Positions 1-64,000 of a stretch of DNA of 64,000 nucleotides are shown piece by piece; the stretch's first letter is position 1, and each line of letters starts with the position of its first letter. Location: assembly GCF_010233585.1 (NCBI RefSeq), contig NZ_CP045997.1, positions 2,394,692 to 2,458,691 of the forward strand, read 5' to 3'. Both the position numbers and the translations under genes were made by a program. Below the pieces are notes generated by a model, which saw only the letters and a list, made by a program, of their open reading frames with translations, did not search any database and was not told where the DNA came from. Source of the DNA: Spirosoma endbachense. Its GTDB lineage: Bacteria; Bacteroidota; Bacteroidia; Cytophagales; Spirosomataceae.

Positions 1-1101
1 ATTAAAGTAGCGGGTGGCAATCGGGTTGTCGATTATCCGGGACTCGGCTCAATGGAACCCGACTGGCTGATCGAGAAGGATCTGCGGCTGATGAAGGAAG
101 CAGGCATGGAATTTCACCGCCTGACGCATTATACCCCCAGCGAGGCCGTTTACGACTGGGCCGACCGAAATGGTATGCTGATTATTTCGGAAGCGGGTAA
201 CTGGCAGCTTACCCCAAAGCAGATGGCAAACGATACGATCCGCCGAAAATTCCAGCATCAGTTCCGGGAAATGGCCGAGCGCGACTGGAATCACCCCAGC
301 GTAATCGCTTATAGCGTTGGCAATGAATACCTGTCCGAAACGCCTTCGGGACAAAGCTGGACGAAAGACATGATTGCCTACGCCCGCACCCTCGACGCCA
401 CCCGGCTCTACACATTTGCATCGATGCGGTTAAACATACTGCCGAAAAAGCCGGAAGATGAAGCCAGTCAGTATTGTGATTTTGTTTCAACAAATTCCTA
501 CGGCAATCATGCCAAAGTACTGGATCACATTCACCAACTCTACCCCGACAAACCCATCCTGATCAGCGAATGGGGTCGTCGGGCCGACACCGAAACGGGC
601 GATGCCGGGCAGATTGCCGACGTGGAGCAGGTTGTTCGGGAAATCAGGAAGCGGCCCTACGTAATCGGCGCGTCGTGGTGGTCATTCAATGATTATCAAA
701 GTCGGCATCAGGGCACCAATCCCAACGGCTACCGTCCGTGGGGGCTTGTCGGGCCAGAACGGGCAAAACGACCGATGTACGCGACCTATCAGCGCGAAAT
801 GGCACCCGTAACCGTCGAAAAAACAAGCTGGACTCCTGGGCCAGAAGGCGTTCATACGCTTACCATCCGGATAACGGCCCGTAACGATTTTCCGGCCTAT
901 ACCCTTCAGGGCTACCAGCTAAAAGCCAACGATGACAGCCTTGACATACCAACTCTGCAACCGGGTCAAAGCGTTGACCTCATTGTTCCCGTTCGTGGGT
1001 TTGACAAAACCCTTCATGTAACCATCCTGAAACCGACGGGCTTTTCAATTCTTACTCAAACGATTGATCTAACGAATGATACGCGAACAAGCAACCGATA
1101 A
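1..1101 (+). CDS. GH2-family beta-glycosidase, C-terminal part (5' truncated)
   Basis: The reading frame is open from the first base, so the gene starts upstream of the window. The visible part is the TIM-barrel catalytic domain of a glycoside hydrolase family 2 enzyme (beta-galactosidase/beta-glucuronidase type). The segment YSVGNEY carries the expected Asn-Glu acid/base pair (Glu codon at 325-327), and LISEWGRR carries the likely nucleophile Glu (568-570). The motif FHRLTHYTPSEAVYDWADR resembles the GH2 strand leading into the active site. After about residue 265 (counting from the Met codon at 52) there is a short beta-rich tail. Substrate cannot be read from this fragment. The last 26 bases overlap the following FAD oxidoreductase gene, which suggests translational coupling and a shared substrate. 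Confidence 0.85.
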   Translation: MKVAGGNRVVDYPGLGSMEPDWLIEKDLRLMKEAGMEFHRLTHYTPSEAVYDWADRNGMLIISEAGNWQLTPKQMANDTIRRKFQHQFREMAERDWNHPSVIAYSVGNEYLSETPSGQSWTKDMIAYARTLDATRLYTFASMRLNILPKKPEDEASQYCDFVSTNSYGNHAKVLDHIHQLYPDKPILISEWGRRADTETGDAGQIADVEQVVREIRKRPYVIGASWWSFNDYQSRHQGTNPNGYRPWGLVGPERAKRPMYATYQREMAPVTVEKTSWTPGPEGVHTLTIRITARNDFPAYTLQGYQLKANDDSLDIPTLQPGQSVDLIVPVRGFDKTLHVTILKPTGFSILTQTIDLTNDTRTSNR

Positions 1102-3364
1102 ACGAACCTTAAAAACCATCCGACATGACGCCGATCTGATTGTAGTTGGCGGGGGCTTATCGGGTGTCTGTTGTGCCATCACAGCAGCTCGGGCAGGCAT
1201 TCGCGTCGTGCTGGTGCAGGACCGGCCTGTGCTCGGCGGTAACGCATCGAGCGAAGTACGGCTGTGGGTTCTGGGCGCAACTTCACACATGGGCAACAAC
1301 AATCGATGGGCCCGCGAAGGCGGTGTCATCGACGAATTACTACTCGAAAACTGGTACCGAAATCCGGAAGGAAATCCGCTGATTTTCGATACGATTCTGC
1401 TCGAAAAAGTAATTGGCGAGTCAAATATCACCCTGTTACTGAATACGGCGGTGTATGAGGTAGAGAAATCGACGCCCGATACCATCAGCGAACTAAAAGC
1501 TTTCTGCAGCCAGAATAGCACGCTATATGAGCTGGTAGCTCCTTTGTTCTGCGATGCTTCCGGCGACGGAATAGTAGGCTTTCAGGCGGGCGCAGCCTTC
1601 CGGATGGGAGCCGAATCGCAGGAAGAGTTTGGCGAAAAGTTCGCCCCTTCGGCCGAATACGGCGAGTTGCTGGGCCATTCGATGTACTTCTACACGAAAG
1701 ATACGGGGCGTCCGGTTCGCTTTGTTCCACCGTCTTATGCACTGGACGACATTACCAAAATTCCTCGCTATCGTCGGTTCAATACCCAGGAATACGGTTG
1801 TCAATTGTGGTGGATCGAGTATGGTGGCCGCCTGGACACCGTTCACGATACCGAAAAAATCAAATGGGAATTATGGAAGGTTGTCTATGGCGTCTGGAAC
1901 TACATCAAAAATTCGGGGCAGTTCCCGGAAGCCGAAACGCTAACGCTGGAATGGGTCGGTCATATTCCGGGTAAGCGCGAAAGCCGCCGGTTTGAGGGGG
2001 ATTATATTCTTCGCCAGCAGGATGTTGTTGAACAACGCGAACATGTCGACGCCGTGGCTTTCGGCGGCTGGAGTATCGATTTACACCCGGCCGATGGTGT
2101 ATTTAGCGAAAAGCCCGGCTGTAACCAATGGCATAGCAAAGGGATTTATCAGATTCCCTATCGCAGTCTCTATTCCCGTAATATCAACAACCTGTTTCTG
2201 GCTGGTCGCCTGATCAGTGCCTCGCACGTTGCCTTTGGATCGTCGCGCGTGATGGGCACCAGTGCCTATGTAGCGCAAGCCGTCGGTATGGCTGCTGCCC
2301 TATGTACACGCGATGGGTTAAAACCCCGTGATCTCGTCGACAGGCCAGAGCGGCAATACATTGCGTCTTTACAGAACGAACTGCTAAAAATTGGCCAGTA
2401 CATACCCGGTCTCCGGCTGCATGACGATCAGGACTTAGCCCAACAGGCGCAACTATCGGCATCCAGCGAACTTGTTTTGAGCAGCTTTCCGCCCGATGGC
2501 TCACTCGTTACACTGGCGCAACCATCGGCACAGATGCTGCCGATTCCGGCAGGGCCCGTACCTCATTTGACGGCCTATGTGACGGCTGATCAGGATACAA
2601 CCCTTACGGTAGAACTACGTCGAAGTAGCAAACCCGGTAATCATACGCCCGATGTAACGCTGCAAAGACTGACAATTTCCGTACGAAAAGGGAAGCAGGA
2701 AGTCGATTTGCCATTTGATGCAGCGCTGAACCAGGCGGGTTATGTATTCGTGTGTTTCTTAAAAAATGAACACATCCGACTCCAGTACAGCCAATTGAGA
2801 GCGACCGGTATAGTATCGGTGTTTAACAAGAGCAATCCGGCGGTGTCAAATTATGGCAAGCAGGAACCAACCGACGACATTGGTGTCGAAACGTTTGAAT
2901 TCTGGTGCCCGGAACGCCGTCCTAAAGGGCATAATATTGCCTTACAGATTGAACCCGGCATCCGGCTGTTTACGGCTGAAAACGTGCGAAATGGCCTTCA
3001 GCGTCCCACGAACCAGCCTAATGCCTGGGTAGCGGCTCCGACTGATCCCAATCCAACGTTAACGCTGAGTTGGGCCAACCGGAAGCAAATTAGTCGGGTC
3101 GAGTTATTTTTCGATTCGGATTTTGACCATCCGCTCGAATCGGTTATTATGGTACACCCCGAAACAGCGTCACCCTTTTGCGTTCAGGAATATGTGCTTT
3201 GTAATGATCGTAATGAACGCATTTTTCACCAAACCGAAAACCACCAGAGCCGGAACGTTATCCGGTTCGAGCAAACACTTGATACAAGTAGCCTGACAAT
3301 CCATTTGAAAGCCATGAACGGCAATGCACCAGCCGCTTTACTGGAAATCAGGGTTTATGAGTGA
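1076..3364 (+). CDS. FAD-dependent oxidoreductase (FAD_oxidored family) with C-terminal beta-rich domain
   Basis: The 762-residue protein begins with a Rossmann dinucleotide-binding fold: GGGLSG at residues 25-30, followed by the LVQDR strand end and LGGNASSE. A second family motif, HVAFGSSRVMGTSAYV, lies near residues 382-397 and is typical of PF12831 proteins. Residues of about 480-762 are beta-rich and look like one or two carbohydrate-binding or discoidin-like modules rather than a catalytic domain. No signal peptide is evident. The ATG at 1076 overlaps the end of the GH2 gene by 26 bases, so the two are probably one transcript. In Bacteroidota such proteins are often found beside glycosidases, but their reactions are mostly unassigned. 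I infer oxidation of a sugar or sugar derivative, with low certainty. Confidence 0.8.
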   Translation: MIREQATDKRTLKTIRHDADLIVVGGGLSGVCCAITAARAGIRVVLVQDRPVLGGNASSEVRLWVLGATSHMGNNNRWAREGGVIDELLLENWYRNPEGNPLIFDTILLEKVIGESNITLLLNTAVYEVEKSTPDTISELKAFCSQNSTLYELVAPLFCDASGDGIVGFQAGAAFRMGAESQEEFGEKFAPSAEYGELLGHSMYFYTKDTGRPVRFVPPSYALDDITKIPRYRRFNTQEYGCQLWWIEYGGRLDTVHDTEKIKWELWKVVYGVWNYIKNSGQFPEAETLTLEWVGHIPGKRESRRFEGDYILRQQDVVEQREHVDAVAFGGWSIDLHPADGVFSEKPGCNQWHSKGIYQIPYRSLYSRNINNLFLAGRLISASHVAFGSSRVMGTSAYVAQAVGMAAALCTRDGLKPRDLVDRPERQYIASLQNELLKIGQYIPGLRLHDDQDLAQQAQLSASSELVLSSFPPDGSLVTLAQPSAQMLPIPAGPVPHLTAYVTADQDTTLTVELRRSSKPGNHTPDVTLQRLTISVRKGKQEVDLPFDAALNQAGYVFVCFLKNEHIRLQYSQLRATGIVSVFNKSNPAVSNYGKQEPTDDIGVETFEFWCPERRPKGHNIALQIEPGIRLFTAENVRNGLQRPTNQPNAWVAAPTDPNPTLTLSWANRKQISRVELFFDSDFDHPLESVIMVHPETASPFCVQEYVLCNDRNERIFHQTENHQSRNVIRFEQTLDTSSLTIHLKAMNGNAPAALLEIRVYE

Positions 3365-3376
3365 GTGGGTATAAGT

Positions 3377-3538
3377 GTGAGGTCAGTTCCTTAAAACTGA
3401 CCTTTGTGAGGGCGGTTCACGTGTCGGTTTTAAGAAACCGACACCACACTTATTAGCGTGAGGTCAGGTTCTTCAACCTGACCATTGCGGGGACGGCTGT
3501 GGAGTCGATTTCTCAAAACCGACTCCACTTTATCATAT
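3377..3538. repeat. Tandem 81-nt repeat, each copy holding two hairpins
   Basis: Two copies start with the same GTGAGGTCAG at 3377 and 3458, a period of 81 bases. Copy 1 has hairpins 3381-3388/3395-3402 (8 bp) and 3421-3430/3435-3444 (10 bp, GTGTCGGTTT arm). Copy 2 has 3462-3470/3475-3483 (9 bp) and 3499-3507/3520-3528 (9 bp). Copies have diverged, but arm changes are matched on the other side, so pairing is kept. It fills the gap between two convergent genes and may terminate both. Confidence 0.8.
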
Positions 3539-3598
3539 CGGCTTCTTTGTAGACGAATTCACGGCTCGAAGCGAAAGTCCTATGATCAATCAACTAGC

Positions 3599-4396
3599 TT
3601 ATTTACCCGGTCTTTTGGTATACTCCGTGAAACGAAAAACCTCCTGCCGTACAACATCAAATGCCCGGTTAATCTGGCTCTGAAGTTTCGTCGTCTCGCT
3701 GCTTGCCGGATTGGCCAGCACATTCGTATTTGCCATAGTCTGAAAGGCAATCAGATTATACCCTTTTTCGCTCCCTTTTGGCACAATCAGCGTTGACACG
3801 CCTGCGCCAGTAGTTTCGTTTTGCCGGACACGAACAGCGTTCAATTGCTTTATGGGCGTAACCAACGTTGACCAATCGGCCGTGGGATCACGCAATTTCA
3901 TAAAGTCAACAACAACGACGGGCGATTTATCGGGCGAAAATCCAGCACCAAACGACGCATCGACCGTCTCCCAGACTTCCATTTTTACAACAGGTGCCGT
4001 TGCCCGATCACGTTTTTGCAGATTGGCCATACGGGTTTGCACACTATCGCCATAGATTTTCGCGATGGCCGCCGGAGAAGCGCCCTGGATACCCATTACT
4101 GGCGAAACAATCACCGTCACATAGTCATAATCCGGGTTAGGGTTAGAACTCATCTGTTTGACCATCATGTGCCAGCCAATCATCTTGCCTTCATCTACCG
4201 CAGCCTGATTGATGACCCGCCACTCCCGCTCAACGGGCAGCGCATCCTGGATGGTAAGACCGGGCGACAGTTTGTGAAAAATGAAATACGTATAGGTTTT
4301 GGCGGTGGGAGCCGACTGAGCCAATAAGCGACTGCCAGGCAGGCATACTAAACCAAGCAGGGCGACTTTGCAGCCGAAGAGGAAGAACGGTTTCAT
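3599..4396 (-). CDS. Exported protein of unknown function
   Basis: The 265-residue product starts with a basic residue, a hydrophobic stretch and a likely signal peptidase site after LLAQ (about residue 26), so it is probably periplasmic or secreted. The mature part contains two similar stretches of alpha/beta character (around 35-120 and 140-260) that might be ferredoxin-like or dimeric alpha-beta barrel units, but I recognise no family with confidence. It has no catalytic motif I can name. The ATG at 4396 follows the stop of the upstream DUF6090-like gene by only five bases, so the two are very likely co-transcribed, and it is the last gene of the long minus-strand series. Confidence 0.6.
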   Translation of the reverse strand: MKPFFLFGCKVALLGLVCLPGSRLLAQSAPTAKTYTYFIFHKLSPGLTIQDALPVEREWRVINQAAVDEGKMIGWHMMVKQMSSNPNPDYDYVTVIVSPVMGIQGASPAAIAKIYGDSVQTRMANLQKRDRATAPVVKMEVWETVDASFGAGFSPDKSPVVVVDFMKLRDPTADWSTLVTPIKQLNAVRVRQNETTGAGVSTLIVPKGSEKGYNLIAFQTMANTNVLANPASSETTKLQSQINRAFDVVRQEVFRFTEYTKRPGK

Positions 4397-4401
4397 AAAA
4401 T

Positions 4402-5175
4402 CTATTTCTTTAATTGATGGGTCAACATTGCCTGAATCGTATCTGCCTGTTTATAAAGCCGTTGATAATCTCTTAGCAACTCCTCACGTGTCGTCTGACG
4501 AACGTACATTGTGTTTTTAAACTCGATCTCATTGATAATTGAGAGTATATCAACCTTCTTTTCTAACGCCCGATCACCAATCACTGGAAAGCGCTTTAGC
4601 AGAACAGGGGCAATGACGAAGTTCGTAGTCTGGAGTTCAGCCGTTTCGACCTGATCGATCGATTCATAGCCTTTGTAGTAGTCGAACAAACTGCTTTTTA
4701 ATGGATAGCTGGTAATCAACTGCATGTTCCCCGTGCTTTTCAGGTCGGCAAACGTGGCATCTTCGGCAATGAACCGGGGGCGTTTAAATACAAACTTGAC
4801 ATCTCTAATCACCTGACTATAACCCCGCTTATCAATATCGGATTGGCTTCTGAGCTCCACCAATGTCCGGGCTTTCTGCACAATCTGCTGCGTTTCTGCC
4901 ATGACCTCCCGCAGCAAAACACGATCTCGCTTCAGGTCATCCGAAAGCCCCTTCAGGTAGATCTGTTCAACTTCCTGCTTGCGTTCCTTCTCTTTCCATT
5001 CGTCTAAAGCGAACGAGATAGTGATACTAAAGATGATGACGATAATTTCGAGGACATATTCTGGCCAGCGTTCCCGGACTAGCTCATAAACCCGGCCAGG
5101 CCCCTTTTTTTGTGCTGGTGGCTTATTGGGTGGCTCCTGATCCGATTGAGGCTGAGGCTGCTGTTGGTTTTCCAT
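4402..5175 (-). CDS. DUF6090-like single-pass membrane protein
   Basis: The 257-residue protein starts with a Gln/Pro-rich cytoplasmic stretch (residues 1-30) and a basic segment. A single transmembrane helix with the family-typical sequence LEIIVIIFSITISFALDEW follows near residues 42-60. A long helical, partly coiled-coil region then extends to the end. This is the pattern of DUF6090 proteins, common in Bacteroidota and of unknown function. The next gene begins five bases after its stop. It lies downstream of the sugar-acid genes, but nothing in it suggests a metabolic role. It could be a small stress or membrane-organising protein. I see no catalytic motif. Confidence 0.65.
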   Translation of the reverse strand: MENQQQPQPQSDQEPPNKPPAQKKGPGRVYELVRERWPEYVLEIIVIIFSITISFALDEWKEKERKQEVEQIYLKGLSDDLKRDRVLLREVMAETQQIVQKARTLVELRSQSDIDKRGYSQVIRDVKFVFKRPRFIAEDATFADLKSTGNMQLITSYPLKSSLFDYYKGYESIDQVETAELQTTNFVIAPVLLKRFPVIGDRALEKKVDILSIINEIEFKNTMYVRQTTREELLRDYQRLYKQADTIQAMLTHQLKK

Positions 5176-5341
5176 ACGATCATCGATCTGCCAGACAAAA
5201 GCCGTCTAACCAATAAATCTCACTAAATTAAAACGTTACGACTTCGTAGTACGCTTTTTTAGGCTTCAGGCTGGTATCGAACAACAACGGATAATTCTTA
5301 CGCCCCGGCAGCTACATATGGTTGCCAGAACCAACCCTATC

Positions 5342-6166
5342 CTAGAACCCAATTGAGTTACCCCCATCAACGGGCAGTGATACGCCAGTGACATATTTGG
5401 CGGCTTCCGAAGCCAGATAAACAGCGGCCCAACCGATATCATCGGGTTTGCCAAATTTCCCCATCGGTGTCCGACGCATGGCGCGGGCAAACCGGTCGGG
5501 ATCTCCGCCCATTGCTGTTTTGCTCATCGCTGTCTCAATAAATCCGGGGGCAATCGCATTGACGCGAACGCCATTGCCCGAAAACTCCGACGCCAGCACT
5601 TTAACCATGCCCTCAACCGCCGACTTGGAAGCGGCATACGCTACCACCCTGTCAAGTCCATAATAGGCGGCCATCGACGAAATCATGATGATCGAACCAC
5701 GTTTACGCGCCATCATGCGTTGCGCACAGGCACGGGTCAGGCTGAAGACGGAGTTCAGGTTTGTGTGAACAATACGGTCGAAATCTTCGTCGGTTACTTC
5801 AAGGGCCGGTTTTTTCATGTTGATACCGGCATTATTGACCAGAATATCAATGGGACCGTGTGCGGCTTCAATTTCCTCTACCAGGCCATCCAGCGATCCC
5901 CTTGCTGTTACATCGTTCACCTTGTAATAGGCCTGAGCACCGGTGCGGCTTTCGGCAAGCAGTCCAACTGCTTCCTGTAGGGGCTGCTCCCGACGACCTG
6001 TGATGACAACACTGGCCCCGGCCACCACCATACAACGGGCTATGTCAAAGCCAATTCCACTCCCCCCACCCGTAATGAGCGCGAGTTTGCCTTCGAGCGA
6101 AAAAATGGTATGAACCGTTGGATTGACTGCCTGCTGCACGTTCGTATTCTCTTGCACTTGTTCCAT
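5342..6166 (-). CDS. SDR-family oxidoreductase, possibly a sugar-acid dehydrogenase
   Basis: This is a classical short-chain dehydrogenase of 274 residues. It has the cofactor motif GGGSGIG near residues 33-39, the structural NNAG motif, catalytic Ser in MISSMAAYYG and the YAASK Tyr-Lys pair, and a C-terminal PVDGG motif. A hydrophilic 25-residue N-terminal extension precedes the Rossmann fold, and there is no export signal, so it is cytoplasmic. The sequence resembles gluconate 5-dehydrogenase and KduD-like enzymes. Given the mannonate dehydratase gene in the same series, a role as fructuronate/mannonate oxidoreductase is plausible, since SDR-type enzymes of this size do that job in Bacillus. 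That assignment is inference; the SDR call itself is firm. Confidence 0.85.
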   Translation of the reverse strand: MEQVQENTNVQQAVNPTVHTIFSLEGKLALITGGGSGIGFDIARCMVVAGASVVITGRREQPLQEAVGLLAESRTGAQAYYKVNDVTARGSLDGLVEEIEAAHGPIDILVNNAGINMKKPALEVTDEDFDRIVHTNLNSVFSLTRACAQRMMARKRGSIIMISSMAAYYGLDRVVAYAASKSAVEGMVKVLASEFSGNGVRVNAIAPGFIETAMSKTAMGGDPDRFARAMRRTPMGKFGKPDDIGWAAVYLASEAAKYVTGVSLPVDGGNSIGF

Positions 6167-6262
6167 TTTTTAGGTTGGTTATTCAATCAGTTTATGGCAT
6201 TTATTTTCCAGAGGACGTGCTGTCTCCTGCCGCCCCGGAAAACAAAAACCATAAACCGTAAA

Positions 6263-7102
6263 CTATTTTATCGGTGTATCCCTCGAATCGGCGTAGGCTT
6301 TACTGAAATCGATTTTCCGGACCTGCCCGACCACGAAACGGACTCCCTGAAAAATGTGCTGGGTAAACGTAGGGTCTTCATAGTCTTTTTTATCATGACC
6401 AAGCGCCGTACACCAGGTATATCCTCCATCGAAATTGTAATACCAGGCCGCCGGATAGAGCTCGGTGTATGACCCCCGATTGGCGATTATCTTGTCTTTT
6501 TCTTCCTGGTCTTGTGGATTCAGTGCGGTCAGATCATGTACCATTACGACGGTTGGCCCTGGCGACATTTCTTTCGAGAAATAACACTCATCCCCTTTCT
6601 CCCAAACCTTGGGCAATCCCTGCATGGACGGATGGTTCGTGTCGATAATATTGAGTTTGAGTTTCTGGAAATGAGGATGCCAGGCAAACGTTCCACCAAG
6701 CATTCGCTTAAACCAGAGCCAGTTACGCTCGGTCCCTATGACAGAATGAATGCCAACAAACCCGCCACCAGCCTCAATATACCGTCGAAATGCCAGCCGT
6801 TGCGCATCGGTATCGAATACATCGTTGTTGGTACTTGGGAAAATCAGGGCTGTATATTGCTTCAGATTTTCTTCGGTGAAGACCGCTGGCTGATCTGACA
6901 CATCAACCTTGAATCCGTGCTGCTGCCCAAGTTTCTGAATACACTGAACGGCATTGGGGATGTTATCGTGAACATATCCTTTCCCATTTTTTGTGTAGAC
7001 CAGCACCCGGACTTTCTTCCAGTTCACCTGATCGTCCAATGACCAGCCGACACTCGTGGCAACCAGGACTAAAAGCAGGGTAAGTACGTATCGTTTCGTC
7101 AT
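6263..7102 (-). CDS. Exported ThuA-like domain protein
   Basis: The 279-residue product starts with a clear Sec signal peptide (MTKRYVLTLLLVLVA, cleavage near residue 21). The rest is one ThuA-like domain, a class I glutamine amidotransferase-like fold. Visible family features are RVLVYTKNGKGYVHD at the first strand, YTALIFPSTNN, GGGFVGIHS where a nucleophile Cys sits in true amidotransferases (here Ile-His-Ser), WHPHFQ, and the C-terminal WCTALGHDKKDYEDP. ThuA was named for trehalose utilisation in Sinorhizobium, and related proteins occur with Gfo/Idh/MocA oxidoreductases in Bacteroidota sugar loci. It is followed 96 bases on by the SDR gene. A role in processing oxidised sugars is inference. 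Confidence 0.8.
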   Translation of the reverse strand: MTKRYVLTLLLVLVATSVGWSLDDQVNWKKVRVLVYTKNGKGYVHDNIPNAVQCIQKLGQQHGFKVDVSDQPAVFTEENLKQYTALIFPSTNNDVFDTDAQRLAFRRYIEAGGGFVGIHSVIGTERNWLWFKRMLGGTFAWHPHFQKLKLNIIDTNHPSMQGLPKVWEKGDECYFSKEMSPGPTVVMVHDLTALNPQDQEEKDKIIANRGSYTELYPAAWYYNFDGGYTWCTALGHDKKDYEDPTFTQHIFQGVRFVVGQVRKIDFSKAYADSRDTPIK

Positions 7103-7120
7103 GTGTCAATATCGGAATTC

Positions 7121-7168
7121 GGCTTCCCGAACGTTTTGAGCGTTCGGGAAGCCCGGCGTTTCAACGCC
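7121..7168. repeat. Double hairpin with CTTCCCGAA arms
   Basis: A 13-bp perfect stem (7121-7133 with 7141-7153, loop of 7) is followed at once by a smaller stem (7155-7160 with 7163-7168). It ends at the base before the stop codon of the upstream minus-strand gene, so it probably terminates or stabilises that transcript. The arm CTTCCCGAA recurs in the hairpin at 40605. Confidence 0.7.
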
Positions 7169-8347
7169 TTAACTCTTACTTTTCAGGTGAATTGGTTGCG
7201 CCTGCTTCTGGGCTTTAAGTGCCAGCTCGGTAGCCAGAAAACAATGCTCCTGCGTCATAGCGGTTTCGGTACGATTCAGGATGTCGTTCACGAGTTGTTC
7301 GCCGTAGGGCAGTGTCTCTTTGCTACAATCGAAGTAGCGGGTTTCTTTATTATCCGTCAGAAACAGGTGGTTTCCGCCTTCGCGCCCACCCGGATCAATG
7401 TTCTTACGAATCTCGATGAAGCCTTCTGTACCAAGAATTGTCAGGCGACCATCACCCCAGGATTTCAACCCATCCGGCGTAAACCAGTCGACCCGAATGT
7501 AGCCCACACCGCCATCACCACGCAGCATCACATCGCCGAAATCTTCGAAGTTTGGGTATTGCGGATGGTTCGTATTGCCAATCTGCGACGCAACCACATC
7601 GGCTTTGGAAGAACCGGTAAAGTAGAGAAACTGATCGAACTGGTGCGAACCAATGTCGCAGATAATGCCACCGAACCGCTTCCGATCGAAGAACCAATCC
7701 GGACGCGACTTGGGCGTTATGCGGTGCGGCCCCAGGCCAATTGTCTGGATTACTTTGCCAATTGCGCCCGCCTTAACCAACTCTCCGGCTTTAACCGTCG
7801 CCTTATTCTCGAAGCGTTCACTATACATGATTGAGTAGATACGCTTCGTTTCCTTCTGAACGCGACGTACTTCGGCCAGTTGTTCAAGGGTTGTGATACC
7901 GGGTTTATCGGCCATGTAATCCTTACCAGCCTTCATGACCCGAACACCCAGTGGTGCCCGTTCGTCGGGAATACCAGAACTGAGAACAAGTTGTATGGAC
8001 TTATCATCAAGAATTTCCTGTTCGCTTTTGGCGAGTTTGGCCTGTGGGTATCGTTTGGCAAACGCAGCCGCCAGATCAGGCTCTTTCGCGTAGAATGACG
8101 TTAATTCGCCACCACCCCGAACCGTAGCTTCCACCTGACCGTAAATATGGCCGTGATTCATGCCAATAACAGCGAACTTAATCCGTCCGGCTTTGGGAGC
8201 CAGCGGAGTCTTCGTTTCATTTTCGATGACCAGTCGTTGAGGAGCAGTCAACACCTCACCAGGCAAGCCCGGTAACATGATCAGGCCAGCCGCCGTTGCG
8301 ACGGACTCTTTAAGAAACTTGCGTCGATTATCCTGTGGGTTGTTCAT
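7169..8347 (-). CDS. Gfo/Idh/MocA-family oxidoreductase with Tat signal
   Basis: The 392-residue product has a Tat-type N-terminus (NRRKFLKES followed by a hydrophobic AATAAGLIMLPG-like stretch), so it should be exported folded, probably with bound NAD(P). The Rossmann part starts near residue 55 (IKFAVIGMNHGHIYG), where the usual GxGxxG reads GMNHGH. The equivalent of the EKP motif is MADKPG, with the catalytic-type Lys kept. The C-terminal GFO-like alpha/beta domain includes CDIGSHQFDQF, which matches the family His motif. Family members oxidise or reduce sugar hydroxyls. It is the third of three consecutive exported members here (with 8443 and 9953). Confidence 0.85.
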   Translation of the reverse strand: MNNPQDNRRKFLKESVATAAGLIMLPGLPGEVLTAPQRLVIENETKTPLAPKAGRIKFAVIGMNHGHIYGQVEATVRGGGELTSFYAKEPDLAAAFAKRYPQAKLAKSEQEILDDKSIQLVLSSGIPDERAPLGVRVMKAGKDYMADKPGITTLEQLAEVRRVQKETKRIYSIMYSERFENKATVKAGELVKAGAIGKVIQTIGLGPHRITPKSRPDWFFDRKRFGGIICDIGSHQFDQFLYFTGSSKADVVASQIGNTNHPQYPNFEDFGDVMLRGDGGVGYIRVDWFTPDGLKSWGDGRLTILGTEGFIEIRKNIDPGGREGGNHLFLTDNKETRYFDCSKETLPYGEQLVNDILNRTETAMTQEHCFLATELALKAQKQAQPIHLKSKS

Positions 8348-8370
8348 GATTTTAAGGGGGTTAAAGAGGT

Positions 8371-8445
8371 AAAGAGTGAATGAGCGAACGAGTGATCCCC
8401 ATCATTTTTGCTGAAGTATCACACGTTCACTCATTCGCTCTTTCA
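8371..8445. repeat. Long imperfect hairpin of GAATGAGTGAA-type repeat
   Basis: Arms 8371-8396 and 8418-8443 pair over 26 positions with three mismatches or wobbles. The right arm runs into the stop codon of the upstream minus-strand gene. Twenty bases at 8426-8445 are identical to 53258-53277 in another hairpin downstream of ffh, so this is a dispersed repeat used as a terminator-like element. Confidence 0.7.
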
Positions 8446-9849
8446 TTTGCTCTTTGATTTTTTCGCCAGTTCCAGCGCTTGCGTTGTGGTGTAATATTTA
8501 GCCAGCATGTTGGGGACCTCCCAGGCAGGCATCTTGCCTTCTTTCAGGTATTGCAGGTATTTCTGCGTTACCCGACCAAAATGGGCCTCGTGACCTTCCT
8601 TGTATTTTTCGGGAATGACGACTTCCCAGCCTTTTGCTATTTTCTTTAGTTCGACACCCGGAAACTCCTTTTGAATGGTCGGCAGAGCAGTTTTCAGCGA
8701 GGCATCGAGGGCTGTGTTTCCTTTGATCGGCTCGATATACAGCGTTGGCTTATACTGTTGCTCAGCTCCCTGTCGAATGATCAGGTTGGCTTTCGTTCCG
8801 CGCATAATCGAGTAGTGGGTGTCGCCTGCTCCTTCCGGTGCTTTATAGGCCCAGGTAACCGATACTTTTGCATGCACACCCCGGAGCTGATAGTTAATCT
8901 CACCGTTGCTGTATACGCGCAGGATGCTGTCTTTTACGACATCTTTTTTGAGGTAATCTGGAAAAGCATCCAGTTTTGTTATAGCCTTAAATTGACTAAG
9001 GCTCATATCCGTCGTCCATCGCCGGGCCGACTTAAGGTTAATATCTTTTTGATAGTCAATGGTTTGTTCGGGAAAACATTCCCACTGAACAAGATCGACC
9101 AGGTGAGTCGTTACATCGACAATTCCTTCGCCCTGCTGCGCAACGTCCATAAACCAGGCCGGGCGCGTGAGGATGCTTCCCGACACATTTTTATAGAAAT
9201 GGTGAACACTCTCTTTCGTAACGGATGGATTGTCGGGCGTCCCTTTTTCCAGTGTTCCGAACACGTCGGCCTGCATCGAAAAGGCCCGCTGTAACATGGT
9301 CGATATTTCGTACCGTTCCGTCATGATGTCATAGAGCAACACCTTATTTTTCTCCGCCGTAGCGAAAGCATCTTTCAATTGGCCAAAATTCGACGAACTG
9401 ATAACCATTGGTTTATCGGCCAGTACATTAAATCCAGCGTCAACCGTTTTCTGGATGTAATCTGTTTTCAGGCGGTTGTTTCCAGCCATCACCACTACAT
9501 TCCCGGCCCGATCAGCTATCATTTTGTCCAGGAAATCCGCGCCTTTATAGACTTTTTCTTTCCAATGGGTCGGATCGTCGGGGCGGGTATTGTAGCCCTG
9601 AATTTTATCCAGATACAGTTGCAAATCGGGTCCGTCGGACGCATACACATGCACGACCGAATCCACGCCGTCATACATCGTTTTCTGCACCAGAGCCGCA
9701 TGAAAATGACCGGGGTCTAACGTGATCAGGCGAATCATACCATCATCAGAATCTTGTCCGGCTTTTTTCTCCGACGATTGACAGGCGGCAAGTAGTGCGG
9801 CCATAAACAGGCTACCAACAGTGGGCAATAACTTCATTTTAGCTAGCAT
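8443..9849 (-). CDS. Lipoprotein-type Gfo/Idh/MocA-family oxidoreductase
   Basis: This 468-residue protein has a lipoprotein signal: a hydrophobic segment ending LLAAC with the lipidation Cys near residue 23, then a charged linker. It would be membrane-anchored outside the cytoplasm. The Rossmann-like start is IRLITLDPGHFHAALV, in which the GxGxxG loop is replaced by DPGHFH. The later VLADKPMVI matches the EKP-type motif. The C-terminal half differs from the classical GFO domain and resembles the separate putative oxidoreductase C-terminal family seen in Bacteroidota. ATG codons at 9849 and 9837 are both possible; the second gives the more usual signal length. Because the cofactor loop is atypical, its catalytic status is less certain than for its neighbours. 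Confidence 0.8.
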   Translation of the reverse strand: MLAKMKLLPTVGSLFMAALLAACQSSEKKAGQDSDDGMIRLITLDPGHFHAALVQKTMYDGVDSVVHVYASDGPDLQLYLDKIQGYNTRPDDPTHWKEKVYKGADFLDKMIADRAGNVVVMAGNNRLKTDYIQKTVDAGFNVLADKPMVISSSNFGQLKDAFATAEKNKVLLYDIMTERYEISTMLQRAFSMQADVFGTLEKGTPDNPSVTKESVHHFYKNVSGSILTRPAWFMDVAQQGEGIVDVTTHLVDLVQWECFPEQTIDYQKDINLKSARRWTTDMSLSQFKAITKLDAFPDYLKKDVVKDSILRVYSNGEINYQLRGVHAKVSVTWAYKAPEGAGDTHYSIMRGTKANLIIRQGAEQQYKPTLYIEPIKGNTALDASLKTALPTIQKEFPGVELKKIAKGWEVVIPEKYKEGHEAHFGRVTQKYLQYLKEGKMPAWEVPNMLAKYYTTTQALELAKKSKSK

Positions 9850-9952
9850 TATAGTTTAAACAATTTACGGTCAAGGAGTTGCGATGAGGTGACGCATTCG
9901 TTTCATGCCGCTCCGGCATACCGGCCCACCCCAGTTTCCTGACCATAAACCC

Positions 9953-11371
9953 TTATCTCCCCTTCGCCGAGGCCACTGCTTTAATGGCATACGTTGCACG
10001 CTGTGGGCGCGACAGCAGTTTATTGGCTTCCGGGTCGTTTTTAAACTGTTCTTTTTTCGGGTCCCAATAGAGTTTACGATTCAGTTTCATAGCCGCATGA
10101 TGGAGCAGGCAAGCCGAGCAGGAACGGTGACCAACTTCGGCCGGAGCAATCGGTTCCTTGCGGCTGATGATGCTTTCCAGCCAGTTGCCGTGATGTTCTT
10201 TACTGACAGTCAGATGAACTTCATTGGGTCCGATAACCGATGTGAGGAGTTTGGGATCACTGGCATCCAGTTTCTTGGCCGCATTCTGTTTCGCAATAGG
10301 ATCGCTGGCCGTTACGGCCGCATCGCCACGAGAGACGAAAATCCAGCCTTCAGTTCCTTCGAATTTAATGCCATTGGCAATCTCATTCGTGACAATCATC
10401 CGCACGCCATTTTCATACAGGGCTTCTGTACGGAAAATGCCATGTACATCCCACAGGCCTTTTTTCGGAAAATCGGCTTTGCCCCAGATTTCAACAGGGC
10501 CGGTGTATTCTGTATTCATGGCCCAATGGGCCGAATCGACGTGGTGTGCGCCCCATCCGGTGATCATTCCGGCACCGAATTGTTCACAACGTAACCAGCC
10601 GGGCCGATCGTAGCCAACTTGTGGATGCACCCGTTTTTCGGTATAGTAAACCTCCGGCGTTGTGCCCAGCCACATGTCGTAATTCAGGTTTTTCGGAACG
10701 GGCATTTGAGGCTCCTCTTCACCCGATGGGTCGCCGGGCAAACCAACATAAACCGTTTTTAACTGTCCGATCCGGCCATTGCGGACCAGCTCGGCGGCAT
10801 ACCGAAACTGTTCCGATGAACGCTGCTGGCTACCAACCTGTACGATCTGCCCGGATTGTTTGACCGCATCAGCCATCATCCGGCCTTCGGCGATGGTAAG
10901 AGAGGCTGGCTTCTGCATGTAAACGTCCTTTTTTGCCCGCACCGCATCGACTACAATCGGGGCATGCCAATGATCGGGGGTACTGACAATGACGGCATCG
11001 ATATCTTTGTTGTTCAATAATTCCCGATAGTCGGTATAACCCCGAACGCCATCATAATCTTTACCTGTTTTCTTGGCATAATAGCCATTGACCAGCTTCT
11101 TGGCATCTTCAACCCGGTTGCTGTCGAGATCGCAGACGGCCATAATCAGTGCGTTATCATACTGCCATACCCCCGGCATATCATGCCCACGGGAGATACG
11201 TCCCGTGCCAATGGCAGCGATATTGATTCGATTACTAGGAGCATTTTTCCCAAATACCGACGCAGGCACAATCGTTGGAAAACCACCTATGATCGTCGTG
11301 GCTAAGGCTCCTGTTGCTGTCGTTTTCAGAAAACTACGTCTCGATACGTCCACTACTTCGTCTTTTTTCAT
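9953..11371 (-). CDS. Gfo/Idh/MocA-family oxidoreductase with Tat signal
   Basis: The 472-residue product carries a textbook Tat signal, SRRSFLKTTATG, followed by a hydrophobic Ala/Thr-rich stretch, so it is exported folded. The Rossmann motif AAIGTGRISRGHD lies near residue 50, VYMQKPASLT corresponds to the EKP motif (Gln in place of Glu, Lys kept), and GWGAHHVDSAHWA is the conserved His region of the C-terminal domain. This architecture is common in Bacteroidota loci acting on oxidised glycosides, where such enzymes act on sugar hydroxyls with tightly held NAD(P). It lies about 100 bases after the GH67 gene and the same distance before the lipoprotein-type member, consistent with one long transcript. 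Confidence 0.87.
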   Translation of the reverse strand: MKKDEVVDVSRRSFLKTTATGALATTIIGGFPTIVPASVFGKNAPSNRINIAAIGTGRISRGHDMPGVWQYDNALIMAVCDLDSNRVEDAKKLVNGYYAKKTGKDYDGVRGYTDYRELLNNKDIDAVIVSTPDHWHAPIVVDAVRAKKDVYMQKPASLTIAEGRMMADAVKQSGQIVQVGSQQRSSEQFRYAAELVRNGRIGQLKTVYVGLPGDPSGEEEPQMPVPKNLNYDMWLGTTPEVYYTEKRVHPQVGYDRPGWLRCEQFGAGMITGWGAHHVDSAHWAMNTEYTGPVEIWGKADFPKKGLWDVHGIFRTEALYENGVRMIVTNEIANGIKFEGTEGWIFVSRGDAAVTASDPIAKQNAAKKLDASDPKLLTSVIGPNEVHLTVSKEHHGNWLESIISRKEPIAPAEVGHRSCSACLLHHAAMKLNRKLYWDPKKEQFKNDPEANKLLSRPQRATYAIKAVASAKGR

Positions 11372-11469
11372 GGCATTAAGGATTTAGGAATCGTTAGTAT
11401 ACAAAGCTTATTAAACATTACATCTATCTGTTTTTCAGAAAATGATTTCTTACAGATTGTCGCAGAAAC

Positions 11470-13602
11470 TCAACGAAGCAGGTAAATATCAACCAGTTGT
11501 TTTACCTCACCCAGTGTTCGTTCCGGCTTTTTGTAGGGAGCCGGAATGGGCTGACGCGCATACTCCTGTAGATACAAAACCCACGCATCCCGCCACCAAA
11601 TCGCTTCTTTATGCTGGGTTTCCAGTCGGGCAGCGACGTCGGCGTATGTTTCCGGATCAATATTGTTCTTCACTTGCGCCCACTGTTTCTGCATCCAGCC
11701 AACGGAATCGGCACCCGTATAGAAACGCGTGCAGAGTTCATCCCAGAGTGTGCGGCCCGTTGTCAGTTTCTTGGTCCACGGCACATGGTGGAACCAGAGC
11801 AAATAGGGTAATGGGCAGGTTTCGACGTTATTCCAGCGCTGCTGCACCTCCGGACTATATTGTGCCAGCGCATTGCTCCCCGTAGACGTCCGGTCAAAAC
11901 CCAATCCTACCGAATCGGCCCGGTGGTAGTAAATGGCTGTCCAGTCGGGCCGGGAGCTTTTATTTTGCCAGGGTTCGGGCGCAAAGTGAACGCCCGACCA
12001 GGGGCGCGAAAGCCCAAGCGGGGTATTATAATTCACGTAAATTTCCCGCGATCTGAGCATCAGATCAGCAATGTGTTTTACAGCCTGAGGCTCATTGGTG
12101 AGCGTCATTTTTATCCATTCGTTCGCAATCGCTTCAGCAGACAGCGTATTGTCCCAGGCCAATCGTCCATAAGCATACCAATTCGCCTGCGCCATCGGAT
12201 GACCCGTCCAGTTACGGTCGGAGCCCGTGTTGGCAACACCCGCCATAGCCGTTATTGCATAGCCGTGTAAGCTACCATCCACAACCCTGGCGACGGTTGA
12301 ATTTTTACCTTTAGCGTAGGTATCTGTCTCCAGGCATTCCTTGAAAATGGGTGCTTCGTAGACCATGTGCGTTGCAAAGCCGAGGTATTCCTGCGTAATC
12401 TGGAACTCCATTGCCAGCGGTGTTTTGGGCATTTTCCCGAATAAGGGCGAAAATGGCTCACGAGGCTGGAAATCAATAGGACCGTTTTTCACCTGAACGA
12501 TCACCTTTTTATCGAACTTACCGTCGAGGTCACCAAACTCTTCGTAAGCCGCTTTGAAGCGGTCGGCTTTAGGGTCAGCCTTGTAGACAAAGGCCCGCCA
12601 CAGCACAATACCATCATAGGGTTTCAGCGCTTCGGCCAGCATGTTGGCTCCATCGGCATGATTGCGGCCGTAATCCTGCGGGCCGGGCTCGCCTTCCGAA
12701 TTGGCCTTAACGAGAAAACCGCCAAAATCCGGAATGAGCGCATAGATTTCTTTCGCCTTATCGGCCCACCATTTCCGAACCTCCGGGTCGAGTGGGTCGG
12801 CTGTTTTCAGACCGCCGATGGTTTTGGGAGCCGGGAAATAAACCGACAGATAAACCCGAATGCCATAAGGCCGAAAAACAGTAGCCAGTGCCGCTACTTT
12901 CTGGATGTATTCACCCGTAAGAAAACGAGCGCTGGCATTGACGTTATTGACAACCGTTCCGTTGATACCCAGCGATGCATTGGCCCGGGCATAATCGCGG
13001 TAGCGTGGGTCCAGCCGTTCGGGGAGTTCGAACCATTTCCAGAGCGTTCCTCCTGCATACCCCCGCTCAATAGTGCCGTTGGTATTATCCCAATGGTTGA
13101 GCATCCGATAGCGAACCTTTGGGTTACTGGTCAGCGAAATAGTGGAGAGAGGTTGGCGCGTCTGAAGTTGGCGTAGTAGCCCAAAGGCACCATACAAAAC
13201 GCCCGACTCGGTTTTTCCGTTAATGACAATGTTGTTTGACTGGCTTGAAATCTGATACCCTTCTGCATTCAATTCCTGATTGCTGGCCGTTGGGCCATTC
13301 CCGACAGCCAGAACAATGCCACCCGTCCGGCTACCAGCGTTGGCAATAACGGGTATCGATTTACCCAACAACCCCTGCAAACCGATCTGCAACTCATCGG
13401 CTGCTGCTTTCAAAACCGAGTTGTTGCCATTCAGCGCGATAAACTGCGCCGAACGTGCGTAAGCATCCCGCTGACCCGCGTCTTTAATCAAATCATATTT
13501 CAGCCACAACCGATACCCATCCTCCCGGTCTGGTGGTCCGGCGTAGGTACTGGTGGCGACCAGCAGGAGGACAACAAGTTTAGTGTACTTTATCGAATTC
13601 AT
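11470..13602 (-). CDS. aguA: Alpha-glucuronidase, GH67
   Basis: The 710-residue protein matches family GH67 along its length. It releases (4-O-methyl)glucuronic acid from the non-reducing end of xylo-oligosaccharides. A Sec signal peptide (MNSIKYTKLVVLLLVATSTYA) places it in the periplasm or at the surface. The segment ERGYAGGTLWKWFELP is a family hallmark. The acid catalyst is probably the Glu in KANSEGEPGPQ (about residue 305), with the partner carboxylates in GPIDFQPREP (about 375) and LAMEFQITQEY (about 397). Length is normal for the family. The next gene upstream is uxuA, and CE15 lies just before that, so side-chain release, ester cleavage and hexuronate catabolism are encoded together. 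Confidence 0.93.
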   Translation of the reverse strand: MNSIKYTKLVVLLLVATSTYAGPPDREDGYRLWLKYDLIKDAGQRDAYARSAQFIALNGNNSVLKAAADELQIGLQGLLGKSIPVIANAGSRTGGIVLAVGNGPTASNQELNAEGYQISSQSNNIVINGKTESGVLYGAFGLLRQLQTRQPLSTISLTSNPKVRYRMLNHWDNTNGTIERGYAGGTLWKWFELPERLDPRYRDYARANASLGINGTVVNNVNASARFLTGEYIQKVAALATVFRPYGIRVYLSVYFPAPKTIGGLKTADPLDPEVRKWWADKAKEIYALIPDFGGFLVKANSEGEPGPQDYGRNHADGANMLAEALKPYDGIVLWRAFVYKADPKADRFKAAYEEFGDLDGKFDKKVIVQVKNGPIDFQPREPFSPLFGKMPKTPLAMEFQITQEYLGFATHMVYEAPIFKECLETDTYAKGKNSTVARVVDGSLHGYAITAMAGVANTGSDRNWTGHPMAQANWYAYGRLAWDNTLSAEAIANEWIKMTLTNEPQAVKHIADLMLRSREIYVNYNTPLGLSRPWSGVHFAPEPWQNKSSRPDWTAIYYHRADSVGLGFDRTSTGSNALAQYSPEVQQRWNNVETCPLPYLLWFHHVPWTKKLTTGRTLWDELCTRFYTGADSVGWMQKQWAQVKNNIDPETYADVAARLETQHKEAIWWRDAWVLYLQEYARQPIPAPYKKPERTLGEVKQLVDIYLLR

Positions 13603-13673
13603 GTGTTGCTAGTAACGCTTCGTGAAGTTGTGTACTACTACCCAATGCTGGGATACCAGATAGTGCCTAAAAA

Positions 13674-14930
13674 TTAATAGTCGGCCGATTGCTGGGTCAG
13701 TATACCTTCTGTTTCTTCCAGCGATCGAATGATTCCGAACTCCAGTCCGCGTAGCTCTGCCAGTCCGCGCAGCCGACCGATTGCCGAATAACCGGGGTAG
13801 GTTCGCTTATGCAAATCGTCGAGCATCTGATGGCCGTGGTCAGGACGCATCGGTATCGCCGTTGCGCCAATACCCAGCTGGGCTCTCCGCTGCTGTTCCA
13901 GCACAATTGCCTTCACCACAGCATACATATCAACATCGCCGGCCAGGTGATCTGCTTCATGAAAGTTGCGGGCATCACCAGAACCCTCGGCACCTTCCCG
14001 CTTCGTTGTACGGAGATGAATAAAGTGAATGCGATTACCGAATCGCCGAATCATTCCGGGTAAATCATTGTCGGAGCGGATGCCCAGTGAACCCGTACAG
14101 AACGTGATGCCATTGGCGGTTACGTCGCAAGCCGCCATCAGTTGCGCCAGGTCCGCTTCAGTACTGACTACGCGGGGTAATCCTAACAAGGGCCGGGGGG
14201 GATCGTCGGGGTGAATGCAGAGATTAATCCCGACTTCCTGAGCCAGTGGGGCAACTTCCTGAATAAAGTAATACAAGTTTTCCCGAAGCTCCTTATCGCC
14301 AATTGTCGCGTATTCATTTAACAGGCCCTGAAATGTATCGAGCGAAAAAGCCTCTTCAGAACCAGGTAATCCGAGCAAAACAACATTGGTCAATGCGGCA
14401 ATTTCCTCAGCCGTCATCCGCTCAAACTTCTGACGAGCCGACTGGGCCACTTCAGGTTCATAATCAGGTTCAGCACCCGGACGCTTTAAAATGCACAGAT
14501 CGAACAGCGCGAAATCCTCCCAAACGAACCGCAGCGCCCGCGATCCATCCGGCATTTCATAGTTAAGATTGGTACGCGACCAGTCGAGCACCGGCATAAA
14601 ATTGTAGCAAACTGTGTTGATGCCACAAGCGGCCAGGTTGCGGATCGACTGCTTATAATTTTCGATATACGCGGTTCTGCCCGAACGACCTTTTTTGATG
14701 TCTTCATGAACGGGCAAGCTCTCGACCACCGCCCACTGTAAAGGCGAATACCGATCATTCATGGCCTCAACAAGCTGCTTTCGTTCGTCAATGGCTTCGA
14801 CTGACCAGACCTCACCTACCGGAATCTGATGCAGCGCCGTCACTACGCCCGTGCAACCTGCCTGCCGTATATCCATTAATGAAACCGGGTCGTTTGGCCC
14901 GAACCAGCGCATGGTTTGTAACATTCCCAT
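13674..14930 (-). CDS. uxuA: Mannonate dehydratase
   Basis: The 418-residue protein is a UxuA-type D-mannonate dehydratase, which converts mannonate to 2-keto-3-deoxygluconate in hexuronate breakdown. It begins [16 protein letters not shown], a family-typical start. The xylose-isomerase-like barrel carries the metal/substrate residues in [27 protein letters not shown] and [12 protein letters not shown]. The longest open frame begins at a TTG ten codons earlier; I chose the ATG at 14930 because it fits the usual start. There is no signal peptide, so this step is cytoplasmic. The glucuronate isomerase expected upstream in the pathway is not in the window, and the SDR at 5342 could be the reductase. 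Confidence 0.93.
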
Positions 14931-14984
14931 AATAAATGCTCGTCGCGTTTGGAAAAACAAGCTGGTTAGCCTGCTCCCAACCGG

Positions 14985-16451
14985 TTATTTAATCCGTTTA
15001 AATTGTTTTTCGGCAAATTCCAGAAATACCGGCCAGTCGGGGGCATCGGTATGACCACCTTCATGATTGCGGAAAGCCAGTTCGCCGTCCATCAGCGCTT
15101 CGTCAGGCTTGGGCATTTCGGTTGTAGTCAACCCTTTTTTACCAAGCAGATTATACACCGGGCTAGCGCCAACACAGGCCAGAAACATGCCATACGAGTC
15201 GCCCCAACTGTCTTTTGTGCCACCCGTAATAAATAACGGCCGGGGAGCCACCAGCGCTACCAGTTCGTGCGCATCAACGGGCATGGCAGCCCAATTGCCC
15301 CCGTATTTAACGAAGTTCTCTGCCATCCAGTGGTATTCACCCGAGCCAGCCACGTTGTCGATGGTCTCGCCATAATTTCGTTTTTCGAGGGAAGCGCCCA
15401 TCGATCCGGAACAGCTGGCAAAAACAATAGCCCAGCGAGGATCGGTAGCACCTGCAAGCAAGGCAGTTTTCCCCCAGCGCGAATGCCCCTGAATCCCGAT
15501 TTGTTTGGCATTGATGGCCTTGTCGGTCTCGAAATAATCAAATGCACGACTTAGTCCCCAGCACCACGCAGACAATACGCCCCAGTCGTCGGGTTTTCGG
15601 TCTTTTCCTTCATTGACCAGGCCAATAATACCTTCATGCAAACCACCTCCATTATCCATCTGAATAGAACCGGTATTGACAGTTGCTACCGCCCAACCCG
15701 CCGTAATGACCCGGTTAATCGTCAGCATTGGGGCGGGAAATGATCCCCAGACCAGCACCATCAGCGGCACTGGCCCTTTGGCACTGGCCGGTGTATACAG
15801 GGTTATATTGATACTCGGTTTGGCACTGGGGTATCGTGAATTGTCAATGTGGCCAACAATTGTTTTTCGGATAGCTTTGCTTTTGAGTGCCGTATCGATC
15901 ACCTCCGTGACTTCAAAGCGCACTTTCGGCGTATTCTTCGGTGTTTTGCCGTATATCTCGGTCAAATAATCATTCAGAATTTCGGGTCGGCGCTGTTTCC
16001 ACCAGGCATTCGCATCCTTAACAGGCTTGCCACTTTTTAGCACCAGCGGGTTCGGCAAGTCGTGGCCTTCAGCTTTCGTTTCGTCGTAGTTGGTCCAGTT
16101 GCCCCATCCTGATCGAACGTGGGTATTGCCCGCATCGTCGTACCAATTGGTTGACCCCTCTTTCTGCTTGAGCTGCGAGGGTCGCTTAGGATCATCGGCG
16201 GGCGGAGGCAGCGTCGGCAATTTCAGATTTAGCTGATTCATTACTTTCTGCCAGTCTTCCTGGCTGGCCTCCCGCATTTTGTTCATATAAGCCGTCCGCT
16301 GCTCGGGCGTCATTTTCTGAAAATCGGGTGCCTGAGCGTTCGCAACGGAGCCGGATAGCATACTGATAATCAGGCAACAGGTACAAATTGCTGCGAGAAG
16401 TCTGGGCGATCTATCTAAAAGGTCAACACGTTCGGGCAGGGAATTATGCAT
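14985..16451 (-). CDS. Carbohydrate esterase family 15 (glucuronoyl esterase)
   Basis: The 488-residue product has a signal peptide (hydrophobic LLAAICTCCLIISML, cleavage near residue 40) and a Pro-rich, helical linker of about 80 residues before the alpha/beta-hydrolase domain. The nucleophile motif is GHSRWGK with Ser324, the CE15 signature, and the catalytic His is His467 in NHEGGHTDAPDW. CE15 enzymes cleave the ester between lignin and 4-O-methylglucuronate side chains of xylan. Placement two genes from a GH67 alpha-glucuronidase supports this substrate. It is sometimes annotated as acetylxylan esterase, but the SRxGK motif favours CE15. The gene ends 54 bases before the uxuA start. Confidence 0.87.
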   Translation of the reverse strand: MHNSLPERVDLLDRSPRLLAAICTCCLIISMLSGSVANAQAPDFQKMTPEQRTAYMNKMREASQEDWQKVMNQLNLKLPTLPPPADDPKRPSQLKQKEGSTNWYDDAGNTHVRSGWGNWTNYDETKAEGHDLPNPLVLKSGKPVKDANAWWKQRRPEILNDYLTEIYGKTPKNTPKVRFEVTEVIDTALKSKAIRKTIVGHIDNSRYPSAKPSINITLYTPASAKGPVPLMVLVWGSFPAPMLTINRVITAGWAVATVNTGSIQMDNGGGLHEGIIGLVNEGKDRKPDDWGVLSAWCWGLSRAFDYFETDKAINAKQIGIQGHSRWGKTALLAGATDPRWAIVFASCSGSMGASLEKRNYGETIDNVAGSGEYHWMAENFVKYGGNWAAMPVDAHELVALVAPRPLFITGGTKDSWGDSYGMFLACVGASPVYNLLGKKGLTTTEMPKPDEALMDGELAFRNHEGGHTDAPDWPVFLEFAEKQFKRIK

Positions 16452-16506
16452 TGGGAAAATTATTTTTCATGACATTTAGCTTACTCTTCCAGGGATACTT
16501 ATTGTA

Positions 16507-16565
16507 GTCTATCGCTTGGAGCTGTGCCACGGTTCAAAACCGTGGCACAGCTCCAAGCGATAGAC
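16507..16565. terminator. Perfect 28-bp hairpin between minus-strand genes
   Basis: Arms 16507-16534 and 16538-16565 are exact reverse complements over 28 bases with a 3-base loop. The core is GTGCCACGGTT paired with AACCGTGGCAC. It lies between the stop of the dehydratase gene and the start of the CE15 gene, so it can end the rraA-like/dehydratase transcript. No strong T-run follows on the minus strand, so it could also act as an mRNA-stability element or be a dispersed repeat. Confidence 0.75.
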
Positions 16566-16596
16566 CTATTAGTGATCAGCGCGGCCAGTCGGGCGT

Positions 16597-17874
16597 TTAG
16601 ACAAAAAACGGCACATCTTTCGGCGCGTACTTCCGCATCCCTTCTTCATTGATTTCCACACCAATACCAGGCTTTTCCGATAGGGGGATAAATCCTTTTT
16701 CTACCATTGGGCCATCGAACGTAACGATCTCTTTAAACATTGGCTCCTCGTGGAAGTAGATCTGCCACTCCAGAATCAGGAAGTTCGGTACCGACGCGCA
16801 GACGTGACTCGACGCCATTGCCCCCAGGTATGAGGCTACCATGTGTGGGGCAAACGGAACGTAATAGAGGTTGGATAGATTAGCAATCCGCTGCGCTTCG
16901 CCCAGGCCCCCTGCTTTCTGCAAATCAGGCATAATGATATCCACCGCCCCGATTTCGAGCAGTCTACGGAAACCGTGAGCCAGGTAATGATTTTCACCGG
17001 CACAGATGGGTGTATTGGAAGCCTCACGAATCTGTCGGTATGCTTCGGGATTTTCGGCGGGAATCGGTTCTTCGAGAAAGAGGAGGTTTAAGGGCTCCAT
17101 CATCTTGGCGACGCGTCGGCCGGTGGTTACGTCATACTTCCCGTGCATATCCACACAGATGTCGATCTTCGGTCCAACGGCTTTCCGTACCCCGGCAATC
17201 TGGTTGTACATCCGTTCCAGCTCGCCCTGGCTGGCCGTCCAGTTGTAGGCATCGAATTTGTTCGGGTCGTTGCGCTCATCGATGTCGTATTTCACGGCTG
17301 TAAAGCCCATATCGACGGCTTTTTTGGCACTTTTCCCGAAAGCATCCGGACTGGTGTCCGTTTCCCGATAGGCTCCCGTATCGCAATAGACCCGGATTTT
17401 ATTCCGGAATTTGCCGCCCAGCAATTGATACACGGGCATACCCAGCGCTTTACCGACAAGATCCCACAGGGCCGTTTCGACCGCCGAGAGAACCGAAATA
17501 TACATGCCTGCCTGCGCTCCTTCGAAAAAGCCCGCTTTCCGAACATCTTCAAACAAGCGGTGCACATTAAGCGGGCTTTTGCCTTTGATCCGTTCACCCA
17601 TCATTTTCACCAAATGATAGGTTCCGGGCGTAGCATCGACGCCTTCACCGCATCCCCAGATTCCCTGATTGGTATGTACCTTGACGAACAAACTATGTCC
17701 ATTCCGAATAAAGCCGCATTTGATGTCGGTGATTTTCAGATCGGAGGGAGCTGATGATTGCGGAGCCCGGTCAACAGCTGTTTCCAGGCCATTTCCGAAA
17801 CCAGATAATGAACTGGCCGTTAAGGCACTGGCGATGGCGCTTTTAGTGAGAAATGAACGACGGGATGTTTTCAT
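16597..17874 (-). CDS. Tat-exported enolase-superfamily (mandelate racemase/MLE) sugar-acid dehydratase
   Basis: The 425-residue protein has a Tat signal, SRRSFLTKSAIASA, which is unusual because enzymes of this superfamily are normally cytoplasmic. The N-terminal capping domain starts near residue 45 (LKITDIKCGF). The barrel carries the three metal ligands Asp242 (CVDMHG), Glu268 or Glu269 (LFLEEP) and Glu294 (CAGEN), plus a His in FAPHM as probable general base. The pattern is that of galactonate or gluconate dehydratase-like enzymes, which turn aldonic or uronic acids into 2-keto-3-deoxy acids. The gene begins 25 bases after the RraA-like gene, so a dehydratase and a possible aldolase share a transcript. 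The exact substrate is not readable. Confidence 0.87.
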   Translation of the reverse strand: MKTSRRSFLTKSAIASALTASSLSGFGNGLETAVDRAPQSSAPSDLKITDIKCGFIRNGHSLFVKVHTNQGIWGCGEGVDATPGTYHLVKMMGERIKGKSPLNVHRLFEDVRKAGFFEGAQAGMYISVLSAVETALWDLVGKALGMPVYQLLGGKFRNKIRVYCDTGAYRETDTSPDAFGKSAKKAVDMGFTAVKYDIDERNDPNKFDAYNWTASQGELERMYNQIAGVRKAVGPKIDICVDMHGKYDVTTGRRVAKMMEPLNLLFLEEPIPAENPEAYRQIREASNTPICAGENHYLAHGFRRLLEIGAVDIIMPDLQKAGGLGEAQRIANLSNLYYVPFAPHMVASYLGAMASSHVCASVPNFLILEWQIYFHEEPMFKEIVTFDGPMVEKGFIPLSEKPGIGVEINEEGMRKYAPKDVPFFV

Positions 17875-17899
17875 GGTTAAAAGAGTTTAGGCGGTCGAT

Positions 17900-18844
17900 T
17901 TACCAGGTGCGGGTTTTGAGATAATCCTGAATTTGCTCTTTCGGAACGGGCAGTTCGTTCACGTGGGCGTTCAGCCATTGCGAGAAGTCTTTCTCAATAT
18001 CATCTGACCAGCGTGAGTCAATCTGTCCTGGCGTGTATTTCTGCTCCCGTAAACGCAGGTGACCAAACATGTCACGCAACCGGATAATCTCGGAGGTTTT
18101 GACGACTTTCTCGGCCAGATGTGGCGGAATAAAACAAACACCCCCGTCGCGCCCAAGCACCACATCGCCCGGCATCACCATGACCTTACCAATGCGCGTC
18201 GGCCGGTTGATGCCCACCAATGTTGTATTCAGATTGCCTTCCGGATTATGGTGTGAGGGATGATAACTCCGGAAATAAGAAGTGAACCCTCCAATTTCTT
18301 TTAGTCCGGCCACATCGCGAACGGCTCCTTCATAGACGATCCCATTGCCCGTTTTGGCGTAGATGGAGTTGCCCAGGTTATCACCAATGGTCGGGCCGTC
18401 TTCGTGCATACCAAACTGATCGACAACGTATACATCGCCCTTAATCAGCATGTCGATCGGCCAGGCATTCTGCGATTTTACGCGCCCGTCTTTCGTGTGC
18501 CCTTTTTCGTCCGTAACACGGTGTACATCCGGTCGACCGGGCATAAACGTTGCCGTGAGTGCCCGGCCAACCAGTACGCTATCCGGGTTGATCGTTTGCC
18601 AGTCACCGGCAAACTGATAGCGGTAGTTTTCACCTTTCAGTACCGCCCAGGCTTCTTCCTGAGTGACCCGTTTCATGCGTTTCAGAATAGCATCCGGCAC
18701 CTTCGGACGGCCATCGGGGAAGCGTTCTCCTTTCCAGTCGGGGGTCAGAAAGATGAGTTCTTCGCGGGAAATCTGCTGGGCTACCGTTCTCGTTACCGAT
18801 CCGGTCAGAGACAGCATGGCCGCAATAATGACGAATAGCTTCAT
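17900..18844 (-). CDS. Exported RraA-like protein (possible 2-keto-acid aldolase)
   Basis: The 314-residue product has a Sec signal peptide (MKLFVIIAAMLSLTGSV, cleavage near residue 22). The RraA/dimethylmenaquinone methyltransferase-like domain spans about residues 60-270. Visible family features are GRALTAT, GDVYVVDQFG, GNSIYAKTGNGIVYEGAVRD (the substrate and metal loop, with Arg-Asp kept) and PGDVVLGRDGGVCFIP. True RraA proteins regulate RNase E in the cytoplasm, but related proteins are class II aldolases for 4-hydroxy-4-methyl-2-oxoglutarate and oxaloacetate decarboxylases. Export and pairing with a dehydratase make the aldolase reading much more likely. A LacI-type site (18917) lies about 73 bases upstream of the start. 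Confidence 0.82.
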   Translation of the reverse strand: MKLFVIIAAMLSLTGSVTRTVAQQISREELIFLTPDWKGERFPDGRPKVPDAILKRMKRVTQEEAWAVLKGENYRYQFAGDWQTINPDSVLVGRALTATFMPGRPDVHRVTDEKGHTKDGRVKSQNAWPIDMLIKGDVYVVDQFGMHEDGPTIGDNLGNSIYAKTGNGIVYEGAVRDVAGLKEIGGFTSYFRSYHPSHHNPEGNLNTTLVGINRPTRIGKVMVMPGDVVLGRDGGVCFIPPHLAEKVVKTSEIIRLRDMFGHLRLREQKYTPGQIDSRWSDDIEKDFSQWLNAHVNELPVPKEQIQDYLKTRTW

Positions 18845-18916
18845 AACAAACTATACAGAATTAAGAGGTTTAGTATTTGCTCAGCATAAGGACTTTAGTG
18901 CAGGCTTCTACCCTTT

Positions 18917-18928
18917 GCAACCGATTGA
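18917..18928. promoter_or_regulatory. Candidate LacI-family operator before the rraA-like gene
   Basis: The sequence GCAACCGATTGA resembles the near-palindrome GCAACCGATTGC found in front of the lacI-type gene. The central CG and inverted GCAA/TTG half-sites are the form bound by LacI-family proteins. Its last base breaks the right half-site. Confidence 0.5.
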
Positions 18929-18976
18929 ATTTCTGTTGCGAAGGGAATGAACTTTCTACCAGATCATCCTAAAACA

Positions 18977-19002
18977 ACCCTCCCATCAACTGACAGGAGG
19001 GT
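18977..19002 (-). terminator. Hairpin downstream of the GH35-like gene
   Basis: Arms 18977-18983 and 18996-19002 (ACCCTCC/GGAGGGT) pair over 7 bp; on the minus strand the second arm is followed by the T-rich TGTTTT. It separates the GH35-like gene from the rraA-like gene, which then needs its own promoter. Confidence 0.55.
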
Positions 19003-19109
19003 GTATTACTTACCATGTATGATGAACAAAAAGGATAGTTTCATTGGGCTTTGGATCGTTAGCTTCGGTCGATGTGCTCATCCCAAATCAATAGTCCATG
19101 TCTGACCAT

Positions 19110-20735
19110 TTATTTATACCGGTACAGCTTCACTTTCTGGATACCATATTCACCTACCGGAATGCGCACATGCCGCCCCTGGTGATCCTGATCCCCATTC
19201 AGACGACGTCCGGGTTGCCATTTCCCATCAACGTATTTCCCTTCATCGACCCGAACAATACCCGCAATGGGCGCTTCGGGTTTATCAGACGAAAACGTGA
19301 TAACCACACCGGTTCCTGCTACCGTAAATTCATCGGGAGCGGTCTGAATAATCAGCCCACCCGTCATTGGCCATTCCTCATCTTTGGCTTTTGGCGACCA
19401 GCCCAGTGTATAATCATGCTTTACCAAAAAAGTATAGTCTCCCAGCCGAACCGTATCGGTAGCCGTCTTTTTGTCGAACAGAAACCCATCCATCATGCGT
19501 TTCCCCTGACTGGCCAGAGTAATCGGACTTAACTGATCGAGTACCGAATAGCTTTTTGCAAGAGGCTCCTCTCCGGGTTTATCCGTTGATTCAATTGAAA
19601 ACGGCGAAAAACCCATCCCATCATAATGACCAACGGTATAGAAGGCTTTGGGGGCCACAGATGGCTCAAACCTTATTTCTGGAATAAACAGCGGGTTATC
19701 CTGACGCTTATAGAGGTCGTTCCAGTGCTTGAAATCCGGATTGTAGAAGTCAGGAGAGAGAAAATCGAGCGCGGGAGCACCAGCTTTCCAGATGTCGATA
19801 ATGTGCGGAAGCGGCCCACCGCTGGGGTAATCGCCCGGTTTCACATTCGGGCGGTTCAGGGCTGCATTAACGAACATGGGGAGTGCATAAATCGCTTTCC
19901 CGGCTTCAGTGACTCGGTTCGCATACTGCGCGAAATGCCAGGCAATGAAGATTTCATCGGTTGCCAGACTTTTACCAAAAACGTCTTCCCAGCTTCCACT
20001 AGTTTTATAACCAGCCTTTTTCCAGGCTTCCAGTACAGCGGGAGCCAGCGTAGTTTTATTCGTTTGTACGTAGTGAAGCAGCGTTTTAGGCACTGGTTGT
20101 TGAAAGGCTTCATTGGCAACGGGCGAATGGTCACGGGCATCGGGCAACATTCCGATCTCGTTTTCGACCTGAATCATGATAACCGTTTGTTGTCGCTCGT
20201 CGGTATCGCGTATGTGCCGCATGAGCGCGCTGAAGGCTTTTATATCGGCCTCCAGATTATTTTTAGCGAAGGGAGTCAGAATTTCCTGACCTCGTCCGGA
20301 TTTATTCTGTGCTCTTGGGAAGCGCTTCGTATCGGTTTTCACCCAATCGGGGACATAGCAGGACATGCTATTTTTCCAGCTGCCAAACCATAAGAGTACC
20401 AGTTTGATCTGATGAGCGCGTGCATCCTTAATCAATTCATCGACCAGTGTAAAGTCGAACTTACCTTCCTGAGGTTCCAGTAATTCCCAATAAACCGGCG
20501 TTAAAACCGTGTTTACGTGCATTTGTTGCAGTTTAGGCCAAACGGGTTTCATATATGTCATATCCGATGCACTGGAATTCCCTAATTCACCACCCAGCAT
20601 CAGAAATGGTTTACCCGCCACGATTAGCTGTGTAGCATTGCCCTGTTTCTGAAGATGGGGCAGGTTAGCAGGCGATTGTGCAGTAGCCGAAAACGCCACA
20701 AAAAACAGGAGAATCTGACAGTAGCAACGAATCAT
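19110..20735 (-). CDS. GH35-like beta-galactosidase with DUF5597-type C-terminus
   Basis: The product of 541 residues starts with a signal peptide (MIRCYCQILLFFVAFSATAQ). Its barrel domain shows GH35/GH42-like features: VNTVLTPVYWELLEPQEGKFDF for the first strands, MIQVENEIG with the acid/base Glu in the Asn-Glu pair, and LFIPEIRFEP with the likely nucleophile Glu. The C-terminal region of about 150 residues matches the DUF5597 tail of Bacteroidota beta-galactosidase-like proteins. The longest open frame begins at a TTG 52 codons upstream; I preferred the ATG at 20735 because it places the signal peptide at the N-terminus. Substrate could be a beta-galactoside or another beta-glycoside. It is divergent from the LacI-type regulator. 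Confidence 0.8.
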   Translation of the reverse strand: MIRCYCQILLFFVAFSATAQSPANLPHLQKQGNATQLIVAGKPFLMLGGELGNSSASDMTYMKPVWPKLQQMHVNTVLTPVYWELLEPQEGKFDFTLVDELIKDARAHQIKLVLLWFGSWKNSMSCYVPDWVKTDTKRFPRAQNKSGRGQEILTPFAKNNLEADIKAFSALMRHIRDTDERQQTVIMIQVENEIGMLPDARDHSPVANEAFQQPVPKTLLHYVQTNKTTLAPAVLEAWKKAGYKTSGSWEDVFGKSLATDEIFIAWHFAQYANRVTEAGKAIYALPMFVNAALNRPNVKPGDYPSGGPLPHIIDIWKAGAPALDFLSPDFYNPDFKHWNDLYKRQDNPLFIPEIRFEPSVAPKAFYTVGHYDGMGFSPFSIESTDKPGEEPLAKSYSVLDQLSPITLASQGKRMMDGFLFDKKTATDTVRLGDYTFLVKHDYTLGWSPKAKDEEWPMTGGLIIQTAPDEFTVAGTGVVITFSSDKPEAPIAGIVRVDEGKYVDGKWQPGRRLNGDQDHQGRHVRIPVGEYGIQKVKLYRYK

Positions 20736-21038
20736 TCGATTGATAGAATTTGTACACGTTTTCCGAAAGCGTTGGCCAAGATGCATAATGTTTCGGAAAT
20801 TCATGTACCGGGTCTTATCAGCCTGGTCACACAGACGCCGGTCAGCAAAACAGCTACGTTTCGTTCGGGTAGTCGTCTCATAATTCGTCAATTGGGTTTA
20901 TTGGTTGATCCTTTTCGTTACGCTGGAAATCTTAGGCTGGAAGCAGTGACTATGCTTTCTAACGGATAGGATTTTTTCATGGATTATTTTTCCTAGCCTC
21001 CCATTTAGACTATAAAGTTCCTGTTAATTTTTATAATT

Positions 21039-21052
21039 ACAACCGATTGCAA
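21039..21052. promoter_or_regulatory. Candidate LacI-family operator, upstream of GH35-like gene
   Basis: ACAACCGATTGCAA: same core AACCGATTGCA as the site at 21302. It lies about 300 bases from the GH35-like start and 330 from the regulator start, so looping with the second site is possible. Confidence 0.55.
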
Positions 21053-21301
21053 AGATTATTTTCTCAGTCAATTAAATTTAATGCCTATAACGTGTTCATT
21101 CAATAGTTTTCGGTATTTTTTACATAAACTATTGTGATAAAAATAGTAAAATATTTCCTCTACTTTTGCTTTACTCGATAAAAGGCTGATATTAGCAGTT
21201 AAATCAAGGCCGGCATACACGCATTAAATTATTGATTAATAATTGATTAGCTATTAATTTACAAGTCTTTGTGCTGTTTACACGCTTAATCGTGCTCAAA
21301 A

Positions 21302-21314
21302 GCAACCGATTGCA
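21302..21314. promoter_or_regulatory. Candidate LacI-family operator, upstream of the regulator gene
   Basis: GCAACCGATTGCA is a near-palindrome with inverted GCAA/TTGC halves around a central CG, the classic LacI-family form. It lies 65 bases before the regulator's ATG, suggesting autoregulation. Confidence 0.6.
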
Positions 21315-21379
21315 GTAAAATTGAGCAAAAAGAGATTTTGCGTTACTTTGATAATCCAGCCCCAGGGGGCATTCTCTTT

Positions 21380-22402
21380 ATGGAAAAAGAAACGACTATA
21401 TACGACATCGCGAAACTGTTGAATCTATCCCCCGCAACGGTTAGCCGAGCGTTGAACGACCATCCTGCCATTAACAGCAATACAAAAAGCATGATTGCTG
21501 CAACAGCCAAGGAAATGGGCTATCGATCGAATACATTTGCCAGTAATTTGCGACGTCAGCGAACCAATACGATTGGTGTTATCGTGCCCCGGCTGAACAG
21601 TAACTTCATGTCGACAGTGCTGGCTGGCATGGAAAAGGTCGCTAATAAAGCATCTTATAACCTGATTATCAGCCAATCACTGGAGTCAGTTAAAAAAGAA
21701 ATCGCGAATGCGAAAACGATGTTCAACAGCCGGGTCGATGGGTTGTTGGTATCCGTTGCCTATGATACAGACAAAGCAGACCACTTTGATTCGTTTGTTA
21801 ACAAAGGAATTCCGCTGCTATTTTTTGACCGTGTACTCGAACACAAACAGGGAACCAGTATAGTCATCGACAATACTAAAGCAGGTTATGAAGCCACGGC
21901 TCATTTGATCGAACAGGGATGCCGACGGGTTATGCACGTAACCGGCAATCTGAAACGGAACGTTTATGCTGACCGGCTTAAAGGCTATCGATTGGCCTTG
22001 CTTGAGTATAATTTGCCCTATGACGAAGACTTAGTTATGGTAACTGATTTAAGTCAGGAAGCGGGAGCAGAAGCGGCCCGGCGTATTCAGGCCATGAAAA
22101 TGCGACCCGATGGTCTTTTTGTGACCAATGATTTCTGCGCGGTGAGTTGTATGAGCGCCCTGAAACAGGCCGGATTTTCGATTCCTGCCGACATCGCCGT
22201 TGTGGGCTTTAACAATGACCCTGTATCAACAGTCATTGAACCCAATCTAACAACGATCAACTACCCCGGCGAAAAAATGGGCGAAGTAGCAGCCCAGAGC
22301 CTGATTAATCATTTGAATGGTGCGATGGATATTCTAACGACCAATACCATTATTCTACATTCGGAATTACTTATACGCGAGTCATCTCTAAAAGTCAGGT
22401 AA
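21380..22402 (+). CDS. LacI-family transcriptional regulator
   Basis: The protein has 340 residues from the ATG at 21380; the longer frame would start at a TTG. An N-terminal helix-turn-helix reads TIYDIAKLLNLSPATVSRALN with the LacI hinge-type sequence GYRSNTFASNLR. A periplasmic-binding-protein-like effector domain begins at TNTIGVIVPRL (about residue 62) and ends near residue 335. LacI proteins of this type sense a sugar or sugar acid and repress or activate nearby catabolic genes. Sites matching one near-palindrome occur in front of this gene and at the starts of two minus-strand genes, which makes local regulation of the sugar-acid cluster the natural reading. The effector is unknown. 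Confidence 0.92.
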   Translation: MEKETTIYDIAKLLNLSPATVSRALNDHPAINSNTKSMIAATAKEMGYRSNTFASNLRRQRTNTIGVIVPRLNSNFMSTVLAGMEKVANKASYNLIISQSLESVKKEIANAKTMFNSRVDGLLVSVAYDTDKADHFDSFVNKGIPLLFFDRVLEHKQGTSIVIDNTKAGYEATAHLIEQGCRRVMHVTGNLKRNVYADRLKGYRLALLEYNLPYDEDLVMVTDLSQEAGAEAARRIQAMKMRPDGLFVTNDFCAVSCMSALKQAGFSIPADIAVVGFNNDPVSTVIEPNLTTINYPGEKMGEVAAQSLINHLNGAMDILTTNTIILHSELLIRESSLKVR

Positions 22403-22473
22403 CAATACTGAGCCAGGTAAATCTCAAAGGAATCGGCAGAAATAGCTATAGGCATAACAGTCTGTAATCCAGT

Positions 22474-22836
22474 TTATTCCTGCTGTAGTTTCTCGCGGTG
22501 GATATCTCCCCAATCAGCCATAGCGTTTAGGATTTCCTGCAACGAATTCCCTAAATCCGTCAATTGATAGTCTACTTTGGGAGGAACATCAGCATAAACC
22601 GTTCTTTCGATCAAACCGTCACGCTCTAGCTCTTTGAGCTGTGTGATCAGCATTCGCTCGGACACCCCCACAAGCTTTCTTCGGATCTCATTATATCTGA
22701 GTTTTTCACCGTTCATCAGGAAGCCAAGGATGCTCAATTTCCACCGTCCGCCAATGACGGCTAACGTATAGGCCATACCACATTCTTCATTCAGGCTCTT
22801 CCTGTTAATCGCATTTGTGGATGTTTCTTTGTGCAT
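22474..22836 (-). CDS. HxlR-family transcriptional regulator
   Basis: The 120-residue protein is a MarR/HxlR-type winged helix. It has the conserved N-terminal Cys in NEECGMAYTLAVIGGRWKL, the recognition region LRYNEIRRKLVGVSERMLITQL, the wing ERDGLIERTVY, and VDYQLTDLGNSL. HxlR proteins often respond to electrophiles or oxidants through the conserved Cys (here near residue 19) and control a divergent oxidoreductase or membrane gene. The divergent doxX-like gene, 85 bases away, is the obvious target, and a palindrome lies between the two. The gene converges with the LacI-type gene, 71 bases from its end. Confidence 0.9.
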   Translation of the reverse strand: MHKETSTNAINRKSLNEECGMAYTLAVIGGRWKLSILGFLMNGEKLRYNEIRRKLVGVSERMLITQLKELERDGLIERTVYADVPPKVDYQLTDLGNSLQEILNAMADWGDIHREKLQQE

Positions 22837-22858
22837 ATACTGCTTTTTTTATCAGTAT

Positions 22859-22874
22859 CATACAATTCTGTATG
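22859..22874. promoter_or_regulatory. Palindrome in the hxlR/doxX divergent promoter (candidate HxlR operator)
   Basis: CATACA-ATTC-TGTATG is a perfect 6-bp inverted repeat with a 4-base spacer. It sits directly before the -33 element of the doxX-like promoter and 22 bases before the regulator's start, where binding would block both genes. Confidence 0.55.
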
Positions 22875-22878
22875 TACA

Positions 22879-22909
22879 TTGTTCTCCGTAAAGTAGGCCA
22901 ATACTTTTG
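22879..22909 (+). promoter_or_regulatory. Bacteroidota-type promoter of the doxX-like gene
   Basis: TTG at 22879-22881, a 20-base gap, then TACTTTTG at 22902-22909. This matches the Bacteroidota primary sigma consensus (TTG and TAnnTTTG). The start codon follows 12 bases later. Confidence 0.6.
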
Positions 22910-22921
22910 TCATCAAAAAAG

Positions 22922-23296
22922 ATGATGGAAAAAATAACGAGTGTCGTTCATTGGCTATGTTACTCTTACTACCTGTATTTATTTGGGTACGCCGGGCTTT
23001 TCAAAGTTCTTCAAAAGCCCAAAATGATGACGAGCATGTTATCGCTCGGCTTTGATAAAACCTGGACAATCTGGATTGGCATTGCCGAAACAATTGGTGC
23101 AGTAGCGTTGCTTGCTGGTGTCTGGAATCACCAGCTCAAGAATGCAGCCGTATTGTTTTTATTCCCATTTGCTGTAGGAGCCCTGATCGCCCATTTTGCG
23201 CATTCAGAATACAAGCATTTCTATAATGCTTTAATCGCCTGTGTTTTATCGCTTTGTCTCCTTATAACGGAGAAACATTTCAAACTCTTTTTGTAA
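22922..23296 (+). CDS. DoxX-like membrane protein
   Basis: The 124-residue product has four hydrophobic helices and the DoxX-like signature GYAGLFKVLQKP in the first part, then IWIGIAETIGAVALLAGVW in the third helix. DoxX-like proteins are four-helix inner-membrane proteins linked in several bacteria to redox or thiol stress, with no firmly known reaction for most. The longest frame begins at a TTG that is also the end of the promoter's TTTG element, so I start at the ATG at 22922. It is divergent from an HxlR regulator, a common arrangement. It ends at a strong terminator (23311). Confidence 0.82.
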   Translation: MMEKITSVVHWLCYSYYLYLFGYAGLFKVLQKPKMMTSMLSLGFDKTWTIWIGIAETIGAVALLAGVWNHQLKNAAVLFLFPFAVGALIAHFAHSEYKHFYNALIACVLSLCLLITEKHFKLFL

Positions 23297-23310
23297 TTGC
23301 AGCTTAACAA

Positions 23311-23343
23311 AAAACCCCGGCGAAATCGTATCGCCGGGGTTTT
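23311..23343. terminator. Bidirectional intrinsic terminator
   Basis: A 13-bp perfect stem (23311-23323 with 23331-23343, GC-rich CCCCGGCGA core, loop of 7) is flanked by A-run and T-run on opposite sides. It lies between the convergent doxX-like and sugar isomerase-like genes and can serve both. Confidence 0.85.
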
Positions 23344-23474
23344 CGCTCAGACATATTCTCTCAATATGTTCTCACAGCGCAACATCCATCTGTGCTCACG
23401 CCCTTGATGGATAATCGCTCGATATTGTAACCAAAAACAGGGTATTTTGTTCGTTAGTTACGCACATCTATGGC

Positions 23475-24515
23475 CTAACTCAGTGCATTCCGACAGAAAT
23501 TCACACATTTCTTTACTTCGGCTACGGCATTAGAGTCTGCCGGTACCTTGTATTCTAATTCAACCGTAGCCGGGAAGTTGTACTTCTGATCGCGCATCAG
23601 TTTCAATACCTGAAGTAAGGGCGTATCGCCCTGTCCCCACGGTAAATTCCCTTTGCCGTGGTCGGCCGTTTGGCGATCCTTGATGTGCATACTGGCAATT
23701 CGATCATGTTTTTGCTTCAGGAAGACTAGTGGATCGGGGTTCCCGGCGGCTACGTAATGACCTAAATCAAAATTAATGGCATTACCCGGCGATTGAGCAA
23801 GGGCGGTATCCCAGAACGTAGGCGTTTGTTGCTCATGCCCATGATAGCCTACTCGTAAACCCTGTTTATGCGCCATCGTTCCTAATTTAAGGGTATGCGC
23901 ATCGTTGCCCGGATGTTCTACCGTGACCTGATTGGCACCCAGCAGTTTAGCCGCCTTTAAACCATATTCTATTTCGGCGTCCGAATTTTGTACACCAAAC
24001 GTATCAGGTTTAAACCCATAAATTTTTACGCCCGCCTGATTGTACATCTTACGCACCTGTTCGAACTTATCCATGGGCACCGATAGCCGCCATTTGGCCA
24101 CTTCCTCCCGGTACGCTTTCATTTGGGCATCAGCATCGGCCAGTTGTTTCTTTTCGTCTTCGGTAAGCTCCTGCTTCTCCCGTCGCTTCCGCATCAAAGG
24201 GAAAACAGCCTGCATATTAACCGTATTTTTCGGAGCACCGGCAAACGATTCGGCAGGCCCGCCCATCAATTCAATAGCGCTGATCCCAGAATCCAATACA
24301 TATTTCAGAGTGGCTTCGGCGCTTTGGTCGGGCATGTCCCGAAACGAGTAGGTTATGACGCCAATCTGTACGCCATCGATCAGCGAATTGGGCTTATCAC
24401 CCAAACTACGGATCAGAGCAGGAGCACCAAAAAGTTTATGGCTGCCTGCGACAGTGCCCGCAACGAGAGCCGCCGTAGCTCCCAAAAACTGACGGCGTGT
24501 GGGTTGGTTTTTCAT
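23475..24515 (-). CDS. Tat-exported sugar phosphate isomerase/epimerase-like protein
   Basis: The product of 346 residues, from the ATG at 24515, begins with a Tat signal (TRRQFLGATAALVAGT). The remainder is an AP-endonuclease-2/xylose-isomerase-like TIM barrel: IGVITYSFRDM, ISAIELMGG, NQVTVEHPGND, VGYHGHEQQ, NFDLGHYVAAG, SMHIKDRQ and TVELEYKV, giving the usual Glu/His/Asp/Glu metal site. Exported members are frequent in Bacteroidota glycan loci, and several are lyases or hydratases for 3-keto-glycosides rather than isomerases. A coiled Lys/Glu-rich insert lies around residues 105-140. The frame's earlier TTG-type start would bury the Tat motif, so it was rejected. The upstream cytochrome gene ends 47 bases before it. 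Confidence 0.83.
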   Translation of the reverse strand: MKNQPTRRQFLGATAALVAGTVAGSHKLFGAPALIRSLGDKPNSLIDGVQIGVITYSFRDMPDQSAEATLKYVLDSGISAIELMGGPAESFAGAPKNTVNMQAVFPLMRKRREKQELTEDEKKQLADADAQMKAYREEVAKWRLSVPMDKFEQVRKMYNQAGVKIYGFKPDTFGVQNSDAEIEYGLKAAKLLGANQVTVEHPGNDAHTLKLGTMAHKQGLRVGYHGHEQQTPTFWDTALAQSPGNAINFDLGHYVAAGNPDPLVFLKQKHDRIASMHIKDRQTADHGKGNLPWGQGDTPLLQVLKLMRDQKYNFPATVELEYKVPADSNAVAEVKKCVNFCRNALS

Positions 24516-24562
24516 GATTTTCAAGGCTATCGAATTGATTAAACTCCAGGCGTATAAAGCAT

Positions 24563-27346
24563 TTATTCCTGAGCAAATACTTTTAGTTGACTCATTGACC
24601 ATGGAATATCATCGCCATCGTCGGCTAAATTTTCGCTCAGTTGCATTTTCAGAAATTTGGCCTTAGCCCCATTCAGCGAAATGATATTATCCCCCGAAAC
24701 ACCTTTCGTTTCGGGCTGGATTTCATGCCAGGTTTGACCATCGGAAGACACCAGAAGGACAAAGGCTCGCGGATAATTTTGAATAAACGGTATCGTCATC
24801 GATGCCATGGGTTGGCCGGGTGTTGGCTTCCATCCCTTTTTAATGGTTTGCGATGCGGTAAATCGTAATTCGGCTAAACTTACCTCTTTGGGAAATTCCA
24901 GCTGATACCACATACCTTTTTCCTGACGCTTACCCGTTGACCAGCCCTCGTAGGTAAAAGCACTCGCAGGCGACACATTACCGCCAATACGGGTAGAGGC
25001 CGTGTGGCTGGCGGTAACCTGTAATGCCTGTGGTTGCAGTTCATAAGGAATCAATTTCGATAGTTGGGCGTACTGATACGACCCTTTTTGATCCGTCGTT
25101 TTATGGCGAACCCGCGCCACCTGTTGCGGTGAAATTAACGACGCATCGTTTGACAATCCGTTTCGTATGTAAGAAAGCACATCAGCGACCCATTCGTCTG
25201 ATTGTTCTTTCATACTCGCCATCAGGCCGCCAGCGTATGTTTTGCCGTCAATAGCACCTTCAAGCCCGTGCAGAACAACGCGTATGGCATAATCTGGGTG
25301 CGACTGCATGTGTTGTGAGCCTGCCAGCGCGGGAGCCAGCAACCGTCCGTTTCCGGCGGGGGTTCCCATGCCGTTGTTGCCGTGACATTGCGAACACAAT
25401 TCGTTATAAATTAAGGAACCGCGCTCCACCTGCGCCTTCTGGTTCGCACTCAGTTCCGGTGCACCAAACGGCCCCATGTTTCGCTGTTTGGGTGGCGTCA
25501 GGATTTGTTCGCCAACCAGTTTAACACCCGCAGCTTTATTGCTGGCCATTGCCGCTTTGATACCTTCTTCCAATCCAGGTAGTTTCAAAAATTTGGCCGT
25601 CAGCATCGCCTGAATCTGAACGTCGGTGTTAGCATCGGCCAATGCCTGTTTAAAATCCGCTTCCAACGTTTTGTCACCCGTTTTATAGAGACTTTCACCC
25701 GTGCGAAGTGCCTGAATGCGCAGGAGTGGGTTAGCGTCTTTCAGCATTTTTTGCACAACGCTCGTTTTCAATGCGCCAAGCCCTTCCAGCGCCCAGAGGG
25801 CGTGGGTCCGGGCTTGTGTATTTTTGCTGGTGAGCGCCATCGTAGTCAACTGCGGTACGACCGACAAATCGTTGCGCTGTACCAGTACCTGCTGGGCCAT
25901 ATCGCGCCACCACCCGTTGGGATGCGTTAAATGCTTCACCAGATCGGCCGATTTTTCAGCATACATAGCCGGATGGGTCTTATCGCGCTCTTTGCCCTCG
26001 TAGGTGATGCGCCAGATTCGGCCCAGCCCAACCACTTTATCCAACTGATATTGCTCGATTTTTGTCCGCAGATAGGTTCCTTTCTGAGTCCATTGCCCCT
26101 CCTGAATGATGCCGTGATACATATCGGTAATGTACAGTGTACCATCGGGGGCGGTGGTCATATCGATAGGCCGAAACAGCGGATCGGTCGAGCGCAGAAA
26201 CTCGGATTTCTGGTCCTGATAAACGTTATGCAGCGTGGTAAGCCCCTCGGTTACGACGGGGTTGATCTGGCGGACAATCCGGGCAACGGGCTCTCCGTAA
26301 AAATATTGACCTTTCAAATCGGCGGGGAGTCGATCACCCCGATATACGTCATTGCCAGCCGCGCCAGTCACCCGGTTCAGCGATCCGTCGGGCTGCCGAA
26401 CTTCGTCCATACCACCCTGCATATCAGCCAGTTTTACCGGCGCTCCCCAGGGTACATCGAAGCCCTTCGCAAATTCGTTCGGGACCTCGAAATTGCCATA
26501 GTGAATCGGGAACTGAAAATAGGAAGGCAGGCCGCTGGCCCCACCCTGAAACCACAATTTCCCGTTATCATCATGAGTAATACCCCATTGAGCGCGGTTA
26601 AAACCCGTTTTTTCACGAATGACCCCATTGGGTGTTTCCCGCACCCGGAAGGCGTTGACGGTACTGTAGAGCCAGTTGTCCATGCCCCAATACAGAAAAG
26701 CCTGCTGGTGCTCGACATTGCCCGACCGCCCATACTTATTGGTAAACAATTCTTTTTTATCGGCTTTGCCATCGCCGTTGGTATCCGTGTATTTATAGAC
26801 ATTGTCGGCATCCGATTCCATGGTGAGAATGCAGTCTTTGCCGTAGGGTAGCACAAAGCGGGGAAAAATCAGGTTGTCGACAAAGGCGGTTCCGGTTTCG
26901 TAGACGCCATCGTTGTTTTTATCCTCCCAGCGTGAAATCCGGCTCGTTGGCTGCAACTCATCTTTAGAATCAGCCGTGAGCATATAGGTACGAAGTTCCA
27001 GCACGTACATGCGACCATTGCCATCGAAGGAGATGGCTGCCGGTTGCTGAATTGCGGGTTCGGTCAGAACGGGTTCGATTTTATAGCCTGGTGGCAAAAG
27101 AAATAACTTGGCTTCCTCAACCGGGGTTAAGGGCTGTACGGGCGCTTTGGGTTCTAAATCAATGCCTTTCCAATCCGGATCGTCGGGGTTTGCGCCTTCG
27201 GGTAATGTTGGCTTAGGTAGCGTATCGGCCGCAAAAAAAGTCTGTTGAAGCCGAATTTGCCGGATTGGATTAGATCCTATAAACGACGAGAAGACAAGTA
27301 TACAAAGGGCAATTGCCAAACTGGTTTTAGAGAAATTTTTCAACAT
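24563..27346 (-). CDS. Exported beta-propeller/HEAT/cytochrome c/discoidin-like fusion protein
   Basis: The 927-residue protein starts with a signal anchor or signal peptide (residues 7-24). Residues of about 75-450 form a sorbosone/glucose-dehydrogenase-like beta-propeller with Ca-binding-like loops DKNNDGVYE and DTNGDGKADKK. Residues of about 455-620 look like HEAT repeats, and a cytochrome c domain follows with the haem motif CSQCH near residue 650 and a probable Met ligand in GGLMASM. The C-terminal 150 residues resemble an F5/8 type C (discoidin) domain. This is the architecture of the PVC-type haem-binding dehydrogenases. It may take electrons from a sugar oxidised outside the cell. It precedes the exported isomerase-like gene in one transcript. 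Confidence 0.87.
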   Translation of the reverse strand: MLKNFSKTSLAIALCILVFSSFIGSNPIRQIRLQQTFFAADTLPKPTLPEGANPDDPDWKGIDLEPKAPVQPLTPVEEAKLFLLPPGYKIEPVLTEPAIQQPAAISFDGNGRMYVLELRTYMLTADSKDELQPTSRISRWEDKNNDGVYETGTAFVDNLIFPRFVLPYGKDCILTMESDADNVYKYTDTNGDGKADKKELFTNKYGRSGNVEHQQAFLYWGMDNWLYSTVNAFRVRETPNGVIREKTGFNRAQWGITHDDNGKLWFQGGASGLPSYFQFPIHYGNFEVPNEFAKGFDVPWGAPVKLADMQGGMDEVRQPDGSLNRVTGAAGNDVYRGDRLPADLKGQYFYGEPVARIVRQINPVVTEGLTTLHNVYQDQKSEFLRSTDPLFRPIDMTTAPDGTLYITDMYHGIIQEGQWTQKGTYLRTKIEQYQLDKVVGLGRIWRITYEGKERDKTHPAMYAEKSADLVKHLTHPNGWWRDMAQQVLVQRNDLSVVPQLTTMALTSKNTQARTHALWALEGLGALKTSVVQKMLKDANPLLRIQALRTGESLYKTGDKTLEADFKQALADANTDVQIQAMLTAKFLKLPGLEEGIKAAMASNKAAGVKLVGEQILTPPKQRNMGPFGAPELSANQKAQVERGSLIYNELCSQCHGNNGMGTPAGNGRLLAPALAGSQHMQSHPDYAIRVVLHGLEGAIDGKTYAGGLMASMKEQSDEWVADVLSYIRNGLSNDASLISPQQVARVRHKTTDQKGSYQYAQLSKLIPYELQPQALQVTASHTASTRIGGNVSPASAFTYEGWSTGKRQEKGMWYQLEFPKEVSLAELRFTASQTIKKGWKPTPGQPMASMTIPFIQNYPRAFVLLVSSDGQTWHEIQPETKGVSGDNIISLNGAKAKFLKMQLSENLADDGDDIPWSMSQLKVFAQE

Positions 27347-27894
27347 AGTATCAAACCTCTTTGGTTTTTAGTACACTAATTATCCATAGCTTCACGCAGT
27401 ACCACCAGTCCAATTCATGGTAATGGTATACTGTGTTTAGATCGTGCATGTAGCCTGACGGTCGTCGGTTAACCCTTGTAGCGGGAAATTTTCCGTAGCT
27501 CCTTCCGCCCGAGCAAGACTAATCAAAGCAATATTTTTTCCACCGAATATACAAATCTAATAGACTATTAAGCAGGAAACACCGATAGTTCGCCGTTTTT
27601 AACCGATAGGCTAAGCCAGTTGAGAAAATTAATCGACCCGTATTTAATGCAATCGGTGTGATGCAACGATTACCGATCTTCGTTCAGTGGCTAACGCACT
27701 CCTTATATGGTAGACGCCGACAATAAAATAGTAAGAAAATCCAGAGTAGATAGGTAAATGGAGAAGTCACTAAACCTTATTACCGGGATGGCTGATTGTC
27801 TCTTTCTGAGAGGTTTAGCCAGCGAATAAATTCCTCATGTAAAAGGCACTGTCCGGTCAGCATCTGTCAATCAATTAGCCCGCATACCCAACGA
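27347..27894. other. Intergenic region between the divergent cytochrome-fusion and NIF3-like genes
   Basis: About 550 bases with one partial copy of the LacI-type site at 27648 and a repeated ACCGATAG (near 27582 and 27602). An open frame at 27796-27894 has only a TTG start and no recognisable sequence, so it is not called. No RNA gene or strong hairpin was seen. Confidence 0.5.
27648..27660. promoter_or_regulatory. Weak match to the LacI-type site, upstream of the cytochrome-fusion gene
   Basis: TGCAATCGGTGTG is the reverse orientation of the motif with a complete left half (GCAATCGGT) and a degraded right half. It lies about 300 bases from the cytochrome-fusion start, which is far for a repressor site. 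Confidence 0.3.
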
Positions 27895-28782
27895 ATGACA
27901 CCCTACTACCCTTCCCGTCGCACTTTTTTGATGACAACTCTTGGTCTGGCCGCAGCCAGAACACTTCAGGCAACGCCTTACCAATCGCTGACAGCAGGAC
28001 AGGTTATAGACCGGATTAAAACCAATGTAGGCATTCCCTGGCGTGAGCAGACCGTCGATCGGTTGATTGCGGGTACGCCTGAGCTGCCCGTTAAAGGGAT
28101 CACCAGTACGATGATGGCTACCCTTGATGTGCTGCAACGGTCTGCTGCCAGGGGGCTCAATATGGTCATCACGCACGAGCCAACCTACTACTCGCACCAG
28201 GATCGGACGGAGCCCATCGAGCAGGATTCGCTCTATCAGCTAAAGCGTGATTTTATTCAGCAGCACGGTATGGCTGTCTTCCACTTCCACGATCACTGGC
28301 ACGGTCGTCGGCCAGACGGTATCGCCACAGGCATGATCCGGGAACTGGGTTGGGAAAAGAATGCCGACCCGCAAAACCCTCGCCTGTTCACCTTTCCGGA
28401 AACATCCCTGGCACGCTTCGCGCAGGGTATGGCGACTAAATTGAACATAAAAACCATGCGGGTTATCGGCAATCCTCAAATGCCCGTCAAACGGGCGCTG
28501 GCCAGTTGGGGCAATGTCAGCCTGATGCCCGGTATCCCTTACCTCGCACAAGCCGATGTACTGATCGTTGGGGAAACTCACGAATGGGAACTGGTGGAAT
28601 ATGTACAGGACGCTATTGCCTCGGGTCAAAAAAAGGCGTTGATCATCATGGGACATTTAGTGTCTGAGCAGGCTGGCATGAAATACTGTACTGAGTGGCT
28701 GAAGACGTTCATACCGGAAGTTCCTATTGAATTTATGCCCGCAGCTGAACCCTACTGGCGTCCTGATCAGCCGGCAAAATAA
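27895..28782 (+). CDS. NIF3-like dinuclear metal protein with Tat-type signal
   Basis: The 295-residue product begins [15 protein letters not shown], a Tat-like signal, and then matches NIF3-family proteins. [12 protein letters not shown] and FHFHDHWHG carry the metal-binding His residues of the first half. [14 protein letters not shown] and [13 protein letters not shown] carry the second set, so the dinuclear site appears intact. NIF3 proteins are widespread and usually cytoplasmic. They were linked to GTP cyclohydrolase-like activity, but their role is poorly defined. An exported version is uncommon. I chose the ATG at 27895 over the TTG at 27796 because it puts the Tat motif at residue 7. 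It stands alone, with no obvious partner gene. Confidence 0.8.
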
Positions 28783-28813
28783 ATCATAGCTGATGCCATC
28801 TTTAGGCTGCGTT

Positions 28814-29029
28814 TTATGTCAGTTGGCTACTCGCTCCTGCCGGTGGCTGGCATTCGCTTAGCCATTGTGCTACCCTTTCTAAAGAAACTGCCTGAGTCAA
28901 TGAGTACCATTCCAGTGCTTCAATGGCTTTCCAACATCGTTTCTGGTAACTCTGTTGAAGTTTTTCCCTCCTGGTAAATCTACTGTTGGGTTTCTTATTT
29001 CTGTTCGTATATTTGAAACCAGTAGCCAT
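28814..29029 (-). CDS. Possible small protein, unrecognised
   Basis: A 71-codon frame with an ATG start occupies most of the 390-base gap between the NIF3-like and helicase genes (28783-29174). The product is basic at the start (TGFKYTNRNKKPN) and mostly helical after that, ending in a Gly/Ala-poor tail. It matches no family I recognise, has no signal peptide, and has no visible promoter. It could be a chance frame or a remnant. The rest of the gap shows nothing I can name. Confidence 0.2.
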   Translation of the reverse strand: MATGFKYTNRNKKPNSRFTRREKLQQSYQKRCWKAIEALEWYSLTQAVSLERVAQWLSECQPPAGASSQLT

Positions 29030-29174
29030 ACTGAAACGAGCCTAACTTGCTCGCATTGACTCGCTTTCAGTCGCTCTCCTGAGTTGCCCACCGGAATTCA
29101 GTATTCGATTAGTTACGTGCCTTTTCTGGCTGATTGTCCGTAGTTAAGCTGTATATCATTGCTGTTGCTGTATC

Positions 29175-32147
29175 ATGAAAGTTTCGCCGTCCGAACCCTT
29201 CCAGATTGTTTACTCGCTCCTCGAGCACGAATTCCTGGGCTATCTCATTGAAGCATTTGTAGTGCAATTAAACGGGCGGAATGAGCTAACATTACTGAAT
29301 CAAACGCTTTCTACGCAAAATGTCGGCGAATTTTCTCAGGAATTAGATCAACGTGATTTTGAGCTTGTCCGGCTTATTGAAAGCATTCAGCAAGACACGA
29401 TTGTCAAGAAATTCAATACCCGCAAGCTACCCGCAGTTGATTTCTTCCTGAAAATATACGATCCGCACAAAGGCGATAAGCTCGTTCAGGAAGCTATTTG
29501 TGGCTATCTGGAAAATATCAAGGCCCAGATTATGGCACTCCTGCCCGGAAAACCATTTTACATCATGGGCACTGATGGGAATCCGGCCTGGGCTACGATC
29601 GAGTGGATGCCGGAACCAGCCAGAGTCCATTTCCACTTCGTCCGCAATACGGACTCGACTCACTATTTCCCCATTATCCGCTATCCGATTGGTGAACATG
29701 GTGAGACCGAACGCGTAGAATTTCAATTTAAGGGTGCCCTGATGATCTGCGACGAACCGGCCTATATGATGGTCGATAATCGGGTGTATCATTTCAGCAA
29801 AAATGTGGACGGCAAAAAGCTACGTCCATTCTTTACCAAGAACCATATTATTATTCCCAAAAATATAGAACAGCAGTACTACGAACGCTTTGTTACCCAG
29901 CTCATAGCCGCCTATGACGTATACGCAAAGGGGTTCGAAATACGGGCAGAAGTCATTGAGCCGGTACCCGTACTGACTGTTTCAGAAATGATTACGTCGA
30001 GTCGTACCGTATCTGCGGGACTGCTCAACGATGGAACAGATGCCGAGGATGAATCAGGCCAGCGAATCGCTTTCGACCTCTCGTTTCAGTACGGTGATTT
30101 TACGTTTCGGTTCGATAGCTTTGGGCCCTCGGCCAATGTTAGCTTAGAAAAGAAAGGCGAAGAATACGTTTTCCATAAGATTCGGCGGGACCAGCGTCTG
30201 GAACGCCAAAAACTGACTTTCCTGCGCGAAACAGGCCTCGATTTACGCCATGGTCGTCTGGCCATTCCGAAGTCCGAAGCGTTTGCGTGGCTATCGGCTA
30301 ATAATCAACCATTGCACGAAGCTGGCTTTTTGCTTCGGCAACATGCCCAGGATTCGAAGCGGTATTTTCTGGGCTATTCGAGCATTAGCGTGTCGATCGA
30401 AGAAGGTCGTGACTGGTTCGATATTTATGCCAATGTTCGTTTTGGCGAATTTGAGATTCCATTCCTGAAGCTTCGGACGCTTATTCTCAATAAAAAACAC
30501 GAGTTTACACTACCCAATGGCGAAATAGCGGTCATTCCGGAAGTATGGTTTATAAAATATTCGGAGCTGTTCGGCTTTATGGAACAACCCGACAGCGTAG
30601 ACCCGCGTGACCTGGATCGGCTGGTTCTGCAAAAGCATCACCTCGCCCTGGTTCAGGAACTGGAGCGCGATAACCTCGCGACCACGATCATGAGCCGAAA
30701 ACTCGAACGGCTGCGCGACTTCGAGGAAATCGAATCATTTGCTCTCCCCAAAGGATTTCATGGGACACTGAGACCTTACCAGCAGGCCGGTTACGATTGG
30801 ATGAACTTCCTGCGTCAGTATCGGTTTGGCGGCTGTCTTGCCGATGATATGGGGCTGGGAAAAACCGTTATGACCCTGGCCATGCTTCAGGGCCAGAAGG
30901 AAGCCGGAGTTACCAACCCTACCCTTTTGGTGATGCCTACCTCCCTGCTCTATAACTGGGAGCTGGAAGCGCAAAAATTTACACCCGATTTGCGGGTTAT
31001 GGTCTATACCGGCACCTACCGGGAGAAGAACACCGCTCAGTTCGATGGCTACGACCTGATTCTGACCTCCTATGGTATTGTTCGGATTGATATTGACTTA
31101 CTTAGTGATTACCGCTTCAACTATGTGATTCTGGATGAATCGCAGGCGATCAAAAACCCATCGTCGCATATCACCAAAGCAGTCATGCAGCTCAATACGG
31201 CCCATCGGCTGATTCTGACCGGTACTCCGCTCGAAAACAGTACGATGGATATCTGGACCCAGATGTCGTTTATCAATCCTGGGTTGCTGGGTAGTCAATC
31301 GTTTTTCCGCAATGAGTTTCAGATACCCATTGAGAAGCGCCACGATGAAGCCAAAACCAGTCGGCTTTATAGTTTAATTAAACCGTTTATGCTCCGGCGC
31401 AACAAATCGCAGGTAGCCACCGATTTGCCCGAAAAAGTAGAGAGCGTCCTCTATTCGGAAATGACGCCCGACCAGGAGAAGCAGTATGAAGAAGCGAAGT
31501 CATACTACCGAAATCTGATTCTGGAGCGTATCGAGGAAGACGGTATGGCCAAGTCGCAAATGGTCGTATTACAGGGTCTGACCAAACTCCGCCAGATTGC
31601 AAACCACCCCCGGATGGTCGATGATGAGTATGAAGGCGATTCGGGTAAGCTTTCGGATGTGCTCATACGGCTGGAGAGCGCCATGATCGAGCACCACAAA
31701 GTATTGGTGTTCAGTCAGTTTATTAAACACCTGAATGTGGTTCGACAATATCTGAAAGAGAAAAATATACAGTACGCTTATCTGGATGGCTCTACGCAGG
31801 ATCGCCAGAGCCAGGTCGCGTTATTTCAGACCGACGATTCGGTAAAGCTTTTCCTGATTTCACTGAAAGCGGGCGGTTTAGGGCATAACCTGACAGCGGC
31901 CGATTACGTCTTTATTCTGGACCCCTGGTGGAATCCTGCCATCGAGGCTCAGGCGGTTGACCGTGCGCACCGCATTGGTCAGCAGAAGACCGTATTTACG
32001 TATAAGTTTATTGCCAAGAACACCGTAGAAGAGAAAATCTTATCGTTGCAACGGGCCAAGCAGCAATTAGCAGGTAGCCTGATTGCTACTGAAGAGAATT
32101 TCATGAAATCGCTGACCAAAGAAGATATTATGGTGCTGCTGGAATAG
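29175..32147 (+). CDS. SNF2-family DNA-dependent ATPase/helicase
   Basis: The 990-residue protein carries a C-terminal SNF2 motor. Walker A is DDMGLGKT near residue 557, the DEAH-box equivalent is LDESQAIKN near 653, and motif III is LTGTPLENS. The helicase-C half holds VFSQFIKHL and DPWWNPAIEAQAVDRAHRIGQ near residue 915. The N-terminal 520 residues are divergent and probably bind DNA or protein partners; no SWIM zinc finger Cys/His cluster is visible. Bacterial SNF2 proteins remodel protein-DNA complexes or RNA polymerase, but the role of this class in Bacteroidota is unclear. It stands alone and does not sit in an obvious defence island. The ATG at 29175 gives the full-length frame. Confidence 0.92.
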   Translation: MKVSPSEPFQIVYSLLEHEFLGYLIEAFVVQLNGRNELTLLNQTLSTQNVGEFSQELDQRDFELVRLIESIQQDTIVKKFNTRKLPAVDFFLKIYDPHKGDKLVQEAICGYLENIKAQIMALLPGKPFYIMGTDGNPAWATIEWMPEPARVHFHFVRNTDSTHYFPIIRYPIGEHGETERVEFQFKGALMICDEPAYMMVDNRVYHFSKNVDGKKLRPFFTKNHIIIPKNIEQQYYERFVTQLIAAYDVYAKGFEIRAEVIEPVPVLTVSEMITSSRTVSAGLLNDGTDAEDESGQRIAFDLSFQYGDFTFRFDSFGPSANVSLEKKGEEYVFHKIRRDQRLERQKLTFLRETGLDLRHGRLAIPKSEAFAWLSANNQPLHEAGFLLRQHAQDSKRYFLGYSSISVSIEEGRDWFDIYANVRFGEFEIPFLKLRTLILNKKHEFTLPNGEIAVIPEVWFIKYSELFGFMEQPDSVDPRDLDRLVLQKHHLALVQELERDNLATTIMSRKLERLRDFEEIESFALPKGFHGTLRPYQQAGYDWMNFLRQYRFGGCLADDMGLGKTVMTLAMLQGQKEAGVTNPTLLVMPTSLLYNWELEAQKFTPDLRVMVYTGTYREKNTAQFDGYDLILTSYGIVRIDIDLLSDYRFNYVILDESQAIKNPSSHITKAVMQLNTAHRLILTGTPLENSTMDIWTQMSFINPGLLGSQSFFRNEFQIPIEKRHDEAKTSRLYSLIKPFMLRRNKSQVATDLPEKVESVLYSEMTPDQEKQYEEAKSYYRNLILERIEEDGMAKSQMVVLQGLTKLRQIANHPRMVDDEYEGDSGKLSDVLIRLESAMIEHHKVLVFSQFIKHLNVVRQYLKEKNIQYAYLDGSTQDRQSQVALFQTDDSVKLFLISLKAGGLGHNLTAADYVFILDPWWNPAIEAQAVDRAHRIGQQKTVFTYKFIAKNTVEEKILSLQRAKQQLAGSLIATEENFMKSLTKEDIMVLLE

Positions 32148-32240
32148 CAACGAAAGTCCATCTGCGAGTTTTTTGGGAAGATATTGTCTGGAATTAGTTA
32201 CTATACCGACAATCGATCATTCACCTTCACAAACTCAACG

Positions 32241-32417
32241 ATGAACGTTAAAAGCATTTTCGGCATGATACTAACCTTAATTGGCCTGGGTGGTCTGATA
32301 TACGGTGGTATCGATTTTACCAAAGGCGGTGTTGCTCAGGCATCCTTTGTTTATCTCATTCTGGGAGGTATCTTTTTCTTTGCCGGCATCAGCCTGATTC
32401 GCGGCACAAAAGCATAA
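32241..32417 (+). CDS. Small membrane protein with two helices
   Basis: The 58-residue product starts at the ATG at 32241; the longer frame runs into sequence without membrane character. Two hydrophobic helices (residues 5-25 and 33-52) are joined by a short charged loop, FTKGG. The C-terminus is basic (RGTKA). I recognise no family, but such short two-helix proteins are common in Bacteroidota. It follows the helicase gene by about 90 bases and ends exactly at a strong hairpin terminator. Confidence 0.65.
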   Translation: MNVKSIFGMILTLIGLGGLIYGGIDFTKGGVAQASFVYLILGGIFFFAGISLIRGTKA

Positions 32418-32460
32418 AACGGGGTGATGGCAGGAAAAGGTTTCCTGCCATCACCCCGTT
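32418..32460. terminator. Bidirectional terminator, 20-bp stem
   Basis: Arms 32418-32437 and 32441-32460 are exact reverse complements over 20 bases with a 3-base loop. The hairpin starts immediately after one stop codon and ends two bases before the other in a convergent pair. Confidence 0.85.
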
Positions 32461-32462
32461 CT

Positions 32463-32975
32463 TCACCTAAGGTATACGCCTGTTCTGCTGGCATCACTCA
32501 ATATCACGTCTACATGTTCCGTTAGGGTCGTACTGAGCTCATACCCTTTATAATCCGCAGCAACCGGATAGCGTGGGTAGTTCCGATCGATCAGCACGGC
32601 TACCTGAAGTTTTCGTACCGGCACGCCCAGAAAGGGTTGCAGACTAAAGGCCAGCGTACGGCCGGTATACAGAACGTCGTCGACAACAACGATAACTTTA
32701 TCGGTATAGTCACTGGCTGGATGGTCGAGTTGTACAGTCGGTTGGGCAAGTTTCGTCTTATCCAGATCGATCTGAATCAATTCGACCGTAAAGGGCGCAA
32801 TGACCTGCAATTCATGGGCCAAAGCTTGTGCCAACACATAACCTTCGCCAGCAATACCGGCCATTAAGAGCGCCGTTTCCTCAAAATTGTTTTCATAAAT
32901 CTGAAAGGCAATCCGACGAATTTTCTGGCGGATTTGCTCGGCATTCAGAATAAGCGTCGGCTGAGCGGTTTTCAT
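32463..32975 (-). CDS. PyrR-like phosphoribosyltransferase
   Basis: The 170-residue protein, from the ATG at 32975, is a type I phosphoribosyltransferase. The PRPP-binding loop reads VIVVVDDVLYTGRTL (about residues 94-108), preceded by MAGIAGEGYVLAQAL and followed by LQVAVLIDRNYPRYPV. The arrangement resembles PyrR, the bifunctional pyrimidine regulator/uracil phosphoribosyltransferase. The usual RNA-binding basic patch is not obvious, so regulatory function is uncertain. A longer frame would add 18 hydrophobic residues that do not fit a cytoplasmic enzyme, so I rejected it. The gene is convergent with the small membrane protein gene. Confidence 0.8.
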   Translation of the reverse strand: MKTAQPTLILNAEQIRQKIRRIAFQIYENNFEETALLMAGIAGEGYVLAQALAHELQVIAPFTVELIQIDLDKTKLAQPTVQLDHPASDYTDKVIVVVDDVLYTGRTLAFSLQPFLGVPVRKLQVAVLIDRNYPRYPVAADYKGYELSTTLTEHVDVILSDASRTGVYLR

Positions 32976-33130
32976 AAGGACTGCAAATGCAATTAACGGC
33001 GCAAAGATGAGAAAATACCCGTAAGACAACGAAGTAAGTTCAATCAGAAATCAAATTTATCGGAATCAACTCAACTTATTTGGCATAATTTTCGCCAAGG
33101 AAGTTCATAAGCTTCTCCTTTTTACCTGCT

Positions 33131-33535
33131 ATGAACTTCCTTACAACCATTGCTTTACTGCTCATTCTAAATACGCTGCCTGAAAAAACAGCAACTGACG
33201 CCGAGGTTATTCAAACGGTGCAGACCTCGTTGCGGAAAGGAAACGCCGGACAATTATCCACTCGCTTCGACCGAACCATCGAACTGGTAATCGACGCCGA
33301 AAAAGTCGAGTTCCCGTCCGTGCAGGCTACCCATGCCGCCTTGATTCTTCGGTCATTTTTTCGAAAATACCCTCCTCACGGTTTCCAGTTTGTGTACCGG
33401 GGCGCGTCGGACCGACTACGTTATAGTACAGGCACGTATTCGACAGAAGGCCGTACGTTTGCCGTTTATGTGCTCATGCATCAGAATGCCGACCACCAAT
33501 ATGTCATCAATGCGCTGCACTTTAGAAAGGAATGA
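33131..33535 (+). CDS. DUF4783-family exported protein
   Basis: The 134-residue product has a short signal peptide (MNFLTTIALLLILNTLP) and then a small NTF2-like alpha/beta domain. QTSLRKGNAGQLSTRFDRTI, LILRSFFRKYPPHGFQFVYRG and TYSTEGRTFAVYVLMHQN are the family-typical segments of DUF4783. These short proteins are common in Bacteroidota and their function is unknown. The small, curved sheet of this fold usually holds a hydrophobic ligand or mediates dimerisation. It is transcribed away from the phosphoribosyltransferase gene and stands alone, followed by a short hairpin and the next gene's promoter. Confidence 0.75.
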   Translation: MNFLTTIALLLILNTLPEKTATDAEVIQTVQTSLRKGNAGQLSTRFDRTIELVIDAEKVEFPSVQATHAALILRSFFRKYPPHGFQFVYRGASDRLRYSTGTYSTEGRTFAVYVLMHQNADHQYVINALHFRKE

Positions 33536-33569
33536 TGATTTCAGGCATGCCGAATCACCTAGGCTGTAT

Positions 33570-33585
33570 TGCAGGAAATCCTGCA
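33570..33585. terminator. Short hairpin after the DUF4783 gene
   Basis: TGCAGGA-AA-TCCTGCA is a perfect 7-bp inverted repeat, with further A/T pairs outside it. It lies 35 bases past the stop codon. Without a T-run it is a weak terminator candidate. Confidence 0.4.
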
Positions 33586-33626
33586 TTATACATCCAAAAG
33601 GATATATCATACATGCTAAATCACTG

Positions 33627-33634
33627 TATCTTTG
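33627..33634 (+). promoter_or_regulatory. Promoter -7 element before the YcxB-like gene
   Basis: TATCTTTG matches TAnnTTTG and lies 35 bases upstream of the ATG at 33669. No well-placed TTG element was found 19-21 bases upstream of it. Confidence 0.4.
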
Positions 33635-33668
33635 TGCTTCATTTTGACGCTTGGCCGTTGCCAGTACT

Positions 33669-34253
33669 ATGATTGTTAAGACCAAAAAATACGCATTAGA
33701 CCAGAAAACGTACATCAATATCGCATTGCGGCAGTGGGTAAGAGATAACTGGAAATGGGCGTTTGTGCCGTTGGGGCTTATTCTGTTAAACGTCGTTCTG
33801 AGTCTGACAGGAGTTTACCCTAATTACTGGATTTATATCGTTATTGTGTTGCTCACCATTCTGTATGTGCTCTTCTGGGCTGTTCAGATTACGGGTATCG
33901 CTCAAATGGAGCAGAGTAAAGCTCTTTTCCAGAAGTATATTTATGAAATTGACAGCCGTCAGATTCTGATGCGCATCAATGTAAAAGAAGGCGGTATTCT
34001 GAAATGGGATCAGATCAGTAGTGTAGCGAAAGATAAGGATGCTTACATTCTGTTTCTCAACAACGCAGAAGCACTTAAAAACGTAAAAGCCAGCTGGATT
34101 GCCCGGACCGTCACAAAAGGGTTGTCCAAAGCGCAGTTTATTTATCTGCCCTATTCGATTTTTAACAGCGACCACGACCTGAAATTTACCGATACCGTTA
34201 TGCGTCGGAAAGGTTTACTGCCCGACACTGCTGTAGCGGAGCCGGTAAAATAA
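33669..34253 (+). CDS. YcxB-like membrane protein
   Basis: The 194-residue protein starts at the ATG at 33669; the longer frame begins at a TTG. Two transmembrane helices (about residues 29-46 and 50-73) are followed by a soluble domain. That domain has a PH-like pattern, with IYEIDSRQILMRINVKEGGILKWDQISSVAKDKDAYILFL, which is typical of YcxB-like proteins. Their function is unknown; they are thought to sit in the inner membrane with the domain in the cytoplasm. No catalytic residues are visible. The neighbouring genes do not suggest a pathway. Confidence 0.7.
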   Translation: MIVKTKKYALDQKTYINIALRQWVRDNWKWAFVPLGLILLNVVLSLTGVYPNYWIYIVIVLLTILYVLFWAVQITGIAQMEQSKALFQKYIYEIDSRQILMRINVKEGGILKWDQISSVAKDKDAYILFLNNAEALKNVKASWIARTVTKGLSKAQFIYLPYSIFNSDHDLKFTDTVMRRKGLLPDTAVAEPVK

Positions 34254-34272
34254 GCTTAGTTAGTACGTTACT

Positions 34273-34348
34273 ACACACAGAGGCACAAAGAACACAGAGT
34301 GATCCGTCGATACGGTTTTCTTTTGTGTGCTTTGTGCTTCCGTGTTTA
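34273..34348. repeat. Inverted repeat with CACAGAG/CACAAAG arms
   Basis: Left arm around 34273-34299 (GGCACAAAGAACACAGAG) pairs with the right arm around 34321-34348, which reads CACGGAAGCACAAAGCACAC on the other strand. It resembles the CACAGAG-rich intergenic repeats seen in many bacterial genomes. It fills the gap before the S9B peptidase gene. Confidence 0.6.
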
Positions 34349-34369
34349 ACTTACTTTTTCTTTACACTC

Positions 34370-36625
34370 ATGACAGACAGCCGCTCGTTACTCTGGCTTT
34401 TGCTAGTGCTGATTACGGTTCCGGCCCTCAGCCAGACGAAGAAATCGATCACGCTCGAAGACATCTGGGGTCGTAATGCCGGAACCTTCAGCCAGCGAAC
34501 GATCGAAGGTGTCAACTGGATGAAAACTGGTGGCTTCTACACGACGCTCGATGGTGGCCGAATTGTAAAGTTCAGTATCGTTACAGGTTCAGCCGTTGAA
34601 ACATTATTCGACGAACGGCAGGCCATCATTTCGGGCTCAACGAAGCCTGTTGGTATCGAGGGTTATCAGCTCTCGGGCGATGAGCGTAAGTTGCTCATTA
34701 CAAGCCAGGAAGAACCTATTTATCGCCGATCGAGCAAGGCATTATTTTATGTGTATGATCTGGCAACCAAACAATTAACACCATTGAGTAAAGGTGGCAA
34801 GCAGCAATTTGCTACGTTCTCGCCCGATGGTAAACGTGTTGCTTTCGTTCGGGAGAATAACCTGTTCGTTGTTGATTTGACGACCGGAAAAGAAACCAAA
34901 TTAACCAGCGATGGTAAACGTAACGCCATCATCAATGGCGCTGCCGACTGGGTTTATGAAGAAGAGTTCAGCATGGCACGCGCTTTTGAGTGGTCGCCCG
35001 ATAGCAAACGTGTGGCCTGGATTCGGTTTGACGAGAGTCGCGTTCCGGAATATGACATGCAGCTTTGGGGCGGTTTGTATCCCGTCGAATATAGGTTTAA
35101 GTACCCTAAAGCCGGTGAAGCTAACTCGATCGTATCGGTCTGGATGGCCGACGTGGTAAGTGGAAAGAAAATAAAGGCTCAAACGGGTATTGAAACGGAC
35201 ATTTATCTGCCCCGGATTCAATGGACGAAAAATGCAAATCTGCTTTCGGTTCGCCGGATGAATCGCCTGCAAAATAAGCTTGACCTGCTGCATGTTAACG
35301 CAACGACCGGTCAGGCAACGAACGTTCTGACAGAAACGCCCGGCACCACAACGATTACCGGGCCAACTTATGTAGACCTGGAGTTTACGGATGACCTGAC
35401 CTACCTGAAAGACGGCAAATCATTCATCTGGAGTAGTGAACGAAACGGCTACAAGCATTTGTACCTGTACGATATGACCGGTAAACTACTTCGACCAATT
35501 ACAAGCGGATCGTTCGAAGTAGCTACGGTATCCGGCGTAAACGAGACAACTGGCACGATTTTTTACACCTCCACCGAAACAGCTCCGGGCCGGGCCGACG
35601 GGTCGGTAAGTTCTCCGCTGGAACGGCACTTGTATAGCATCGGCCTGGATGGCCAGAATAAACAACGACTCACGACAACAGCGGGCACCTACACCGCTAA
35701 CTTCAGTCCTGACTTTGCCTATTACCTGCTTTACCATACATCCGCGAATGCACCTTTGGCGGTTAGCCTTCGTGATACCAAAACCGTCAATACACTGCGC
35801 GTTCTGGAGTCGAACGATGCGCTGAAATCGCGACTGGCGACGTATTTGATTTCGCCCAAGCAATTTTTTCAGACCAAAGCCGCCGATGGCACACCATTGA
35901 ATGGCTGGATGATTCGGCCAACGAATTTCGATAGTACTGGCTCAGCCAAAAAATATCCGGTTCTGATGTTCGTCTATGGTGGTCCTGGTTCACAAACGGT
36001 TAAGAACGATTGGGATGCACGTGATTTTTTCTGGTATCAGACCCTAGCGCAAAAGGGTTATATTATCGTGTCGGTTGATGGGCGCGGAACTGGGGCACGG
36101 GGAGCGGCTTTCCGGACTGCCACCTACGGCCAACTCGGTAAGTTGGAAACCGAGGATCAGATTGCAACGGCCCGTTATCTTAAAACCCTGCCGTATGTCG
36201 ATCCAAACCGAGTCGGTATCTGGGGATGGAGTTACGGTGGCTATATGACTGCCCTCTGCATGACGCTTGGCGCCGACGTGTTTAAGGCAGGTATCTCGGT
36301 GTCTCCCGTTACGAACTGGCGGTTCTATGACACAATCTACACCGAGCGTTACCTAAAACGCCCGCAGGACAACGCAGCCGGTTACGACGACAACTCGCCC
36401 GTAACTCATGCACCCAAGCTACGCGGTCCCTATCTGCTCGTCCACGGAACGGGCGACGATAATGTGCATTTTCAGAATTCTGTTGAATTTGAAAATGCCT
36501 TAATTGCAGCCGGAAAGCAGTTTCAGTCGTTCTATTATCCGAACCGGAATCACGGTATTTATGGGGGCAATACACGATTACATCTGTATCAGATGATGAC
36601 AGATTTCGTGGAGAAGAATTTATAG
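34370..36625 (+). CDS. Dipeptidyl peptidase IV-like S9B peptidase
   Basis: The 751-residue product from the ATG at 34370 has a signal peptide (LLWLLLVLITVPALSQ), so it acts in the periplasm. Residues of about 30-490 form the DPP-IV beta-propeller, with WVYEEEFSMARAFEWSPD carrying the Glu-Glu pair that binds the substrate N-terminus. The catalytic alpha/beta-hydrolase domain has the Ser in GWSYGGYMT (near residue 621), Asp in HGTGDDNVHF (near 696) and His in NRNHGIYGG (near 727). DPP-IV enzymes remove Xaa-Pro dipeptides from peptides. Length and motif order are normal for the family. The longer GTG-started frame was rejected because it would bury the signal peptide. Confidence 0.92.
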   Translation: MTDSRSLLWLLLVLITVPALSQTKKSITLEDIWGRNAGTFSQRTIEGVNWMKTGGFYTTLDGGRIVKFSIVTGSAVETLFDERQAIISGSTKPVGIEGYQLSGDERKLLITSQEEPIYRRSSKALFYVYDLATKQLTPLSKGGKQQFATFSPDGKRVAFVRENNLFVVDLTTGKETKLTSDGKRNAIINGAADWVYEEEFSMARAFEWSPDSKRVAWIRFDESRVPEYDMQLWGGLYPVEYRFKYPKAGEANSIVSVWMADVVSGKKIKAQTGIETDIYLPRIQWTKNANLLSVRRMNRLQNKLDLLHVNATTGQATNVLTETPGTTTITGPTYVDLEFTDDLTYLKDGKSFIWSSERNGYKHLYLYDMTGKLLRPITSGSFEVATVSGVNETTGTIFYTSTETAPGRADGSVSSPLERHLYSIGLDGQNKQRLTTTAGTYTANFSPDFAYYLLYHTSANAPLAVSLRDTKTVNTLRVLESNDALKSRLATYLISPKQFFQTKAADGTPLNGWMIRPTNFDSTGSAKKYPVLMFVYGGPGSQTVKNDWDARDFFWYQTLAQKGYIIVSVDGRGTGARGAAFRTATYGQLGKLETEDQIATARYLKTLPYVDPNRVGIWGWSYGGYMTALCMTLGADVFKAGISVSPVTNWRFYDTIYTERYLKRPQDNAAGYDDNSPVTHAPKLRGPYLLVHGTGDDNVHFQNSVEFENALIAAGKQFQSFYYPNRNHGIYGGNTRLHLYQMMTDFVEKNL

Positions 36626-36659
36626 TAATGAGCAGGGTGATGGGCTTGCACCATGCGTC

Positions 36660-36689
36660 TTGTCCACCACTCCCTTTTTGTTAACTTTG
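36660..36689 (+). promoter_or_regulatory. Promoter of the Uma2-like gene
   Basis: TTG at 36660-36662 and TAACTTTG at 36682-36689 are separated by 19 bases, a good match to the Bacteroidota promoter. The ATG follows 17 bases after it. Confidence 0.6.
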
Positions 36690-36705
36690 ATAAAAAGCCT
36701 AACGT

Positions 36706-37296
36706 ATGTATATGCAGGCCATCACGCTGACCATACCACCGAATTTGAATGTCTTTTCGGACGACGAACTGTATGCGTTTTGTTTGGCGAATCCCGAACT
36801 GCATATAGAACGCGACGAAACGGGCCACATCATTATCATGCCCCCCACCGGATTAGAAAGTAGTTTTACAAGTGGCGAACTTTTTGGCGAAGTTCGCAAT
36901 TGGAACCGTCAAACCAGAGCGGGCCGTACATCTGAATCGAATGGTGGCTACACGTTACCAGATCGATCGATGCGAGCGCCCGACGTAGGTTGGGTCAGTA
37001 AAGAACGACTGATGAGCATATTGCCAGAAGAACTGAAAAAGTTCGCTCATGTCTGCCCGGATTTTGTTATTGAGGTCCGTTCCGAGTCCGATAACCTGAC
37101 TGAATTGCAGGCAAAGATGGACAAATGGCTCCAGAATGGGGTTCGGCTAGGCTGGCTGGTTGATCCGCAATCAAAAATGACAACCATTTATCGCCCGGAT
37201 CAGGAATCCGAAGAGAAACCATTTACGGAAACGCTTTCCGGAGAGAATGTTTTAATAGGATTTACCCTGAATGTTCAGGAGGTTTTAACTTATTGA
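36706..37296 (+). CDS. Uma2-family (DUF820) PD-(D/E)XK nuclease-like protein
   Basis: The 196-residue protein matches Uma2/DUF820. ELHIERDETGHIIIMPPTG and SSFTSGELFGEVRNW form the first half. MRAPDVGWVSKERL carries the Asp of a PD-type site, and CPDFVIEVRSESDNLTELQAKMDKWLQNGVRLGWLVDPQ gives the Glu-x-Arg (E-x-R/K variant) motif and terminal helices of the family. Uma2 proteins are a nuclease fold expanded mainly in Cyanobacteria and some Bacteroidota, with no settled function. This one stands alone behind its own promoter. ATG codons at 36706 and 36712 are both possible. Confidence 0.82.
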   Translation: MYMQAITLTIPPNLNVFSDDELYAFCLANPELHIERDETGHIIIMPPTGLESSFTSGELFGEVRNWNRQTRAGRTSESNGGYTLPDRSMRAPDVGWVSKERLMSILPEELKKFAHVCPDFVIEVRSESDNLTELQAKMDKWLQNGVRLGWLVDPQSKMTTIYRPDQESEEKPFTETLSGENVLIGFTLNVQEVLTY

Positions 37297-37404
37297 GGGA
37301 GTCGTGTAACAAAAAGGAGAAAGGCGTTGGCGATATTAGGTCTATTCCTCTTTTTCCCTTTCTTTGATAGGAGAAGTGAACTAGCCTATTGGTCACTATA
37401 GCCT

Positions 37405-38829
37405 ATGAAAAAATCTACCTTATTCCTCTTTCTTCTCGCGATTTCTTCGTTTTCATTTGCTCAGCCTGAAGCAGATACCGTTGCCCGGATCGAGAAAATT
37501 TTCAGTCGCTATTTACCTCAGAATCCTGGGTGTCAACTCTCAATCTCCCGAAATGGGCGGGTTATTTTTTCGAAAGCCTGGGGTATGGCTGATCTGGAAC
37601 ATCAGATTCCTCTCACTACTGAATCAATTATTGAATCGGGGTCCGTATCAAAGCAGTTTACGGCAGCAGCAATACTGCTACTGGAGCAGCAGGGCAAAGT
37701 ATCGTTAGATGACAACATTAGGAAGTATTTTCCTGAAATGCCTGACTATGGCACTCCGATTACGCTTCGGCGCATGATGCACCACAGCAGTGGCCTGCGC
37801 GACTGGGGTAGTGTAGCGGGTATTGCAGGCTGGCCCCGTACGACCAAAACCTATAGCAATGCCGATGCACTGGATATTATTATCCACCAAAAAGCCCTTA
37901 ACCATAAACCTGGTGACGAGTTTTCATACTGCAATTCCAATTATAACCTGTTCGCCATTTTAGTGGAACGGGTAAGTGGCCTAAGTTTAGCCGATTTCAC
38001 CAGAAAGTACCTATTTGAACCCGCCGGTATGACCCACACACAGTGGCGCGACAATTTTAAACGGATTGTCGCAAACCGGGCTATAGCCTACGATAAAACA
38101 CCCGATGGGTATGAAACCGACATGCCCAACGAATATGTATACGGCAATGGCGGCTTATTGACCACAACGGGCGATTTACTGAAATGGAATGAGTATTACT
38201 GGAATGGCCATTTTGGTAGTCCTTCTTTATTGCCCAAGCAACTAACCATTGAAGTTTTTAATAACGGGACAACTTATCCCTATGCTGCTGGCCTGTATGT
38301 CACGAAAAATAAAGGTCAGGATTACGTTTACCACACTGGTTCGACAGCTAGTTACAGGGCTATTTTAATCCGCTATCCGCAGTCGAATCTGTCCATTGCG
38401 TGGTTAAGCAATACCGCCCAGTTTGATGGGGCACCCTATAATGTGGTCAAAGAGGTAGAGAATCTTTTTATCAGCGATCAGTCGTCCAAAAGCGAGGCCT
38501 CCAAACCGGACAGCCCAGCTTCAACAGCGCGAAAAACAACGAATCCCATCCCCATTGAATCACTACCGAGTTTTGCTGGTGAGTATTATTCAGAAGAAGC
38601 GCAAACAACGTTCTCGATTTTTGAAAAAGACGGTAAACTAACTCTCCGTCAGGCACCCGGTGTTGATCTGGTGCTGACGCCTACAGATCTGGACACCTTT
38701 AAAGCCCCCGCAACTTCCCGAGGCCTGGCTGGGGCGATCCTGACCTTTCAACGCGATAAGAAAAATGTGAATGGTTTTACCGTAACGGTTTCGAGAGCCC
38801 GGAATGTGTCGTTTCTAAAAAAACGGTGA
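37405..38829 (+). CDS. Class C beta-lactamase-fold serine hydrolase, exported
   Basis: The 474-residue product has a signal peptide (MKKSTLFLFLLAISSFSFA). Its penicillin-binding-like transpeptidase fold carries the nucleophile in SGSVSKQFTAA (Ser-x-x-Lys, near residue 80). It also has the second motif YCNSNYNL (Tyr-x-Asn) and HTGSTASYRA in the position of the Lys/His-Thr-Gly motif. Residues of about 385-474 form an extra C-terminal domain seen in Bacteroidota esterase/peptidase relatives. Members hydrolyse D-amino-acid peptides, esters or beta-lactams, and the true substrate cannot be told from sequence. Resistance is unlikely to be its main role. The gene stands alone, with a convergent regulator after it. 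Confidence 0.88.
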   Translation: MKKSTLFLFLLAISSFSFAQPEADTVARIEKIFSRYLPQNPGCQLSISRNGRVIFSKAWGMADLEHQIPLTTESIIESGSVSKQFTAAAILLLEQQGKVSLDDNIRKYFPEMPDYGTPITLRRMMHHSSGLRDWGSVAGIAGWPRTTKTYSNADALDIIIHQKALNHKPGDEFSYCNSNYNLFAILVERVSGLSLADFTRKYLFEPAGMTHTQWRDNFKRIVANRAIAYDKTPDGYETDMPNEYVYGNGGLLTTTGDLLKWNEYYWNGHFGSPSLLPKQLTIEVFNNGTTYPYAAGLYVTKNKGQDYVYHTGSTASYRAILIRYPQSNLSIAWLSNTAQFDGAPYNVVKEVENLFISDQSSKSEASKPDSPASTARKTTNPIPIESLPSFAGEYYSEEAQTTFSIFEKDGKLTLRQAPGVDLVLTPTDLDTFKAPATSRGLAGAILTFQRDKKNVNGFTVTVSRARNVSFLKKR

Positions 38830-38842
38830 GTTCAGTCAAGTA

Positions 38843-39649
38843 TCAAACAGTCTGCAAGCTCGACGGATTATAACCAAACTGTTGTTTAAAGGCAGCCGAA
38901 AAGTGAGAGAGATTTTCAAAACCAACCTCCAGATACACGTTCGAGGGCTTTTGCTTTCGTTTAGCGATGAGAAAGTGAGCTTCCTCTAACCGCTTTTGCT
39001 GAAGCCATTTTTGCGGTGGACTGCCAAATGTTTTCTGAAAATCCCGCTTGAACGTAGCCAGACTACGGCCCGTGAGCCGGGCAAACTGGCTGATCGGTAC
39101 GTTATAAACATAATTCTGGATCATAAACGCTTCCAGATCGATCTTGTAAGGCTCGCTGAAGTCAAAGAGGAAATCCTTCAGGTTATAGTCGAACCGTAAA
39201 AGCAACTCAATTGCTTCTCTGGTTTTAAGCTCCGACAGTGTGCTGGTAAGCCCCTCGGGATGATCAAAGTACGGCAACAGCGAATCAAAATAGCCTTTGA
39301 GGAACGGATCGAGCGATAACTGGAGCATGGAAGCACCGGTATAATGCCCTGCGGCCTCGATGTGATTTTCGGCACTATACTGACGTAATGTATCCTGGTC
39401 CAGAAAGATATTGATGGACTTGAACTGGCCACCAGGAGGTGGAACTTTAAGCGATTTGACCAGCTGGTTCCGCCGGACGAGCCCAATCGTACCCGCCCCG
39501 TAAACCTGCGTACCGCTAGCAGTCAGAAAATGGCTTTCACCCGATAAAATGCAGCCCAAAGCATGTTCAGGGACGAACTGCTCATTTCCCCGTTTCTGCT
39601 CATCGACACAGGAATACAGGATGTTGAGCTGGGCTTGTGTTTTCATCAT
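38843..39649 (-). CDS. AraC-family transcriptional regulator
   Basis: The 268-residue protein has an N-terminal sensing domain (about residues 1-160) and the C-terminal double helix-turn-helix of AraC proteins: PISQFARLTGRSLATFKRDF and SNVYLEVGFENLSHFSAAFK, ending FGYNPSSL. The effector domain is of the ExsA/cupin-like type seen in many Bacteroidota regulators and does not reveal a ligand. The gene lies 16 bases downstream of an SDR gene in the same direction, and such AraC/SDR pairs are common, so it probably controls that gene. A direct repeat of CAT start codons (39644 and 39647 on the plus strand) makes the start uncertain by one codon. Confidence 0.88.
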   Translation of the reverse strand: MMKTQAQLNILYSCVDEQKRGNEQFVPEHALGCILSGESHFLTASGTQVYGAGTIGLVRRNQLVKSLKVPPPGGQFKSINIFLDQDTLRQYSAENHIEAAGHYTGASMLQLSLDPFLKGYFDSLLPYFDHPEGLTSTLSELKTREAIELLLRFDYNLKDFLFDFSEPYKIDLEAFMIQNYVYNVPISQFARLTGRSLATFKRDFQKTFGSPPQKWLQQKRLEEAHFLIAKRKQKPSNVYLEVGFENLSHFSAAFKQQFGYNPSSLQTV

Positions 39650-39665
39650 TAGTTAGCTCCGTTCA

Positions 39666-40478
39666 TTAGTTAACCTGGCTCATGATCACTTTGTCCATCA
39701 GACTATCCGACAACAGCTTTTTCATAAAAATCGCTGGTCGGGCCATATAGCCTGCAATATACCGTGCTTTGGGCTTGCGGGCTTCAATAGCCTTCCGGAT
39801 CAATTCGGCGATGATAATTGGCTCTGGATTTTTCCCTTCCGTTGCTTTGAATGCATCGGCAAATTTATTGGCCATCGTCTTATAAGCTGTATGCCCGGAA
39901 ACCTTCATCAGACTGGCAAATGCAATTTCGCCCCATTCCGACTTCACCCCACCGGGTTCAATGACAATCACATCGATACCAAACGGCTTAACTTCGTTGC
40001 GAAGGCTATCGCTTAGCCCTTCAAGTGCAAACTTACTGGCATGATACCAGCCACCCAATGGCGTAGCCATCTTTCCCCCGACCGAGGAGATGTTAACGAT
40101 CTTCCCCGATTGCTGCTGACGCATATAAGGAAGCACTAATTGAATCAATCGGGCTGCGCCAAACAGGTTTACATCAAGTTGATAGGTTGCCTCCCGAATC
40201 GAAACGTCTTCAATAGCTCCGTAAGACCCAAAACCAGCATTGTTGATTAAAACGTCAATTCGGCCTTCGGCGGCCATAAGTTCTGCCACGCCGTTCTCTA
40301 CAGAATCCTCGTCTGTCACATCCATCTGAATCGTCTTGACACCCAGCTTGCTTATTTCCAGCATCTTATCGACCCGTCGGGCTGCTCCGTAAACGATATA
40401 CCCATTTTGTACCAACAATTTGGCAGTTTCCATTCCCATTCCAGCCGAAGCACCGGTAATTAACACGACTTTTTTCAT
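39666..40478 (-). CDS. SDR-family oxidoreductase paired with an AraC regulator
   Basis: The 270-residue protein is a classical short-chain dehydrogenase. It has ITGASAGMG (cofactor loop, residues 7-15), DVTDEDS, NNAGFGSYG, the Ser in NISSVGG, the Tyr-Lys pair in YHASKFALEG and the downstream EPGGVKSEWG. The set is typical of SDRs that act on aldehydes, ketones or steroids in Bacteroidota, often called oxidoreductases of the DltE group. No substrate can be read. It shares a direction with the AraC regulator that follows 16 bases on. A hairpin (40605) separates it from the Dabb gene. Confidence 0.88.
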   Translation of the reverse strand: MKKVVLITGASAGMGMETAKLLVQNGYIVYGAARRVDKMLEISKLGVKTIQMDVTDEDSVENGVAELMAAEGRIDVLINNAGFGSYGAIEDVSIREATYQLDVNLFGAARLIQLVLPYMRQQQSGKIVNISSVGGKMATPLGGWYHASKFALEGLSDSLRNEVKPFGIDVIVIEPGGVKSEWGEIAFASLMKVSGHTAYKTMANKFADAFKATEGKNPEPIIIAELIRKAIEARKPKARYIAGYMARPAIFMKKLLSDSLMDKVIMSQVN

Positions 40479-40604
40479 ATCTTTTGTTGATTTACGCAGT
40501 TACTGGCTGCGTTGTTTGTCAGACAAAGGTCGATGAATGAGCCATGCAGTTGGTTTGGTCAGAAGCTCAAGGATTGTTTGGTGAGAAGCTCATGGCTATA
40601 AACA

Positions 40605-40639
40605 GAACTTCCCGAAAGTTCCAAGCTTTCGGGAAGTTC
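40605..40639. repeat. Hairpin with CTTCCCGAAAG arms
   Basis: Arms 40605-40618 and 40626-40639 (GAACTTCCCGAAAG with its reverse complement) pair over 14 bp. It lies after the Dabb gene on the minus strand. The arm is close to those of the hairpins at 7121 and 44546. Confidence 0.75.
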
Positions 40640-40668
40640 GTATCGGCAAGTTTAGTTGACCTGCGTTT

Positions 40669-41079
40669 TTATTTAGCCTGATCGGTAAAATCAACGACTG
40701 TCACCTCGGCCAGCCACGGGCCAACAATCGTCCCGAACTTTTTATGAGCCGGATGCGGCAGATAGGCATCGCGATCTTTCTCATTATCAAAGGTCAGGAT
40801 AAATGCATGGGTCAGCCCTTTGTTGAGCTTCTCAGGACTGTTATTGGTGCCCCACTTAAATCCTTTGATTTCTTTGATCTGCGAAGGCAGCGCTTCAAAA
40901 GCAGCCACAATTTCGTTTACTTTCTCCGGCGTCGTTTCGGGTTTGAACTTAAACAGCACAACGTGCTGAACGGTAGCATTTGCTTTCATTTTCTTTGCAG
41001 GTGGTTCGCCATTTGGCGTGTGAGCATAGGTCGTGATCGATAACAAGGCCAGGGCGAGGATGGCAACAATATGTTTCAT
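40669..41079 (-). CDS. Exported Dabb (stress-responsive alpha/beta barrel) protein
   Basis: The 136-residue product from the ATG at 41079 begins with a signal peptide (MKHIVAILALALLSITTYA). The mature part is a single dimeric alpha-beta barrel domain of the Dabb family, with VQHVVLFKFKPETTPEKVNEIVAAF at the start and GLTHAFILTFDNEKDRDAYLPHPAHKKF near the end. Plant and bacterial Dabb proteins bind small ligands or catalyse minor isomerisations; an exported form is of unknown function. The longer frame starts at a GTG inside a hairpin and was rejected. The icd terminator lies just upstream. Confidence 0.82.
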   Translation of the reverse strand: MKHIVAILALALLSITTYAHTPNGEPPAKKMKANATVQHVVLFKFKPETTPEKVNEIVAAFEALPSQIKEIKGFKWGTNNSPEKLNKGLTHAFILTFDNEKDRDAYLPHPAHKKFGTIVGPWLAEVTVVDFTDQAK

Positions 41080-41111
41080 GGGCGAACAAGTGTTTAGCTG
41101 ATAAAGAAAAT

Positions 41112-41145
41112 AAAAGTGCCACCCTACTAAGAGTGGCACCTTTTT
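41112..41145 (-). terminator. Intrinsic terminator downstream of icd
   Basis: GTGCCAC (41116-41122) pairs with GTGGCAC (41133-41139); on the minus strand the stem is followed by TTTTATTTT. It would end the icd transcript just before the Dabb gene. Confidence 0.7.
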
Positions 41146-41251
41146 CTGAACCGGGATTACGCAGATTTGAGGATTAATCTGATTTTGTTAATCAATTTGC
41201 TGAAAGCAAAATCCTGTAAATCCTCAAATCCGTGTAATCCCGGTTCAGAAA
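41143..41251. repeat. Long inverted repeat with 33-base arms next to icd
   Basis: Arms 41143-41175 and 41219-41251 match over 33 positions with two mismatches, enclosing 43 AT-rich bases. Arm cores are GAACCGGGATTAC and GATTTGAGGATT. It abuts the icd stop codon. The sequence resembles the GATTACACGGATT-type intergenic repeats widespread in Bacteroidota. Confidence 0.8.
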
Positions 41252-42472
41252 CTAAGCTAATTTCGCTTTCAGGTTTTCGTCCAGCGCTTCGAGGAAATCT
41301 TCGGTGTTCAGGTAATGCTCACCAGCGGCCAGCTTCGTTCCAGCCGGATAAGCCGACAACGCCAGATCTTTGGTCATTTTACCACTTTCAACCGTTTCTA
41401 CGCAAACAGCTTCAAGGGCATTAGCGAAATCAATCAAAGGCTGGTTGTCGTCTAGTTGACCACGGAATGCCAGGCCACGCGTCCAGGCGTAGATCGATGC
41501 AATCGGGTTGGTCGAGGTTTTGTTGCCTTTCTGGTACTCGCGGTAGTGGCGCGTTACAGTACCGTGAGCCGCTTCGGCTTCCATCGTTTTGCCGTCTGGC
41601 GTAACGAGTACCGATGTCATCAGACCCAAAGAACCGAAGCCCTGGGCAACCGTATCCGACTGAACATCGCCATCGTAGTTTTTACACGCCCAAACGAAAT
41701 TACCTTCCCACTTTAGCGCCGATGCAACCATGTCATCGATCAGTCGGTGTTCGTAGTGAACGCCTTTTGCTTTGAATTCGGCATCGTAGATTTCCTGGAA
41801 GATATCTTTGAAACGACCGTCGTATTTTTTCAGGATCGTATTTTTGGTCGAGAGGTACAACGGCCAGTCTTTTTGCAGCGCCATGTTGAAGCAGGCTTTA
41901 GCAAAACCACGGATCGACTCGTCGAGGTTGTACATACCCATAGCAACCCCTGCGCCGGGGAAATTGAATACTTCGTATTCCTGAACCGTTCCGTCTTCAC
42001 CTTCAAACTTCATGGTCAGTTTACCCTTGCCTGGGACCAGAAAATCTGTGGCACGGTACTGATCACCAAATGCGTGACGGCCGACAATGATTGGCGCTTT
42101 CCAGTTGGTCACTAACCGTGGAACGTTGTTCATAACGATTGGCTCGCGGAAAACGGTACCATCCAGAATATTGCGGATCGTGCCGTTTGGCGACTTCCAC
42201 ATCTGTTTCAGATTGAACTCTTTAACGCGATCTTCGTCGGGTGTGATGGTTGCGCATTTGATACCAACCCCATATTCTTTAATGGCATTAGCCGCATCAA
42301 TGGTTACCTGATCATTGGTTTCGTCGCGGTACTCGATACCAAGGTCATAATATTTAATGTCAACATCAACGTAGGGCAGAATCAGCTTGTCTTTGATGAA
42401 TTTCCAGATGATGCGTGTCATTTCGTCGCCATCCAGCTCCACAACCGGATTCGCCACCTTAATTTTTTCCAT
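41252..42472 (-). CDS. icd: Isocitrate dehydrogenase, NADP-dependent
   Basis: The 406-residue product starts at [22 protein letters not shown], the family-typical N-terminus of the eukaryotic-like, homodimeric NADP isocitrate dehydrogenase. It converts isocitrate to 2-oxoglutarate and CO2 in the TCA cycle in the cytoplasm. Substrate-binding residues occur in [22 protein letters not shown] (phospho-Ser equivalent and Arg residues), and metal ligands in [24 protein letters not shown] lies near the end. The frame is open for 56 more codons upstream, but this region has no conserved sequence, so the ATG at 42472 is preferred. The gene is followed by a terminator and a long inverted repeat. Confidence 0.95.
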
Positions 42473-42533
42473 TGGACTTGGGTATATAAACGATTGAAAA
42501 CGATACAAGAATTTGGCCGCTTGCGCCCCGGCG

Positions 42534-42541
42534 CAAAAGTA
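42534..42541 (-). promoter_or_regulatory. Promoter -7 element of icd
   Basis: On the minus strand this reads TACTTTTG, a match to TAnnTTTG, and it lies about 60 bases upstream of the icd ATG. No correctly spaced TTG element was seen. Confidence 0.45.
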
Positions 42542-42721
42542 GTGAATTAGGCCCAACCGAGAAAACCTAAACCAGTATGATGTCTCATCGGTCAAATAGA
42601 GAAAGTCAGCAGCCGCAGTCTCGTCTGTAACGGCCAGCAAAATCTGCTGTATTTAGGGTCGTGTACAGGTTAACTCCTGAAGCTACCAGACCGATCCTGA
42701 TTCATTAATTGATGAAGATAA

Positions 42722-42751
42722 TTACCAGCTTTTACCTGTAAAAGCTGGTAA
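42722..42751. promoter_or_regulatory. Perfect 14-bp inverted repeat in the icd/M20 divergent region
   Basis: TTACCAGCTTTTAC-CT-GTAAAAGCTGGTAA has exact 14-bp arms around a 2-base centre. Because both flanking genes start on either side, a protein-binding site is more likely than a terminator. The M20 ATG lies 69 bases away. Confidence 0.6.
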
Positions 42752-42819
42752 CATCGCACACTATTAGTAAATTTATTCGCCAATTACCCAATCATACAAC
42801 ATAAAATTTTGAAATACCC

Positions 42820-44529
42820 ATGAAAAACTGTACAAATCTGTTATTTGTGCTGTTATTGCTCCCCGTATTCGTTTTCGGGCAGGCAAAAAAAGCGCCTAAA
42901 TCCAACGACCGGATCGATAAACTGAAACAGGAGGCTGTTGCCGCTGTTGAGGCTAATGCTGTTATGGCGCAACAGATCAACGATATGTTGTTCAGCTTTT
43001 CAGAACTGGGCTTTCAGGAAGAAGAATCGTTCAACTACCTGACTACGCTGCTCGAAAAAGAAGGGTTTACGATCAAGAAAGGCATTTCAGGAATTCCAAC
43101 GGCCTGGATTGCTACCTGGGGATCAGGAAAGCCGCTTATCGCTGTTGGCTCCGACATTGACTGCATTCCGAAAGCCAGCCAGAAACCCGGTGTTGCTTAC
43201 AAAGATCCAATTGTTGATGGGGCTCCCGGTCACGGCGAAGGGCACAACTCAGGTCAGGCGCTCAACATCGTAGCCGTATTGGCCGTCAAGAAATTGATGG
43301 AACGGGAGAAAATTCCGGGTACACTGATGCTCTGGCCGGGCGTAGCCGAAGAACTCGTCGGTACGAAAGCATTTTATGTACGCGATGGCTATTTCAAGGA
43401 TGTTGATGCCTGTATTTTCACCCACGTTGGCAACAACCTTGGCGTTTCGTGGGGTGATAATGGAAACAACGGTCTTGTTTCGGTAAAATTCAATTTTGAA
43501 GGACAGGCTGCCCACGCAGCAGGCGCTCCCTGGCGCGGTCGCAGTGCCCTGGATGCCGTAGAATTGATGAACATTGGCTGGAATTTCCGGCGCGAACACC
43601 TCGAGTTGACCCAACGCTCACACTATGTCATTTCGGACGGGGGTGATCAACCCAACGTCGTACCATCAAAAGCAGCTGTTTGGTATTATTTCCGCGAACG
43701 GACTTACCCGAAAATCAAGAAGCTTTATGAAACGGGCGTAAAAATGGCAGAAGGTGCCGCAATGATGACCGATACCAAATTCACTTACGAAATTTTGGGA
43801 TCGGCCTGGCCAGTACACACAAACCGTGTTATTGCAGCCGCGGCATACGATAACATCAAAAAAGTTGGTTTGCCAACCTGGTCGCAGGAAGATCAGCTCC
43901 TTGCCAGAGCTTCACAAATTGAATTGCAGGCACCCAAGACCGAGGGGCTGGCGGTAAAGCTGGATTCAATGGGAATGCCAACCTCGTCGGCTCCGGTAGT
44001 CATGATGGGCGGTCAGGCCATGACCCCAATGGGCGGTGGATCTGACGATATTGCCGATATTTCTTGGTCGCTGCCAACGATTGTACTTCGCTATCCAAGC
44101 AATATTCCGGGCCTGCCCGGCCACCACTGGGCCAATGCCATTTCGATGGCCACACCTATTGCTCACAAAGGCGTCGTATACGGTGCTAAAGCCGAGGCCA
44201 TGACCCTGCTGGATTTGCTCCTGAAGCCCGAAATCATCAAAGATGCCTGGGCTTATTACAAAGATGAGCAGACGAAAGACATTAAATACGAACCCCTGAT
44301 TTCGAACAAAGAGCAACCGGCTATCTATCTGAATAAGAAGATCATGACCGAGTTCAAGCCAAAGCTCGAGAAGTTTTACTACGACCCAAGCAAGTACAAA
44401 AGCTATCTGGAGCAATTGGGCATCACGTATCCAACCGTACGTGACGATCAGCGCGAAGCCGTTAAGAAAGTAATGGAGAAAGAGAAATCGACGGCGGCAA
44501 AAGTATCTTCCTCGTCGTCACGCGAATAA
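42820..44529 (+). CDS. Exported M20-family amidohydrolase (AbgB-like)
   Basis: The 569-residue protein has a signal peptide (LLFVLLLLPVFVFGQ). It matches M20-family amidohydrolases of the p-aminobenzoyl-glutamate hydrolase group. LIAVGSDIDCIPKASQ and GHGEGHNSG contain the metal ligands, LWPGVAEELVGTKAF carries the catalytic Glu, and AAHAAGAPWRGRSALDAVELM and the C-terminal LPGHHWANAIS carry the dimerisation and metal His residues. The mature enzyme is longer than typical M20 peptidases by about 100 C-terminal residues, which include a Lys-rich, possibly helical tail. It probably cleaves an N-acyl amino acid or folate-like amide in the periplasm. Confidence 0.88.
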   Translation: MKNCTNLLFVLLLLPVFVFGQAKKAPKSNDRIDKLKQEAVAAVEANAVMAQQINDMLFSFSELGFQEEESFNYLTTLLEKEGFTIKKGISGIPTAWIATWGSGKPLIAVGSDIDCIPKASQKPGVAYKDPIVDGAPGHGEGHNSGQALNIVAVLAVKKLMEREKIPGTLMLWPGVAEELVGTKAFYVRDGYFKDVDACIFTHVGNNLGVSWGDNGNNGLVSVKFNFEGQAAHAAGAPWRGRSALDAVELMNIGWNFRREHLELTQRSHYVISDGGDQPNVVPSKAAVWYYFRERTYPKIKKLYETGVKMAEGAAMMTDTKFTYEILGSAWPVHTNRVIAAAAYDNIKKVGLPTWSQEDQLLARASQIELQAPKTEGLAVKLDSMGMPTSSAPVVMMGGQAMTPMGGGSDDIADISWSLPTIVLRYPSNIPGLPGHHWANAISMATPIAHKGVVYGAKAEAMTLLDLLLKPEIIKDAWAYYKDEQTKDIKYEPLISNKEQPAIYLNKKIMTEFKPKLEKFYYDPSKYKSYLEQLGITYPTVRDDQREAVKKVMEKEKSTAAKVSSSSSRE

Positions 44530-44545
44530 ACCTGACTCGATCTGG

Positions 44546-44588
44546 AATGAAACATCCCGAAAGCGTTGAGCTTCCGGGATGTTTCATT
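44546..44588. terminator. Hairpin terminator with ATCCCGAAAG arm
   Basis: Arms 44546-44559 and 44575-44588 pair over 14 bp and close a further AAAGC/GCTT region. It ends the M20 gene and resembles the CTTCCCGAAAG hairpins at 7121 and 40605. Confidence 0.75.
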
Positions 44589-44615
44589 TTTCAGGGGCTA
44601 TAAAACGCTAAAAGC

Positions 44616-44651
44616 AACTGGTCGCTGATGATTAACCACCAGCGACCAGTT
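44616..44651. terminator. Second hairpin in the same convergent gap
   Basis: AACTGGTCGCTG (44616-44627) pairs with its reverse complement at 44640-44651, with a 12-base loop. It lies just before the stop of the minus-strand phosphatase-like gene. Confidence 0.65.
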
Positions 44652-44665
44652 AATAACCTTCAGAA

Positions 44666-45508
44666 CTACTTAAGCACAACCTTGGCGACTACCGGCTGAT
44701 GGTCTGATGGATAACGTTGTTCTTTGGCATCCGTCAATACGCCATACTTCAACATCGTAAACTGCTTGCTGACAAAAATATAGTCGATTCGCTTATCCAT
44801 CGGCGCATCGAACTTAAAGCTATTGAAGGTGCCTTCCGGACCATAGGGCGGCTGAGCCGTAACGTTATGGGCATCGCTCAGTAACGTTTGAAGTGTTTGA
44901 ACCTGTTCGGTTTCGGGCGTTGAATTCAAATCACCGACCAGAATAACCGGTTCATTTTTAGCGATCTCCTTAATTTTAGCGACCATAAGTTTACCCGATT
45001 GCCGACGTGCTTCAACGCCCTGATGATCGAAATGAACGCTGAAGAAGAAAAACGACTTCTTCGTTTTCAGGTCGCTGAATTTGGCCCATGAACAGATTCG
45101 ATTGCAACAGGTAGCGTCCCAGCCTTTGCCCGGTTTATCGGGGGTTTCGCTCAACCAGAAATTACCCGACTGACCAATTTTAAACCGGTCTTTCCGGTAA
45201 AAAATAGCTGAGTGTTCGCCCGCTTCTTTACCATCATCGCGACCTGCCCCAAAAAAAGCATAATCGTTAAGTTCGGCGATACCATTCAATTGGTCGCGCA
45301 ATCCTTCCTGCGTCCCGAAAATGTCAAATTCATGGAATTGAATTAAGGCTTTTACGTTTTCCTTCCGGTTCGGCCATGCGTTTACACCGTCGCCTTTGTT
45401 ATTGTATCGCAGGTTATACGTAGCAACGTTAATGAAATCAGACTGCTGGGCAAACGATCCTTGTGTAGTCAAAATACCACCCAATAAGAGAAAAAAGAGT
45501 ACGCGCAT
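44666..45508 (-). CDS. Exported endonuclease/exonuclease/phosphatase-fold protein
   Basis: The 280-residue product starts with a signal peptide (MRVLFFLLLGGILTTQGSFA). The EEP fold is clear: VATYNLRYN, TQEGLRDQL (catalytic-site Glu), HFDHQGVEARRQSG (His-Asp), VGDLNSTPETEQV (Asp-x-Asn) and YPSDHQPVVAKV (Asp-His pair). The family includes DNases, inositol and sphingolipid phosphatases, and nocturnin-like phosphatases. Export and position directly after SusD suggest a phosphorylated substrate taken up by this locus. It is common for this class to be annotated as endonuclease, but I have no evidence for DNA as the substrate. Confidence 0.87.
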   Translation of the reverse strand: MRVLFFLLLGGILTTQGSFAQQSDFINVATYNLRYNNKGDGVNAWPNRKENVKALIQFHEFDIFGTQEGLRDQLNGIAELNDYAFFGAGRDDGKEAGEHSAIFYRKDRFKIGQSGNFWLSETPDKPGKGWDATCCNRICSWAKFSDLKTKKSFFFFSVHFDHQGVEARRQSGKLMVAKIKEIAKNEPVILVGDLNSTPETEQVQTLQTLLSDAHNVTAQPPYGPEGTFNSFKFDAPMDKRIDYIFVSKQFTMLKYGVLTDAKEQRYPSDHQPVVAKVVLK

Positions 45509-45575
45509 TTTATATTGGTTTTATAGGCTTGTTATGTGAAGAGAGAACCGGTTTATTTCTACCTGAGCAATGATT

Positions 45576-45608
45576 TTGAGCCAAACGGCGAAATACCGTT
45601 TGGCTCAA
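45576..45608 (-). terminator. Terminator after susD-like gene
   Basis: TTGAGCCAAACGG (45576-45588) pairs exactly with 45596-45608 over 13 bp, loop of 7, just past the SusD stop codon. It partly insulates the downstream phosphatase-like gene. Confidence 0.7.
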
Positions 45609-45612
45609 CTGG

Positions 45613-47409
45613 TTACCAACCCGGATTCTGTCCAATTTTAGGATTCAATAACCGGTCGTTTTCCGGAATTGGGTAGAGGTAGTATTTCTCATCCCATTTT
45701 CTTGGAATATTGCTCAGCCAGGTCAATTCGCCAGACGTATCGTTTTTTAACCGCTGTGGATTCGCTACGCCGTTCACGGTTTCAGCGACGTTAACGTAGG
45801 TAACACCTGGCAGTTGGGTGGCTGGTTTTGTTTTGTAGAAAACCACATCGTTTTTACCATCTTCGTTCAGGTCGAGAGGCTTATCGAGAGCCGGTACGTA
45901 AAATCCATTCCATACCTGATCCATTAGCGGGCCGCGATTCCAGCGGACAATATCGTAAAAACGGAACCCCTCCAGCGCTAACTCAATGCCCCGCTCCCGC
46001 CGAACCTCCAGCAGCACAGGATCAGCGATATCCGGGAAATAGTTGGCTTTCAAATAGGGATCAACCACCGCAGGTTTGGTCGTTAAGCCACTCGTTATGC
46101 CAGCCCGTTTTCGTAGTGCACCAACCGTTTTTGCCCAATCATCATTCGTGAGGGTACCGAGTTCCGTTTTCGCTTCCGCGTAGTTCAGCAGAATTTCAGC
46201 GTACCGCATGATGGAAATAGAATTATCGTTACGCGTGCCGCCATCATAATACGTATCATCCAGCGACCACTTGATGGGCATATAGCCTGTATACGTGTAG
46301 GAGAAAACGGGAGGCCCCGGCTCAACGGCTCCTCCATTGATCCGGGTATAGTTGCCCATACGAATGGTCTGTTGCAACCGTTTATCGCGATTCTTCACTT
46401 CATCCATAAACGTCATGGTCTGATAACCCGGTTTATCTGTAAAAGGGGTTCCATCAATGTTCAGGTAGGTATTAACGAATGTTCGGATCAGGCTCACGCG
46501 AGAACCATAGGTCGCACTCGTCCACCACCAGTTGGCATCGTTATAAACGCTCAACGTAGCATCAACCACTGCCGACAGCATGATCTCGTTCGCAATTGGT
46601 GTTTTGTTGATAAACAGTTGCCGATATGATTTATCCGTTCCACCCGCTTCATTCAGACTAAAACCGCCTTCTTTAATGACCTTGTCGGCCGCATTGACCG
46701 CTTCATTCAGCCATTTATCGGCCGTGCTGCCCAGGTTATAGCTGGTGCGATATTTCCGGAATGTTCCTTCGAACAGACACACCCTCGATTTGAAGCCGTA
46801 CGCAACCGATTTCGTGATCAGGCTACGCGAGTTATCGCTCGTGGTCCGGATGTTCTGCGTGGCAAAATCCAGATCGGCCAAAACCGAATCCATGACCATC
46901 GCGCGCGAATTGCGGCCGTTATACAACGTTGGGTCGCTGATATCCTGGGGTTTGTTAATCCAGGGAACATCACCAAAACGCTTCACCTTATCGAAATAAA
47001 ACAAGGCTCTAAAGAACCGGGCTAATCCGATGTAATGCCGCTGTACGTCCGGCGCAATGGCGGGGTTTGGCACATTGGCAATGAAATAATTGATGTTCCG
47101 TAAAGCACGCCAATCCCAGCCGGAGCTTTGTCGGGGTCCATAAGCGCCTTCGCGCAGAAAATCGGGCACCTGTGTACGAGCTGAATAATCAGCCATTTCA
47201 TCGGCCCGAATGATGCTGTTGGCCGTTGGAAGAATACTAAAGTCAGGGCCAGTCAACGGCGTATAAAATGAATTGGCGTATAATTCCAGCCCTTTTTCGC
47301 TACCAAATACGGCAGCCTTTGAGGCCGTCGACTCCGGAACTTGCTCCAGTTCGCTACATCCTGCCAGGAAAAACCCGGCCAGAAAAAGTAAACTATAATA
47401 TGATTTCAT
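45613..47409 (-). CDS. SusD/RagB-family outer-membrane nutrient-binding lipoprotein
   Basis: The 598-residue protein is a lipoprotein: hydrophobic LLFLAGFFLAGC with the lipid-accepting Cys near residue 18. The SusD fold is recognised from an N-terminal TPR-like region (RNINYFIANV, YIGLARFFRALFYFDKVKRFGDVP), IMRYAEILLNYAEAK near residue 400, and the C-terminal RRERGIELALEGFRFYDIVRW. SusD lipoproteins sit on SusC and hand over glycans or other large solutes. The 58-base gap to the upstream SusC gene and shared direction show a normal SusCD pair. There are no sugar-specific domains that would tell the ligand. Confidence 0.93.
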   Translation of the reverse strand: MKSYYSLLFLAGFFLAGCSELEQVPESTASKAAVFGSEKGLELYANSFYTPLTGPDFSILPTANSIIRADEMADYSARTQVPDFLREGAYGPRQSSGWDWRALRNINYFIANVPNPAIAPDVQRHYIGLARFFRALFYFDKVKRFGDVPWINKPQDISDPTLYNGRNSRAMVMDSVLADLDFATQNIRTTSDNSRSLITKSVAYGFKSRVCLFEGTFRKYRTSYNLGSTADKWLNEAVNAADKVIKEGGFSLNEAGGTDKSYRQLFINKTPIANEIMLSAVVDATLSVYNDANWWWTSATYGSRVSLIRTFVNTYLNIDGTPFTDKPGYQTMTFMDEVKNRDKRLQQTIRMGNYTRINGGAVEPGPPVFSYTYTGYMPIKWSLDDTYYDGGTRNDNSISIMRYAEILLNYAEAKTELGTLTNDDWAKTVGALRKRAGITSGLTTKPAVVDPYLKANYFPDIADPVLLEVRRERGIELALEGFRFYDIVRWNRGPLMDQVWNGFYVPALDKPLDLNEDGKNDVVFYKTKPATQLPGVTYVNVAETVNGVANPQRLKNDTSGELTWLSNIPRKWDEKYYLYPIPENDRLLNPKIGQNPGW

Positions 47410-47467
47410 TTTTTGAAGATGTCAAAGTTTATCGAAACGATACAACTGCGCAGTTTTGCCTGAAGGA

Positions 47468-50400
47468 TCAGAATGTAGCCGACAATCCCAGTGTGAAGCT
47501 TTTCAGAATCGGGTAGTTATTGCCGTTGCCGCTGCTATTGCTATTCGGATCACTGTTTGATGGCGGGTTCAGCACAGCATCGGATCGGCCAATATTCTCG
47601 ATATCCAGGTCCTTTGTAATCTTGTAGAGCGGAGACCAGGTCAGGAGATTTTCGCCCGAAACAAAGATCCGGGCGCTATTCATACCCACTTTCCGGATCA
47701 GCAAACGGGGCAGGTTGTAGCCAATCTGAATGTTCTTCATCCGCAGGTATGCAGCATTCTGAAGGTATTTCGTTTGCTGCTGATACAATTCACCAGCGCT
47801 GTTCTGAGCTACATAGCCACGATAACGGGGCAGATAGGCATTCGGGTTATCTGCCGACCAGATGTTGCCCAGTTGCCACTCCGGCAGTTTGTTGTAAGGA
47901 CGGTTATACTGCCCCCAGAAAATACCCGCTTCAGAGCCCGGCCACCAATCCTGCTTGCCTACACCCTGAAAGAAAGCCGAGATGAAAAAGTTATTCCAGT
48001 CGGCACCCAGCATAACGCCATACGTATAGCGCGGAGTCGAATTACCGATAATCCGCCGGTCGCCGGGGCTGTCTACTGTATTGTCGCCATTGTTAATGAC
48101 GCCATCGCCATTTAGATCACGGAATTTAATATCGCCCGGTAACCACTGCCCCGTGTTTGAGGCTTTAAACAGCGTTTGTTTAGGTGAATTTTTAACATCT
48201 TCTTCGGATGTGTAAAAACCTGCCGTTTCGTATCCCCAGATCTCGCCCACTTTCTGGCCAGCGTAATAATCCGTCAATCGCCTGTTTGGATTATTGAACT
48301 GGTCGATGGTAGCCTGATAATCAGACATGGTTAGTCGAACTTCATAGTTAAACGGCTTACTGGCAACCGAGAGTTTATCACGCCAGGTCAGCACGGCTTC
48401 CCACCCTTTGGTGGTCAGGTCAGCATAGTTACCCTTCGGCACGTCGGTTCCAAATACAGCAGGCAGCGTCATACCCACGGTGAACATGCCGGTCGTTTTC
48501 CGAATGTAGGCATCTCCCGTGAAGGTCAGTCGGTTATTCAGCATCCCGAGGTCGATCCCTAAATCAGAGGTCGTCGATGTTTCCCAGGTAAGTCCGTTTG
48601 GAATTACGCTAGGCTGCTTTGTATACTGCGGCTTAACGCCATTCAGCACGGCGCTCGATTGAGCAATCGAAAATTGTTCCTGGAAAGCATAGGAGCCAAT
48701 ACTCCCATTCCCTAGAGAACCATAGGAAGCTCTAATTTTGAGGTCGGTAAAAATCTTCGGCGAAACTTTCCAGAACGGCTCATTCGATACGCGCCAACCG
48801 GCCGAAACCGATGGGAAGAACGCATATCGTTCGCTGGATGGGAATTTGGATGAACCATCGTACCGGCCATTCAACTCAAGCAGATAACGATCCTTGAATC
48901 CGTAGTTTAATCGATAGAAGCCGCCCAGAATAGCCCATGTTTCCATACCGCCACCCGTCGTGATCGACTGGCCCAGCGCCAGGTTGATGTCCTGAGCGTT
49001 CTCGTAAATAAGCCCATTTCGTACAACTTCCAGCCGTCGGTAATTGGAGTTCTCGTAGTTATAACCGGCCAGTACCTTTACGTAATGGTTCGGACTGAAT
49101 CGGGGTTCATATTCAGCATAGAGGTTGGTGGCCGTATAGAGCGTTTGCCGGTAAAGGTTCTGGAGGTCGTTGTAATTCGTGCCAACATATTCGATAACGC
49201 CCGGTTTGCGGCTATAGGGAACCGGCACACGTGTCCGGTATTCGTTGTTGTCGGTCGTCTGGAACGTAAAATTCCCTTTCACCCGAAATTTGTCATCGAA
49301 GAACTGAGTAGCAAAATCAGCCGTGTTCCGAAACACACGACGGTCCATGTTGATCCCATTTTTGCCATACCAGAAATCGCCAACGGTGTAAGCCGCTGAA
49401 TACGTAAGCGTTCCATCGGGGTTAAACATCGGGGCAACCATATGACCTTCATCGGCAATGTTACGCCAGATACCACCGCCTTCACCGACGTTCAGCGGGT
49501 TATGGTACTTCATGGACGAGAAATCGGCATTATTCGAAATCTTGAGCCACGGATAGAGCTGGATCGACCCTTTGGCCCGCAGGCTCAGAATCTTGTAATC
49601 GTCGGAATTGTAGCGAAACAGGCCATCCTGCGAGTAATAGCGACCCGTTACATAAAAGTCGGCTTTCCCGCTACTTCCCGAAAACGACAGATTGTGTTCA
49701 GTAGCGCTGGTCGTATTTTTATACAGTTCGCCATACCAATCCGTATTCTCGTAATAAACGTACTCGCCAGAAGTCGGATCGACAACGGTTTTTGGCAAGC
49801 CTGAATCGTTATTCCGGCGTTCAAGTTCTGTCAGATAGGCGGGCGAGAACCGAACCGTTTTGTTGATGTTCTGGGGTGTCTGCGAATAATCGTTCCAGGC
49901 CGTCCAGCCTTCGTTGAACATCTTGGCAAACTGATAGCCATTCGTTACAAACTTCGGAACGGTGGTTGGGCTTTTGATGGAGTGATTAACCGAATACGTT
50001 ATGCTGGTCCGGTCTTTTGTCGGATTCTTTGTGGTGATCAGCACCACACCAAATGCTCCCCTGGCCCCGTAAATAGCTGCCGAAGCCGCATCTTTCAGGA
50101 CCGAAACCGTTGCGACATCATTAGGATTAAGTCGGCTGGGATCGCCTTCTACGCCATCGATCAATACGAGCGCATTCCCACCTTGCCCTATGGACGTAGT
50201 TCCTCTAATGTTATAGGAAGGCGACTGAGTTGGCTTACCATCACCCATCGTTAAGTTCAGGTTCGGAATTGTACCCTGCAAACCCTGGGAGAGGTTAGGA
50301 AGCGATCGGTTTTCGAGTACCTCGCTAGTCACCTGATCAACAGCGCCGGTCAGATTAATTTTCTTCTGCGTACCATAACCAACCACGACAACCTCTTCCA

Positions 50401-50815
50401 GTGATTTGGTATCGGTTTTCAGGGTAACGCTTAAGACCGTTTGATTCCCAACCACAACTTCCTGCGGCAGATAACCGACAAAGGAAAAAACCAATGTAGC
50501 CGCCCCGTCGGGAACGGTGATACGGTATTGCCCTTTCGTGTCGCTGTTGGTTCCGCGTTGCTGGCCTTTTACGACAATGCTCACTCCTGGCAGGGGATCG
50601 CCTTTCTCGTCGGAAACTGTGCCCGTCACTACCTGATCAGCAAGGGTAGTTGGTAAATGCCGCATTACGGACAGTTTGCCCGTCAGCATAATGTCATTTG
50701 CATACGCGTTGCTGGCGACAGATAATCCCCAGAAAAGTAGTGATGCTGCAAACTGCACACGAGGTATTCTACTGGTCTGTAGCACAACCCGTCTTAGAGG
50801 TACATCTCTCTTCAT
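47468..50815 (-). CDS. SusC/RagA-family TonB-dependent transporter
   Basis: The 1115-residue protein is a TonB-dependent outer-membrane transporter of the SusC type. After an N-terminal signal segment it has a carboxypeptidase-regulatory-like domain (VTGTVSDEKGDPLPGVSIVV), the TonB-box-adjacent EEVVVVGYGTQKK, and the plug with GNALVLIDGVEGD and SVLKDAASAAIYGARGAFGV. The large beta-barrel ends in the usual aromatic residue, SATF. It pairs with the SusD lipoprotein downstream and probably forms one complex. Substrate cannot be predicted, and no glycosidase lies nearby. No anti-sigma or hybrid two-component sensor is seen, so regulation must be external. Confidence 0.94.
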   Translation of the reverse strand: MKRDVPLRRVVLQTSRIPRVQFAASLLFWGLSVASNAYANDIMLTGKLSVMRHLPTTLADQVVTGTVSDEKGDPLPGVSIVVKGQQRGTNSDTKGQYRITVPDGAATLVFSFVGYLPQEVVVGNQTVLSVTLKTDTKSLEEVVVVGYGTQKKINLTGAVDQVTSEVLENRSLPNLSQGLQGTIPNLNLTMGDGKPTQSPSYNIRGTTSIGQGGNALVLIDGVEGDPSRLNPNDVATVSVLKDAASAAIYGARGAFGVVLITTKNPTKDRTSITYSVNHSIKSPTTVPKFVTNGYQFAKMFNEGWTAWNDYSQTPQNINKTVRFSPAYLTELERRNNDSGLPKTVVDPTSGEYVYYENTDWYGELYKNTTSATEHNLSFSGSSGKADFYVTGRYYSQDGLFRYNSDDYKILSLRAKGSIQLYPWLKISNNADFSSMKYHNPLNVGEGGGIWRNIADEGHMVAPMFNPDGTLTYSAAYTVGDFWYGKNGINMDRRVFRNTADFATQFFDDKFRVKGNFTFQTTDNNEYRTRVPVPYSRKPGVIEYVGTNYNDLQNLYRQTLYTATNLYAEYEPRFSPNHYVKVLAGYNYENSNYRRLEVVRNGLIYENAQDINLALGQSITTGGGMETWAILGGFYRLNYGFKDRYLLELNGRYDGSSKFPSSERYAFFPSVSAGWRVSNEPFWKVSPKIFTDLKIRASYGSLGNGSIGSYAFQEQFSIAQSSAVLNGVKPQYTKQPSVIPNGLTWETSTTSDLGIDLGMLNNRLTFTGDAYIRKTTGMFTVGMTLPAVFGTDVPKGNYADLTTKGWEAVLTWRDKLSVASKPFNYEVRLTMSDYQATIDQFNNPNRRLTDYYAGQKVGEIWGYETAGFYTSEEDVKNSPKQTLFKASNTGQWLPGDIKFRDLNGDGVINNGDNTVDSPGDRRIIGNSTPRYTYGVMLGADWNNFFISAFFQGVGKQDWWPGSEAGIFWGQYNRPYNKLPEWQLGNIWSADNPNAYLPRYRGYVAQNSAGELYQQQTKYLQNAAYLRMKNIQIGYNLPRLLIRKVGMNSARIFVSGENLLTWSPLYKITKDLDIENIGRSDAVLNPPSNSDPNSNSSGNGNNYPILKSFTLGLSATF

Positions 50816-51156
50816 AATTGTGAGTTGTTAGAAAATGAAAGAAGTATTAATTGTCCTGAGAAGCCCGAACGGTATAAGCCTCGACCTGTCAGAGACAGCC
50901 ATTATAATCTCTTTAGTGGCGCAAAATTAGGGGCACCTATGTTACTACAGAGTTAAATGTACCTACATAACATTAAAACAAACTTATTCTACTTAGTTGA
51001 TTTTCCTTATAAGGGAAATTATTTTCAGCCAATACTATCTTCGTATAGTATAATATATTGATTAAAAGCAAGGTAGATAACCAATCGAATAAACCAAAAA
51101 TGCCCCCAAGCTTATCAGGAGCTTGGGGGCATTTTTGATATGGGTATAAGGGCTTT
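50816..51156. other. Upstream region of susC, with a possible promoter
   Basis: A minus-strand TAATTTTG element (50922-50929 on the plus strand CAAAATTA) lies 107 bases before the susC ATG. Bases from 50930 to 51060 are AT-rich, and a strong terminator of the next gene lies at 51096. No RNA gene was seen. Confidence 0.5.
51096..51136. terminator. Intrinsic terminator with 16-bp stem
   Basis: Arms 51096-51111 and 51121-51136 are exact reverse complements over 16 bases, with A-run and T-run at the outer ends and a 9-base loop. It ends the small secreted-protein gene on the minus strand. Confidence 0.85.
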
Positions 51157-51513
51157 TTACTTCTTTGTCTGATGAGCGTGGCTCACCTCACGGACCATCG
51201 TCATCAACCGTTTCCAGCACCGGCTGATCGTCTTTTTGTCGTGCGTTTTCTGCTCTTTAGGGTTCGTAGTAGCGGTAGTTGTCGGCGTCGTTTCCGTTTT
51301 AGTCGGAGCCTTGCGTATCAAAACAGGTGCCTTGGTCATTTTTTCTGACTCAGCCTTATCGCGAAAAGGTGCTGTTTCGGTAGTAGCCTTCGCGCTCGCT
51401 ATCAGTCCTCCCTGCGAGGGAGCCGAACCAGCAAAAGACGTTACTAATGGGCTCGTAACTAACACTGTAATGGCTACACAGCCGGTTACTTTTCTGATTA
51501 AATTAGTTCTCAT
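51157..51513 (-). CDS. Small exported protein of unknown function
   Basis: The 118-residue product has a signal peptide (residues 1-28, ending SFAGSA). The mature part is Thr/Lys/Ala-rich, with ETTPTTTATTNPKEQK near residues 74-90 and a basic C-terminus containing SRCWKRLM and EVSHAHQ. I recognise no family, and low complexity suggests a flexible secreted protein. A TAnnTTTG-like element lies on its upstream side (51580). It is isolated between the susC leader and ffh, and its reverse-strand frame is also long, which lowers certainty. Confidence 0.5.
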   Translation of the reverse strand: MRTNLIRKVTGCVAITVLVTSPLVTSFAGSAPSQGGLIASAKATTETAPFRDKAESEKMTKAPVLIRKAPTKTETTPTTTATTNPKEQKTHDKKTISRCWKRLMTMVREVSHAHQTKK

Positions 51514-51889
51514 GAGGTTGTTTAGTAAAAGTTACTCCGGTGTCGTATCAGCAACCTATGCACGCATGACGCACTGTTACAAATATAACAACTAGATTAG
51601 TACAATCACCCCATATTTTTGGATTTAAATAGTATTAAATAAACTCGCTATGTTTTCATCCTATCAACTATAATGCCAAATATTATATTGTTCCTAAAAG
51701 GTTAGAAAGAACAGATTTTTCGGTACGCTGAATGTGAAGTACGTTTTCAACTACATTTTGTGTCAAAGGGACAGACAAACGCAGGATACTTAGCACTAAA
51801 AATGTAATTCGTTGTAGAGCCGATACGTCTCTACAGCAATCAATGCCCGAAGGAAACTGTTATCTTTGTGCTATCGTTTGTAATAGACT
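51514..51889. other. Divergent upstream region of ffh and the small exported gene
   Basis: About 375 bases, AT-rich near 51600-51700. A plus-strand TATCTTTG (51861-51868) lies 22 bases before the ffh ATG and is the likely -7 element, without a good TTG partner. A minus-strand TATATTTG (51580-51587) lies upstream of the small gene. No RNA gene was recognised. Confidence 0.5.
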
Positions 51890-53209
51890 ATGTTCGAGAA
51901 TCTTCAGGATAAACTTAATAAGGCTATCAAGACCCTGAAAGGGCAGGGCCGCATCACCGAAATTAACGTTGCCGCAACCATTAAAGAAGTGCGTAGGGCG
52001 CTTACCGACGCAGACGTAAACTATAAGGTTGCGAAAGACATTACAGACCGTATCCGCGACAAAGCGATCGACCGCAAAGTGCTGATATCGGTCGAGCCGG
52101 GCCAACTGTTCGTCAAGATCGTTCAGGAAGAGCTGACTGAACTGATGGGTGGCGAAGCGCAGGGCATCAATGTCAAAGGTGATCCGGCGGTCATACTCAT
52201 TGCGGGCTTACAAGGCTCTGGTAAAACAACCTTTTCCGGCAAACTGGCGTCGTACCTGAAAAGACAGGGGCGAACTGTGCTCCTGGTTGCGGCCGACATT
52301 TATCGCCCGGCGGCTATCGATCAGCTGAAAGTGCTTGGCGAGCAGGTCGGCGTTGAGGTCTATTCAGAGCCAGAAAATAAAAACGCCGTTCAGATTGCCC
52401 AAAATGCGATTACCCAGGCTCGTAAGACTGGCAAAAAAATCGTGATCGTCGATACGGCCGGGCGTCTGGCTGTGGATGAGGTCATGATGAAGGAAATTGA
52501 GGCCGTTAAACGGGCCATCACTCCTACTGAAACCTTATTCGTTGTCGATTCGATGACGGGTCAGGATGCGGTCAACACGGCCAAAACCTTCAACGAACGG
52601 CTTGACTTCGACGGTGTCGTGCTTACCAAACTCGACGGTGACGCCCGGGGCGGAGCAGCGCTTTCGATCAAAACGGTTGTTAATAAGCCGATTAAATTTA
52701 TTAGCACGGGCGAGAAAATGGAAGCCCTCGACGTGTTTTACCCTGACCGGATGGCAAGCCGGATTCTGGGTATGGGCGACGTGATATCGCTGGTGGAGCG
52801 TGCACAACAGGCATTTGACGAAGAAGAATCGAAACGCATCAACGCCAAGATGCGAAAAAATCAGTTCGATTTCGACGATTTCCTGAGCCAGCTACAGCAG
52901 ATCAAAAAGATGGGTAACGTCAAAGATCTGCTCGGTATGATTCCGGGAATGGGTAAAATGATCAAGGATCTGGACATTGATAACGATTCATTCAAACCCA
53001 TTGAGGCCATCATTAGCTCCATGACGCCCAAAGAACGCCAACGGCCCGACATTATTGATGGAAGCCGGAAGAAGCGCATTGCGGCAGGCAGCGGCACGAA
53101 TATTCAGCAGGTGAACAATCTACTGAAGCAGTTCGATGAAATGCGCAAGATGATGAAGAAAATGAATACCATGCAGGCATCGGGCAAGCTCAATAAAATG
53201 ATGCGATAG
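51890..53209 (+). CDS. ffh: Signal recognition particle protein Ffh
   Basis: The 439-residue protein has all domains of Ffh in order. The N domain comes first (residues 1-90, ALTDADVNYKVAKD), then the GTPase G domain with GLQGSGKTTFSGK (P-loop), DTAGRLAVD and TKLDGDARGG. The Met-rich M domain follows from about 300 (GMIPGMGKM, KQFDEMRKMMKKMNTM). Ffh binds the 4.5S RNA and targets membrane proteins to the translocon in the cytoplasm. The 4.5S RNA gene is not in this window. The product is of normal length, and a large hairpin repeat follows the stop codon. Confidence 0.97.
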   Translation: MFENLQDKLNKAIKTLKGQGRITEINVAATIKEVRRALTDADVNYKVAKDITDRIRDKAIDRKVLISVEPGQLFVKIVQEELTELMGGEAQGINVKGDPAVILIAGLQGSGKTTFSGKLASYLKRQGRTVLLVAADIYRPAAIDQLKVLGEQVGVEVYSEPENKNAVQIAQNAITQARKTGKKIVIVDTAGRLAVDEVMMKEIEAVKRAITPTETLFVVDSMTGQDAVNTAKTFNERLDFDGVVLTKLDGDARGGAALSIKTVVNKPIKFISTGEKMEALDVFYPDRMASRILGMGDVISLVERAQQAFDEEESKRINAKMRKNQFDFDDFLSQLQQIKKMGNVKDLLGMIPGMGKMIKDLDIDNDSFKPIEAIISSMTPKERQRPDIIDGSRKKRIAAGSGTNIQQVNNLLKQFDEMRKMMKKMNTMQASGKLNKMMR

Positions 53210-53212
53210 ATT

Positions 53213-53284
53213 TAATGAGTGAAAGGGTGAATGAGTGAAAGATTATCCTACTAGTCTTTCACTCATTCGCTCTTTCACTCATTA
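53213..53284. repeat. 30-bp imperfect hairpin of GAATGAGTGAA-type repeat
   Basis: Arms 53213-53242 and 53255-53284 pair over 30 positions with two G-T wobbles or mismatches. The stem contains internal direct repeats of GAATGAGTGAA. Twenty bases (53258-53277) are identical to 8426-8445. It lies between the convergent ffh and SDR genes and probably ends both. Confidence 0.78.
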
Positions 53285-53286
53285 AT

Positions 53287-54042
53287 TTAAACCAGAACTG
53301 CCCCTCCGTCAACTACCAGTACCTGCCCGGTACTCCATTCCTGCTTCATCAGGTAAAGGTAGGTTTGAGCAATATCGGTTGCTTCACCAATTCGACCTAC
53401 CGGCAGCGATTGGCCAATTTGATCATACATCGTGGCACGATCGGTTTCCGACATATTCTTCCAGAGATCTGTTTTGACGACGCCAGGGCATACGGCGTTT
53501 ACCCGAATCGGGGCGAGTTCCATAGCCATCGCCCGCGTAAATGCGTCCATAGCACCGCAGATACTGGCACCTAACGACCACCCTTTTTGTGGCCTTAAGC
53601 TTACTATACCCGTTGTAAAAACCATAGACCCGCCTGGCAGAATGTGCGGAGCCGCATATTTAGCCGCCATGAAAGCGCCCCAATAGCGCAGATTGAAATA
53701 CTGTTGGGCACTATCGAGGCTCGTCGATGCCAGATCGCCAAGCTGAAGGGATTCACCGGCTGTAAAGACCAGGTGATCAAACGAACCGACCGAGTCGAAG
53801 AATCCGCGCACCTGGTCCTCATTGGTTAAATCAACGGCATACCCTTCGGTGCCTTCCGGAAGTTCGGCAACAGCCTGATCGACCCGCTGTCTGTTACTAG
53901 AGACAACAATAATTAAAGCGTCTTCTTGGGCGGCCGCCTGAGCTGTTGCAAACCCGATTCCTGATGACCCTCCCAGCAAAAGTATGCGTTTACCAGCCAG
54001 GCCTGACCGGCTGCTCATTACGGTATTTTCCTTCGTATTCAT
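53287..54042 (-). CDS. SDR-family oxidoreductase
   Basis: The 251-residue protein is a short-chain dehydrogenase. LLLGGSSGIG is the cofactor loop (near residue 27), and VVSSNRQRVDQA shows the NADP-type Arg after the second strand. The usual Ser motif is FTTGIVSLRP, and the expected Tyr-x-x-x-Lys is not evident: the equivalent region reads GASICGAMDAFTRAMAMEL, with Cys/Gly at the Tyr position and no clear Lys. A PGVVKTDLW stretch and DGGAVLV follow as usual. It may therefore be a weak or regulatory SDR. The upstream neighbour is a Crp-family regulator, 72 bases away, likely linked. Confidence 0.8.
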   Translation of the reverse strand: MNTKENTVMSSRSGLAGKRILLLGGSSGIGFATAQAAAQEDALIIVVSSNRQRVDQAVAELPEGTEGYAVDLTNEDQVRGFFDSVGSFDHLVFTAGESLQLGDLASTSLDSAQQYFNLRYWGAFMAAKYAAPHILPGGSMVFTTGIVSLRPQKGWSLGASICGAMDAFTRAMAMELAPIRVNAVCPGVVKTDLWKNMSETDRATMYDQIGQSLPVGRIGEATDIAQTYLYLMKQEWSTGQVLVVDGGAVLV

Positions 54043-54114
54043 TATTAATGCAGTTAAACGAAGGCAAAATTCGGAAGTGCAAAACGGGAACCACTTAACA
54101 AATGGTAAAAAGCC

Positions 54115-54687
54115 CTAGCGGCTATTTTTACGAATTCGACTCAGCGATTGCTGCGTAATGCCCAGATAGGAGGCAATGTCCTGTAGCGAAACCCGCATGG
54201 CAATTTCGGGTTGCCGGAGCAAAAACTGTTGATAGCGCGCCGTAGCATCCTGACCCAGGTAGGCATTACGGGTCTGAATTTTCGTCAAAAGAGTCTGCTG
54301 AGTGAGATAACTGATTAGTTCTTTCAGATAAGGTATCTTCTCGTATAAGGCCAGCAGACTGCTTTTAGGGATGGCTATCACTTCTGCATCACAGGCAGCC
54401 TGGATACTCTCTTTGGCAGGTGTATCGTTCGTGAAACTTTCCAGAATGGTAACCAGTTGATTCTCTTTCAGAAAGAAGTGGGTCACCTCTTTTCCCTGTT
54501 CGTTCTGAGCTACAATCCGCACAATGCCCTGGCAAATGAAATACAGCCTATAACTAACGGAACCCTCTTTAAGCAGGTACTCATTTTCGGACAGGGCATG
54601 ATAAGTCAGGGCCGATTCGATCAGCTTACGATCATCCTGCGGGATGCTTTTGAAAAGGCTCAGATATCGAAAAAAAGGCTCAAACAT
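54115..54687 (-). CDS. Crp/Fnr-family transcriptional regulator
   Basis: The 190-residue protein has the cyclic-nucleotide-binding-like jelly-roll domain (residues 15-120, with YRLYFICQGIVRIV and EGSVSYRL). A short C-terminal DNA-binding part has the recognition helix in LQDIASYLGITQQSLSRIRK. No cluster of Cys for an iron-sulfur centre is visible, and the usual phosphate-binding Arg-Ser pair of true cAMP receptors is not clear, so the effector is unknown. It probably controls the SDR gene 72 bases downstream. This pairing is common in Bacteroidota, often with enzymes for organic solvents or quinones. Confidence 0.88.
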   Translation of the reverse strand: MFEPFFRYLSLFKSIPQDDRKLIESALTYHALSENEYLLKEGSVSYRLYFICQGIVRIVAQNEQGKEVTHFFLKENQLVTILESFTNDTPAKESIQAACDAEVIAIPKSSLLALYEKIPYLKELISYLTQQTLLTKIQTRNAYLGQDATARYQQFLLRQPEIAMRVSLQDIASYLGITQQSLSRIRKNSR

Positions 54688-54782
54688 GGCGTAAAAATAA
54701 CACCTGACATGATCCTACCCTAACGCAGGATGTGTTCGGGAAGCCCCACACATCGAAGCCAATCAGTCGTTTTACAGACGGT

Positions 54783-54790
54783 TACCTTTG
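54783..54790 (+). promoter_or_regulatory. Promoter -7 element before the outer-membrane protein gene
   Basis: TACCTTTG matches TAnnTTTG and lies 31 bases before the ATG at 54822. No well-spaced TTG partner was seen. Confidence 0.4.
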
Positions 54791-54821
54791 TTTCTAAACA
54801 GAAAGTTGTTGTTTTGCGGCC

Positions 54822-55268
54822 ATGAAACACGTATTGACCGCGCTTTTGCTTAGCGTTACTGCTGCTGCTTTTGGTCAGGCTTCTGTAGCCTACTACCCCT
54901 TTAATTCCATTGTGTCGGTGAGTACCAACGCCGACCGCCCTTTCTGGCTCGATGCCCGGTTTCAGACCAACACGGCATTTGAGTCGCTGAGCACTACGCT
55001 CTGCCCGATGGTAAACGTTGCCCGACGCGAGCAGGTGAATTACTATGTGGGATTCGGCATTCGGGCCAACTTCCTGAACGGGCTCGATAGTCGCGACGTT
55101 CTGGAAGGCTATTCATTACACTTTGGCGTTCGGGCCAAAATTCCGTTTGTCCCGAATCTACGGGCTGCTTTTGAGCTTGCTCCTTATTCGCGCAAAGACT
55201 TCAAATATGGTATTATGCAAACCTATCTGGGGCTGGCTTACCAGTTTGCTAAAAAACAGAAACAGTAG
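54822..55268 (+). CDS. Small outer-membrane-like protein of unknown function
   Basis: The 148-residue product has a signal peptide (MKHVLTALLLSVTAAAFG). The mature sequence alternates hydrophobic and polar residues in likely beta-strands (VNYYVGFGIRANFL, GYSLHFGVRAKIPFV, MQTYLGLAYQF) as in small outer-membrane barrels. I recognise no named family. A short barrel of about eight strands would fit this length. The gene is convergent with ctpA, with two overlapping hairpin-like arms in the 65-base gap. Confidence 0.6.
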   Translation: MKHVLTALLLSVTAAAFGQASVAYYPFNSIVSVSTNADRPFWLDARFQTNTAFESLSTTLCPMVNVARREQVNYYVGFGIRANFLNGLDSRDVLEGYSLHFGVRAKIPFVPNLRAAFELAPYSRKDFKYGIMQTYLGLAYQFAKKQKQ

Positions 55269-55327
55269 GCAGTTAGCAGTCTACAGTAAACCCTGTAGCT
55301 GAAAACTGCCTACTGCAGACTGCTAAC
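55265..55327. repeat. Interleaved inverted repeats between two convergent genes
   Basis: GTAGGCAGT (55265-55273) pairs with 55305-55313, and GTTAGCAGTCT (55272-55282) pairs with 55317-55327. The two pairings are interleaved, so they cannot form simple nested hairpins together. A small inner stem (55281-55286 with 55293-55298) also exists. Either alternative may serve as terminator. Confidence 0.6.
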
Positions 55328-55333
55328 CCTCTT

Positions 55334-57064
55334 TTATTTTTTCTCCGGCGCGTTGTAGGTAAACATGCCGTGTTCGAGCTTATCGGCTCTGTCGAAAAGT
55401 TTCAGCGCTTTCTGGTAGGTATCGTCCGATTCGCCGATAACGCGGAAGAACTCATTGTTTTGCCCGCCCTTGTTGTTTTTCTGATAGATTGTGCGGGCAA
55501 CGAGTGCTTTAATCTGCGTCCGAATATAGTTTTTCGAGCGATTATATTCTTTCTCGTTAAACTTCACCCCTTCGTCTGTTGCATCTTTAATGAGTTTGTT
55601 CATCTGCTCATCATTGATCATAACAGTCCGATCGAACTCCGTAAATGGCAGCTTTTCTAACTTCTTCCGGTTCTCATTCGTGTACTCCATTGCGAACTCA
55701 CGGATGATGTTTTTGCTATACAACTGCACCAGATAGCTTGTCTGCCAGGTTGAATCCCGCGGAATGAAATAATCGGGCGTAATGCCGCCACCCCCATAAA
55801 CAACCCGTCCGCCATCGGTTTTGAACTTCAGTTTTGGGTCGTTCTTGATTGAGTCGGCAATGTAGTATTCGCCCCGCTTTGACCGCTGTTCGAGATCTTT
55901 CTCGTAGTCACCTTCGTGACCCGGCACGTAGGGCTTCTGGATGCTACGGCCACTGGGTGTGTAATAGCGCGAGATCGTTAACCGCAGTTCGGAGCCATCA
56001 GACAATGTAACGGGCATCTGAACCAATCCTTTACCGAACGACCGTCGACCGGCAATCAGCGCCCGGTCATGATCCTGCAAGGCCCCCGCCACAATTTCAG
56101 ACGCCGATGCGCTGCCTTCGTCAACCAGCACAATCATGGGTCCTTCTTCAAACTGTCCGGCAATCCGGGCAAATGTCTGGCGGTCGTAACGATTGTCTTT
56201 CCCATCCGTATAGACCAGCAATTTGTTACCCGCAATAAACTCATCAGCAATGCTGGTTGCACGGTCCATATAACCGCCCGGATTATTACGAAGATCCATC
56301 AGCAATTGTGACATTCCCTGAGCCTTCAGCGCTGTTAATGCTGTTTTGAACTCATCGTATGTTGTTTCGGAAAACCGATTGACCTTAATGTAGCCGGTTT
56401 TATTGTCGATCATATAGGCGGCATCGACCGAGTACGTTGGAATCCGATCGCGGGTAATGGTAAAGACCTTAGGCTCTTTATCATTTTTGCGCAGAATGGT
56501 TAATTTGACATCGGTGCCTCGTTTTCCACGCAATGCTTTAAATACGGCACTGTTTTCGATCTTCTTCCCGGCCAGTGGCGTATCATCCACTTTAATGATC
56601 TTATCGCCACTCAGAATTCCGGCCGTTTCTGATGGTCCACCGGCCAGCGGGGTTACAACATAGACCGTGTCCTTGAAAATATTGAACTCGACCCCTATGC
56701 CATCGAAACCGCCTTCCAGTTGCGACCGGGCCGCAACCGCGTCTTGCGGGTTCATGTAGGCCGTGTGCGGATCGAGCTTTTCGAGCATCTTCTCAATGGA
56801 GAAATCGACCAGTTCATCGGTATTAACCGTATCGACATAGTTGTTCTCGATCAGTTGAAGAATTTCCCGGTATTTGGTATAGCCTCGCCCAATGGTATTC
56901 AGACTCTTCGAACCACCAAAAAACGTGGCTCCGATGAGCATTCCCCCAGCCAGGGTAATACCCAACAGCATGGGTAGACGGACCGTTGCCTTACTATTTT
57001 GAATCTCTGAACGGGTCGGCTTTTGCCCCGCCGTATCTTTATTGAAGCTCTCTCCTGACTCCAT
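55334..57064 (-). CDS. S41-family C-terminal processing protease
   Basis: The 576-residue protein has an N-terminal cytoplasmic stretch and one transmembrane helix (about 30-50), so it faces the periplasm. A PDZ domain (GGFDGIGVEFNIFKDTVYVVTPL and SGDKIIKVDDTPL, about residues 115-190) precedes the S41 protease domain. DLRNNPGGYMDRA, the nucleophile Ser in DEGSASASEIVAGAL (near 318) and the general-base Lys in RRSFGKGLVQ (near 345) are present. CtpA-type proteases trim or degrade periplasmic proteins. The C-terminal 190 residues are a Bacteroidota-typical helical extension. The tail-specific protease annotation is confident, but the natural substrates are unknown. Confidence 0.9.
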   Translation of the reverse strand: MESGESFNKDTAGQKPTRSEIQNSKATVRLPMLLGITLAGGMLIGATFFGGSKSLNTIGRGYTKYREILQLIENNYVDTVNTDELVDFSIEKMLEKLDPHTAYMNPQDAVAARSQLEGGFDGIGVEFNIFKDTVYVVTPLAGGPSETAGILSGDKIIKVDDTPLAGKKIENSAVFKALRGKRGTDVKLTILRKNDKEPKVFTITRDRIPTYSVDAAYMIDNKTGYIKVNRFSETTYDEFKTALTALKAQGMSQLLMDLRNNPGGYMDRATSIADEFIAGNKLLVYTDGKDNRYDRQTFARIAGQFEEGPMIVLVDEGSASASEIVAGALQDHDRALIAGRRSFGKGLVQMPVTLSDGSELRLTISRYYTPSGRSIQKPYVPGHEGDYEKDLEQRSKRGEYYIADSIKNDPKLKFKTDGGRVVYGGGGITPDYFIPRDSTWQTSYLVQLYSKNIIREFAMEYTNENRKKLEKLPFTEFDRTVMINDEQMNKLIKDATDEGVKFNEKEYNRSKNYIRTQIKALVARTIYQKNNKGGQNNEFFRVIGESDDTYQKALKLFDRADKLEHGMFTYNAPEKK

Positions 57065-57452
57065 TCGTTCGTCCCCTTCTTAACACATAGTATATACCCC
57101 TAAACGTATTCAATATAGCGAAATGTTTGCCAGATGCGCTTATATGGTATAAAAAAATACCCAACGTTAAAAAACTGTTGATTTCTGTACGAATTAACGA
57201 ACAAAACAGGCGCAATCGACCAATTCACAGCTGCTTAAAAACCATCTACGGAATGGGTTTAATGATGATGCATTGGCGGACTGCCCTGTTCTGGCAAGCC
57301 CTGTTTAAAGCAAACTTTCACTAACGATGCGCCATTGGGTTAACAACAGTAGCACAAAGAATCTATGATTTTAACGCATCAAGGCTGACGATTAAAAGCC
57401 TGTATCCTTTGCACTACTATAGTTTGTTTCACATTGCCAGTTATGTAAACGA
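57065..57452. other. Intergenic region between ctpA-type and uvrB genes
   Basis: About 390 bases upstream of the ctpA-type gene and downstream of uvrB. A short plus-strand frame (57127-57324) has no recognisable sequence and is not called. No RNA, strong hairpin or promoter with good spacing was recognised. Confidence 0.45.
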
Positions 57453-59474
57453 CTAAGCTGTTTCCTTCTTCAGTCGATCGCGTAACTGAAACAGCTCGTC
57501 GCGTAGGCGGGCAGCCTCCAGGAAGTCTAGATCTTTGGCGGCACGCTCCATTTTGGACTGGGTTTCGTTAATGACTTTTTCCAGATCGCCTTTGCCCATG
57601 TAACGCACCACAGGGTCGGCTGCAATCCGGATTTCTTCGGGTTCCACATAGAAATGCTTGACCTTCGAGTCGGCAACTTTGGTCTGTCCCATAATAGACT
57701 CACGGGATTTAAGCACTGTTGTTGGCGTAATATTATTGTCGGTATTATACTCCATCTGAATAGCCCGGCGTCGATCGGTTTCCTCGATGGCCTTTTGCAT
57801 GGACCCCGTAATCCGATCGGCATACATAATTACCTTACCGTTGGAGTTCCGGGCCGCACGACCGATGGTCTGGATCAGCGATCGTATATCGCGCAGGAAG
57901 CCTTCCTTGTCAGCATCCATGATGGCCACCAACGACACTTCCGGTAAATCAAGTCCTTCCCGCAAGAGGTTGACCCCCACCAGTACATCAAAGTTTCCGA
58001 GTCGCAGATCACGCAGAATTTCAACCCGATCGAGGGTTTTCACTTCGGAGTGAATGTAGCGCGTTTTAATGCCGACCCGGTCGAGGTATTTGGTCAGTTC
58101 CTCAGCCATACGCTTGGTTAAGGTTGTTACCAATACCCGCTCCTTGTTTTTGATACGGCCATCGATGGATTCGAGCAAATCGTCGATCTGGTTCAGGCTC
58201 GGTCGTACTTCAATTTCGGGATCAAGCAGACCGGTTGGCCGAATAAGCTGCTCAACAACAACACCTTCGCTCTTACGCAGTTCGTAATCGGATGGAGTAG
58301 CTGATACATAAATCGTCTGCCCCGTCAGATCTTCAAACTCCTGAAAGGTGAGCGGTCGGTTATCCATAGCCGAGGGCAACCGGAATCCGTAGTCGACAAG
58401 GGCCGTTTTACGGGAGCGGTCACCACCCCACATAGCCCGAATCTGCGGAATTGTAACGTGACTTTCATCGACAACCATCAGAAAGTCGTCCGGAAAGTAA
58501 TCAAGCAGGCAGAACGGTCGTTGCCCTGGCTGGCGACGATCGAAATAACGGGAATAGTTTTCGATACCCGAGCAATAGCCCAGTTCGCGCATCATTTCCA
58601 GATCGAACTCCGTACGCTCGCGAATACGAGTCGCTTCCTGTTCCCGAAACTCCGACTCAAAGTAGCGGATTTGCGCTACCAGATCATCCTGAATTTCGTA
58701 CATAGCGTTATTGAGCGTATCCCGACCCGTTACAAAGAGGTTAGCTGGAAAGATAGTGACCAGCCGTTCTTCCGAGATTTTCTTGCCCGTCGAAGGGTCT
58801 ATTCGCTGTATGGTTTCGATCTCATCACCGAAGAAAATAACCCGATACGCAAAGTCGGCATAAGCAACGTAGAGGTCAACGGTATCGCCTTTGACGCGAA
58901 AGTTTCCCCGTTGAAAATCACCTTCGGTTCGGCTGTACAGAATCCCAACCAGTTGATGCAGAAACTGGTTACGGCTCATCTGCTCGCCAACGCCAATGCG
59001 CACAACGTTCCGCTTAAACTCTTCGGGATTGCCCATACCATAAATGCACGATACCGATGCGACGACAATCACGTCGCGCCGACCGCTCATCAGCGCCGAC
59101 GTAGCTGACAGCCGTAGCTTATCGATCTCTTCATTAATAGCAAGATCTTTCTCGATGTAGGTGTTGGTTGTGGCAATAAACGCTTCCGGCTGGTAGTAGT
59201 CGTAATAGCTGATAAAATACTCGACGGCATTGTCGGGAAAAAACTGCTTGAACTCGCCGTATAGCTGTGCTGCCAGCGTTTTATTATGACTCAGCACCAA
59301 TGTTGGCCGGTCGGTTTGGGCGATGAGGTTAGCGACAGTGAAAGTCTTTCCACTTCCGGTTACACCGAGTAATACCTGCGATGGTTCCCCTTCATTTATA
59401 CCTTTGACCAGTTGTTCGATTGCCTTCGGCTGATCGCCGGTAGGCTGAAATTCTGAGGTTAATTTAAAGCTCAT
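57453..59474 (-). CDS. uvrB: Excinuclease ABC subunit B
   Basis: The 673-residue protein from the ATG at 59474 has the usual UvrB length. It starts [19 protein letters not shown], and [13 protein letters not shown] is the P-loop. [10 protein letters not shown] is the beta-hairpin that separates the DNA strands, [16 protein letters not shown] text carries the DEAD-box-like motif, and [14 protein letters not shown] and QTIGRAARN belong to the second helicase half. The C-terminal UVR motif ([20 protein letters not shown]) contacts UvrC and UvrA. UvrB verifies damage in nucleotide excision repair. The longer frame to 59543 has 23 additional residues with no conserved sequence and was rejected. 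Confidence 0.97.
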
Positions 59475-59649
59475 TAGCGTTGATAGTAATCTGGCTAATT
59501 TACGAAGATTTGGACGGGATTGCAAGGAGGAATTAAACATCATTCTCTTCTCACGTTGCGGCTCAATCCAACTTGCTTTTCGTTGCGTGATTGCATTTTT
59601 ACAGACCCATCCTAGACAATACTATCGATACAAGGAACTTGTTCAATCT

Positions 59650-60234
59650 ATGAATACCATGTCTTCTCCAAACCCATTTGCTCCTCAAACGATACACCTC
59701 CCCGAGCATGAACGCATTGTCGTTCGTTTACTGGAAGCGGCCGATGCCCCGAAGCTTATTGCGTATTTCAACAGCTTATCTGCTTCGACTAAAGGCTACT
59801 TTGCTCCTCACCCTTTCGATTCAGCAACCGTCAATACCATCTGCGCTACGTTGAATCCGAACGAATGCGTCCGGCTAATTGCCACCTCAACCGCCAACCA
59901 AGCCATTATCGCCTATGTACTCTTGCAGGCGGGAACTATATCTTCAGATACAGACCGATACAATAGTTTAGGTATTGACATAAACCCTGCGACAGACTGT
60001 TCGCTGGCCCCTTCAATCGCCGATGCCTATCAGAGTCAGGGGTTGGGTGGACACCTTATAGAGAAAATTATCGCTATTACACGAACGATGGAGAAAAAAC
60101 GAATTATACTTTGGGGCGGAGTTCAGGCAGGAAATGGTCGTGCTGTTCGATACTATCGGAAATATGGCTTCGTTGAGATGGCGACCTTTGAACACAATGG
60201 TCCAAATTACGACATGTGCCTTACACTGGAATAG
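59650..60234 (+). CDS. GNAT-family N-acetyltransferase
   Basis: The 194-residue protein from the ATG at 59650 has a GNAT core. RIVVRLLEAADAPKLIAYF is strand 1 and helix 1, and IADAYQSQGLGGHLIEKII is the acetyl-CoA-binding motif (Q-x-x-G-x-G/A pattern). LWGGVQAGNGRAVRYYRKYGFVEMAT is the strand-helix that closes the site. Substrate could be a small amine or a protein N-terminus. The GTG at 59587 would add 21 unconserved residues, so I used the ATG. It is convergent with the MFS gene, 25 bases away. Confidence 0.82.
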   Translation: MNTMSSPNPFAPQTIHLPEHERIVVRLLEAADAPKLIAYFNSLSASTKGYFAPHPFDSATVNTICATLNPNECVRLIATSTANQAIIAYVLLQAGTISSDTDRYNSLGIDINPATDCSLAPSIADAYQSQGLGGHLIEKIIAITRTMEKKRIILWGGVQAGNGRAVRYYRKYGFVEMATFEHNGPNYDMCLTLE

Positions 60235-60259
60235 CCCATGTTCTTTGTCTGGTTAACCG

Positions 60260-61528
60260 CTAGTGACCACCGGATGATACATCGACAAGCTTATCAGCTA
60301 CACCAGCCCTGGCCTGCATCTGGCGGAAGATGGTCAACAATACCAATAACAATCCGATGGGAACGAGCGAGAAATAGAAAGCCGTCTGTCCGCCATAAGC
60401 CTCAAATACATGGCCCGTTATGATGGACCCGGTTGTTCCGCCAAGTGCCGAGAAAATGACGATCAGACCGGCCATAGGACCATGCTGGCGCAAAGGCAGG
60501 CTGCTTAGAATAGCCGAGTTTATAGCCGGATAAATAGGAGCAATGAGTAAACCGATCATTGGAAAGATGAACGCAGCCAGGGGTGCTTCGCCCCAGCCCA
60601 TCACCACCTTGTCGCCAACTGAACTCGCCAGCGGCAAAGCCAGCAACACCAAACCCGCAGCCACAACCAGGCAACCAATCAACAGCCAATACCACGACAG
60701 TCGACGCAGCAGTAATCCCGCCAGAAACCGCCCGGCCGCCGTCGATGCCGCCAGAATGCTCGCCATCTGGATGCTGAGTGAAGTAGGGAGGTTCAGAATT
60801 TTGCTGTTAAAAGTGGGTAGCCAGCTCATGATTCCCTGCTCCATCAGCACGTAAATGAAGGCAGTCATGACAAACACCAGCACGACCGGTGTGATGGCGA
60901 GTTTAAACATGTCGCCCAGGTCGTCGGCCAGCGATTTAGTAGCCTCATGACGAACACTCGATTCGTCAACCGGAGTGCTGAGCAACAACAAAAAAGCAAT
61001 CAGCGAGATAACCGCAAGCATGTAATAAACCGTTAGCCAGGCAGTTGATTGCGGGTTTGTATCGTCGACGAACGCGCTGAACATAAAGTATCCCGACAAA
61101 ACGCCAATCATAAAGAACGATTCAAGGAAATTCATGAAACTGGCGTGTTCATTCGAATCCTTTGTAATGAGGCCAATTGTGGCAAAGATCGACACTTTAA
61201 TGAGGGCGAAACTGGCTCCTGTAGCGGCAAAAAGCAGTTTGGTTGTCCAGAAACCAGGCACTTGTGGCATCAGCAGGCACGCGAGTGTCACCACTCCCAA
61301 CGCGATCAGCATAGCCCGTTTGTAGCCAATGCGGGTGCTGTATGAAGCAATGATAAAGGAGACAAAAGCAATCGTAAGATCCTTGAAGGCTTCGAGCACG
61401 CTAGCCGAGGAAGCCGATACACCATAATTGTTCTGTACTTGCAGGATAACGGTTCCAACGCTGTTTAGCAGGATTGCAAAAACAAAATAGTTAAGCAGCA
61501 GGGACAATTTGATGCGCCAATAGTTCAT
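60260..61528 (-). CDS. MFS transporter, probably for a sugar such as trehalose
   Basis: The 422-residue protein has about 12 hydrophobic helices and MFS-like features: ASYSTRIGYKRAMLIA between helices 2 and 3, and AGRFLAGLLLRRLSWYWLL between helices 8 and 9. A long cytoplasmic loop (about residues 180-215) separates the halves. It has no periplasmic domain or signal peptide. The family is large, so substrate cannot be read from sequence. It is divergent from a trehalase gene with a shared hairpin region, which makes uptake of trehalose or another disaccharide a reasonable inference. The neighbouring GNAT gene converges with it and is probably unrelated. Confidence 0.85.
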   Translation of the reverse strand: MNYWRIKLSLLLNYFVFAILLNSVGTVILQVQNNYGVSASSASVLEAFKDLTIAFVSFIIASYSTRIGYKRAMLIALGVVTLACLLMPQVPGFWTTKLLFAATGASFALIKVSIFATIGLITKDSNEHASFMNFLESFFMIGVLSGYFMFSAFVDDTNPQSTAWLTVYYMLAVISLIAFLLLLSTPVDESSVRHEATKSLADDLGDMFKLAITPVVLVFVMTAFIYVLMEQGIMSWLPTFNSKILNLPTSLSIQMASILAASTAAGRFLAGLLLRRLSWYWLLIGCLVVAAGLVLLALPLASSVGDKVVMGWGEAPLAAFIFPMIGLLIAPIYPAINSAILSSLPLRQHGPMAGLIVIFSALGGTTGSIITGHVFEAYGGQTAFYFSLVPIGLLLVLLTIFRQMQARAGVADKLVDVSSGGH

Positions 61529-61608
61529 AAGAAACGGTGGTTGCCAGTTCAGAAAGGATAAACTTACGGATTTTCTTTTCTTGTCACAGTTATACTATTT
61601 CTTTTGTT

Positions 61609-61655
61609 CAGAACAGTTGCTTAAAGCCGTAGTACGGTTATGAGCAACTGTTCTG
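61609..61655. promoter_or_regulatory. 13-bp inverted repeat in the MFS/trehalase divergent region
   Basis: CAGAACAGTTGCT (61609-61621) pairs exactly with 61643-61655, and a second smaller stem (61627-61630 with 61634-61637) lies inside. With both gene starts facing away, this is more likely an operator or leader structure than a terminator. Confidence 0.55.
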
Positions 61656-61709
61656 GATTGTGACAAACCACCGTTACTTACTTGTTTCACCGAAAATCGT
61701 GTTCCTACT

Positions 61710-63242
61710 TTGGCAAATCAACCGCATCTCCTGTCGCCCGATCAGCTTTTCGGTGATTTATTCCGCGACGTACAGCTAAGTCATATTTTTGCTGACTCCA
61801 AAACATTCGTCGATTGTATTCCCAAATTCCCTCCTGCGTCGCTCATTGCGTTATATCATATCGAAAAAACGAAGACCTATTTCGATCTGGAAACGTTTGT
61901 GCGAACGAATTTTGTCGTACCAGAAAAAATAGCCAGTGATTACGTCAGTGATACGACTATCCCGACGGCAGAACACATCAATCGCCTGTGGGATAGGCTC
62001 ACGCGCCCGACAGATGAAGCTATCGAAGGAAGCTCACGGGTAGCCTTGCCTCATCCCTACGTTGTGCCGGGTGGTCGATTCCGGGAGATTTTCTACTGGG
62101 ATAGCTACTTCACCATGTTGGGCCTGCAGGAATCAGGAAGGGTCGACCTGATTCGGGATATGATTGATAATTTCGCTTACCTGATCGATACATTTGGCTT
62201 TATACCCAATGGAAACCGAACCTATTTTTTAAGCAGGTCGCAGCCACCCTATTTCGCCCTGATGGTGCATTTACTGGCCGAAATTGACGGGAAAGAGGTT
62301 CTGGTAAAATATCAACCGCAGTTGCAGCGGGAATATGATTTCTGGATGGCAGGCCAGTGGGAGTTTCCCGGTGATGATACCATCCATCAGCGGCTGGTTA
62401 AAATGGGCGACTATACCTATCTAAACCGTTACTGGGATGATACGCCCACTCCGCGCCCTGAAGCATATCGGCAGGAAATTGAACTGACCGAAGAAGCCAA
62501 TGAGCTAGGAGTCATTCCGGAAGCGCTCTATAATCACATCCGGGCAGCCTGCGAATCGGGTTGGGATTTCAGCAGCCGATGGTTCTCCGACCAGAAAACA
62601 ATGGCCCTGATCCATACCGCCGACGTGATTCCGGTCGACCTGAATTGCCTGCTGTATTGGCTTGAAGTGATGCTGCACGATTCTGCCCTACAGATGGGCT
62701 CCTGGAAACTAGCCTATGACGATTTTGACCCTCGGATTACCGACCGCAAGAAAGCCATCCTGAGCACATTCTGGAATGAAGAAACTGGCTTCTTCCATGA
62801 TTATGACGCCGTTACCAGTCAACAAACAGCCGCCCTAACACTGGCCGGGGTTTTCCCGCTTTTCTTTAAACTCGCTACTCCTGAGCAGGCCAGCCGAGTT
62901 CATGACCGACTCAAAGCCGATTTTCTGCAGGCAGGTGGCTGGGTAACAACGCTCAATCATACCGGTCAGCAATGGGATTGGCCCAATGGCTGGGCTCCCT
63001 TGCAATGGATCGTTTATCGCGGCTTACAAAATTATGGTTTTGTAGAGACCGCTCAGGAAGGACGCGATCGATGGCTGGCCCTGAACGATAAAGTATTTAA
63101 GGCAACGGGCAAGATGATGGAAAAATACAACGTGGTCGATGCCGCCATAACCACGGGCGGGGGCGAATACCCAAACCAGGATGGCTTTGGCTGGACCAAT
63201 GGCGTGTATCTAAGGCTTTCAAGAGACGTCAATACGATTTAA
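61710..63242 (+). CDS. treF: Trehalase, GH37
   Basis: The 510-residue protein is a GH37 trehalase, splitting alpha,alpha-trehalose to two glucose units. Both signatures are present: PGGRFREIFYWDSYF near residues 121-135 and QWDWPNGWAPLQW near 420-432. The catalytic Asp is probably in the SGWDFSSRWF segment. No signal peptide is seen, so it should be cytoplasmic, resembling TreF rather than TreA. No ATG precedes the conserved region, and the frame has only a TTG start at 61710, about 30 residues upstream of the first family-typical sequence. A TTG start is rare, so the N-terminus is uncertain. The divergent MFS gene may import its substrate. Confidence 0.9.
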   Translation: MANQPHLLSPDQLFGDLFRDVQLSHIFADSKTFVDCIPKFPPASLIALYHIEKTKTYFDLETFVRTNFVVPEKIASDYVSDTTIPTAEHINRLWDRLTRPTDEAIEGSSRVALPHPYVVPGGRFREIFYWDSYFTMLGLQESGRVDLIRDMIDNFAYLIDTFGFIPNGNRTYFLSRSQPPYFALMVHLLAEIDGKEVLVKYQPQLQREYDFWMAGQWEFPGDDTIHQRLVKMGDYTYLNRYWDDTPTPRPEAYRQEIELTEEANELGVIPEALYNHIRAACESGWDFSSRWFSDQKTMALIHTADVIPVDLNCLLYWLEVMLHDSALQMGSWKLAYDDFDPRITDRKKAILSTFWNEETGFFHDYDAVTSQQTAALTLAGVFPLFFKLATPEQASRVHDRLKADFLQAGGWVTTLNHTGQQWDWPNGWAPLQWIVYRGLQNYGFVETAQEGRDRWLALNDKVFKATGKMMEKYNVVDAAITTGGGEYPNQDGFGWTNGVYLRLSRDVNTI

Positions 63243-63339
63243 TTGATCGGTATATTCTAAAAGCGTAAACATGGCATTGAATTTGTAAGCATCAGCCTAC
63301 AGAAGGCATGTACCAAATTCATTTATAGCCCATTACGCC

Positions 63340-64000
63340 ATGAAAAAGCTCTGCTTGACCGTTTTAGCGGCTGGTATGACCACCGTTTCGTTTTGTCAAA
63401 AGACGTTTATCTTATCGCATCAGGATAAAAAAGGATTCTTTGCCATATCCGCCGGAGCAAGCCTGCCTATGGGCCAGTTCGGTAGTTGTTCGCCCGGTGA
63501 TAATCAGGCGAGTATGGCCGGACATGGTTTAGCTGTAAACATCTCGGCAGGTTACCGCTTTATTGGTCGTGTTGGCTTAATGATAAAAGGAGAACAGCAT
63601 CGGAATGCATTACAAACCGATGCGCTGCTAGCGACCGTTTACCGCAGCGAAAACGACGTGTGGACGGCTAAAGCCGATAATTGGTCCGTAACAACGGTGA
63701 TGGGTGGCCCTTATATCAACATTCCATTTGGGCGGTTTTCTGTCGATGCACGGGTACTAGCTGGGCGCGCCCGAGCTGTTCTACCCAGTACGTCGATTGT
63801 CGGTAACTTTGGGAACGTTGATATGTCGGTGCAAACCACAGGTTCTGAAAGCATGGCAACTGCCTTTGGTGGTGGCTTAAGCCTCAATTACAGATTAGGC
63901 CGGAGTTTCTCGCTGAAACTCAATGGTGATTATACGCAGGCCCTCTTTACATTTGATAACCTGATCTCGAAGGCCAGGAGCACCAATGGTCAGTCAGAAA
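63340..64000 (+). CDS. Outer-membrane beta-barrel-like protein, 3' truncated by the window
   Basis: The frame is open from the ATG at 63340 to the last base (220 codons) with no stop codon. A signal peptide (MKKLCLTVLAAGMTTVSFCQ) precedes likely beta-strands with alternating residues: GFFAISAGASLPMGQFG, GLAVNISAGYRFIGRVGLMIKG and FGGGLSLNYRLGRSFSLKLNG. This suits a Bacteroidota outer-membrane barrel of the OmpA/porin-like type. I cannot name the family. It follows the trehalase gene by about 100 bases in the same direction, but the link is unknown. Confidence 0.7.
   Translation, partial: MKKLCLTVLAAGMTTVSFCQKTFILSHQDKKGFFAISAGASLPMGQFGSCSPGDNQASMAGHGLAVNISAGYRFIGRVGLMIKGEQHRNALQTDALLATVYRSENDVWTAKADNWSVTTVMGGPYINIPFGRFSVDARVLAGRARAVLPSTSIVGNFGNVDMSVQTTGSESMATAFGGGLSLNYRLGRSFSLKLNGDYTQALFTFDNLISKARSTNGQSE

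Follow-up and report, generated by a model that had tools for sequence, protein, structure and literature searches.

Gene organization of the locus

The window, i.e., the whole stretch of 64,000 nucleotides of the Spirosoma endbachense chromosome that was analyzed, carries a minus-strand series in which the gene of an RraA-type protein is followed by those of an enolase-superfamily protein (MR_MLE), a CE15-type glucuronoyl esterase, UxuA, a GH67 alpha-glucuronidase, three Gfo/Idh/MocA proteins, a ThuA-like protein and an SDR (Table 1). The first-pass annotation had placed the first two genes side by side, 25 bases apart, in the company of GH67, CE15 and UxuA, and the ORFs of the series were confirmed at the stated coordinates. 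SusC/SusD families were not detected among the genes scanned at positions 3599–27346 of the window; one SusC/SusD pair is located at 45613–50815.

Table 1. Features of the minus-strand gene series, from its first gene onwards.
Feature	Coordinates	Strand	Families, scores and signals
RraA-type protein	17900..18844	-	PF03737; Sec signal; first gene of the series
Gap between RraA and MR_MLE genes	17875..17899	-	25 bases
MR_MLE, enolase superfamily (mandelate racemase group), putative acid-sugar dehydratase	16597..17874	-	PF13378, PF02746; Tat signal
CE15-type glucuronoyl esterase	14985..16451	-	PF22244, 113.2 bits; Sec signal (by eye)
UxuA mannonate dehydratase, cytosolic	13674..14960	-	TIGR00695, 529.5 bits (cut-off 199.6)
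GH67 alpha-glucuronidase	11470..13602	-	PF07488, PF07477, PF03648; Sec signal (by eye)
GFO3, Gfo/Idh/MocA oxidoreductase	9953..11371	-	PF01408, PF19051; Tat signal TIGR01409, 19.7 bits (cut-off 16.7)
GFO2, Gfo/Idh/MocA	8443..9849	-	PF16490, 476.7 bits; lipobox-like LLAAC (by eye)
GFO1, Gfo/Idh/MocA oxidoreductase	7169..8347	-	PF22725, PF01408; RR motif (by eye)
ThuA-like protein	6263..7102	-	PF06283, 212 bits; Sec signal (by eye)
SDR, cytosolic, candidate fructuronate or 5-keto-4-deoxyuronate reductase	5342..6166	-	PRK07231, 238.6 bits (cut-off 215)

Export signals

Read by eye, the N-terminus of MR_MLE (MKTSRRSFLTKSAIASAL) is Tat-like, and that of the RraA-type protein has a Sec-type hydrophobic stretch ending in ...TVAQQ. 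As expected of a Tat substrate, MR_MLE has an N-terminal RRxF motif and a TatC (215.4 bits) is encoded in the source genome. Two Gfo/Idh/MocA proteins also carry RR motifs, the third (8443) having a lipobox-like LLAAC, and no signal was seen by eye at the N-termini of UxuA and the SDR of the window. The twin arginine was aligned in 132 of 132 MR_MLE relatives and, when searched by pattern, it was present in 88/90 type-A and 41/41 type-B proteins. A hydrophobic stretch ahead of the WxGER anchor was detected in 140 of the 145 RraA proteins having this anchor (149 in total; the locus-search patterns GER...DGRP and ...IGD...LGN partly select for the anchor and for D155), and the same test was positive in 0/22 UxuA and 2/10 SDR orthologues used as controls. 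This stricter test replaced an earlier one (uncharged 10-mer, KD >= 1.6, any start) that was unselective, giving 20/22 positive UxuA proteins. Such N-terminal extensions are lacking in DgoD, RspA and RraA of E. coli. Judged by these signals, MR_MLE and RraA both look exported from the cytoplasm; the first-pass annotation had already assigned export signals to the two proteins, and these are kept across their relatives.

Residues and family assignment of the two proteins

The six catalytic positions of DgoD were aligned in MR_MLE with D242, E268 and E294, which we take to be the metal ligands, with H244, presumably the His of the DxH motif, and with D317 and H344, presumably the Asp-His dyad. 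They are retained in 90–91 of the 91 type-A MR_MLE proteins. In the 41 type-B proteins H244 is absent, and we do not claim that these are the same enzyme as the type-A dehydratase. MR_MLE shares these six positions and 29% identity with the E. coli DgoD, but the latter lacks a signal peptide and is encoded in an operon together with a kinase and a 6-phospho-galactonate aldolase. The score of MR_MLE with the curated galactonate dehydratase model was 252.7 bits, below the cut-off of 311, and therefore it was not filed as DgoD. It was also below the cut-off of every NCBIfam equivalog matched, its best scores corresponding to aldonate and not to uronate enzymes. The closest solved structure is 2qq6 (43%), whose title names no function, and the enolase superfamily also contains epimerases and cycloisomerases, e.g., the anhydrogalactonate cycloisomerase of Zobellia (5olc). 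As aligned, the active-site residues of MR_MLE fit an acid-sugar dehydratase.

In the RraA-type protein, D155, R176 and D177 form the pattern D-x20-R-D, which we assume to be the motif of RraA-type (HMG/CHA) aldolases. R176 and D177 were found in 150 of 150 aligned proteins and D155, partly search-selected, in 136 of 150. In the E. coli RraA the R is conserved, but the two Asp are replaced by Q and A. Foldseek matches of the AF2 model (pLDDT 87.8), disregarding those past rank 26 (E > 0.05), include the HMG/CHA aldolase 3noj, in which D-x20-R-D is in register with that of the window protein. However, 3noj serves aromatic breakdown, and the RraA of the window carries a Sec signal, its start being some 50 residues earlier with respect to the matched region. 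An ordinary RNase E regulator RraA, which is cytosolic, of about 160 aa and without the catalytic Asp, was ruled out for this protein of 314 aa with a Sec signal and the RD kept. RraA-type proteins also bear the name of oxaloacetate decarboxylases. The residues conserved here fit a 4-hydroxy-2-oxo-acid aldolase, with a putative retro-aldol activity.

Conservation of the pair and its gene neighbourhoods

Loci related to that of the window were studied in the best 80 of 521 confirmed ones, a set biased to close relatives; the protein search scored 8000 candidates, the total of relatives being a lower bound. MR_MLE is the same-strand neighbour of RraA in 73 of these 80 loci, and RraA stands without MR_MLE in six. 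Gene-to-gene distances in related loci range from −78 to 183 bases. RraA had no same-strand MR_MLE neighbour in 8/40 loci of another set; two of these eight, L049 and L088, have MR_MLE on the opposite strand. In addition, a close MR_MLE was present in nine of 296 Bacteroidota genomes, including the source genome, and adjoined an RraA match in all nine. The RraA/MR_MLE pair is a real conserved unit, and neighbouring genes of a putative dehydratase and a putative pyruvate-releasing aldolase, both with predicted export, appear in many Bacteroidota.

Beside the pair, UxuA was found in 16/16 and GH67 in 15/16 Spirosoma loci. GFO3 is present in 8/16, Gfo genes being optional in this genus, and elsewhere Gfo genes occur in three of the best 80 of 521 loci, two of them at 28–29% identity. 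In Spirosoma, Larkinella and Fibrisoma, the loci contain GH67 or GH115 and UxuA as well as a DgoT-like symporter of the MFS type, and CE15 is frequent; an MFS gene is absent from the window. In a tree of 97 MR_MLE proteins, whose bootstrap is unsettled and whose clustering is inflated by near-copies, the 23 glucuronate-linked rows fall in one nested Spirosoma/Fibrisoma/Larkinella group. No glucuronate gene was found in the fetched stretch for 74 of the 97 rows, with close relatives on short branches; long branches correspond to L167 and L132/L141. The tie of the pair to glucuronoxylan genes is genuine, but lineage-specific. A pair specific to glucuronoxylan was ruled out, its spread being far wider both in the 80-locus neighbourhoods and in the tree.

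The idea of a dehydratase followed by an aldolase in glucuronoxylan breakdown, put forward in the first-pass annotation, is thus backed by the signals, the conserved unit, the fitting residues and the gene tie in Spirosoma, but not in its specificity to glucuronoxylan side chains. Nor did any evidence obtained here favour 4-O-methylglucuronate, a substrate it had suggested, over an aldonate, and this compound is only one candidate among several. For free glucuronate, the source genome seems to encode a cytosolic route: two UxaC matches, UxuA and three KDPG-aldolase-family matches above cut-off were identified.

Among the best 80 of 521 loci, 38 include a gene of the BASS (Na+/bile-acid-type symporter) family and 23 include genes of aldonate type, versus one each in 20 control regions, counts to be read knowing that the neighbour references were drawn from the same loci, which favours positives, and that the controls were 18-kb stretches at hand-picked, not random, positions in 10 genomes. 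BASS, GntP, SSF, SDR and a distant Gfo occurred once each in these controls. In 35 of the 38 loci bearing it, BASS lies directly beside one gene of the pair and on the same strand. Neighbours scoring above cut-offs include GntP and an aldonate-type IlvD/EDD dehydratase. An aldonate-type neighbour was absent in 57/80 loci, absences carrying little weight in the 12 loci shorter than 12 kb. BASS was found in 0/16 Spirosoma loci and, likewise, was not found at the locus in Larkinella and Fibrisoma. In four loci (L057, L061, L065, and L085), RraA lies beside BASS and MR_MLE is absent. They encode DgaE-like proteins, below the DgaE cut-offs and with RR motifs in 6/6, together with exported-looking amidohydrolases; a RidA that also looks exported is encoded in three of them. 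Such a set of exported DgaE-like ammonia-lyase and amidohydrolase would provide a second way to a 2-keto-3-deoxy acid. Plant BASS proteins transport pyruvate, glycolate or 2-keto acids, and a Neisseria BASS protein binds pantoate, not ketopantoate (PMC10645422).

Proposed function and alternatives

Probably, the pair constitutes an extracytoplasmic two-step sugar-acid module, coupled to BASS import outside Spirosoma and recruited to glucuronoxylan in Spirosoma. From its catalytic residues, the Tat-exported MR_MLE would remove the proton alpha to the carboxylate of an aldonate and eliminate the adjacent hydroxyl to yield a 2-keto-3-deoxy acid, which the Sec-exported RraA, as a metal-dependent aldolase, would cleave to pyruvate and a short aldehyde. 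Gene order outside Spirosoma suggests that the BASS-type Na+ symporter would then take up the 2-oxo acid. In the four RraA/BASS loci without MR_MLE, a 2-amino sugar acid may be converted to the 2-keto-3-deoxy acid by the exported DgaE-like ammonia lyase, with RidA in three of them, RraA cleavage and BASS import following as in the paired loci. RraA and BASS would together make up the final, periplasmic part of a pathway resembling the non-phosphorylative Entner–Doudoroff or Dahms pathway. The convergence of the DgaE/RidA loci on RraA and BASS strengthens this explanation, and the replacement of BASS by GH67/GH115, UxuA, CE15 and MFS genes points to recruitment of the module to glucuronoxylan breakdown.

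It is unlikely that the Spirosoma pair acts directly on the glucuronate or 4-O-methylglucuronate freed by GH67, which makes the first-pass idea explicit: H5 would be abstracted and the 4-substituent expelled as water or methanol, and the resulting 5-keto-4-deoxyuronate would be cleaved by RraA or reduced to KDG by the SDR. The constant presence of UxuA and near-constant presence of GH67 noted above is consistent with it, as are the exported appearance of GH67, CE15 and others and the score of the SDR with the KduD model (215.1 bits, below the cut-off of 338.9). Nevertheless, the 74 tree rows without a glucuronate gene, the aldonate enzymes heading the MR_MLE scores and the apparent cytosolic route for free glucuronate argue against it. 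Quite improbable is an exported pair with another chemistry, such as an epimerase or cycloisomerase plus a decarboxylase, on 3-keto or lactone sugars coming from Gfo/Idh/MocA and ThuA. A 3-keto-glycoside route is known in Bacteroides thetaiotaomicron. The three Gfo/Idh/MocA and ThuA genes downstream of the pair, a partial match to the glycoside 3-dehydrogenase model (142.3 of 750 bits) and the diversity of the enolase superfamily speak for that chemistry, but the Gfo genes are optional in Spirosoma and rare elsewhere, and the dehydratase residues are fully retained. Finally, we give very little credit to non-exporting signals and an ordinary cytoplasmic non-phosphorylative dehydratase and aldolase. 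The signals are sequence predictions, but their constancy (132/132 for RR in MR_MLE, 140/145 for the RraA hydrophobic N-terminus, versus 0/22 in UxuA) and the lack of N-terminal extensions in the E. coli proteins speak against it.

The two-step module can be extended, more tentatively and with the balance leaning slightly against it, to a periplasmic pathway that cleaves the carbon chain, in which exchangeable front ends would feed RraA and then BASS for pyruvate uptake, and which in Spirosoma would serve glucuronoxylan, where methanol may leave, demethylating acids derived from 4-O-methylglucuronate. The front ends would be the Tat MR_MLE for aldonates and the amidohydrolase, DgaE-like lyase and RidA for amino sugar acids. 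If true, pyruvate would be made outside the cytoplasm and then imported, bypassing sugar-acid transport and phosphorylation, and the way in which the use of sugar acids, hemicellulose and perhaps oxidised chitin is read from Bacteroidota genomes would change. A large protein group now labelled RraA family or regulator of RNase E would also gain a function, a substrate would be predicted for a set of BASS carriers, and a possible route would emerge for the poorly understood breakdown of 4-O-methylglucuronate.

Comparison with known systems

The order of reactions proposed here is that of the non-phosphorylative Entner-Doudoroff/Dahms pathways, in which dehydration of an aldonate is followed by a retro-aldol step yielding pyruvate and an aldehyde. 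The versions known to us operate in the cytosol with aldolases of other folds, whereas both Spirosoma proteins have export signals and the candidate aldolase is of RraA type. Sugar-acid chemistry outside the cytoplasm occurs in periplasmic sugar oxidation by PQQ glucose dehydrogenase and the GFOR of Zymomonas; to our knowledge these steps only oxidise, and periplasmic cutting of the carbon chain is absent. The neighbour protein matches the BASS family (PanS, ASBT-NM, plant BASS2/5/6), scoring 239 bits with both the bass and the PanS model and reaching E 1e-62 with 3zuy, which we take to be ASBT-NM, but it is below both NCBIfam cut-offs, its substrate is putative and the window locus lacks such a gene. 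No description of an exported RraA/MR_MLE pair was found in the literature searched, whose coverage largely left out subscription papers and bioRxiv. In the oxidative chitin pathway, the ong cluster (OngB, OngC, OngD, KdgK) leads to KDG through a deacetylase, a PLP deaminase and RidA (PMC9537276). This enzyme set resembles the exported one of L057, L065, and L085, but it is predicted to act in the cytoplasm, on a monomer already imported, and its KDG is then a substrate for phosphorylation by KdgK.

Gene Organization and Export Signals

The S. endbachense genome is a single contig of 10.3 Mb, of which the window comprises bases 2394692–2458691. ORF coordinates and family assignment upheld, gene by gene, the minus-strand series described in the first-pass annotation. 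The series begins with RraA and continues with the enolase-superfamily dehydratase (MR_MLE), CE15, UxuA, GH67, three Gfo/Idh/MocA genes, ThuA and SDR; the dehydratase and RraA-like genes are, as claimed there, 25 bases apart. The export signals attributed to both products were also recovered. Twin arginines aligned in all 132 MR_MLE proteins, 91 of type A (those grouped with the window's protein, which is included) and 41 of type B (a second, longer type without H244). A WxGER anchor was present in 145 of 149 RraA proteins and was preceded by an uncharged hydrophobic stretch in 140 of these 145; the same test was positive in 0/22 UxuA and 2/10 SDR orthologues used as controls. The window's genome encodes one TatC. 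By these sequence features, both proteins appear to be exported.

The three Gfo/Idh/MocA proteins and ThuA also have an export-like look, and elsewhere the window encodes an RR-bearing AP_endonuc_2 protein as well as a DUF7133/cytochrome c protein. This suggests that they all form a separate periplasmic sugar-oxidation set, presumably of the 3-keto type. Directly upstream, the series is preceded by a gene for a GH35/GH42-like protein with DUF5597. Near the window edge, a GH2 C-terminal piece is followed by a FAD-dependent oxidoreductase, and a SusD/SusC (TonB receptor) pair is distant from the series.

Positions of the features discussed (no prefix, window; L numbers, fetched related loci)
Feature	Position	Strand
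GH2 C-terminal piece	52–1101	
FAD-dependent oxidoreductase	1076–3364	
ThuA	6263–7102	minus
Three Gfo/Idh/MocA (GFO1, GFO2, GFO3)	7169–8347, 8443–9849, 9953–11371 (overall 7169–11371)	minus
MR_MLE dehydratase	16597–17874	minus
RraA	17900–18844	minus
GH35/GH42-like, DUF5597	19110–20891	
AP_endonuc_2 and DUF7133/cytochrome c	23475–27346	
SusD/SusC pair	45613–50815	
DgaE-like set beside RraA and BASS	L057:7131–12216	
DgaE-like set beside RraA and BASS	L061:7265–13009	
DgaE-like set beside RraA and BASS	L065:2976–14812	
DgaE-like set beside RraA and BASS	L085:7260–17224	
Type-B MR_MLE (examples)	L062:7114–8538, L050:6021–7499	
Tandem RraA paralogues	L049:7245–9329 (window's own contig, about 7359358–7361325)	

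The RraA–MR_MLE Pair

Two sets of loci were gathered, 40 from whole genomes and the best 80 of 521 from named genomes. In 73 of the latter 80, MR_MLE lay right next to the best RraA on the same strand. The other seven were L107, whose MR_MLE neighbour was called on the opposite strand, L109, L119 and L130 (contig edge), and L162, L164 and L168, titled Bryobacterales or Bryobacteraceae. Counting any RraA with either MR_MLE type, 74 of these 80 loci and 32 of the 40 were paired. The reverse search covered 296 Bacteroidota genomes, among them that of the window; MR_MLE matched (E up to 1e-60) in nine, and in all nine its coordinates adjoined the RraA match. Of the 18 genomes with RraA, a further nine hold only RraA of 48–56% identity; the fetched loci of these contained a type-B MR_MLE in four cases, and no MR_MLE was recognised in those of the other five. 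The RraA–MR_MLE pair is thus a unit.

Proposed Pathway and Neighbouring Genes

RraA-type aldolases yield pyruvate from 4-hydroxy-2-oxo acids, a class to which 2-keto-3-deoxy acids belong, so the dehydratase and RraA steps match. The simplest account of the sequence data is that a periplasmic MR_MLE dehydratase and then the RraA aldolase would work in turn on aldonates. The resulting 2-oxo acid would be imported by a Na+/bile-acid-type symporter (BASS); in Spirosoma, an MFS symporter would take up the acids instead. The chemistry is already known, the new part being its apparent move outside the cytoplasm, and no description of an exported RraA with MR_MLE was found in the literature searched, which left out most subscription papers.

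Among the best 80 of 521 loci, a BASS-type (PF01758) gene occurred in 38, and aldonate-type genes (GntP, IlvD/EDD, FAA hydrolase, aldehyde dehydrogenase, FGGY kinase, SMP-30 lactonase or PQQ dehydrogenase) in 23, with at least two kinds in 15, against one of 20 control regions in each case, an enrichment somewhat favoured because the reference sequences were drawn from the same loci. In 35 of the 38, BASS directly adjoined a pair gene on the same strand, and SusC-like genes were present in 41 of the 80. In the Spirosoma-rich whole-genome set, aldonate-type genes occurred in 4 of 40 loci. The Mucilaginibacter locus L131 reads RraA, MR_MLE, BASS, FAA hydrolase, aldehyde dehydrogenase, IlvD/EDD dehydratase and GntP symporter, an order resembling a Weimberg-type pentonate route. 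PQQ-dehydrogenase-like genes were identified in L062, L064, L146 and L155, those of L062 and L155 below NCBIfam cut-offs. Regarding the cargo of BASS, PMC10645422 gives pyruvate, glycolate and 2-keto acids for plant proteins; it also describes a Neisseria protein that bound pantoate and not ketopantoate, which counts against a general 2-oxo-acid claim.

In five loci (L057, L061, L065, L067, at a contig end, and L085, from a Spirosoma genome) RraA adjoins BASS without MR_MLE. All except L067 encoded an amidohydrolase of the PRK09237 type together with a DgaE/SelA-like PLP protein, three of these four encoding RidA as well; genes of these types were found in none of the 20 control regions. By eye, all six DgaE-like proteins start with an RR motif, and RidA and most amidohydrolases have export-like N-termini. 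The DgaE-like proteins scored 163–201 bits against the DgaE-family ammonia-lyase model, below its cut-off of 385, and the nearest solved chain to that of L057 was 7lc0, a D-glucosaminate-6-phosphate ammonia lyase (E 3e-37). These apparently exported sets may constitute a pathway for (N-acetyl)glucosaminate in the periplasm, comparable to the use of oxidised chitin. In Pseudoalteromonas, according to PMC9537276, a deacetylase, a PLP deaminase and RidA convert N-acetylglucosaminate to KDG; both catalytic enzymes are there predicted to be cytoplasmic. Since two unrelated routes to a 2-keto-3-deoxy acid adjoin the same RraA and BASS, this comparison of front ends gives the strongest evidence in these data for such acids as RraA substrates.

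Link with Glucuronoxylan

The first-pass annotation tied the pair to glucuronoxylan side chains, and this holds within Spirosoma. A close RraA is present in 26 other Spirosoma genomes; in the loci fetched from 16 of these, we found UxuA (16), GH67 (15), CE15 (11), MFS (11) and GFO3 (8), the last being therefore optional. MFS, which is absent from the window, directly adjoined MR_MLE in ten. It was closest to the D-galactonate transporter both among PDB sequences and among NCBIfam models, scoring below the cut-off of the latter. In the best 80 of 521 loci, the neighbours include BASS in 38 and aldonate-type genes in 23. BASS was found in none of the 16 Spirosoma loci and, in the 120 loci of both sets, never together with GH67, GH115, UxaC or a close UxuA; distant UxuA-like genes accompany it in L062 and L066. 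A tree was built from 97 type-A MR_MLE proteins. Its 23 glucuronate-linked rows required two label changes (shuffled mean 20.8) and fell within one 25-row group including two BASS-linked rows. An older module was thus probably recruited to glucuronoxylan once, with a single loss. In the part consulted of a study of Dyadobacter CE15 enzymes (PMC11096219), a nearby cluster is annotated for putative uronate metabolism and the RraA/MR_MLE pair is not named.

Candidate substrates in Spirosoma are aldonates derived from the sugars of xylan or cellulose, acids produced by the Gfo/Idh/MocA proteins, and glucuronate or 4-O-methylglucuronate itself. For free glucuronate, a cytosolic route appears to exist in the window's genome, in which UxaC (two matches), UxuA and the KDPG-aldolase family (three over cut-off) were detected. 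For 4-O-methylglucuronate, an attractive possibility is that the elimination releases methanol, since the group expelled would be the methylated oxygen at C4.

Variant Proteins and Atypical Records

Type-B MR_MLE proteins are about 50 residues longer, H244 being replaced by Y, F, W or T. Both types occur in one cluster in 26 of the best 80 of 521 loci, as if dealing with two epimers or two steps. At L049, in the window's genome, two tandem, apparently exported RraA paralogues have D155 changed to S or A, possibly for another reaction, and adjoin a type-B MR_MLE on the opposite strand. The RraA model fold is matched by the PDB entry 5ir2, titled 'novel cellulases from microbes associated with the gut ecosystem'; this would be an odd fold for a cellulase. 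Finally, the MR_MLE tree position disagreed with the record title for L151 (Williamsia, Actinomycetota) and for L120, L129, L134 and L135 (Spirosoma fluviale), which are probably mis-binned or mislabelled MAG contigs.
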